The notes beneath the pieces were generated by a model. That model did no database searches, was not told where the DNA came from, and worked only from the letters and a program-made list of their open reading frames with translations. From a virus, in the IMG/VR virus record IMGVR_UViG_3300020213_000100, positions 1 to 27,340 of that record: a stretch of DNA of 27,340 nucleotides; one strand, given 5' to 3'. Shown in pieces: positions 1 through 27,340 of this stretch. Position 1 is the first letter of the stretch; the number at the start of each line of letters is the position of its first letter. A program made the position numbers and the translations under genes.

Positions 1-152
1 CTAATTAAAAATATAGTTAGTAGATAAAGTTATTTTAAGTAGGCTAAACAAGACATAACAAATAATGTCTGTTACCTATCATTACGTAACACCCTCTTAA
101 ATTCTTAGGTATTACGCACCCTGCATTTGACATGTGCAAGAAGGGTCATGTG

Positions 153-256
153 TAGCTGTCGAAACTTAAGAATTTGGAGTTTGACTCCAATAATTAAGTC
201 TAGACAGAAGCCAGTTACATTGCTCGACAGCTATAACAATGTAGAGGTCTTACCTC
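153..256. other. Candidate structured RNA or DNA element
   Basis: A perfect 10-bp stem (TAGCTGTCGA at 153-162 with its complement at 224-233) encloses a strong hairpin. In that hairpin TTGGAGT (174-180) and ACTCCAA (184-190) pair around a TTG loop, extended by ACTTAA (164-169) with TTAAGT (194-199). A 7-bp pairing of 216-222 with 237-243 spans the 3' arm of the long stem, so it is either an alternative fold or a pseudoknot. A 5-bp hairpin (244-256) follows. No tRNA, tmRNA or group I intron core motif was recognised. Strand is unknown. Confidence 0.4.
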
Positions 257-311
257 AATAACCGACTCGCTAGAGCTTTCATTGTTCAGATGAAAGAAGC
301 TGATTTGATAA

Positions 312-324
312 TGGTATTATACCA
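312..324. promoter_or_regulatory. 13-bp palindrome, possible operator
   Basis: TGGTAT and ATACCA form a perfect inverted repeat around a single T. The size and symmetry fit a dimeric regulator site, but no regulator gene is in view and no promoter overlaps it clearly. Confidence 0.25.
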
Positions 325-531
325 CTCTTTAAAATAGAAGTCAAATCGATAAACCTCTATTTCTATTAGTACCTCTCTAATATAACAGAAATTTTATAGA
401 AGTCAATACCCAATTTAGCAAAAGTCTAAAATTTTAATATTGGAAATTTACTTATTAAAAGTATGTCATTCTTTCGTAAGGCATGACGTATATTTGTAAG
501 TGATTTTGGTAAAACTCGTTAAAATTAGTGC

Positions 532-560
532 TTGACATTAGCCAAACTCTTTGGTATACT
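532..560 (+). promoter_or_regulatory. Sigma70-type promoter for the DNA-metabolism unit
   Basis: TTGACA (532-537) and TATACT (555-560) are separated by 17 bases, close to the bacterial consensus. It lies 35 bases upstream of the first gene (596) and is the only strong promoter seen before 7975. Confidence 0.8.
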
Positions 561-595
561 AATTTCATCGGACAAAACAAAAAGAAAGCTTCAAA

Positions 596-1021
596 ATGAA
601 AAACACAAAAAAGTTAAAACAAAAGAACGAAACGAAAAAATGTCATAGCTGCTCTAGTACAAGAGAAACAAATTCAAGATATTGTTTATCTTGTTGGATC
701 GAAGATTGTGTAAGAAAGACATTAAAAGTTACTGAGAAACAGGAGAAAAAACGAATAGCCAATCTCCTTCATCAAAAACTAAAAAACCAAAATTTTACTT
801 GCTGTTACACGGCAAGGCCGTTGATTACAGGTATAAACCTTTCATTAGATCACATACTACCATCAAGTATTTTTCCAGAGGGTTTAGCTGATTTGGATAA
901 TCTAGTTTGGGTTGACCTTAGTTGTAATGTGGCAAAAAGTAATTTGTTACCTAAAAATTTCTTAGAACTCTGCGAAGCTGTAGTTCGTACAAGATCAACT
1001 CTTTTGATTAAGGATTATTAA
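596..1021 (+). CDS. HNH endonuclease-like protein
   Basis: This 141-residue protein probably cuts DNA. The N-terminal third is very basic and holds two CxxC pairs (CHSC near residue 16, CLSC near 30), a likely zinc ribbon. The C-terminal half matches the HNH nuclease pattern: a Cys-Tyr-Thr strand, then LDHILP with the catalytic His near residue 86, then DNLVWV, then CNVAKSN, where Asn and Lys occupy the usual NxxK position, and a closing helix. AAAGAAAG at 581-588 is a plausible ribosome site for the ATG at 596, which is 36 bases after a strong promoter. Free-standing HNH genes in phages are often homing endonucleases, but others serve in replication or packaging. The first is likelier here, given the non-coding repeats beside it, but it is unproven. 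Confidence 0.7.
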   Translation: MKNTKKLKQKNETKKCHSCSSTRETNSRYCLSCWIEDCVRKTLKVTEKQEKKRIANLLHQKLKNQNFTCCYTARPLITGINLSLDHILPSSIFPEGLADLDNLVWVDLSCNVAKSNLLPKNFLELCEAVVRTRSTLLIKDY

Positions 1022-1022
1022 A

Positions 1023-1202
1023 ATGCAAGAGGTTTCAGTGTTTGGTTTTTCAGCGTTTCTTGGTTCGGGCAATTCAACAGGTAAAACCGTATGGTACGTA
1101 AACTTTGTAAATCCGGTTTTAGCTCTGGATCTGCGATCCTTACGTGAATACATCATGTTTCTTGAGTACGTGGAGTATTATGTTCAAGAGTTGAACGTTT
1201 GA
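1023..1202 (+). CDS. Small protein of unknown function (59 residues)
   Basis: I do not recognise this protein. The ATG at 1023 is one base after the previous stop and has AAGGA at 1010-1014, eight bases upstream, which strongly supports translation. The N-terminus is aromatic and Gly/Ser-rich, and the C-terminal half (LRSLREYIMF onward) looks like an acidic aromatic helix ending in VQELNV. There is no signal peptide or metal-binding motif. A Gly-Lys-Thr at residues 20-22 does not have P-loop spacing. The next gene starts 12 bases after the stop, so it is part of the same operon. Confidence 0.6.
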   Translation: MQEVSVFGFSAFLGSGNSTGKTVWYVNFVNPVLALDLRSLREYIMFLEYVEYYVQELNV

Positions 1203-1213
1203 GGGAGGAATGA
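1197..1213 (+). repeat. 17-bp direct repeat over a translation start, copy 1
   Basis: GTTTGAGGGAGGAATGA is repeated exactly at 1435-1451. In this copy it holds the stop codon of the upstream gene and GGGAGG, six bases ahead of the TTG start at 1215. The ATG inside it opens only a 15-codon frame. Confidence 0.8.
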
Positions 1214-1214
1214 T

Positions 1215-1451
1215 TTGTCAAAAAAGGAAGAAACTTTGCTTGAAACAGTTAATCTAGATTTATCGTTAGAAATAGAATGCCAAAAAGTTATCGGATATTT
1301 TCCCACTAATCTAGGTTTAGCTATTAAATATCTTTGGAGAGTAGCAAACCCATATGCACGTAAATATCACTCTGTAGAGGAAAGAGTTCAGAACTTAAAT
1401 AAGGCAGTGAATTTTATAGAGTTTGAGATTGAATGTTTGAGGGAGGAATGA
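1215..1451 (+). CDS. Small protein resembling DUF3310-type phage proteins
   Basis: The 78-residue product starts at TTG 1215, with GGGAGG six bases upstream; no better start exists in this frame. The central segment (LAIKYLWRVA near residues 34-43) and the later NLNKAVNFIEFEIE helix resemble the core of the DUF3310 family of small phage proteins, in which an IKYLWR-like motif is followed by a DLxKAxWYL-like helix. The family has been loosely linked to nucleotide metabolism, with no established reaction. The stop overlaps the ATG of the primase-like gene (ATGA at 1448-1451), so the two are probably translationally coupled. Confidence 0.6.
   Translation: MSKKEETLLETVNLDLSLEIECQKVIGYFPTNLGLAIKYLWRVANPYARKYHSVEERVQNLNKAVNFIEFEIECLREE
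1435..1451 (+). repeat. 17-bp direct repeat over a translation start, copy 2
   Basis: It is identical to 1197-1213. Here the ATG (1448-1450) within the repeat is the likely start of the primase-like gene, and the TGA is the stop of the gene before it. GAGG at 1439-1442 gives a five-base spacing to that ATG. Confidence 0.8.
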
Positions 1452-2140
1452 AACCCTTAGCAACTATCAAGTGTCCTTACTGTAAAGGAGCTACTACTAC
1501 ACAGGATCGTAAAACTCTTTATCTCTACTCAACTGATACGTATTGGTGTGCTAGGTGTAAAGCTTTTGGAGTAATATCAGACATTGACCCATCACTTTTA
1601 TCTGGTATTACTCCAAAGGTTACTACTACTACAGAATTAGTAAAATTTGAATACAATAATACTGGTAAGCGCTTCTCTGTATGCAAAAATCGCTTTTATG
1701 ATGGCAGTAGAGATGTGTTTCAAATCAAACTCCCAGATGGGAGTTTAGTAGGACATTGCTACAGACTCCCAGATAAGAGAAGTAAAATTGAAGGAGTGAA
1801 AGGTCTCTGCTACAGAGAACAATTTCTTGATCTTTCACAGACGTATAGATTAGTAGAAGGGGTGTACGACTGTATTTATCCCAACGATATTGCCGTTCTT
1901 GGATACCCAAATGAGTTTCAAGCTAAACAATTAAAATGGTTCAATTTGATTCTTTGTCCAGATGGCGACGTTTGGCAAGATAAGCAAAAATTGATCCTGT
2001 GGCTTAAACCCTTTTGGTACTTCAAAAAAATAGTAGTGGAACATATACCCAACTCAAAAGACCCTGACGAGTGTTTAGAGCAAGATCGTACTAAAGTCAG
2101 TTTCAATATAATAAAGGATTGGTTAAACAAACAAACATGA
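1448..2140 (+). CDS. DnaG-like primase-type protein (zinc ribbon plus TOPRIM)
   Basis: Probably makes RNA primers for phage DNA replication. Counting from the ATG at 1448 (about 230 residues), a zinc ribbon is formed by CPYC at residues 9-12 and CARC about 25 residues later. A TOPRIM domain follows: LVEGVYD carries the conserved Glu, LCPDGDV carries the DxD pair, and SKDPDE the third acidic motif. It is much shorter than bacterial DnaG, with little room for the full RNA polymerase core and no helicase-binding domain, so it resembles compact phage primases. An in-frame ATG at 1433 is possible but has a weaker ribosome site. The DnaB-like helicase is encoded at 3205. Confidence 0.75.
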   Translation: MKPLATIKCPYCKGATTTQDRKTLYLYSTDTYWCARCKAFGVISDIDPSLLSGITPKVTTTTELVKFEYNNTGKRFSVCKNRFYDGSRDVFQIKLPDGSLVGHCYRLPDKRSKIEGVKGLCYREQFLDLSQTYRLVEGVYDCIYPNDIAVLGYPNEFQAKQLKWFNLILCPDGDVWQDKQKLILWLKPFWYFKKIVVEHIPNSKDPDECLEQDRTKVSFNIIKDWLNKQT

Positions 2141-2676
2141 CTACTTTTAACTTAGAAGCAGCTTTCGGAGATCTGGAATTAGAAACCCAACTAAAATCAG
2201 TTTTATATTACGTAAAAAAGGGACAAACTTTAGCTCTAGCAATGCTGCCTCCGATGGAATTTCAAGGTACGCCGAAACTGTCAATTTCTGTAGAATCTGA
2301 TTTTAATGGTAAAAAATTTCAACAACATATTGTACGTTTTGCGATGTTTGACTTTACTAGCGGCAAAGTCGATTATTCAAAAACTCAATTTGTTGGTATC
2401 CCACTAGCATCGACGTACATAACTCAACTAGTAAAGGCTTTTAAAGATGAATTCAAAGTAGCCACCCAAGATTTCAATTTAATTGAGCTTCAAAAAGCTG
2501 AAAAAACCCTGATCACTTTTAAGCCTAAAATTGTGAGAATGCCTGATGAGTTATGGGAAACTGGCAGCAAAGCCCCAACTTGGGATGAACTATTACAGGC
2601 GCATACTTCAATGCGAGAAAATATTGACAAAAAAAAGGATGGAGTAAAAACTGAAGCATCTACTCCCTGGGAATAG
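2137..2676 (+). CDS. Unknown protein in the replication operon, possible ssDNA-binding role
   Basis: The 179-residue protein is not recognised. The ATG at 2137 overlaps the previous stop (ATGA); a TTG at 2119 is in frame but less likely. The N-terminal two thirds appear mixed alpha/beta, with a conserved-looking segment FVGIPLASTYITQLVKAF. The C-terminal 30 residues are charged and probably disordered, ending in STPWE. A globular domain with a flexible tail ending in acidic and aromatic residues, placed between a primase and a resolvase, would fit a single-strand DNA-binding or recombination-mediator protein. That is inference from context only. A strong terminator follows. Confidence 0.6.
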   Translation: MTTFNLEAAFGDLELETQLKSVLYYVKKGQTLALAMLPPMEFQGTPKLSISVESDFNGKKFQQHIVRFAMFDFTSGKVDYSKTQFVGIPLASTYITQLVKAFKDEFKVATQDFNLIELQKAEKTLITFKPKIVRMPDELWETGSKAPTWDELLQAHTSMRENIDKKKDGVKTEASTPWE

Positions 2677-2691
2677 TATCTAGCTCAACTC

Positions 2692-2724
2692 AAAAGGAGG
2701 TGTAAAAACCTCCTTTTATTTTAT
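2692..2724 (+). terminator. Intrinsic terminator
   Basis: A perfect 10-bp stem, AAAAGGAGGT (2692-2701) with ACCTCCTTTT (2708-2717), has a six-base loop and is followed by ATTTTAT. It lies 16 bases after the stop of the 2137 gene. The genes downstream either rely on read-through or on a promoter I could not identify in 2725-2770. Confidence 0.85.
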
Positions 2725-2770
2725 CCTTAGTGACTTCTTTAAAAGAAGCCTTAAAAGAGTGGGGTATAAA

Positions 2771-3205
2771 ATGATAGGAATTGATTTAGCAACCACTAAC
2801 TGTGGTATTTGTTGGATGCAGAAAGACGAGGATTGTAAATTTGCAACAGTTGGTATGAAAGATTTAGAGAAAAAAACAATTCTTGCTTTTGCAAAGTCAC
2901 TTAGCATATTGACCTATGAACATGATGTAGTTGTAGATTTTTCTTTTGCAGAATGTTTTTTACCAAATAGACGAAAACATGTAGCAGTTAAATATTTTTT
3001 AGCAGGTTGTATCCAAAATTCAGCACGGAACACAGTATTTGTTACACCTTCTGAATTAAGGGAATTCTTAGGCTATTCAAAGAAGGTCTCTAAAAAAACA
3101 ATTCACCAACTACAGTTTAATCTTGAATGGTTGGAAAAATATACTGAGCATGAACTAGACGCCTATTTACTCGCTCTGTTAGGCACTATGCAAAAGGATC
3201 GATAA
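2771..3205 (+). CDS. RuvC-like Holliday junction resolvase
   Basis: This 144-residue RNase H-fold nuclease probably resolves branched DNA before packaging. The first strand IGIDLATTNCG carries the first catalytic Asp (residue 5). FSFAECF carries the Glu of the second motif, and the C-terminal ELDAYLLAL carries the last acidic pair on a helix, the usual RuvC order D-E-D/D. Its length is a little under bacterial RuvC (about 170). ATG 2771 is preferred over the in-frame GTG at 2759 because it places the catalytic strand at the N-terminus. An imperfect palindrome (2734-2748) lies upstream. The stop overlaps the helicase start (TAATG). Confidence 0.75.
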   Translation: MIGIDLATTNCGICWMQKDEDCKFATVGMKDLEKKTILAFAKSLSILTYEHDVVVDFSFAECFLPNRRKHVAVKYFLAGCIQNSARNTVFVTPSELREFLGYSKKVSKKTIHQLQFNLEWLEKYTEHELDAYLLALLGTMQKDR

Positions 3206-4257
3206 TGATGACTGAATCTCTCTTTTCTCTAGATGATATAAGCATTGCTTCTGACGTTGCTACAGCAGTAGACGACGTCTACAGTAGACTGGTTTTTCTA
3301 CTAGAAAGCATGAAATTAGAGTTACCAACATGGCTAAAATATAAATTGCCATTTGCAGAAAACTTAAGTAAGCCCCGGGTTCTTTGGTCTCCTCTGTTGT
3401 CAGCGGCATATCGTAAAGGGGAAATTTATGGTGAAGGATCAGTAGACGAGATCAGACAGTGTTTGGATAAGGTGCTTTCACCAGAATTGAAAACCTTTGA
3501 TGATCGAAAGAAATTTTGGGATTATGTAGGTTCGCTGGCAACTGGACTTTTTACTGAGAATGAAGAAGTCTACTTAGAAGAAGTAGTGGGTGGAGGGATG
3601 ATAGAAAAATTCAATTCCGGATTTGCTCCGTTTGATCAAGCGATTGGAGGTTTTTATCAATCAATTATAACTGTAGCAGGTACACCTGGATCGGGGAAAA
3701 CCAGTTTAATTCTTAGTCTGATGGGAGAATTGGTAAAGAATTTTCCGGTTTGGTATTTTCAAACAGAGATTCCAGCTAAAATAATTTATTCACGCATAAG
3801 CCAAATCAGACCTAAAAATATAGTTCCTGGTAGTAAGATCTTCTGTGGCAACTACTCATCAGAATCTATTTTGGAACGGGTTAAAAAAGAGCCAGATCAA
3901 AACAGAATTATTATTTATGACTCTCCAGAGGTAAAAACATCAGGAGTAGACCCCATACAATATTTTGAAAAAGTCTATCAAGATTTAGTTTCAATGAAGA
4001 TGGAATCGAGAGCGATAATTGTAACATCACAAACTAAGCAGGGGATTGGTTGGGAGGATTTAGGAGTTTACAGTTTATCGGACTCGGCAGCTAAGGCAAG
4101 ATACACAGATATAATTTTGTATCTAGGCAGAATTTTAGACACTGTTTTGGTTAAAACAGGAAAAAACCGATTTGGTCAGCTTGGTCAATCCATGACCAAA
4201 TATGATTATGCTAATTTAACTCTGGTAGATGATAAATTGGGAGATATGTTTGAGTAA
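3205..4257 (+). CDS. DnaB-like replicative helicase
   Basis: Probably a hexameric helicase that unwinds DNA at the phage fork. Residues 1-140 form an unfamiliar, mostly helical N-terminal domain. A RecA-type motor follows with Walker A GTPGSGKTS (residues 159-167), a Walker B-like strand (RIIIYDSPEV), a switch strand IIVTSQTKQG, and a C-terminal KNRFGQLGQ resembling the KNR(N/F)G finger segment of DnaB/KaiC-type ATPases. At 350 residues it is shorter than bacterial DnaB (about 450-470) because the N-terminal part is reduced. The ATG overlaps the RuvC stop and AAAAGGA lies just upstream. The primase-like protein encoded at 1448 is the likely partner. Confidence 0.8.
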   Translation: MMTESLFSLDDISIASDVATAVDDVYSRLVFLLESMKLELPTWLKYKLPFAENLSKPRVLWSPLLSAAYRKGEIYGEGSVDEIRQCLDKVLSPELKTFDDRKKFWDYVGSLATGLFTENEEVYLEEVVGGGMIEKFNSGFAPFDQAIGGFYQSIITVAGTPGSGKTSLILSLMGELVKNFPVWYFQTEIPAKIIYSRISQIRPKNIVPGSKIFCGNYSSESILERVKKEPDQNRIIIYDSPEVKTSGVDPIQYFEKVYQDLVSMKMESRAIIVTSQTKQGIGWEDLGVYSLSDSAAKARYTDIILYLGRILDTVLVKTGKNRFGQLGQSMTKYDYANLTLVDDKLGDMFE

Positions 4258-4268
4258 AGAGGTAGAAA

Positions 4269-6425
4269 ATGGAAAAATTGATTTTAAGCATTTATCCAAA
4301 GTCTAAACACCCAACGTATGAAATGATCAGTCTTCTTCTACCAGAAGAAAAAATCTCTGTAGGAGTATTGCGGGAAAGACTATTTAAGCTAGATTTGACT
4401 AATCTACTAGTTTTATGCCTTGATTCAGAAGTATCTAAACTTTTCAAAGAAGATTACGGGTTTAATGATCATGGAATCTATTTTGATGTTTATTACAACT
4501 CTGCATTTGATGAACAAGCCCATCTTTATGCAGAGAAAATAAAAAAACTAAAAACAAAACTTTCAAAGAAGTATAAACAAGAGACTGAATCGTCGCTAGA
4601 GCTAGAGGGGTTAAAACTGGTTAATCGGACTAGCCAATATGCCTTTACTCTTGTACCTCTTGAAAAAGCGAGTCAGAAACGTGACTACGAACGCTGGTTG
4701 AATTACGATGCTTTCGTTGACCCTGTTGTCAAATATCAAAAACAAGAAAGTGTAATAGTTACTCACACTTGTATTTTAGATATAGAGACTACAGGGTTAG
4801 ATTTTGAAGGTAATAGCATCACAATGATTGGTATAAAGCCTTTAGCAAGTATGCACCACCAGTGTATCTCTAATCCAACCGTAACCCAGATAAAAAACTT
4901 GTTAATTTATTTAGAAGGAAAAACAATTATTGGGCATAATCTAATCTTTGATCTTTCTTGGTTGATGTATGCATCTGGATCGACGTTTGTTCCAAATATA
5001 AATACAGTCGACACGCTGCTGTTAGCTCACGTAGCAGGGGAAAGACGACTAAGCCTTAAACATCTGTCAATGATGTATGGAAATTTTAAGGGTAGACGTA
5101 ATACTATGAATGCGGATGAAAATTATTTGTTGGAAGATCTTTTAGCTACGGAGCTTTTATATGAAAAATTCAAACACAAATTAGATACCTTCTCCGGTCA
5201 ATTGGTTTGTCAAGCCGTGAAGACTTTCTCAGAAGTAAAGGTAAATGGTATAGCTCTTGATAAAACCAGACTGTTTGAGATTAGAGACACGTACAAACAG
5301 TATGATACTCCAAAGTATGAATTTAATGTAGACAGTAACAGGGAATTGGCAGACTACTTAATAGCGCAAGGGGTTCCTTTGGTAGATAAAACTGAAAGAG
5401 GGGATTGGAAAGTAGATCAAAAAACTCTTGAGAATTTTAATAACCTACCAGTAGTATCAAAATATTTAGAGTATCAAAAGGAAGTTACTATTTATCAAAA
5501 GTTTATCAAGCCTTATTGTGAGTTACAGAATTTCATGATTAGACCTGATATTCGATTATCAGGTACAGAGACAGGCAGGCTTTCCTGTAACAATCCTAAT
5601 GTCCAACAGATACCAAATAGAAGTTTATTCAAAGATATTTTTAGATCAAGATTTGAAAGTGAAGGATTTATTGGGTCAATCGATCTAGATCAGGCAGAAT
5701 TAAGAATAGCTGCCTTGCTGGCAAATGATCAAATTTACGCTCAAGCTTTATTGTCTAATGACTTTCATAAACTCGTAGCGAGTAAATCCTTCGGCATAAC
5801 AGAGAAAGAAGTTACTAAAGCTCAAAGATTTGCAGCTAAAACGGTAAATTTTGGAGGTGTGTTATATGGAGGATCAGCGAAGGGGATAGCCTGGAGAATC
5901 AAGGTAGATACCTCCGTAGTACAGACCATTCAAGCTTGGTATAAAAAAGAATTTATTGGTCTTACTAACTGGATTGAAGGTGAAAAAGAACTAGCTGTAC
6001 AAACATCATACAGTCAAACTTATTTTGGTAGAGAACGGAGTCTAAGGGAGTTGAGATGGGATCAAAAACGTAGAATTGGAGTCAACACAGCAGTTCAATC
6101 CGTGGCTAGTGATGTAATGCTTTACATCGTCGTTAGACTCTCTGGGTTGATCAGAAAGAATAAGCTAAAGTCTAAGGTCATGTTTCCAGTTCATGATGAA
6201 CTATTGCTTGATATTCATAAATCAGAATTAGACAAAATTATAGAATTACTGAAACAAGCTTTTAAAGACGTGTTAAAGACCCCTTTAGGTAAACTAGGTT
6301 TAACAAACGTGTTACCTGTAAGCGGGTCTTTGGAGTGGGGTAAAAGTTGGTTATATGTCAAAAATGAAAAGTTTCCTAGTGACGGTTCTACCAAAATTAG
6401 TTCGCTAGAGGGTGTAAATGAATAA
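4269..6425 (+). CDS. polA: DNA polymerase, family A, with 3'-5' exonuclease domain
   Basis: The 718-residue replicative polymerase resembles PolA without its 5' nuclease, which is encoded separately at 7123. The N-terminal 160 residues are unassigned. The proofreading domain starts with LDIETTGL (Asp171, Glu173), continues with IIGHNLIFDL, and ends with an acidic helix near LLATELLYEKF. Polymerase motif A is SIDLDQAELRI near residue 468, motif B starts at Arg520 and Lys524 (RFAAKTVNFGGVLYGG), and motif C is VHDELLLD (His642-Glu644). Motif B is one residue longer than the usual family A spacing: eight residues, not seven, separate Lys524 from the Tyr-Gly pair. AAAGAGG upstream supports ATG 4269. 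The 3' end overlaps the methyltransferase gene by eight bases. Confidence 0.95.
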   Translation: MEKLILSIYPKSKHPTYEMISLLLPEEKISVGVLRERLFKLDLTNLLVLCLDSEVSKLFKEDYGFNDHGIYFDVYYNSAFDEQAHLYAEKIKKLKTKLSKKYKQETESSLELEGLKLVNRTSQYAFTLVPLEKASQKRDYERWLNYDAFVDPVVKYQKQESVIVTHTCILDIETTGLDFEGNSITMIGIKPLASMHHQCISNPTVTQIKNLLIYLEGKTIIGHNLIFDLSWLMYASGSTFVPNINTVDTLLLAHVAGERRLSLKHLSMMYGNFKGRRNTMNADENYLLEDLLATELLYEKFKHKLDTFSGQLVCQAVKTFSEVKVNGIALDKTRLFEIRDTYKQYDTPKYEFNVDSNRELADYLIAQGVPLVDKTERGDWKVDQKTLENFNNLPVVSKYLEYQKEVTIYQKFIKPYCELQNFMIRPDIRLSGTETGRLSCNNPNVQQIPNRSLFKDIFRSRFESEGFIGSIDLDQAELRIAALLANDQIYAQALLSNDFHKLVASKSFGITEKEVTKAQRFAAKTVNFGGVLYGGSAKGIAWRIKVDTSVVQTIQAWYKKEFIGLTNWIEGEKELAVQTSYSQTYFGRERSLRELRWDQKRRIGVNTAVQSVASDVMLYIVVRLSGLIRKNKLKSKVMFPVHDELLLDIHKSELDKIIELLKQAFKDVLKTPLGKLGLTNVLPVSGSLEWGKSWLYVKNEKFPSDGSTKISSLEGVNE

Positions 6426-6927
6426 TTCACAATTAATTAACCAAACATCAAATAAATATGAGTATTATACTCCCTCTTCGATAATAGAGGCAGCTAGATC
6501 AACGATGGGTAGTATTGACCTTGATCCGGCAAGTAGTGAAACCGCTAATCAGAGAGTAAAAGCATTGGCGTATTACTCATCAGAAGGTTTAGAAAAAACT
6601 TGGTACGGTAATATTTGGTTAAACCACCCCTTCTCTAGAGAAAATAATCCTTTATGGATCAGAAAATTACACTTGGGATATCATCTAGACCGCATTGAAC
6701 AAGCCTGCTGTCTTACTTATGCAGCAACTTCAGAAAACTGGTTTCAACCGCTCTTTAATTATGTACAATGTTGGTTGGCTCCAAGAACAAATTTTTACTT
6801 ACCCGATGGGACATTAAAAAAGGGAGTGACAAAGGGATCGGTGATAACTTACTTCGGTTCAGAAAACAAAAAATTTAGTTTTTACTTTTCTAAGCTGGGG
6901 TATATTACCCAACCATTAAGAAATTAA
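6418..6927 (+). CDS. Dam-type phage DNA N6-adenine methyltransferase-like protein
   Basis: The 169-residue protein resembles the phage DNA N6-adenine methyltransferase family (Dam, PF05869-like). YYTPSSIIEAAR is followed by SIDLDPASSETAN, corresponding to the SAM-binding DP motif, and by YYSSEGLEKTWYGNIWLNHPF. The last part aligns with the family's W-x-G-x-V-W-x-N-P-P-Y/F catalytic block. The catalytic tetrad reads N-H-P-F here, with His replacing the first Pro, so activity needs checking. Such enzymes methylate phage DNA to escape host restriction. The start lies inside the polymerase gene, giving an eight-base overlap. Confidence 0.7.
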   Translation: MNNSQLINQTSNKYEYYTPSSIIEAARSTMGSIDLDPASSETANQRVKALAYYSSEGLEKTWYGNIWLNHPFSRENNPLWIRKLHLGYHLDRIEQACCLTYAATSENWFQPLFNYVQCWLAPRTNFYLPDGTLKKGVTKGSVITYFGSENKKFSFYFSKLGYITQPLRN

Positions 6928-6930
6928 ATT

Positions 6931-7080
6931 ATGTCAATACATTTATGGTTTCTCTGTATCCTGGGTGTTAATTTATCTTTATTAGCAACTGTACTTATAT
7001 ATGGAGTGTGTGTTATGTCTGGAATAGAAGTACCACCAATGACAAATGAACCAAACCAAGTAGAAAGCAATAAAGAATAG
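6931..7080 (+). CDS. Small single-pass membrane protein (49 residues)
   Basis: This short frame fits the 195-base gap between methyltransferase and nuclease. Residues 4-28 are a continuous hydrophobic stretch (LWFLCILGVNLSLLATVLIY and onward), followed by a hydrophilic tail with PPMTNEPNQ. The ribosome site is weak (only AAGAAA upstream), so translation may depend on coupling with the methyltransferase gene, which stops three bases earlier. Function is unknown; a lysis-related or host-membrane role is possible. The membrane segment is visible, but expression is inferred. Confidence 0.45.
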   Translation: MSIHLWFLCILGVNLSLLATVLIYGVCVMSGIEVPPMTNEPNQVESNKE

Positions 7081-7092
7081 TTTGAGATTGCT

Positions 7093-7118
7093 TATAAGGA
7101 GCTTTTATAAGGAGCTTT
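7093..7118 (+). repeat. Tandem 13-bp duplication of a ribosome binding site
   Basis: TATAAGGAGCTTT occurs twice head to tail (7093-7105 and 7106-7118), followed by a third TATAA that runs into the start codon. Each unit carries AAGGAG. The second is eight bases from the ATG at 7123; the first is about 21 bases away and is too distant to initiate directly. Confidence 0.8.
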
Positions 7119-7122
7119 TATA

Positions 7123-7914
7123 ATGAGATTATGTGTAGACGGCGGTTATTTAACTTTTAAAATGTCCTTTGGAAACTTTGATCAATGGCAGCGTACCCAC
7201 GGAGAAAAAGTTTCTATCTTTGCTATAGATAATACACCTAAACGAAAAGAGGTTTACCCCGATTATAAAAAGGGGAGAAACACTGGTAAATCTGAAATTT
7301 TACAAGATGTATGGGCTTTGAGAGACCGGATCAATGAGGAGAAACAACTACCACTTTGTAGTATAGAAGGTTTGGAAGCAGACGATTTGGTAGCTTGTTG
7401 GGGCTTGTTTAATCCTGATCATCTCATTGTAGGGGTGGATAAGGATTTTTTTCAACTTCCTAATGTGGGTACTGTTTTGTACCATAACCTGCAACCCTAT
7501 GGAAAGAATGCAGCTATCGAAAAGTTACCAGTGTATTTGCAAGAGTTGGCTAGAGATAATTTTGCTCTTTATCAAATGCTTTTAGGAGATATAGCTGATA
7601 ACATACCTCGGTTGTTGAGTAAAGGTAAAGAGGGAAAAAATCAAATAGAATTTTTAAAAAATGCAACAGATCACGGTCATTTAGCAGAGAGTCTACAAGA
7701 TTTATTTGATGACCAAATAATTACCAATGCAAAGTTAGTTTTAATTCCATATTATGAATATTGTCAAGCAGAGGATTGGTTTGTCGATTGGTGTTTCGGG
7801 AATTACTATAATCCTAAGCATTGGTCAACGTTGTATCAGCAGATGATTGATTGTCTGTTACCCAATACGACAGGTAATGAAAAAGCAGTATGGGATTTGT
7901 TTAGTTTGAATTAA
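7123..7914 (+). CDS. 5'-3' exonuclease / flap endonuclease
   Basis: The 263-residue PIN/FEN-fold nuclease would remove RNA primers and flaps, supplying the activity missing from the phage polymerase. Metal-binding motifs are in family order: VDGGYL at the N-terminus, YPDYKKGR (the typical Tyr-Pro-x-Tyr-Lys segment), LEADDLVAC near residue 84, GVDKDFFQL near 105, and LLGDIADNIPR near 154, the Gly-Asp-x-x-Asp-Asn-Ile-Pro signature of the helix-turn-helix clamp. The C-terminal 90 residues are not typical. ATG 7123 has a duplicated AAGGAG upstream. A terminator follows 16 bases after the stop and ends the replication unit. Confidence 0.88.
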   Translation: MRLCVDGGYLTFKMSFGNFDQWQRTHGEKVSIFAIDNTPKRKEVYPDYKKGRNTGKSEILQDVWALRDRINEEKQLPLCSIEGLEADDLVACWGLFNPDHLIVGVDKDFFQLPNVGTVLYHNLQPYGKNAAIEKLPVYLQELARDNFALYQMLLGDIADNIPRLLSKGKEGKNQIEFLKNATDHGHLAESLQDLFDDQIITNAKLVLIPYYEYCQAEDWFVDWCFGNYYNPKHWSTLYQQMIDCLLPNTTGNEKAVWDLFSLN

Positions 7915-7930
7915 GGTTGAATACTGGTAT

Positions 7931-7960
7931 AAAAGTCTACTTTTTTAAGTAGACTTTTTT
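7931..7960 (+). terminator. Intrinsic terminator at the end of the replication unit
   Basis: A 12-bp perfect stem, AAAAGTCTACTT (7931-7942) with AAGTAGACTTTT (7947-7958), has a TTTT loop and a T run. It is followed 14 bases later by a consensus promoter, so this is a sharp transcription-unit boundary. Confidence 0.88.
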
Positions 7961-7974
7961 CAAAAAGAAACATA

Positions 7975-8003
7975 TTGACAAGCATCGATATCTCGTGTAT
8001 AAT
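7975..8003 (+). promoter_or_regulatory. Consensus sigma70 promoter for the packaging/head unit
   Basis: TTGACA (7975-7980) and TATAAT (7998-8003) both match consensus exactly with a 17-base spacer. It is the strongest promoter in the window and sits right after a terminator, 20 bases before the ATG at 8024. Recognition by the host housekeeping polymerase would not need a phage sigma factor. Confidence 0.9.
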
Positions 8004-8023
8004 TAACATATAGAGAAAGACTA

Positions 8024-8251
8024 ATGAACCAAGAATATTGTTACCAATGTGGATATCTTAAGGGTATTTTTTCTTTTCATAGATTCAATTTTACAATTGA
8101 AAGATATGCAGGTTACGAACATAACAAAATTTGTAATCATTGTGCAAAGATAAATGAATACTCTTTCAAAAGAGTAGAAAAAATCCTTGCAGGAATTTCG
8201 ATACCCTACTACGAAACTCCAGTAACCAAATACAAAATTCAACAAATCTGA
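8024..8251 (+). CDS. Small zinc-ribbon-like protein
   Basis: The 75-residue protein is the first gene after the strongest promoter. CYQC (Cys6, Cys9) and CNHC (Cys37, Cys40) can form a four-cysteine zinc site with a 27-residue aromatic insert. The C-terminal part is basic. AGAGAAAGA upstream supports ATG 8024. Function is unknown. Small zinc ribbons in such leader positions can be transcription or nuclease regulators, but nothing in the sequence decides this. An overlapping reverse-strand frame of similar length has no such support. Confidence 0.6.
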   Translation: MNQEYCYQCGYLKGIFSFHRFNFTIERYAGYEHNKICNHCAKINEYSFKRVEKILAGISIPYYETPVTKYKIQQI

Positions 8252-8289
8252 TCCTAACATTGCTGTTTCTAGTTTCTTAAGTTTGGTGC

Positions 8290-8916
8290 TTGTTGGAAAT
8301 AACCTATGTAAATTTTTTCCTAATTTTCCTCATTTTAGTTTTCTTAGTCTATATTAATAATGAACAAGTTAGACTAAGAAAACTCCTTCCGTTTGATAAT
8401 TCTAGGCAATCCTTAAAGCGTATGAAAATTTTGTCTGTAGTAGCAGGACACGATTTGGATATGCAAGAAATTGAAAAGTCTCTTTATTCCACTGATATTA
8501 GTTACAATCTTCTCAGTTATCAAGCTGTATCCCAACAGTCACTCTTAGCAGAACTCGAAAAAGACGTTACAGTATTTGAGTTGTCTAGTCATGGATTGAA
8601 TGGTGCTTTTCGACTAGGTAATGCGAGTATACCGATTTCCTGGCTTTCTACTGCCTTAAAACAAACTAAAGGTTTGGATTGTGCTTTATTACTTTATTGC
8701 AATTCTTATATCGATCAGGAAGTAATCGCAGCTTCAAAAATTTTTGTGATTAGCATGATTGGGGATGTAAAAGACACTACTTGTGTCGTTTTTTCTAGGA
8801 ACTTCTATTTTTATCTCAACAAAAAATTCACTTATACAGAAGCTTTTGAGAGATCAAGGTTACAACTTCCTGTTGAAGATTTCCCAAAGTTTATTTACAA
8901 AGATGGAAAACTATAA
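8290..8916 (+). CDS. Membrane-anchored caspase/CHAT-like cysteine protease
   Basis: Residues 6-22 form a transmembrane helix (YVNFFLIFLILVFLVYI), so the rest is probably a tethered domain. From residue 46 the protein follows the caspase-like CHAT pattern: strand KILSVVAGHD, then strand VFELSSHG with the candidate catalytic His101, then LDCALLLYCNSY with the candidate nucleophile Cys137. The typical end is IFVISMIGDVKDTTCVVFS, then NFYFYLNKKFTYTEAFERSR, matching the CHAT signature of an FY..L helix and an EAF..AR-like helix. Start is TTG 8290 or TTG 8293 with a poor ribosome site; a stop at 8278 rules out a longer form, and ATG 8422 would remove the membrane helix. The stop overlaps the small terminase start (TAATG), so it is in the late operon. 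No TPR or other partner domain is attached. Substrate is unknown. Confidence 0.72.
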   Translation: MLEITYVNFFLIFLILVFLVYINNEQVRLRKLLPFDNSRQSLKRMKILSVVAGHDLDMQEIEKSLYSTDISYNLLSYQAVSQQSLLAELEKDVTVFELSSHGLNGAFRLGNASIPISWLSTALKQTKGLDCALLLYCNSYIDQEVIAASKIFVISMIGDVKDTTCVVFSRNFYFYLNKKFTYTEAFERSRLQLPVEDFPKFIYKDGKL

Positions 8917-9443
8917 TGCTAGTTGACGCCCTGTCTGAAAAACATCAAAGATTTGTAAGAACCTATATAGAGTGCCTGCATCAGGGTAGAGCTTATAAAG
9001 CGGCTTTTCCTCATGTCATGATCGAAACTGCTAGGACTGAAGGTTGCAAACTCGCTAATCAAACAGAGGTAAAAGCGGCAATTTATGAGCTATTAAAAGC
9101 GTATATACCTGCTAAAGAGGAAACACTACAACGAATTATAAAGATCGTCGAGTTCGACTTAGGTCAATACTTTATAGGTGACATTCTGCAATTGGATCAG
9201 TTGATAGAAAATGGTTATGGTTGGATGGTCAAAGGTGTAAAGCAGACTAAATTTGGCACAGAAGTAGTGTTGATGGATAAGGATACTGCATTAAATAACT
9301 TAGCTAAAATTCAAACTTTATTCAACGATACACAGCAAATTACTATTAACATTGGGCAAGAAATATCCGCCAAAGATCAATTAACCAAAAAACTACAAGA
9401 TTTGGACGATAAATTTGCTTCTAGTGGTGTAAATGTCAAATGA
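8916..9443 (+). CDS. terS: Terminase small subunit
   Basis: This 175-residue DNA-recognition subunit of the packaging motor begins with the typical LSEKHQRFVRTYIECLHQGR segment and an Ala-rich helix-turn-helix (residues 7-65), as in the Terminase_2 family. A central part, IVEFDLGQYFIGD, and a C-terminal coiled segment (KDQLTKKLQDLDDK) for oligomerisation and motor contact follow. It overlaps the caspase-like gene by one base and the large subunit gene by 11 bases, the usual small-large pairing. Confidence 0.82.
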   Translation: MLVDALSEKHQRFVRTYIECLHQGRAYKAAFPHVMIETARTEGCKLANQTEVKAAIYELLKAYIPAKEETLQRIIKIVEFDLGQYFIGDILQLDQLIENGYGWMVKGVKQTKFGTEVVLMDKDTALNNLAKIQTLFNDTQQITINIGQEISAKDQLTKKLQDLDDKFASSGVNVK

Positions 9444-10752
9444 CTTCAGTAGGCTAGAAAAACTAGCTCTGTTGTCTGCTAAGGATCGTAATGACTACCT
9501 CATTAATTTTACAGAGGAAGAAGTAGCAAGATTACTTGAATCTTACGAATTTAAAGCAAGACCAAAACAGTTATTTCCAAAAGGCGACTGGCGTACTTGG
9601 TTGCTTCTTTCAGGTAGAGGCTTTGGCAAGAGTTTTGTCGGTAGTAATTTTGTCATTAATCAAGCACAAACTCAAAATTACCCAATAGCGTTGATTGGTG
9701 CTAACGCTGCTGATGTTCGTGATTATATGATTGAACTTGGTGAATCCTCCATTGTAAAGCAATCTCCAAAATGGTTTACTCCTGATTATCAACCCTCTAA
9801 ACGTAGGTTAGTATTTCCTAATGGTGTAATTGCTGTCGCTTTTTCTGCTGATAATCCTGATCAACTCCGAGGTTTTAACGGCAATTCTGCTTGGATAGAT
9901 GAACTGGCAAAGTATCAGTATCCAAATGAAGTTTGGGATAACTTGAATTTTTCTTTGAGAGTTGGGAATACTCCAAAGGTAATTATCACTACCACCCCTA
10001 GACCATTAAAACTAATTAAAGAGTTGTGGGCTGATCCTCTAGTTAAAAAAACTGTTGGTTCTACTCTCGAAAACAGAAGTAATTTAGCCTCTCCCTTCAT
10101 TGACTACATTTACAAAAAATATTCGGGTACACGATTAGGGAGACAGGAGCTCGAGGGTGAAATTCTAATGGATACACCTGGCGCTTTGTGGACTTACCAA
10201 AATCTTGACCAAAATAGAGTATCCAAAGCTCCCATACTAAAACAAATTGTTATTGCGATTGATCCAGCTATCACAGCAGACGAGGATTCTAATGAAACTG
10301 GTATCATTGTTAGTGGAATCGATGAGCTTGATCATGGATTTGTGTTAGAGGATGCCTCTGGGATTTATCATCCTAATGAGTGGGCGACTGAAGCGATTAA
10401 ATTGTATGAAAAGTATAAAGCTTCTTACATCATTGCAGAGGTCAATCAGGGTGGAGATCTAGTTACAAACAATATTCAACAAGTAGCTAAGTCTCTGGGT
10501 AAATCTTTCATACCCTGTAAAAAAGTTCATGCTTCTAAAGGTAAGTTCACTCGGGCTGAACCTGTGGCTGCTTTGTATGAACAGCATCGAATTAGTCATG
10601 TTGGAGTTTTTCCAGAGTTAGAAGACTCAATGTGTACCTTTTTACAGGGTGACAAGCTATCCCCTGATCGTATGGATGCTTTAGTTTGGGGCTTTTATTT
10701 CCTGCTAGTTAAACAAACAGAGACACATATATCAGATGAAGACTTTTGGTAA
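9433..10752 (+). CDS. terL: Terminase large subunit (ATPase and nuclease)
   Basis: The 439-residue motor cuts concatemeric DNA and drives it into the prohead. The ATPase domain has Walker A SGRGFGKS (residues 60-67), the segment DNPDQLRGF, Walker B AWIDELA (Asp156, catalytic Glu157), and the coupling strand VIITTTPRPL. The RNase H-like nuclease domain has IAIDPAIT (first Asp, near residue 278), IIAEVNQGGD and the last acidic motif DRMDALVWG near the C-terminus. Length and order are standard for T4 gp17/Terminase_6-type proteins. It starts inside the small subunit gene. Packaging mode (cos or headful) cannot be told from this alone. Confidence 0.93.
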   Translation: MSNDFSRLEKLALLSAKDRNDYLINFTEEEVARLLESYEFKARPKQLFPKGDWRTWLLLSGRGFGKSFVGSNFVINQAQTQNYPIALIGANAADVRDYMIELGESSIVKQSPKWFTPDYQPSKRRLVFPNGVIAVAFSADNPDQLRGFNGNSAWIDELAKYQYPNEVWDNLNFSLRVGNTPKVIITTTPRPLKLIKELWADPLVKKTVGSTLENRSNLASPFIDYIYKKYSGTRLGRQELEGEILMDTPGALWTYQNLDQNRVSKAPILKQIVIAIDPAITADEDSNETGIIVSGIDELDHGFVLEDASGIYHPNEWATEAIKLYEKYKASYIIAEVNQGGDLVTNNIQQVAKSLGKSFIPCKKVHASKGKFTRAEPVAALYEQHRISHVGVFPELEDSMCTFLQGDKLSPDRMDALVWGFYFLLVKQTETHISDEDFW

Positions 10753-10810
10753 AGAAACTTTATCCTACTTTTTAGGAGATGCTTTTGCACCTTCAGGAAT
10801 GATTCAATAA

Positions 10811-12121
10811 ATGCATCTAAACGATTATGCACATTTACAAACTCTGACAGAGAGTCAACGTCATCAATTAAAGCATATTCAGATGCTTTGGTCGTATTAT
10901 CGAGGAGACTTTAAGAAATGGTTACTACCAAAACTCCTACCCAATGGCAATACCATTAATGATAATGTTCAACTTGCCTTGAGTAGAAAAATTGTGCATA
11001 AAGGTAACTATTTTTTATTTGGCAAGGGATTGAATTGGCAACTAAGTAAAAAAAATGCTGTTACAGAAGAAAAAGTTCTTAGTCAAATTTGGGGTAATCA
11101 GGAAACACAAAATGCTTTTCTAAGCGAACTTGGTATCAATGGAGGTGTAACAGGGAATTATTATATACAAATTGTATCAAACCAAAAAGGTACAAGAGTG
11201 AAGAATCTTGACCCTACTTGGGTATTTGTTACTCCTGACCCAAATGATCAAGATGAAGCTTTAGAATATGATTTACGATTTATGGTTAAAGATGAACTCT
11301 TTAGAATCCTTCATAAAAACTTAGGTAATGGCACATGGGATTACTCAAAAGAGAAGTATACCAAAGCACGTTGGGAATATGTAGAAAAACCTGTCATCTG
11401 GCCTTTTGAATGGCCTTTCATTGTATCAGGTAAAAATCTTCCCAATCCAAATTCGTTCTATGGTGCTAGCGACTTAATTGATGCAGAAATTAATGACACG
11501 ATTAATTTAGTCGCATCAAATCTAAACAGAATTATTCGGATATTTGCCCATCCGGTTATATGGGGTTATGGATTTGGTTCATCTGCTTTGACAGTAGATT
11601 CAAGTAAGATAATTACTTCTACCTCTGAATCAGCTAAACTAGAGGCGCTTGAGTTGGCTAGAGATTTGTCTAGTCCACAAGAGTACCTAAAATTTCTCAG
11701 AACAATGTTTAGTGAGGTAACTAATGTTCCTGAATCAGACCCGGATCGTTTAGCCATTGGTGCCCAAAGTGGCTTTGCGTTAGAAGTTTTGTTTAATGAC
11801 CTAATTCTTAAAACAGGAACTAAGAGAAATTTTTACGGTAAGGGCTTAATAGAGCTTAATAGGCGCTTGTTGGAGTTATCAGGTTTTGGAGAAGACAACC
11901 AAACGCAACTTCTATGGCCTAATGCTCTACCTACTGATAAGCAAAGTGAGACTACCTCAGATCAATTTGAATTAGCCTCTGGTTTAGTCTCAAAGAGAAC
12001 TTTAGCAATCAAACGTGGGTATGACTTTGATCAAGAGCTTGAATATATGCAAAAAGAGCAAGCTAATCAAGGAACACTCGGAGAAGCCTTGATTACTGCG
12101 TTTAGAAATGGGCAAGGTTGA
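10811..12121 (+). CDS. Portal protein (SPP1 gp6-like)
   Basis: The 436-residue protein should form the dodecameric ring at the capsid vertex. N-terminal LWSYYRGDFKKWLLPK and KIVHKGNYFLFGKGLNW are typical of SPP1 gp6-family portals. Later come a wing region (LDPTWVFVTPDPND), WPFIVSGKNLPNPNSFYGASDL, INDTINLVASNLNRII and a long helical stem with SGFALEVLFNDLI. The C-terminus is a charged helical crown. It directly follows the large terminase. The 58-base gap holds no gene, but a three-codon frame (ATG 10799) ends at the base just before ATG 10811, which may assist coupling. Confidence 0.88.
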   Translation: MHLNDYAHLQTLTESQRHQLKHIQMLWSYYRGDFKKWLLPKLLPNGNTINDNVQLALSRKIVHKGNYFLFGKGLNWQLSKKNAVTEEKVLSQIWGNQETQNAFLSELGINGGVTGNYYIQIVSNQKGTRVKNLDPTWVFVTPDPNDQDEALEYDLRFMVKDELFRILHKNLGNGTWDYSKEKYTKARWEYVEKPVIWPFEWPFIVSGKNLPNPNSFYGASDLIDAEINDTINLVASNLNRIIRIFAHPVIWGYGFGSSALTVDSSKIITSTSESAKLEALELARDLSSPQEYLKFLRTMFSEVTNVPESDPDRLAIGAQSGFALEVLFNDLILKTGTKRNFYGKGLIELNRRLLELSGFGEDNQTQLLWPNALPTDKQSETTSDQFELASGLVSKRTLAIKRGYDFDQELEYMQKEQANQGTLGEALITAFRNGQG

Positions 12122-12205
12122 TTTCTTAGCTTAAAAAACACCTCTAATTTCCTCTTAAAATATTCTCAAGGTACAAATGTATCAAATAGTTGTAATTACT
12201 TAACC

Positions 12206-12233
12206 TTGAAATTATTTCTTCTAACCGTATAAA
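12206..12233 (+). promoter_or_regulatory. Promoter-like site before the MuF-like gene, with overlapping inverted repeat
   Basis: TTGAAA (12206-12211) and TATAAA (12228-12233) are separated by 16 bases, 28 bases upstream of the start at 12261. TCAAGGT (12166-12172) and ACCTTGA (12203-12209) form an inverted repeat whose right arm overlaps the -35 box. It lies in a 139-base gap within the late genes. Confidence 0.45.
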
Positions 12234-12260
12234 AATACACTGGAATGTCAGCACTAAATT

Positions 12261-13313
12261 ATGCCAACAGTAATTGAAACAGCTAATAGATTCAAGAATG
12301 AATTACTAAGGCATGAGACAAATTCGACTAATCAAATGCTTGGAGCTTACAAACTAGTCACTAATAGACTAGAAGATAAGCTGTCAGGATTAATGTCACA
12401 GATTGAAGCTTTAGAAGCTCAAGGCACATTGACTCCTAATAATATTAAAAACTTAGCTGTTTGGCCTAGCTTATTAAACCAACTACAAGATGAAGTGACA
12501 AAATTTGGTGGTTTCGTCGATACACATAACACACTAGCTGCTAACAAATCTATTGATCTGGCAAGTAACCATAGTCAATTATTGACGGCTGTTAACTTTC
12601 AAGATAAACCTGACCTAACAAAAGCTTTTAATGCTACATGGGACAAATTATCTACAGAGGCAATCCAAACTTTACTAGGTTTCCTTCAACCAGATTCACA
12701 ACTTCACACAAACCTTACCTCTACACTTGGTTCGTCTGCTACTGAAAACTTTGTCAACAAACTCTTAGAAGGTATTGCACTTGGGTATAACCCTAGAAAA
12801 ATCAATGCTCTGATTAACCAGACATTGGGTGAACCTTTAACTTGGTCTCTCAATACTGTCAGAACTACGCAGTTATATTCCTATAGAGAAGCGACTAGAG
12901 CTAATTACATAGCTAATTCAGAAATTATTGGGGGCTGGAGGTGGTACGCCGCATTAGATGGTCGGGTATGCTTATCATGTGTAAATAAACATGGTTCAAT
13001 ACACTCAATAGAGGAAGGTTTAAACGATCATCATTCTGGCAGATGTACACAAATTCCACTGGTTAAAAACGCTAAACAATTTGGCTTAACTGACCCAGAA
13101 ATTGAGATAGGTGAAGATTGGTTTAATCGTTTGCCAGAAACCCAACAAGTACAGAGAATGGGTGAAGCTAAATACACTGCTTATAAAGCAGGTGAATTCA
13201 GATTTGATGATTTATCAGAAGAATACCAAAATGATACTTTTGGATTAATGATAAAAGAGGCTAGTTTGCTGGGTATTTTAGGAGATAGAGCAGAGAGGTA
13301 TTATAGCAGATGA
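12261..13313 (+). CDS. Head morphogenesis protein (MuF / SPP1 gp7-like)
   Basis: The 350-residue protein is a minor head protein found after the portal gene and thought to ride in the capsid and help DNA ejection. Residues 1-180 are helical. The MuF core is seen from SLNTVRTTQLYSYREATR (about 193) through GWRWYAALDGRVCLSCVNKHG to DHHSGRCTQIPLV, where Cys, Cys, His and Cys form the usual metal-binding set. The C-terminus (EDWFNRLPETQQVQRMG, KYTAYKAGEF) is typical of the family. No toxin domain is fused. The stop overlaps the lipoprotein start (ATGA). Confidence 0.85.
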   Translation: MPTVIETANRFKNELLRHETNSTNQMLGAYKLVTNRLEDKLSGLMSQIEALEAQGTLTPNNIKNLAVWPSLLNQLQDEVTKFGGFVDTHNTLAANKSIDLASNHSQLLTAVNFQDKPDLTKAFNATWDKLSTEAIQTLLGFLQPDSQLHTNLTSTLGSSATENFVNKLLEGIALGYNPRKINALINQTLGEPLTWSLNTVRTTQLYSYREATRANYIANSEIIGGWRWYAALDGRVCLSCVNKHGSIHSIEEGLNDHHSGRCTQIPLVKNAKQFGLTDPEIEIGEDWFNRLPETQQVQRMGEAKYTAYKAGEFRFDDLSEEYQNDTFGLMIKEASLLGILGDRAERYYSR

Positions 13314-13450
13314 AAATTATTTTTGTCGTACTACTAATTCTTGTATTAACAGCTTGTGTAGAACCAAAACAAAGATTTCAGAGACCAAAAAACAATATTT
13401 ATACTACTCAGAGTTTTGAATGTGGAGGAGTTAATGGAAAAATTACATGA
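13310..13450 (+). CDS. Small predicted lipoprotein (46 residues)
   Basis: The ATG at 13310 overlaps the MuF-like stop (ATGA), with AGAGG at 13294-13298. The peptide has a Lys-led hydrophobic signal (MKIIFVVLLILVLTAC) ending in a good lipobox, L-T-A-C, with the modified Cys at residue 16. The mature part would be only 31 residues, basic at first (EPKQRFQRPKNN), with one more Cys at residue 38. Small phage lipoproteins of known function (T5 Llp, TP-J34 Ltp) block receptors or DNA entry of later phages, and spanins use lipoproteins too. Either is only an analogy here. The 3' end overlaps the next gene by 17 bases. Confidence 0.6.
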   Translation: MKIIFVVLLILVLTACVEPKQRFQRPKNNIYTTQSFECGGVNGKIT

Positions 13451-13643
13451 AAGTAAATGGAATGAACAGGATCAGTGTTTTAGATTAGTCCACCCTAACA
13501 CAGGGGATTTTATTGCAGAATACTACCCCAACTCAAATCAATTGGTCGTAACCAAGCATCGACAGACAGCCATCATTGATTTAGATTTATACAAAGGTTT
13601 GCAATGGACGCAATTACAGAACAAACAGTTTTTACCTCAATAG
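13434..13643 (+). CDS. Small protein of unknown function (69 residues)
   Basis: ATG 13434 is chosen because GGAGGAG lies at 13424-13430; an in-frame TTG at 13416 would lie upstream of that site. The product is soluble and beta-rich, with pattern RLVHPNTGDFIAEYYPNS and QLVVTKHRQTAIIDLDLY, as in a small beta-sheet fold. It is not recognised. It sits between the MuF-like and scaffold genes, where phages often carry variable small genes. Confidence 0.6.
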   Translation: MEKLHESKWNEQDQCFRLVHPNTGDFIAEYYPNSNQLVVTKHRQTAIIDLDLYKGLQWTQLQNKQFLPQ

Positions 13644-13852
13644 ACAAACGACCTATACTAATGACATATCCTCTGCTACGTAAGACTTTAGTACCTTACT
13701 GTAAAGGTAAAACGCACTTACTACATGGGATATTAGACCTTTGGCAAGTGGGTGTTCCACAACCTCAAACCCACAATGGACAAATAGTAAAGATGCTTTA
13801 TCCAAACATGTTCGTTGAGTTTGCTAGATTGTGCATGAAGGAGAATGGATAA
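13604..13852 (+). CDS. Small protein of unknown function (82 residues)
   Basis: It starts inside the previous gene (40-base overlap) with AAAGG seven bases upstream. An internal ATG at 13661 is an alternative but lacks a ribosome site. The sequence is mixed, with YPLLRKTLVPYCKGKTHLLHGILDLWQVG and two cysteines, no signal peptide and no clear motif. Function is unknown. It ends at the start of the scaffold gene. Confidence 0.55.
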   Translation: MDAITEQTVFTSIDKRPILMTYPLLRKTLVPYCKGKTHLLHGILDLWQVGVPQPQTHNGQIVKMLYPNMFVEFARLCMKENG

Positions 13853-13853
13853 C

Positions 13854-14399
13854 ATGGAACTCGAAACTACTGAAACTGAGTCAGAAACCACAAATACAGG
13901 TGATACTTCTACCGAAATTGAAGGTAATGGTACTTTTACTCAAGATCAGGTAAACAAAATTGTAATAAAACGTGTAAAAGAAGTTAAAGCACAATTTAAA
14001 GACTATAAGAGTTTGCAGGATACAGTAACAACTTTGACCGCTCAAGTAGAGGCACTAACAGCAGAAAAAGACACTGTCAAGAAACAATATCTTGATACAG
14101 CTTTTTCTAGTCTACTTGATTCAACCGCTATGAACTTAAATCTTGATCCTGAATTAGCTTTGAAATTGTTGGATAAAGACAAACTCATTTTTGTTGAAGA
14201 TAAACCAACAAATCTAAAAGAGCTACTGCACGCAGTGATTGAAAAGCATCCTAGTCTTGTTAAAAAAGTTGTTATTACTCCTGTTATTCCGTCTGTAACT
14301 CTAACAGAAGGTGAAAAAAACTTCTCACTACACAAAACATCAAAAAGTAACTTTTTCTCTGGTGGTGGTTTAAAAGCTGCTACTCTTATTTCTAAATGA
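13854..14399 (+). CDS. Capsid scaffolding protein (gp20/DUF4355-like)
   Basis: The protein of about 181 residues would guide capsid assembly and then leave the shell. The first 25 residues are Glu/Thr-rich and acidic. They are followed by the characteristic FTQDQVNKIVIKRVKEVK segment of phage gp20/DUF4355 scaffolds and a coiled coil to about residue 80 (TVTTLTAQVEALTAEKDTVKK). The C-terminal part ends in a basic, Ser-rich tail suitable for binding the capsid shell. ATG 13845 is in frame, but the GGAG at 13840-13843 abuts it, so ATG 13854 with a 10-base gap is preferred. It lies directly before the capsid gene. Confidence 0.8.
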   Translation: MELETTETESETTNTGDTSTEIEGNGTFTQDQVNKIVIKRVKEVKAQFKDYKSLQDTVTTLTAQVEALTAEKDTVKKQYLDTAFSSLLDSTAMNLNLDPELALKLLDKDKLIFVEDKPTNLKELLHAVIEKHPSLVKKVVITPVIPSVTLTEGEKNFSLHKTSKSNFFSGGGLKAATLISK

Positions 14400-14411
14400 A
14401 GGTAATTTAAA

Positions 14412-15266
14412 ATGGCTATCACTAAATCTACTGATCTTAATAGTTTGTTTTCGGATATTTATGAACGGGCAATCTTTGTAGCTCGTGAAATGAACCTGAT
14501 GGTACAACTGGTTAGTAACTACAGCGCTAACAACTTTTACACCCGCCATCTTAAGACACGACCTCAGTTATCTGCTGAAGCTGTTACAGAAGGCGTGGAC
14601 TACAACAATGCTCAGACATTTGGTTTGACAGAAGTTGGCACGTTGACTCCAGGTGAAAAAATGGTTCAGGTTGTGTTGACTGATATCGATGTTATGAATG
14701 ATCCCGATGGGGCTATGCAGGATGCATCACAGGAGATGGGTGCAAGTATTGCTACTAAGATTGATACTGATCTAGTAGGTTTGTTCTCTAGCTTTTCCAC
14801 AGATAAAGGTACAGGGGCTGGTAATGCTGCTACTCTAGCTTCTGTAGCAGCAGGGGTTAGTTTGCTGCGTACTCGCTTTGCAACTCAAGATGGACAAATC
14901 AACGTCGTGTTGCATCCGTATCATTGGCATGATATTTGGGTATTGTTAGGTCAACCGGCTAGTAATCAAGCACTGTTGGGTGAAGTTGCTAATGCAGCTT
15001 TACGTGACTATTTTGTAGGTAACTGGCTAGGGGTGACTTGGTATACTTCTGCAAACATTAGTGTTGATGCAAGTGATGATGCTATTTCAGGTATTTTTAC
15101 GCAATCTGCTTTGGCCTTCGATTCAAGAATTGCTCCAACAATGGAGCCTGAACGGGATGCGTCATTACGGGCATGGGAACTTAATATGATTGCCGGTTAT
15201 GCGTATGGTTTAGGCAAACGACCAACTTATGGTGTCAAATATACCGCAGATGCGGCCACTCCGTAA
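14412..15266 (+). CDS. Major capsid protein (HK97 fold)
   Basis: The 284-residue shell protein follows the scaffold gene by 12 bases. Its length and sequence fit a short HK97-fold protein of the T7-independent, P22/SPP1-like size class: an N-terminal arm (MNLMVQLVSNYSANNFYTRH), strand LTPGEKMVQVVLTDIDVMND, spine helix DASQEMGASIATKIDTDLVGLF, then VVLHPYHWHDIWVLLG, NWLGVTWYTSANISVD and the A-domain end AWELNMIAGYAYGLGKRPTYGVKY. The last portion is characteristic. No N-terminal propeptide of the HK97 delta-domain type is present, so cleavage is not required. GAAGG upstream supports the ATG. Confidence 0.88.
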   Translation: MAITKSTDLNSLFSDIYERAIFVAREMNLMVQLVSNYSANNFYTRHLKTRPQLSAEAVTEGVDYNNAQTFGLTEVGTLTPGEKMVQVVLTDIDVMNDPDGAMQDASQEMGASIATKIDTDLVGLFSSFSTDKGTGAGNAATLASVAAGVSLLRTRFATQDGQINVVLHPYHWHDIWVLLGQPASNQALLGEVANAALRDYFVGNWLGVTWYTSANISVDASDDAISGIFTQSALAFDSRIAPTMEPERDASLRAWELNMIAGYAYGLGKRPTYGVKYTADAATP

Positions 15267-15322
15267 TGCCTTTTTCAAACGTTAATAAAGGAGGTTTAGA
15301 TCTTTCATAAAGGATTTTATAC

Positions 15323-15706
15323 ATGTTCGGTTCTTATCAACTTCAAACTCTTTTAATTCCTCTTAACTATGATCCTGCTGCGGATGATGATATTTTTCTC
15401 TTCAAAGCTTCTAAGACACTCAAAATTGATTCTGCTTCGGTTACTCTGAATAATGCTTTAGCAGGCGGCACAGCAAACTACTTTGATGTAGCTTTATACA
15501 ATGGTGGTACTGCCGGAACTGGTGTAACAGCTATTGGTGGAACAATTGGTGGAACAATTGGTTGGTCTGCCTTGACTCCTAAGGACTTTACAATCTCCAA
15601 TGGCACAGTAACAGCTAATCAAGTGGTGTATCTTCGCTATAATGAAGAAGGCACTGGCACGTTTACTGCCGGTGTGGTTCAGATAAATTATCGTATTGGT
15701 CAATAA
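15323..15706 (+). CDS. Probable head decoration protein
   Basis: The 127-residue, Gly/Thr/Ala-rich, beta-predicted protein comes right after the major capsid gene. Its place and size are typical of a capsid cement or decoration protein. No family is recognised. The middle holds the short repeat IGGTIGGTIG, encoded by a 12-bp tandem duplication. AAAGGA at 15309-15314 supports ATG 15323. A much stronger AAAGGAGGT (15288-15296) further up has no start codon at a useful distance. Confidence 0.55.
   Translation: MFGSYQLQTLLIPLNYDPAADDDIFLFKASKTLKIDSASVTLNNALAGGTANYFDVALYNGGTAGTGVTAIGGTIGGTIGWSALTPKDFTISNGTVTANQVVYLRYNEEGTGTFTAGVVQINYRIGQ
15533..15562 (+). repeat. 12-bp tandem repeat in the decoration gene
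   Basis: ATTGGTGGAACA occurs twice followed by a partial third copy, coding for IGGT units. Being a multiple of three, it can expand or contract without breaking the frame. Confidence 0.85.
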
Positions 15707-15756
15707 TTGTTTTACTAGTCTAAAAAACTAACCAAAAAACAAGTCAAAAAAGTTAA

Positions 15757-15785
15757 TTGATACAATAGTATCAAATTAGTAAAAT
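15757..15785 (+). promoter_or_regulatory. Promoter-like site with an operator-like palindrome
   Basis: TTGATA (15757-15762) and TAAAAT (15780-15785) have a 17-base spacer. TTGATAC and GTATCAA form a perfect 7-bp inverted repeat (15757-15774) around AATA, covering the -35 box. It lies in the gap between the decoration and connector genes, which start at 15838. Confidence 0.5.
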
Positions 15786-15837
15786 CGTTGAACTTTGCCA
15801 TTCTCTGTTGTTCACGCCTGTAACTCAAGGAATAAAA

Positions 15838-16392
15838 ATGGCTATACGCTCTGGAATGACTGATTTAGTATCACAATTTAGAAGTAATGTACAAGAATCA
15901 GGTACAGTCATTTTTTCTGATGATCGTATACAGCAAATTTTAGATTCAAGTTCTTTTTACTTCACACAACAGACCTTACAATATCAAACCTATTATCTAA
16001 CTGGTACTGTTCAGTATAAAGACGCTTCTGTTCCTCAAACTTGGTTAGAAGGTACTGCAACAAATACTGTAAGAGTTTATAATTCCGGTGGTACAACTAC
16101 AACTGCATACACATCAGACTTTGTTAATGGTAAGTTTACCTTTACAAATAACACGCTTGGCACTGCTTATTATCTGACAGGTAGAAGCTTCAACTTTTAT
16201 CAAGCTGTAGCTACTGGGTGGAATGAAAAAGCGGGTTACTATGCTAACAACTTTGATTTCCAAGTAGAAGGAAGAAGCTTTAAGAAGTCCCAAGTTATTA
16301 GCCACTGTAACCAAATGGCTAAACAATTTCTTAATCAAGCACGTGGGATTCAGCATAATATTGATAGAGGAGATATGTATGAGTCTCATTAG
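15838..16392 (+). CDS. Head-tail connector (adaptor) protein
   Basis: ATG 15838 has AAGGA six bases upstream; a TTG at 15808 is in frame but unsupported. In the 184-residue product the N-terminal LVSQFRSNVQESGTVIFSDD and RIQQILDSSS resemble the start of gp6/gp15-type adaptors, which bind under the portal. The middle is a beta-rich insert with Thr/Tyr repeats (YYLTGTVQYKD and later TAYYLTGRSF), and the C-terminus is helical, QMAKQFLNQARG. Placed between capsid and head-closure genes, this is the most likely role. Confidence 0.68.
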   Translation: MAIRSGMTDLVSQFRSNVQESGTVIFSDDRIQQILDSSSFYFTQQTLQYQTYYLTGTVQYKDASVPQTWLEGTATNTVRVYNSGGTTTTAYTSDFVNGKFTFTNNTLGTAYYLTGRSFNFYQAVATGWNEKAGYYANNFDFQVEGRSFKKSQVISHCNQMAKQFLNQARGIQHNIDRGDMYESH

Positions 16393-16762
16393 TGCTGCCG
16401 ATCTTGTTTTCATGCGTTCTACTGAGGAAACAGCAATGGATAGTTTAGCAACTATCTATGCAATTACCTATACCGCTGGAGCTTTGGGTAATACTACAGA
16501 AAGTTATACAGCTACATCTACAAACATCGCTTGTGATATCTGGCCTCTATCAAGAAATGTAGATGAAAAATCAAGCGGTAATCAAGAGTTGTCAATGGGA
16601 GAATTTTATATTTCTCTACCTTATAACACCTCTGTAACCGTCAAAGATTTGATTGGCATTAGTGGTATTACTTATGAGATTACTTTTGTACCTCTAGCTC
16701 AAACTTGGCTTACTAATTTACGATTAGAAGCTAGAAATTATAATGGTTCGGCTAGACTCTAG
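16379..16762 (+). CDS. Head closure (stopper) protein
   Basis: The 127-residue product starts at ATG 16379, with GAGGAG at 16367-16372; the longer in-frame start at 16343 lies inside the previous gene and is not supported. The beta-rich pattern, IACDIWPLSRNVDEKSSGNQ followed by FYISLPYNTSVTVKDLIGIS, with a GITYEITFV strand before a C-terminal LTNLRLEARN, fits SPP1 gp16-like head-closure proteins. Normally another connector gene would follow at once. Here the glycan cassette intervenes. Confidence 0.62.
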   Translation: MSLISAADLVFMRSTEETAMDSLATIYAITYTAGALGNTTESYTATSTNIACDIWPLSRNVDEKSSGNQELSMGEFYISLPYNTSVTVKDLIGISGITYEITFVPLAQTWLTNLRLEARNYNGSARL

Positions 16763-16773
16763 AAAGGATCAAA

Positions 16774-17766
16774 ATGTTTCTTGCTGCTACAATATTAAGC
16801 TTATGCCTTGCAGTGAACGACCCTGGTAAATACCCAGGAACGTATCAGGATTTAGCTTTAGCCTTGAATCCTACATGTTGGTTAAATTGGGGAATTTACG
16901 ATGAACAAAATTTACAAGACCCTAGATTCACCCCTATGCTTTGGAAATTGAACGAAGCGAGTATAAAACAAGCAAGTGACTATGCTGCAAAGTATCCTGG
17001 ACGCACTTGGCTTTTGTATAATGAGCCTGAAGGACTAGATCAATCTAACACGACCCCTGCATCTGCTGCTTTTTACTTTGATAAAGCTTTTACTCTAATC
17101 AAGAATCTTGACCCTACTGCTAAAATTGCTTGCTGTGGAAATATGGTAAGAGAAGAAAGTATCGATTGGCTAAATGAGTTTGTAAGACTTGCCAAGTTTA
17201 AACCTGATTACTGGCATGTACACATTTATATTGCAGATGATGAACCTAAATCTTGGGTAGCTTTCTGGAATTATTGGGATTTCTGGAATGTTAAATCTTT
17301 TGGTAGTTTACCCACACTCATAACAGAAACATGCTCTGTGAGTGGAGGTAATCAGCTTTTTAACTTTTTGTTAAATTATAGAAACCCAAAGATTTTGAAC
17401 ATTTATTGGTTCTCTGCATTCCCTGAACCCCAAGTAGCAGATTGGCAATGTAATCTCTTTGATGCGGCTGGTAAGGAAACTCTATTAGCAAAAAGTATCC
17501 CCTCAAACATAACACCTAGTCCGGAACCTCCTAGACCAATTTTTACACCTTCTTCAACTAAAACCCCAACTCAATTACCAACCGATACACCAACTCAATT
17601 ACCAACCGATACACCAACCCAAGTAGTTACTAAAACCCCAACTCCCATACCTACTCCTTCACCAACTTCTACACCAACTTCTACTCTTTTAGGATCTCCA
17701 ACAGGAGAAAAAGAAAAAGAAGAACCTAATCTGTATCGGGTATATCTAAGTTACGTAACACAATAA
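16774..17766 (+). CDS. Glycoside hydrolase, GH128/Asl1-like, with Pro/Thr-rich tail
   Basis: The 330-residue protein probably hydrolyses a beta-glucan-like polysaccharide. Residues 20-240 match the Asl1-like TIM-barrel hydrolase fold: CWLNWG, TWLLYNEPEG with the candidate acid/base Glu84, HVHIYIAD, LITETC with the candidate nucleophile Glu185, and IYWFSAF. The N-terminus (MFLAATILSLCLA) is hydrophobic but has no basic residue, so it is only a possible signal peptide. Residues 247-305 are a Pro/Thr/Ser-rich linker with a duplicated TQLPTDTP unit, and the protein ends in LYRVYLSYVTQ. AAAGGA precedes the ATG. It opens the inserted cassette, and it could act as a depolymerase if carried by the virion. 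Confidence 0.72.
   Translation: MFLAATILSLCLAVNDPGKYPGTYQDLALALNPTCWLNWGIYDEQNLQDPRFTPMLWKLNEASIKQASDYAAKYPGRTWLLYNEPEGLDQSNTTPASAAFYFDKAFTLIKNLDPTAKIACCGNMVREESIDWLNEFVRLAKFKPDYWHVHIYIADDEPKSWVAFWNYWDFWNVKSFGSLPTLITETCSVSGGNQLFNFLLNYRNPKILNIYWFSAFPEPQVADWQCNLFDAAGKETLLAKSIPSNITPSPEPPRPIFTPSSTKTPTQLPTDTPTQLPTDTPTQVVTKTPTPIPTPSPTSTPTSTLLGSPTGEKEKEEPNLYRVYLSYVTQ
17566..17613 (+). repeat. 24-bp tandem repeat in the Pro/Thr linker
   Basis: Two perfect 24-base units (17566-17589 and 17590-17613) encode TQLPTDTP twice. A diverged third unit follows. Confidence 0.85.
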
Positions 17767-17783
17767 TCAAAGGGAAATAGATA

Positions 17784-19022
17784 ATGAATAATTTGAGGAT
17801 TTTGTATAGTTCAAATGCATTCTGGGCTAGTTCTGGTTATGGCGTACAGGGTAGAAGTTTACTGCCTAGAATGGCAAATTTGGAGACTGTCAACGGTCGT
17901 GAGAATGTAGCTCAATTTGCGTGGTACGGTTTACAGGGCGGGATGCACAACGTTGAAGGATTTACGATTTTTCCTGCTGGAGTCGATCCTTATGGTAATG
18001 ACATAATTCAGTCACATACTAGAGCTTTTAAGGCCAGTGTGGTTATTACCTTGATTGATGCTTGGGTACTCCAAGATATTGGTAAAAAGGTTTCTCCCGC
18101 TTTATGGCTCCCCTGGCTGCCAATTGATCATTCTCCTGTACCTGAACGGGTATTAGCAGGGATTTCGGATGCTTACTTGCCTCTTACATATTCCAAAGAT
18201 GGGCATACCAAATTAAACAATGCTGGAGTAAAGAATCAGTATATACCGCATGGGATTGAACCGGGTGTTTTTAAGATTCTACCTTTGGAGGATGTAGAAC
18301 GCTTTAAACAGCAGTATTTGAAACATACAGGGCATTTGACTATCATGGTAGCTGCCAATAAGGGGTATCCTGATCGAAAAGCATTTCAGCAACAATTACG
18401 GGGTTGGGCTGCTTTTGCTAAAGACAAACCAGACGCTAGATTGTATCTTCATACTGAACCTACTCCCCTGTATCAGGGGTTGGATCTGCATAAACTTTGC
18501 GATAGTTTAGGAATTCTTCATAAGGTCATGTTTCCAGACCGATACGAGTATTTCACCGGATTTCCATCGGAATATCTAGCTTTTATTTATAATTCAGCAA
18601 ATATTATGATGCATGCAAGTATGGCAGAAGGTTTTGGAATTCCTAGCATTGAAGCTCAAGCTTGCGGTTGTCCTGTGGTGACTACAAACTTTTCTTCAAT
18701 GCCTGAATTAATTAGATATGGAACAATTACAGAACCTAGAGATATGATTTGGACACCAATGGACGCATGGCAAGCTTGGCCTGATCATGTTGCAATCAGA
18801 GACTCTCTAGACGATAATTATGCGACTTGGTTGTCTTTAGGCAAGGTGAGAGACTTTGATGAGGGAATAGCCGCAAGTAACCAAATTCACTCTGAATTTA
18901 ATTGGGATACGCTTGTAGAGGAGTATTGGAAACCATTGTTTGAGGGTTTGCACTCTAAGATATATCCTCAACAAGTAATAATTACTCAAACTCCTAGACT
19001 AGGAAAGATCAAACCAGTATGA
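17784..19022 (+). CDS. Glycosyltransferase, GT4-like (GT-B fold)
   Basis: The 412-residue enzyme would transfer a sugar from a nucleotide donor to a glycan, lipid or protein. The N-terminal domain starts ILYSSNAFWASSGYGVQGR, a typical Gly-rich acceptor-domain opening. The C-terminal donor domain has YIPHGIEPGVF, MVAANKGYPDRK, and the retaining EX7E motif EGFGIPSIE (Glu282, Glu290) followed by ACGCPVVTTNFSSMPEL. AAAGGGA precedes the ATG. The stop overlaps the next gene (ATGA). It has no membrane segment, so the enzyme is cytoplasmic. Confidence 0.9.
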   Translation: MNNLRILYSSNAFWASSGYGVQGRSLLPRMANLETVNGRENVAQFAWYGLQGGMHNVEGFTIFPAGVDPYGNDIIQSHTRAFKASVVITLIDAWVLQDIGKKVSPALWLPWLPIDHSPVPERVLAGISDAYLPLTYSKDGHTKLNNAGVKNQYIPHGIEPGVFKILPLEDVERFKQQYLKHTGHLTIMVAANKGYPDRKAFQQQLRGWAAFAKDKPDARLYLHTEPTPLYQGLDLHKLCDSLGILHKVMFPDRYEYFTGFPSEYLAFIYNSANIMMHASMAEGFGIPSIEAQACGCPVVTTNFSSMPELIRYGTITEPRDMIWTPMDAWQAWPDHVAIRDSLDDNYATWLSLGKVRDFDEGIAASNQIHSEFNWDTLVEEYWKPLFEGLHSKIYPQQVIITQTPRLGKIKPV

Positions 19023-19621
19023 AAGTAGCAGCTTTAATTATTGGAATTGATGGTTGGGTGGGGTATACATTACCCTTAGTTAAATCAATTCAGAAATACC
19101 AACCTGACTGTGCTATTGTAGTAATCGACAATGCAAGTAAAACTCCTTATCCTGATTTAGACATTGTTTATCGTACATCCCGCATTTGTTACTCTGCGGC
19201 AATTAATTATGCTTATTCAAAAGTAGAAGCTGATTATTATATAGTTTTATCAAACGATGTTTTATGTACAGGCAAATTCGATCATTTATTAAAGCCCTAT
19301 GGGGTACTTGGTATTGAACTAATTCAGGCCAAAGAACCAAAAAATCTCGCTTGGTTAATGGGCTGGTGTCTTGTTTTTCCTAAAGAAATTTGGGAAGATA
19401 TTGGTGGGTGGGATGAAAATTATAAGATTTCATCTTGGGAAGATGTAGATATTTCTACAACCATTTTAAAGTCTAAATGGGATCTGGTTTTCAACCCCAC
19501 TTTCCCTTTTAAGCATTTGGATCAGAAACAAAGATTTACTTTAGTCAACGATTACTGGCAGTCTGAAGTACATAATATGGAATACTTTTTCAGAAAGCAT
19601 TTTGATGAACCTAAAAACTGA
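19019..19621 (+). CDS. Glycosyltransferase, GT2-like (GT-A fold)
   Basis: The 200-residue protein is compact but keeps the main GT2 parts: a first strand ALIIGIDGW, VVIDNAS (residues 34-40) for nucleotide binding, VLSNDV near 76-81 as the DxD-like metal site (Ser-Asn-Asp in place of Asp-x-Asp), and GGWDENYKISSWEDVDIS (129-146), the family's acceptor/catalytic block with an ED-x-D motif. The start overlaps the GT4 stop by four bases, so the two are probably made together. Confidence 0.82.
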   Translation: MKVAALIIGIDGWVGYTLPLVKSIQKYQPDCAIVVIDNASKTPYPDLDIVYRTSRICYSAAINYAYSKVEADYYIVLSNDVLCTGKFDHLLKPYGVLGIELIQAKEPKNLAWLMGWCLVFPKEIWEDIGGWDENYKISSWEDVDISTTILKSKWDLVFNPTFPFKHLDQKQRFTLVNDYWQSEVHNMEYFFRKHFDEPKN

Positions 19622-20279
19622 AGCATCTATGATCAAATGGTGGCATGGAGGTATCCCTCTCGCAGACGATTTAATTACTGAAGGAACTACGTACCCACGT
19701 TACACGGTGTTACCTTATCTAGAATTGCCTTTGGATTTAACAGATAAAACAGCAATTGATATTTGTACATGGGATGGGTATTGGTCATTTGAATTAGAAA
19801 AACGTAATGCTAGTAAAGTAATCGCCGTCGATTCTTTTGTTTGGAATGATGATAATGCCAAAGCTATAGGTTACTCGGGAAAAAGGGGCTTTAATCTAGC
19901 CCATAAGACTCTAGAGTCTAAAGTTATTGATCATACTTGTGAAGTCCTGGATTTATCTGTAGATAAGTTTGGTACATTTGATATAGTTTTGTTTTTTGGT
20001 GTTTTGTATCACATGAGGCACCCACTACTAGCTCTAGAAAAAGCCGCTTCTTTAGCTCATGATTTACTGATTCTTGAAACCGAAATAGAACCTAACATAA
20101 ACAATAATATTCCTCTTATGCGGTTTTATCCCGATTCAGCACTAAATAACGATAGCTCTAATTGGTTTGTACCTAACATGCTATGTGTAGAAGCGATGTT
20201 AAAAGATGTAGGTTTTACACACATAACGGGTAAAAATACATTTGCCAATAGTAGAGCAATATTCCACGCCTATAGATGA
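19605..20279 (+). CDS. SAM-dependent methyltransferase (CmoB-like)
   Basis: The product of about 224 residues has class I SAM motifs: AIDICTWDGYWSFELEKRNA (motif I, in the DIG-x-W-DG form of CmoB/DUF1698 proteins), VIAVD (acidic loop), and FDIVLFFGVLYHMRHPLLALE, a strong match to the CmoB-like family. CmoB itself modifies tRNA, but in a glycan cassette a sugar-methylating role is more likely. The start is uncertain: ATG 19605 and ATG 19629 both have weak ribosome sites, and ATG 19605 overlaps the previous gene. Translation may depend on coupling. Confidence 0.82.
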   Translation: MNLKTEASMIKWWHGGIPLADDLITEGTTYPRYTVLPYLELPLDLTDKTAIDICTWDGYWSFELEKRNASKVIAVDSFVWNDDNAKAIGYSGKRGFNLAHKTLESKVIDHTCEVLDLSVDKFGTFDIVLFFGVLYHMRHPLLALEKAASLAHDLLILETEIEPNINNNIPLMRFYPDSALNNDSSNWFVPNMLCVEAMLKDVGFTHITGKNTFANSRAIFHAYR

Positions 20280-20288
20280 GAGGTTAAA

Positions 20289-21341
20289 ATGATTATAGAC
20301 CCAAAGCACAAAGTTTTATATCACATCAATAGTCTGTTTGATTTGAAAGTCAAGGGTAAAACCAATGCTCCTGTAAATGTTGAGATTGACCTCTCTAATA
20401 GATGTAGTCATGGGTGTAGTTGGTGCCATTTTGCTTATACTCATACAAAGGGTTTGTTAGCAGGATCAGACAAACCAGAGGGTTATATTGATACAGGAGA
20501 CTTGTTTGACTTTGAACTTCTAAAACAAGTCTTGAATCAACTTCGCACAGCAGGTGTTAAATCAGTAACTTGGACTGGAGGAGGAGAGCCAACTCTCCAC
20601 CCTATGTTCAAAGAGATTATTGAGTTTACTAGCGACTTAGGGCTTGATCAGGGGATGTATACACATGGCGGTCATGTGACTAAAGAATTAGCTGCTTTGC
20701 TAAAACAAAAACTTATTTTTGTGTATGTTAGTCTTGATGAATGCACAGCAGAAGATTTTAAGCAAAGTAAAGGGGTTAATCGCTTTAAAAATGTGTTAGA
20801 GGGTATTGTTAATCTAGGGGATGCAGAGGGGACTTGTACTGTTGGAGTGGGATTTCTACTGCATGAATACAACTACACTAAGATTAATGAGATGATAGAG
20901 TTAGGTAGAGCTTTACAGCCTGATTACATTCAATTTAGACCTGTAATCGATTACGATCTTAACAATCCCTCAAAATTAAAAGTTCAACCTAGTTGGATTA
21001 CAGAACTCCCAGAAATACAAGACGAATTTATAATTTATGACAAATCCAGGTTTGAATATTACTTAAGCTGGCAAGGGCACGATTACCAGACTTGTCATTG
21101 GTCAAGTATGCAAACTGTGATTACTCCCAATGGTAAGATGTGGAGATGTGTAAACAAAAGGGGTTTTCCAGATGCTTTAATGGGAGACTTATCCCAACAG
21201 TCATTTAGGGAAATTTGGGATACTGTGGGTTATTCTTGTCAGGTGAATGATCAGTGTAGGGTTATGTGTAGAGGCCATTTGGCTAATCAGACATTAGATA
21301 AGGTGTTAAATGCAAAAACAGAACATATTAACTTCATCTGA
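20289..21341 (+). CDS. Radical SAM protein with SPASM-like C-terminal cysteines
   Basis: The 350-residue iron-sulfur enzyme would cleave SAM to start radical chemistry. EIDLSNRCSHGCSWC carries the CxxxCxxC cluster (Cys39, Cys43, Cys46). The SAM-binding TWTGGGEPTLHP follows, then the TIM-barrel strands FVYVSLDECT and VGVGFLLHEYN. The C-terminal part has CHWSSMQTVITPNGKMWRC, then CQVNDQCRVMC, a SPASM/twitch-like set of cysteines for an auxiliary cluster. Such enzymes modify peptides, sugars or cofactors. The substrate cannot be told here, but the neighbours suggest a glycan or a peptide being decorated. AGAGG precedes ATG 20289. The 3' end overlaps the next gene by 32 bases. Confidence 0.88.
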   Translation: MIIDPKHKVLYHINSLFDLKVKGKTNAPVNVEIDLSNRCSHGCSWCHFAYTHTKGLLAGSDKPEGYIDTGDLFDFELLKQVLNQLRTAGVKSVTWTGGGEPTLHPMFKEIIEFTSDLGLDQGMYTHGGHVTKELAALLKQKLIFVYVSLDECTAEDFKQSKGVNRFKNVLEGIVNLGDAEGTCTVGVGFLLHEYNYTKINEMIELGRALQPDYIQFRPVIDYDLNNPSKLKVQPSWITELPEIQDEFIIYDKSRFEYYLSWQGHDYQTCHWSSMQTVITPNGKMWRCVNKRGFPDALMGDLSQQSFREIWDTVGYSCQVNDQCRVMCRGHLANQTLDKVLNAKTEHINFI

Positions 21342-21936
21342 TCTGTATCTTAATACTTGCGTCATTATCCTAAACTCCGAAAGTAAAAACACATTAGTAG
21401 ACTTCTTTTCTTTTAATGGGTTATTTTCTTTGACGTGTAAAGGCAATACTCCGAAAGAGTTCTATAAATCTGTAGATTATGCTCAAGGTACTCAAATCGA
21501 TTATATAGCTACAATAGACGCAAGTCAAGGCTATGACCCTAATCAGTTGTTTTCTATGCTTTCTTTAATGTATGACTACGATTTAGTTGTAGGATCAAGA
21601 TTTCTTCCGTTTTCTAAATATACAGATACTTGGTTTCAAAAAGTAATCCTCAAACTGGCAAACCTAAGCTTGAGTCTAAATACTTATCATTTGGATTGGT
21701 TTAGTAGTCTAAGACTCTACCGAACAGAACTACTACAGAGTTTAAGACAGTTTCAGTACACAGAGAATTACCAAGTTGAATTGTTAGGTAGAGCTAATCA
21801 GTTAGGTGCTAAGATTTTTGAATATCCGGTTAGTTACCAAGAAAATGACCCCAAGATCAAGCTAAGTCTTAAAACTTGGTGGAATGTAATAAATTATCCT
21901 AAATCAGCAGAAATATCAGAGACAGAATTGGGATAA
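21310..21936 (+). CDS. GT2-like glycosyltransferase resembling polyprenol-phosphate mannose synthase
   Basis: In this 208-residue protein, YIATIDASQGYDPNQL (from about residue 65) takes the place of the MDADLQHDP block of DPM1-like enzymes, and YDLVVGSRFLP, LDWFSSLRLYR, and VELLGRANQLGAKIFEYPVSY follow the same order as in that family. Such enzymes load a sugar on undecaprenyl/dolichyl phosphate at the membrane. The metal-binding motif reads Asp-Ala-Ser rather than Asp-Ala-Asp, so activity is uncertain. There is no C-terminal membrane segment. AAGGTG precedes ATG 21310. It closes the cassette. Confidence 0.75.
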   Translation: MQKQNILTSSDLYLNTCVIILNSESKNTLVDFFSFNGLFSLTCKGNTPKEFYKSVDYAQGTQIDYIATIDASQGYDPNQLFSMLSLMYDYDLVVGSRFLPFSKYTDTWFQKVILKLANLSLSLNTYHLDWFSSLRLYRTELLQSLRQFQYTENYQVELLGRANQLGAKIFEYPVSYQENDPKIKLSLKTWWNVINYPKSAEISETELG

Positions 21937-21980
21937 TAACTTATGATATTACCCCTTATCAAAAGCTATTTTGAATAAAA

Positions 21981-22358
21981 ATGACAAGAGTAACTACTGA
22001 TACCACACGTTTAAATCGATTAATCAAAAACATTCTTGGTAACGCACGCCAAGCAATCGCTTCAGTCGCCTTTCAAGTAGAGGCCTTAGCTAAGATAAAA
22101 GCGCCTGTTGACACAGGAGCATTACGATCCGAAATTTACACTAGATTCAAGGATCATAATCCAGTTCCAGCAGAAGCAACAGAAGTATTACCAGAACCAA
22201 ATGATTTATCTGCCTATGTGGGTGCAGGTGTAGAATACGCAATTGATCAAGAATTAGGCACTATAAAAATGCAAGCACAACCTTTTTTGATTCCAGCATT
22301 AAGAGAAGTCGAAAGACAGCTAGAGGAACATTATAAAGGAATAACTAAAATTGAATGA
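21981..22358 (+). CDS. HK97 gp10-like neck/tail-joining protein
   Basis: In this 125-residue protein, the KAPVDTGALRSEIY motif (from about residue 37), YAIDQELGTIKMQAQPFLIPALRE and a basic N-terminal helix define the HK97 gp10-like family, which sits at the head-tail junction. No ribosome site is obvious before ATG 21981. The gene follows the cassette directly, and its natural partner (head closure) lies 5.2 kb upstream. Confidence 0.82.
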   Translation: MTRVTTDTTRLNRLIKNILGNARQAIASVAFQVEALAKIKAPVDTGALRSEIYTRFKDHNPVPAEATEVLPEPNDLSAYVGAGVEYAIDQELGTIKMQAQPFLIPALREVERQLEEHYKGITKIE

Positions 22359-22734
22359 CCTTCTAATGCTTGGTAGTGCTTTGTATAACAAGATTTCTAC
22401 AGCAGGTACAGTGACTACGTATTATCAAAAAGCACCCCAATCAGGTACACCTCCATTTTGTATTATTTCATTTGTTAATGCAAATGATGATTATGTTTTT
22501 AGTAAAAAAGGTGTACAGGGAGATTACTTTGTAAAGGTAATTTCTGATAAAAACTTTCCAGAGCAAGCGATTGTTTTGTATAGTTCAATTCATGACATTT
22601 TGCAAGATGTGTCTTTAACAATACCAGGGTATTCAGTTATCAAAATTCGACGTGAAAGTTTAGTTCAATATGAAGATCAGTTCCACTTTTGGAACGTTGG
22701 AGGATTGTATAATCTTGAAATTTGGCAAACATAA
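22351..22734 (+). CDS. Tail completion / terminator protein (DUF3168-like)
   Basis: The 127-residue protein starts at TTG 22351 (AAAGGA at 22335-22340), overlapping the gp10-like gene by eight bases; ATG 22366 is a shorter alternative. The pattern LGSALYNKIST, then TPPFCIISFVN, GDYFVKVISDKNFPEQAIVLYSSI and a final strand LYNLEIWQ resembles DUF3168/gp17-type tail completion proteins, which cap the tail tube. Its place just before the tail tube genes fits. Confidence 0.68.
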   Translation: MNDLLMLGSALYNKISTAGTVTTYYQKAPQSGTPPFCIISFVNANDDYVFSKKGVQGDYFVKVISDKNFPEQAIVLYSSIHDILQDVSLTIPGYSVIKIRRESLVQYEDQFHFWNVGGLYNLEIWQT

Positions 22735-22754
22735 TTTTTATAAGGAGTTTTTAA

Positions 22755-23147
22755 ATGGCAGCTTTTTCAGGTACAGCAGGGTCAGTAACTTGTCACACGG
22801 GTGGAACTATTTTAGCCACTTCTATATCAGAGTGGAGCCTAGACGGTAGTATGTCTCCGGTTGAGACTACCTCTTTTGGAGAAGTTTGGGATTCTTTTAT
22901 CCCGAGTGTTCGTAATGCTACAGGTTCATTTAGTGGGAATAGAGAACAGGCAGACACTGGGCAAACAGCGTTAGTAAATAGTTTTCTTGGTGGGTCAGCA
23001 ATTATTTTACGCTTGTATGAGAATGGAACAAAATATTGGTTGGTTGGTACTGCTTATATCACAGGAATTACCAATGGTTTGAGTGTCAAAGGTAAGGGTG
23101 AGACTAGCTTTAATTTTCAGGCCTCTGGTGCTGTTACCTATAACTAA
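22755..23147 (+). CDS. Major tail tube protein, paralogue 1
   Basis: The 130-residue protein should polymerise into the tail tube around the tape measure. It begins MAAFSGTAGSV, has EWSLDGSMSPVETTSFGEVW and SVRNATGSFSG, and ends in VKGKGETSFNFQASG, a pattern typical of small phage tube proteins with a beta-sandwich core. AAGGAG lies seven bases before the ATG. A clear paralogue follows after 27 bases. Confidence 0.78.
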   Translation: MAAFSGTAGSVTCHTGGTILATSISEWSLDGSMSPVETTSFGEVWDSFIPSVRNATGSFSGNREQADTGQTALVNSFLGGSAIILRLYENGTKYWLVGTAYITGITNGLSVKGKGETSFNFQASGAVTYN

Positions 23148-23174
23148 GTTTCAATAACTAAGGGAGGTAACTAA

Positions 23175-23561
23175 ATGGCAGCTTTTTCAGGTACTGCCGG
23201 TAGTGTTCTTCTAGGAGGTGTCGTTATTCCTGTTTCAGAGTGGAGTTTTGATATAAGTATGCCACCTGTTGAAATTACTGCATTTGAAAATGTTTGGGAT
23301 GCGATAATCCCCTCCGTTAGAACTGCCACAGGATCAATAAGTGGTCAGGCCACCGATGGAGGTGGAGGTGGTCAAAACGTAGGAAGAAATAGAATGTTAG
23401 CGGTTGCTGACTATTGCTCTTTAACACTGTATGAGGACGGATCTCGTTTTTGGACAATTGGTAGTGCTTTAGTCACGGGAATGACAACTGGAGTAAGCGC
23501 AAAGGGTAAAGGCGAAATCAGCTTCAATTTTCAAGCAAAAGGTTTGATTACGTACACATAA
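23175..23561 (+). CDS. Major tail tube protein, paralogue 2
   Basis: The 128-residue protein shares MAAFSGTAGSV exactly with its neighbour. It also shares the EWS, PVE, SVR-ATGS-SG, LYE-G, TG-T-G-S-KGKGE-SFNFQA-G blocks, at roughly half identity. It differs in a Gly-rich loop (DGGGGGQNVG) near residue 60 that replaces the DTGQT loop. GGGAGG before the ATG is a strong ribosome site. The two genes arose by tandem duplication, so the tube may be hetero-oligomeric or one copy may be a decoration or a cap. Confidence 0.76.
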   Translation: MAAFSGTAGSVLLGGVVIPVSEWSFDISMPPVEITAFENVWDAIIPSVRTATGSISGQATDGGGGGQNVGRNRMLAVADYCSLTLYEDGSRFWTIGSALVTGMTTGVSAKGKGEISFNFQAKGLITYT

Positions 23562-23572
23562 GGATAAAACTA

Positions 23573-23884
23573 ATGTTGAATAAAAAAGACTTTTTAGCAG
23601 GGATTTGTGGTGATAATGTAGAGTTTAGTATTCCCAATGTAGGGAATGTAATGCTACGATCTTTGACTGTAAAAGAGTTAAAAACAATTGCAAACGACTA
23701 TAAAACGGATGACATAGGTGCTGCTACAGCTACATTGTTATACGGCATGGTAGAACCCAAATTAGATAAATCTGATCTAGAAGCTCTAGAAAGTGCTATT
23801 CCAGGCATCATCATGAATATCTCCAAACGTATTAGTGAATTGTCAGGATTGAATGATACACAAGATACCAATTCCCCAAACTAA
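23573..23884 (+). CDS. Tail assembly chaperone, short form (gpG-like)
   Basis: The 103-residue protein holds the tape measure soluble during tail assembly. It is helical and acidic, with FSIPNVGNVMLRSLTVKELK near the start, and sits between the tail tube and tape measure genes, the fixed place for these chaperones. AAGGA lies eight bases before ATG 23573. The last codons, TCC CCA AAC TAA, contain a -1 slippery site that extends the product into the next frame to 24099. Confidence 0.8.
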   Translation: MLNKKDFLAGICGDNVEFSIPNVGNVMLRSLTVKELKTIANDYKTDDIGAATATLLYGMVEPKLDKSDLEALESAIPGIIMNISKRISELSGLNDTQDTNSPN

Positions 23885-24099
23885 TCTGGGAGTGGCTAAC
23901 GGCTATAAAACCTAATACATCACAAGTTACGCCTACAGACAATTTTCTTTTATTCCAATTAGCAGAGGAGAGATCAATGTCTGTAGGCACTTTATTAAAT
24001 GGTTTAGTCACTCCCTTAACACAGTGTGAGTTAGAAGTTTACAACCAATACACTTTAGTCAAAACTAGATTACATCAGCAAAGTTCAAAGTCAGGTTAA
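23573..24099 (+). CDS. Tail assembly chaperone, frameshifted long form (gpGT-like)
   Basis: A -1 shift at C CCA AAC (23875-23881) avoids the TAA at 23882 and reads on from CTA at 23881. The extension is 72 residues, starting LIWEWLTAIK, including FLLFQLAEERSMSVGTLL, and ending QQSSKSG at the TAA of 24097-24099. This gives a fusion of 175 residues. Lambda gpG/gpGT and many other siphoviruses make such a pair from this position, and the long form binds the tape measure through the extension. The extension has no ribosome site of its own, and the tape measure starts three bases after its stop. Confidence 0.82.
23875..23881 (+). promoter_or_regulatory. Programmed -1 ribosomal frameshift site
   Basis: The heptamer C-CCA-AAC fits X-XXY-YYZ exactly in the zero frame and lies immediately before the TAA stop. 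Any shift fraction that escapes termination joins the 103-residue chaperone to the 72-residue extension. I did not identify a clear downstream hairpin; the nearby stop itself may help. Confidence 0.8.
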
Positions 24100-24102
24100 T
24101 AC

Positions 24103-27100
24103 ATGGCTCCTATCGCAAAACTGTTTGTTGAAGTTGGTTCAAACGTAACCGGCTTTCAACGTGGTATGCAACAAGTACAATCTAATATTCAAGCAACTGC
24201 TAAGTCTGCAAACATCTTGACTACTGCTCTGTCTGTAGGCATTGGTAGTCTTGCTGCTACTGGAGTACAAAGTCTGATCAGTTATGGATCGGAACTTATG
24301 AAAACAGGTATGGGCTTCAATAGCCTAGAGGAAAATTCTACACTGGCTTTCGATACCATGTTGGGCGGGGTTGACAAAGCAAAAGCGCTTTTGAACGATC
24401 TTAGAAGCTTTGCAGAAAGAACTCCGTTTGAACTTCCTGGTTTGATTACTACTTCTCAGAAATTAAAAGCATTTGGTTTTGAAACTGGGAAGATTATACC
24501 AATGCTTACATCGATTGGTAATGCTACAGCAGGTCTTGGAGGGTCACCTGAACTTCTAAATCGAATTACCATCGCACTTGGTCAAATCAGAGCTAAAGGT
24601 AAAATACAAGCTCAAGAAATGATGCAACTTACAGAGGCTGGAATTCCTGCATGGGAAATTTTAGCTAAGAGCATTGGCGTAACGATTCCTGAAGTTATGA
24701 AGCTGTCTGAAAAGGGCGCCATAAAAGCAGATATAGCAATTTCTGGCATCTTGAAAGGACTAGACGAAAGATTTGGCGGGTTAATGGAAAAACAGTCGAG
24801 ATCTTTTACTGGTTTGAATTCTAATTTTAATGACGTTGTTCGATCTCTAGCTGCTCAAGTAACAAAACCTTGGTTTGAGAATGCCAAACGTGGGTTAGAG
24901 AAAATGCTTCAAATCATGCAGTCTGACAAATTCAAAGCATTTTTTGCTACTGTTGTAGCTGGTTCACAGAGGGCATCGAATTTTGTAGCAAAGATAAAAG
25001 GCAAACTACTTGAGCTTGTTGGATCTGGAATCAATCTATTTAGTGGTTTATTTGGCAAGTCATTAGATGAAAAAAGCTTCCTTAGTGTATTTGATGTAAT
25101 CCCTAAAAAAATCAAATCAATCATGGGCTTTATGAAACCTATTGGGGATTTTATATACAATCTTGCTAATAAAGGTTTCAAAATCTTGACAGGAGTATTT
25201 GATGATTTTTATCGATCCTTCAATAAGATAGGGAATCAAAAGTTTTACATGTTCGGAGATATGTCACTACAACAATTTACTACAGGTGTAAAAAGTATTT
25301 TCAAAGATATACAATCGGGTGGTAAGAATCTAAATTACTGGTTGTACACTGCTCCTAAAGCTTTTCAGATGATCACTAGAGTTATTTTGGCATCTAAACA
25401 GATATTCACTTATCTGTCAGGTGAGGGGATTCAATCAACACTTAAAAAGCTAGGGAGTCTTTTTACGGGCTTAGGTAGTATCTTAGCTAAGTTAGTACGA
25501 CCGTTTCGAGAAGCTTTAGGTGGGTTATTTTCCCAATTATCAACCATGAAAAACTTGGGTTTTAGTGATATTTTTGGAGCCGTACTTAGATCGATAGCAC
25601 AAGCTTTTAGCGGATTTTTGACAGTCATTAAAGAGGAATTTTGGCCTACAATCAAAGCGGCTGTAATTTGGGTTTGGGATGCTCTTAGTAAATTTCTATT
25701 ATCGATTGATTGGGCGGGTGTTTGGACTGAAATCATAAGGGGACTTACTTCTATTGCTACATATGTTCAATCAATCAATTGGTCAAAACTTTGGTCATTA
25801 GTTTGGAGTGGGTTAAGCTCCATTGGTACTTTTTTCGTTGAACAAGTTTTTCCTGCTTTAGGAAGTTTCTTTGACTATTTGATAAGTTGGTTTACTGATA
25901 CACAAAAATCCAACTCTTTGTTTAATGCTCTAGCGGCTACTTGGACTTTTGTTAGTGATTGGGCGGGTAAATTATGGGATTGGGTGAATCCAAAATTGGG
26001 TAGTTTATTCGGGTATTTGACTTCCTGGTTTACTAATCCTACAAAACAGCAAAAGTTATATAATGGTTTGGTAGCAACCTGGACTTTCGTAAGTGACTGG
26101 GCGGGTAAATTATGGGATACGATTTCACCCTTTCTTTCTTCAGTTGGTAATAAATTGTATGCTTGGGTGACTAGTAGCTCCTTCGCATCTGCAATCTGGA
26201 ATGGGATTACTACAACTTGGAATTGGATTACAACCTGGGCGGGTAAGTTATGGGATTGGGTGAATCCTTATCTTACAACTTTCTGGAATTATCTAGTTAG
26301 TTGGTTTATTGAACCAACTAAACGTGCTAGTCTCTGGAATGGGATTACTACAACTTGGAATTTTGTTACCCAATGGGCAAGTAGTATTTGGGGTGGGATG
26401 AATCCTTATTTAACTTCTTTTTGGGGTTCTTTGACTTCCTGGTTTACAGATGAAACTAAGAACAAAAAATTAACAGACAGCATTAAAACTACCTGGACAG
26501 GGTTGACTACTTGGGCGTCTAGTCTATGGGGAAATATTTCTCCAAATTTAATAACAATGGCTGGCAATCTGAAAACTTGGATTGAAACCAATTACCCTAA
26601 CTTTGGAACCTGGATCGACAGCTTTATAAAAGTCTCTGGGGATGCTAAAACTCAATGGGAGAAAGATTGGCCGCTAGTTACAACTTCTTTTATTAATTTA
26701 AAAGATACATTGATCAGAGAAATTCCCCTGATCAGAGATGCGCTTAGTAAATTGTTTAAGGAAGAAATCCCTGCTTTGTCTGCTGGAAAGCTGTTTGCGG
26801 GATTTGAAAGAAACCTTGCAGACGTGATCACTTTAGCCCGCCAGTTTATAGTCATTATTAATGAGATGGTAGAGACGACTAAAGCTGCTTTTACTCTAGA
26901 TTTTAACTCGTATGTTCAAAACTCAATTGAATTTGGCAACGCACTATCGGCGTTTTGGGCAACAATAACCGCTAATAATGCTTATTGGAGTTTACAACAA
27001 CAACCTGTGATTACTATACCAGGTCATGCTAAAGGTGGAAATATTGCTAGTTCTGGTTGGAAATTAGTAGGGGAAAAAGGCGCGGAGCTTGTTAAATTAA

Positions 27101-27340
27101 ACAGAGGTGATAGAGTTTATGATCATGGGCAAAGTATGGGAATGTTACAAGAGGTCTCAAACAACTTTTCTGAGGGGTACTCTACCAATCAATCAAATAA
27201 TATTGATAACAAAGTTACAAATATTTCTAGTACATTTAATAGTTTAGTAGAAAAGTTTAGTGAAATTCTTAGTGGTTTAACTACCAATCAATCAAATAAT
27301 ATTGATAACAAAGTTACAAATATTTCTAAGATTGTAAATG
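24103..27340 (+). CDS. Tape measure protein (partial, runs off the window)
   Basis: The open frame continues from ATG 24103 past the end, 1079 codons so far. The N-terminal 250 residues carry the typical tape measure N-domain: AFDTMLGGVDKAKALLNDLRSFAERTPFE, then KLKAFGFE, GQIRAKGKIQAQEMMQLTEAGIPAWEILAK and a helical RFGGLMEKQSRSFTGLNSNF segment. The middle has six 46-residue Trp-rich units (about residues 568-843). Near residue 980 a GHAKGGNIASSGWKLVGEKGAELVKLNRGD stretch matches the Gly-rich tape measure C-terminal motif, and a 33-residue repeat begins after it. The chaperone pair directly upstream supports the call. Tail length will track the length of this protein. Confidence 0.92.
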   Translation, partial: MAPIAKLFVEVGSNVTGFQRGMQQVQSNIQATAKSANILTTALSVGIGSLAATGVQSLISYGSELMKTGMGFNSLEENSTLAFDTMLGGVDKAKALLNDLRSFAERTPFELPGLITTSQKLKAFGFETGKIIPMLTSIGNATAGLGGSPELLNRITIALGQIRAKGKIQAQEMMQLTEAGIPAWEILAKSIGVTIPEVMKLSEKGAIKADIAISGILKGLDERFGGLMEKQSRSFTGLNSNFNDVVRSLAAQVTKPWFENAKRGLEKMLQIMQSDKFKAFFATVVAGSQRASNFVAKIKGKLLELVGSGINLFSGLFGKSLDEKSFLSVFDVIPKKIKSIMGFMKPIGDFIYNLANKGFKILTGVFDDFYRSFNKIGNQKFYMFGDMSLQQFTTGVKSIFKDIQSGGKNLNYWLYTAPKAFQMITRVILASKQIFTYLSGEGIQSTLKKLGSLFTGLGSILAKLVRPFREALGGLFSQLSTMKNLGFSDIFGAVLRSIAQAFSGFLTVIKEEFWPTIKAAVIWVWDALSKFLLSIDWAGVWTEIIRGLTSIATYVQSINWSKLWSLVWSGLSSIGTFFVEQVFPALGSFFDYLISWFTDTQKSNSLFNALAATWTFVSDWAGKLWDWVNPKLGSLFGYLTSWFTNPTKQQKLYNGLVATWTFVSDWAGKLWDTISPFLSSVGNKLYAWVTSSSFASAIWNGITTTWNWITTWAGKLWDWVNPYLTTFWNYLVSWFIEPTKRASLWNGITTTWNFVTQWASSIWGGMNPYLTSFWGSLTSWFTDETKNKKLTDSIKTTWTGLTTWASSLWGNISPNLITMAGNLKTWIETNYPNFGTWIDSFIKVSGDAKTQWEKDWPLVTTSFINLKDTLIREIPLIRDALSKLFKEEIPALSAGKLFAGFERNLADVITLARQFIVIINEMVETTKAAFTLDFNSYVQNSIEFGNALSAFWATITANNAYWSLQQQPVITIPGHAKGGNIASSGWKLVGEKGAELVKLNRGDRVYDHGQSMGMLQEVSNNFSEGYSTNQSNNIDNKVTNISSTFNSLVEKFSEILSGLTTNQSNNIDNKVTNISKIVN
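25804..26631 (+). repeat. Six 138-bp repeats coding 46-residue Trp-rich units
   Basis: TGG codons that open each unit lie at 25804, 25942, 26080, 26218, 26356 and 26494, exactly 138 bases apart. A unit reads roughly W-T-F-V-S-D-W-A-G-K-L-W-D, then VNPKLGSLFGYLTSWF, then a charged loop and a helix. The copies are diverged (some share WAGKLWD exactly), and the array ends at 26631, where no seventh TGG is found. Confidence 0.88.
27182..27328 (+). repeat. 48-bp perfect direct repeat in the tape measure C-terminal part
   Basis: Bases 27182-27229 are identical to 27281-27328 (48 of 48), 99 bases apart, so the coding period is 33 residues (TNQSNNIDNKVTNIS at the start of each). The second copy reaches the end of the window, so the array may continue. 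Confidence 0.88.

Follow-up and report, generated by a model that had tools for sequence, protein, structure and literature searches.

CHAT proteases function in the immunity and death of bacterial cells, as exemplified by Craspase, SAVED-CHAT, and the proposed activation of gasdermin. The prohead proteases of tailed phages, such as HK97 gp4 and T4 gp21, are serine proteases of other folds that are soluble and packaged in the prohead, and such dedicated proteases carry out head maturation in HK97-type and T4-type phages. Among the CHAT proteases, TPR-CHAT was reported to possess a catalytic dyad, H585/C627, whose members are 42 residues apart, and to cut Csx30 (PMC9729208), while SAVED-CHAT acts via a proteolytic cascade (PMC11229360). 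In the openly licensed literature, no account of a phage CHAT protease encoded next to terminase was found.

The window analyzed here is the whole of the IMG/VR record IMGVR_UViG_3300020213_000100, a stretch of 27340 bases with a G+C content of 36.5% from a tailed phage. A sequence-only reading had proposed that its ORF at 8290-8916 encodes a membrane-anchored caspase/CHAT-like protein beside the terminase genes. In this study, the ORF was assessed by profile comparison, fold prediction, and comparison with a sister phage.

Primary structure of the CHAT protein

The CHAT gene (8290..8916, + strand) starts with TTG and encodes 208 amino acids, and its assignment as a membrane-anchored minimal CHAT protein is based on profile, reciprocal profile, fold, and synteny. 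Hydropathy analysis revealed one N-terminal transmembrane segment at residues 4-22 (8299..8355, + strand), the best 19-residue window beginning at residue 4 with a Kyte-Doolittle mean of 2.64. In good agreement with this, the single-sequence AF2 model was helical over residues 2-32, with a mean pLDDT of 86-94 for the first 20 residues, and the N-terminal membrane helix of the sequence-only reading was hence borne out. Since the helix is followed by positively charged residues (RLRK), the positive-inside rule suggests that the catalytic domain lies on the cytosolic side.

The proposed His-Cys dyad was likewise recovered. The predicted catalytic His101 (codon 8590..8592, + strand) and Cys137 (codon 8698..8700, + strand), which are 36 residues apart, were invariant in the alignment with ten plasmid-encoded CHAT domains that served as the reference set, and correspond to H585 and C627 of TPR-CHAT. 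They stand in motifs of the S-x-H-G and C-x-S type, with the dyad after successive core strands. A Pfam search identified no additional domain within the 208 amino acids, namely no sensor or repeat such as SAVED or TPR, in keeping with the minimal architecture claimed beforehand.

Assignment to the CHAT family

Single-sequence searches with the CHAT protein returned nothing significant in Pfam, PHROGs, PADLOC, NCBIfam, PDB, INPHARED, IMG/VR, or GTDB contigs, and we therefore built our own CHAT profiles. The Pfam profile that had been suggested as a check, PF12770 (CHAT), which matched seven of the nine members of our CHAT alignment (A8), gave no match to the window protein at E ≤ 10, its curated cut-off not being passed. 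Our CHAT-only HMM picked the window ORF from 6838 ORFs at E = 4.2e-7. In hhalign against the CHAT set, the window protein was aligned with a Prob of 93.4 and a score of 50.2, with His101 and Cys137 paired with the catalytic His and Cys of the CHATs, respectively; the Prob was 93-96 across runs with our own profiles. As controls, 60 shuffled sequences scored at most 19.2, and 21 other ORFs of the window at most 22.5. In the reciprocal direction, an HMM built from only the two phage proteins (the window protein and the sister homolog described below) retrieved 21 CHAT ORFs (4e-7 down to 1.4) ahead of the first non-CHAT, a count that includes near-identical contigs, so that the independent CHATs are fewer.

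The predicted fold pointed in the same direction. The AF2 model of residues 43-208 built with nine CHAT-related sequences (pLDDT 81.7, pTM 0.81) covers the CHAT domain core, residues 45-208 (8422..8913, + strand), and displayed a caspase/CHAT fold. In a Foldseek comparison with solved structures, SAVED-CHAT (8tl0) was the best match (E 2.3e-9), followed by Csx29/TPR-CHAT (8eey, E 1.2e-4), caspase-6, and legumain, with gingipain and separase ranked lower; because the input alignment contained CHATs, this result is supporting and not fully independent evidence. No confident match to an unrelated fold appeared. The single-sequence AF2 model was poor except for the helix (pLDDT 44) and was left out of the fold assignment. 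Judged by our own profiles and the predicted fold, on which the family claim rests, the window protein is a CHAT member, as the sequence-only reading had recognized, and a very divergent one.

The possibility that the ORF is a chance frame or an unrelated membrane protein merely resembling CHAT, to which the silence of Pfam, NCBIfam, PADLOC, and PHROGs toward the single sequence might point, was rejected as hardly credible in view of the two-way profile evidence with shuffled and in-genome controls, the fold matches to CHAT/caspase proteins, and a sister homolog with 60% identity that keeps the helix and the dyad and is under purifying selection.

Conservation in a sister phage

When GTDB contigs were scanned with profile guidance, this sister gene was identified on L104 (RXKI01000043.1), a contig binned into a Neisseriaceae MAG; the host link is MAG binning only, and two long stretches of MAG contigs that were checked had a G+C content of 33-34%, compatible with the 36% of the phage. 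The sister contig L108 (13.8 kb) and the window share a collinear run of 15 genes that begins with the exonuclease and ends at the first glycosyltransferase, and in both phages the CHAT gene is located between a small Cys-pair gene and the gene for the terminase small subunit (TerS). The homolog sought beside terminase was thus found, with both dyad residues conserved and none of the loss of His or Cys that would have spoken against the reading. Conservation was uneven along the protein: residues 86-120 around His101 are 83% identical between the two phages, and the anchor region 40%. The TTG start of the window gene is supported by the sister gene, in which an ATG start also leads into the transmembrane helix. 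The sister protein (L104 2067-2663) is extended at its C-terminus by about 35 residues, and the extension overlaps a short ORF (2570-2770) before TerS.

The pN/pS ratio of the CHAT gene was 0.38, compared with 0.37 for the portal and 0.36 for the MCP gene, the ratios being rough with synonymous sites near saturation. By this sequence measure, the CHAT gene is under purifying selection resembling that of the portal and capsid genes. Because it is collinear and under such selection, while other genes differ between the sister phages, the comparison indicates that it is an inherited, stable part of the phage lineage, and a recent cargo gene was rejected for the sister pair. Among the genes that differ, a PAPS-reductase-like gene after the exonuclease (L104 736-1473) is absent from the window, and another, located behind that for the capsid protein (L108 reverse complement 9412-10128), which may be a homing endonuclease, occurs in the sister only.

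Gene context and expression signals

The window carries genes for an endonuclease VII-like protein, a RuvC-like resolvase, a DnaB-like helicase, DNA polymerase, Dam, and a 5'-3' exonuclease, followed by terminase, portal, MuF-like, scaffold, and capsid genes, a glycosyltransferase/radical-SAM block, and neck and tail genes; a frame running off the window end resembles a tape measure. The terminase large subunit (TerL; 9433..10752, + strand; Pfam Terminase_6N 1e-26, 6C 7e-12) was at most about 47% identical to any phage record compared, the corresponding value for the retrieved IMG/VR contigs being 52%. The glycosyltransferase-like genes and the radical-SAM gene between the capsid and neck genes (16774-21936) represent unusual cargo within a head-tail region, and the first genes of the block are kept in the sister phage with 54% and 71% identity.

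After the exonuclease gene, a terminator-like hairpin (7931..7958, + strand) comprising a 12-bp stem and then a T-run was identified (folding z-score -3.9), and the sister phage has an equivalent at the matching place (z -3.6). It is followed by a sigma-70-type promoter, TTGACA-17-TATAAT (7975..8003, + strand), the only 12/12 match in bases 1-20000; its position and the spacer motif ATCGATAT are conserved in the sister phage, with weaker hexamers and partial conservation of the stretch overall. The CHAT gene is the second in the unit downstream of this promoter, and its stop overlaps the start of TerS (8916..9443, + strand; Pfam Terminase_2 1.6e-11, phrog_51 8e-20) in the window as TAATG, a short ORF intervening in the sister phage. 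As sequence signals, the overlap and the upstream consensus promoter support the linkage of the CHAT gene to the terminase operon, as had been proposed.

Directly upstream of the CHAT gene in both phages lies the gene for a small protein with two Cys pairs (zinc-ribbon-like; 8024..8251, + strand), which is 40% identical to the sister's, with all four Cys kept and a strongly conserved C-terminal IPYYETP..KYKI. This small protein is possibly a partner, regulator, or substrate of the CHAT protein.

Distribution of CHATs in phages

No CHAT was detected in the stretches around TerL of 80 TerL-related phages, in 50 whole records in a scan without a positive control, or in 41 in a run that detected three positive controls. 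Further close kin of the two phage CHATs were found neither in IMG/VR nor in the family (23 genomes) or order (399 genomes) of the MAG, and the known members of the subfamily here are two. Scans of IMG/VR for CHATs in general, which used short patterns that miss divergent members, revealed only a few CHAT-bearing contig types (L098, L099-L101, L102, L103, and L113), whose CHATs are larger and in some cases have coiled-coil or WD40 regions. The CHAT gene lies beside tail and amidase genes on L098 (7554-8585), on the strand opposite the tail/head genes on L103 (7992-8936), and downstream of a portal gene on L113 (6834-8570); from these settings, the three look like accessory cargo and candidate phage-borne defence. 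In INPHARED, the sole match to a self-written CHAT consensus was MT836801 (L007), an unverified 8.7-kb record, which was set aside and not counted as a phage CHAT because its 849-residue open frame resembles a bacterial protein.

Proposed function and alternatives

We propose that the window gene encodes a minimal, enzymatically competent CHAT cysteine protease that would be made from the same unit as terminase and held at the host inner membrane by its single N-terminal helix, the catalytic domain facing the cytosol. As the protein has no sensor or repeat domain, its regulation would depend on the time of expression, membrane crowding/dimerization, or a partner, for which the product of the adjacent upstream Cys-pair gene may be a candidate, and not on a second messenger or guide RNA. 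As the target, we envisage a host protein of the inner membrane or its vicinity, either an anti-phage/cell-death component or a lysis-timing factor, whose cleavage would benefit the phage. For such an active, membrane-tethered, cytosol-facing protease cutting a host protein to the advantage of the phage, whose activity, topology, timing, and target we infer, the balance appears even, and this is the most economical of the readings considered. The broader statement, that a phage lineage has inherited a membrane-tethered caspase-like protease in its packaging operon and uses it on the host, i.e., on immune or lysis regulators, is put forward tentatively, at slightly short of an even chance. The CHAT family offers no usable sequence signature that predicts substrates. 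As a point against the host-directed reading, the location of the gene amid those for packaging would also be compatible with a role in the virion.

Superinfection exclusion, in which the protease would act like an abortive-infection gene carried by the phage and equip the infected cell to withstand other phages, was considered rather unlikely. The accessory settings of the CHATs on L098, L103, and L113, beside tail, lysis, or portal genes, are in line with such an anti-competitor role, and a membrane anchor would suit the sensing of entry; nevertheless, the window gene is collinear and old in its lineage instead of being variable cargo, and its product lacks a sensor domain. Moreover, the replication-module content suggests that the window phage is lytic, the absence of an integrase not being judgeable on a fragment.

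A prohead or virion maturation protease, cleaving the scaffold, capsid, or MuF-like protein in head assembly, was judged unlikely. Its appeal lies in the gene's position after the exonuclease and ahead of both terminase, whose TerS it overlaps, and the head genes, in a conservation as strong as that of the head genes, and in the lack of any convincing other protease among them. The earlier remark to this last effect held overall, with one qualification: the MuF-like head protein (12261-13313) gave a weak hit (8.6e-7) to a PHROG that carries the label head maturation protease, probably via the common MuF domain. Meanwhile, both phages keep the N-terminal membrane helix, a separate scaffold gene (13845-14399) is present as in phages that release the scaffold without cleavage, the head region examined in the related phage Mae-JY09 contains neither an annotated protease nor a CHAT, and the TerL-related phages were without CHAT in our scans. 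Moreover, CHATs are not known to serve as prohead proteases. Among the three roles envisaged in the sequence-only reading, namely control of host death or lysis timing, cleavage of a host defence protein, and virion processing, the last is the least likely because of the membrane anchor, the separate scaffold gene, and the head region of Mae-JY09.

Counter-defence decoys are common in phages, and a catalytically silent CHAT-fold protein that binds the CHAT/caspase-like immune proteases of the host, or the substrates of these, and blocks them would be compatible with the divergent sequence. In contrast to what is expected of a dead enzyme, His101, Cys137, and the neighborhood of the His show the highest conservation in the protein, and the associated MAG has no PF12770 match, a weak point as the MAG is incomplete; a decoy was hence regarded as quite improbable.

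If the host-directed reading is true, a bacterial cell-death protease fold has been turned by viruses to their own ends, and a minimal membrane-anchored CHAT conserved in a phage packaging operon would be this fold used by the other side. The substrate could reveal a new counter-defence, a new way of controlling lysis, or a new mode of head processing.

Comparison with known systems

Like the prohead proteases HK97 gp4 and T4 gp21, the window protein is a phage protease candidate encoded near terminase/portal genes, but it showed no Pfam or PHROG match to a known prohead protease family, and a CHAT/caspase fold is predicted instead. The best structural match, the cA3-activated SAVED-CHAT of type III CRISPR/CBASS, which was also the one solved structure that the CHAT alignment matched by sequence (2.2e-26), is alike in the CHAT fold and the His/Cys dyad; it differs in being bacterial, in its SAVED cyclic-nucleotide sensor, in place of which the phage protein has a membrane helix, and in forming filaments, the identity being 13-15%. 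TPR-CHAT/Csx29 of Craspase (type III-E CRISPR) shares the fold and the dyad, with the longer of the two spacings, and differs in its large TPR regulatory domain, RNA-guided activation, and role in bacterial immunity. Neither a sensor or repeat domain nor a CRISPR/CBASS context was found for the phage protein, which belongs instead to a phage packaging operon.

The coiled-coil-CHAT proteins of bacterial plasmids and prophages (for example, Shewanella L009/L106, L098, and L099) are the closest BLAST relatives outside the sister, with 22-24% identity and similar domain limits; they have an N-terminal coiled coil and not a membrane helix, and are accessory or defence-like cargo not located beside terminase. 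Finally, two viral proteins without a functional name in BFVD, A0A1P8DJ94 and A0A8S5MXG5 (Myoviridae sp. ctWaE18), have the same predicted fold (E 4e-7 and 4e-6), and differ in length (264 and 320 amino acids) with 17% and 12% identity. These matches indicate that other unannotated viral CHAT-fold proteins exist; with curated family models missing phage CHATs, their number in phages is probably underestimated.

Follow-up and report, generated by a model that had tools for sequence, protein, structure and literature searches.

A radical SAM enzyme recurs beside glycosyltransferases among phage structural genes: a candidate virion-glycosylation cassette

The stretch of viral DNA analysed here, a 27,340-base IMG/VR contig that we refer to as the window, carries a block of six genes among its head and neck genes. 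The block consists of a core of three genes, encoding two glycosyltransferases (GT4 and GT2a) and a radical SAM enzyme, together with a variable slot and two passengers, a glycosidase-like gene (GH) and a DPM1-like GT2 gene (GT2b). We interpret it as a virion-glycosylation cassette, through which a virion protein would be glycosylated in the cytosol and the sugar edited by radical chemistry, a reading whose chances we judge to be evenly balanced. Virion glycosylation is known from few phage systems, which the accessible portions of the literature describe as glycosyltransferases plus a methyltransferase, and a search of open-access papers, in the portions of text that it covered, found no description of a phage radical SAM-glycosyltransferase cassette. 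What is new is that a radical SAM enzyme repeatedly accompanies the glycosyltransferases.

Anatomy of the block and its flanks

The window comprises a replication block, a terminase gene, genes for an SPP1-type portal, a MuF-like protein and the capsid, and neck and tail genes, and its end falls within the tape measure gene. Six open reading frames fill positions 16774-21936, all on the plus strand (Table 1), and they are as tightly packed as the earlier note had stated, the junctions being, in order, +11, +17, -4, -20, +9, -32 and +44 bases; the junction of -20 depends on a TTG start, with an ATG 3 bases further on. In base composition the cassette differs little from the backbone genes and thus bears no mark of a recent foreign insert, and promoter-like sites occur at the level of shuffled sequences. 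The same note placed the block between head-closure and gp10-like genes. This holds on the 3' side, where the gp10-like product matches phrog_5; the product of the 5' flanking gene has no family in Pfam or PHROG, and its assignment comes from similarity (45 bits) to an ORF of Microcystis phage Mae-JY09 that shares its end with an annotated 'head-tail adaptor' gene.

The major capsid protein is similar to its counterpart in a cultured Microcystis phage and has at least 20 viral relatives at 50-67% identity. The small protein encoded 3' of it, which matches no Pfam or PHROG family, is taken as a decoration protein from its position. A near-identity DNA search of phage records with positions 14000-24000 of the window returned no match. 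Downstream of the block the window carries two tandem tail tube-like paralogues (22755-23561; TT1, phrog_1407 8e-8), and tail tube-like genes whose products are candidate acceptors also lie inside or beside the cassette in three other loci (L037 at 6736, L041 at 765 and L048 at 6443). The product of the gene before the terminase gene (8290-8916) has an N-terminal hydrophobic stretch and SSHG and LLLYCNS motifs that look CHAT-protease-like by eye, with no Pfam family even at E 10.

Table 1. Features of the block and its flanks in the window, with the matches that identify them.
Feature	Position	Strand	Evidence
Major capsid protein; backbone, possible acceptor	14412..15266	+	PF25209 3e-11
Small conserved capsid-side protein; possible acceptor	15323..15706	+	Conserved 3' of capsid gene in relatives
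Head-tail adaptor-like protein; 5' boundary of block	16343..16762	+	Similarity to Mae-JY09 ORF
GH, glycosidase-like (GH catalytic core) with Thr/Pro-rich tail	16774..17766	+	PF11790 5e-14
GT4 glycosyltransferase; core	17784..19022	+	PF00534 2e-12, PF13692, phrog_2170 2e-24; conserved in capsid relatives
GT2a, small glycosyltransferase; core	19019..19621	+	PF13641 3e-4, under cut-off
SAM-dependent methyltransferase; variable slot	19602..20279	+	TIGR04290 3e-24, PF08003 3e-10
Radical SAM enzyme with SPASM-type C-terminal domain; core	20289..21341	+	PF04055 7e-16, PF13186 1e-6; alignment; model
GT2b, DPM1-like GT2	21310..21936	+	PF00535 0.018, under cut-off
gp10-like neck/tail completion gene; 3' boundary of block	21981..22358	+	phrog_5 'tail completion or Neck1' 4e-17

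GH, GT4, the methyltransferase and the radical SAM enzyme are well backed by family matches, and GT2a and GT2b weakly so. GT4 exceeds the PF00534 cut-off (47.5 bits against 26.4), and the radical SAM enzyme exceeds those of PF04055 (59.4 against 29.5) and PF13186 (29.1 against 21.5). In an alignment of 18 rows the CxxxCxxC cysteines of the radical SAM enzyme (C39, C43 and C46) and its GGE-type motif (G97-G98-G99-E100-P101) are invariant, as are C269, C287, C323 and C327 of the C-terminal auxiliary-cluster domain. The nearest solved chains to GH are 6uav and 6uaw (E 0.001), and its Thr/Pro-rich tail may resemble those of Chloroflexota surface proteins.

The methyltransferase scores above the PF08003 cut-off and reaches 85.7 bits against a TIGR04290 cut-off of 300. 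It had been called CmoB-like, a likeness that is confined to profile positions from about 115 on, which form the SAM-binding core; an assignment as the CmoB tRNA enzyme is rejected, the scores being 48.5 of 275 and 45.3 of 209 bits. The label of DPM1-like GT2 survives for GT2b as a sub-threshold match, at 15.4 bits against a PF00535 cut-off of 23.3, which leaves it outside the DPM1/GtrB-like GT2 family, and the gene is GtrB-like by phrog_841 (0.0026). It has lost the first strand and the nucleotide-binding Asp, both of which are kept in its relatives in L019 and L035, and because of this loss the protein is, judged from its sequence, probably inactive. Protein searches found no relative of the methyltransferase or of GH in viral contigs or in phage records, and thus neither can be placed in a conserved pathway; the search of phage records with GT2a gave no match.

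Distribution of the core and of the radical SAM enzyme

Loci encoding relatives of the capsid protein were mapped, as were loci encoding relatives of the radical SAM enzyme. The order GT4-GT2a-radical SAM upstream of the gp10-like gene is kept in L002, L004, L012, L037 and L039, and the contig of L013 is cut inside the radical SAM gene. GT2a shares 44-57% identity with the corresponding proteins of L002, L003, L004 and L006, and relatives of GT2a lie in the same gene order and retain a WEDVD-type motif. The methyltransferase of the window occupies a slot between GT2a and the radical SAM gene; this slot is empty in L002 and L039 and contains a second radical SAM gene in L004, L012 and L037, accompanied in L037 by a metallophosphatase gene. 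GH and GT2b are missing from all five core-bearing loci. No counterpart of the methyltransferase or of GT2b occurs in core-bearing relatives, and GH, of which a distant form occurs in L015 and L017, is likewise absent from them and is probably a passenger, a separate add-on. The comparison of relatives that the earlier note had called for finds the core recurring in place in close relatives and the rest absent. The accompanying view that all six genes form one pathway is not sustained, as only GT4, GT2a and the radical SAM enzyme travel together, the other three lack counterparts and GT2b looks inactive.

Among the loci encoding capsid relatives, 20 of 28 extend 2.5 kb or more beyond the capsid gene and were counted, the other eight being left out and the near-copies L006/L012, L019/L022, L015/L017 and L023/L024/L033 being treated as separate loci. 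Of these 20 loci, 17 have a glycosyltransferase gene no more than 8 kb 3' of the capsid gene, and five have the radical SAM gene. Two of the three loci without a glycosyltransferase (L017 and L023) end early, and their near-copies (L015 and L024) have one; only L032 is devoid of it across 8 kb. The position of the gene varies between the decoration/adaptor, adaptor/gp10 and gp10/gp17 intervals and a site after gp17. A glycosyltransferase so often near the capsid gene, and at shifting positions, indicates that a split neck block is usual in this capsid family, so that the contiguity of connector genes, presented as the norm, is not the rule here. Separate carriage of the genes, which had been named as grounds for refutation, is partly observed, as 12 of the 17 glycosyltransferase-bearing loci have no radical SAM gene nearby. 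In L029 (1817-3958) the GT4, of 713 aa, is interrupted by an apparent intein, recognised by eye.

Similar arrangements occur in named phages. In Microcystis phage Mae-JY09 (PP395641) and Pontimonas phage phiPsal1 (MG835450), as in the window, a GT4 gene lies directly 3' of the capsid genes and before the neck genes, in phiPsal1 as part of a GT4-methyltransferase-GT2 series; neither phage is among the eight phage records that match the radical SAM enzyme. In the podovirus isolate ctQWt234 (MW202801), as in the window, radical SAM, GT2, methyltransferase and glycosyltransferase genes form a block that follows the capsid gene; its radical SAM enzyme is 25.5% identical, and a single small gene separates the enzyme's gene from the capsid gene. 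The backbone of this phage, however, is a different one, and the block includes extra phyH-like and NodB-like genes.

The radical SAM enzyme is 39-60% identical among phages of at least four unlike structural backbones. The others include a phrog_1005 capsid (L009), a PF05065 capsid with Neck1 (L045) and a lambda-type portal (L042), and on these the gene again lies among head and neck genes; in groups L008/L014 and L048 the capsid gene was identified by eye alone, and many records are fragments. The tree of the enzyme largely follows the backbone, requiring 8 changes for 9 labels, which is the minimum, against a mean of 14.9 for shuffled labels. One backbone label, in which the radical SAM gene precedes the adaptor gene (L011, L040 and L049), is scattered in the tree, and this suggests that the enzyme has been transferred between phages.

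A glycosyltransferase gene was found within 3 kb of the radical SAM gene in 24 of 27 loci, a count that leaves out the near-copies L005, L006, L038, L046, L047 and L097 and the unusable L014 (a stub of the radical SAM gene only), keeps both of the close copies L007 and L010, and includes small glycosyltransferase marker families (d1, d27 and d28) for which Pfam support is weak or absent. Two of the other three loci have only an unnamed family weakly like a glycosyltransferase (WbbM, E 0.016), and one is a cut fragment. GT2a precedes the radical SAM gene in L099, which has a phrog_1005-type capsid. Sugar-nucleotide genes are almost absent, with PF01370 in one of 31 radical SAM records (L042) and the aminotransferase family PF01041 in none, and therefore a full DesII-like pathway is not encoded. 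In L042 a sugar-nucleotide 4,6-dehydratase-like gene (6422-7423; PF16363 3e-48) lies upstream of a radical SAM pair. The radical SAM frame of L041 (5858-6940) has a stop codon, and this family member may be broken or misassembled.

Two patterns did not find the enzyme in cellular genome contigs; the same kind of scan on viral contigs, however, missed L096, L097 and L099, all of which bear the enzyme, and so this absence is no proof. Among 400 genomes from the phylum of genome G002, with at most five candidates scored per genome, partial matches turned up in six, scoring 79-90 bits where full-length members reach 583-593, and 47 genomes from the phylum of G001 gave no match in a scan without a positive control. 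The comparison with actinophages drawn in the earlier note is an analogy only, and nothing points to an actinophage. Relatives of the capsid protein occur in two MAGs, one of Anaerolineae and one of Eisenbacteria. A further 14 capsid-like ORFs were found among 201 genomes from the phylum of G002, and, since the nine that were inspected had no neck or glycosyltransferase neighbours, they are no proof of host. The capsid-like ORFs of L064-L083, in 14 high-GC genomes of this phylum, may represent a gene transfer agent or be encapsulin-like.

Folds of the radical SAM enzymes

The model of the radical SAM enzyme has a mean pLDDT of 92.6. Its top solved folds are DesII (Z 24.1 over 319 residues, 4.0 A) and BlsE (Z 23.4 over 287 residues, 3.5 A), which are tied, and the peptide-acting enzymes SkfB (22.0), SuiB (21.3) and anSME (21.1) follow 1.4-3.0 Z behind these two. 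Identity to DesII and BlsE is 13-17%, the BlsE equivalog TIGR04466 gives 33.2 of 400 bits, and the sequence-profile matches are led by PqqE, TigE and SkfB. The modelled fold leans toward the sugar enzymes, without settling the matter. The second radical SAM enzyme, which belongs to sister cassettes and is absent from the window, has the AprD4 fold over its full length (Z 31.3, 385 aligned residues, 2.7 A; next 24.1) at 18% identity, in a model whose pLDDT is only 74.6. It is encoded in 12 viral loci, 11 of which also encode the first enzyme, and the contig of the twelfth (L094) ends there. Given the presence, beside glycosyltransferases, of two radical enzymes whose best folds are sugar-acting, editing of a sugar is the more economical reading. 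The substrate of DesII is a TDP-sugar and that of BlsE a nucleoside sugar, and the structure title names AprD4, complexed with paromamine, as a 1,2-diol dehydratase; by analogy, either a sugar nucleotide or an attached sugar may be the substrate of the phage enzyme.

Proposed role of the cassette and alternative readings

The route that we infer begins with GT4, which would put a sugar on a virion protein in the cytosol, the candidate acceptors being the capsid, decoration and tail tube proteins, and GT2a would extend this sugar. The radical SAM enzyme would edit the attached sugar or a sugar nucleotide by radical chemistry of the DesII/BlsE type, such as deamination, dehydrogenation or decarboxylation, and the enzyme encoded in the slot would finish the sugar, this being the methyltransferase in the window and an AprD4-like dehydratase in sister phages. 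Neither a flippase nor a clear membrane glycosyltransferase was found in the block; GT4, the methyltransferase, the radical SAM enzyme and GT2b have no clear membrane segment, and GT2a has one borderline stretch. These features, together with the placement among structural genes on several backbones, favour a cytosolic acceptor, i.e. a virion protein. The window also displays the arrangement that marks virion-glycosylation systems, phage-encoded glycosyltransferases with a methyltransferase in or near virion genes. In passages that cite Freeman et al. (2023), the mycobacteriophage Che8 and its relatives are described as modifying the capsid and tail tube by glycosyltransferases with an O-methyltransferase, and the window is alike in encoding several glycosyltransferases and a methyltransferase. 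In contrast with Maravista, in which the glycosyltransferase genes lie near the 3' genome end, those of the window lie among structural genes, and the window has a radical SAM enzyme, of which those passages make no mention. The recurrence across backbones and the fold matches leave glycan building within the virion-morphogenesis block, with an unusual step contributed by the radical SAM enzyme, as the best reading of what the earlier note had proposed.

The radical SAM enzyme might instead be a peptide maturase that modifies a virion residue by epimerisation, cross-linking or oxidation, with the glycosyltransferases acting on that or another residue. SPASM domains are common in peptide maturases, and the presence of PF13186, the leading sequence-profile matches and the adjacency of the gene to structural genes would all fit. 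We regard this as unlikely, if still a serious contender: the best folds are those of sugar enzymes, the AprD4-like companion points to sugar, and the invariant cysteines outside the CxxxCxxC motif number only four, sufficient for a single auxiliary cluster but fewer than in two-cluster SPASM maturases. The cassette could also alter host-surface glycans during infection, leading to receptor masking or superinfection exclusion, rather than the virion. Phage glycosyltransferases act in this manner in serotype conversion, and those of pelagimyophages are read as host-surface modifiers in the available portion of PMC7029224. This seems rather unlikely, however, for a block that has no flippase or clear membrane glycosyltransferase, whose GtrB-like gene is degenerate and that sits among late structural genes on several backbones.

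The variable contents and position of the block, and the lack of counterparts of GH, the methyltransferase and GT2b in core-bearing relatives, would suit a hotspot of unrelated passengers with no joint pathway, but the order of the core kept in five further loci, and the near-constant company of the two radical SAM enzymes, render this improbable. Hypermodification of the phage genome DNA by the glycosyltransferases has a precedent in viruses, in work cited in the accessible part of PMC12619734; we consider it very remote for a block that lies among head and neck rather than replication genes and a GT4 that belongs to general GT4 families.

Under the preferred reading, virion glycosylation with radical editing of the sugar, the recurring core suggests that the particles of many unrelated uncultured phages are decorated with a chemically unusual sugar. 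More tentatively, and with somewhat less than an even chance of being right, we propose that a phage-borne radical SAM family, common to many unrelated tailed phages and undetected in the cellular genomes that were searched, uses radical chemistry otherwise known from antibiotic biosynthesis to build a deoxy- or keto-sugar on virions, and that the family moves between capsid lineages with its glycosyltransferase and sometimes with an AprD4-like dehydratase. If true, this would represent a new enzyme family for the deoxygenation or oxidation of sugars, and phages would be editing the sugars carried by their own virions, which would bear on adsorption, recognition and stability.
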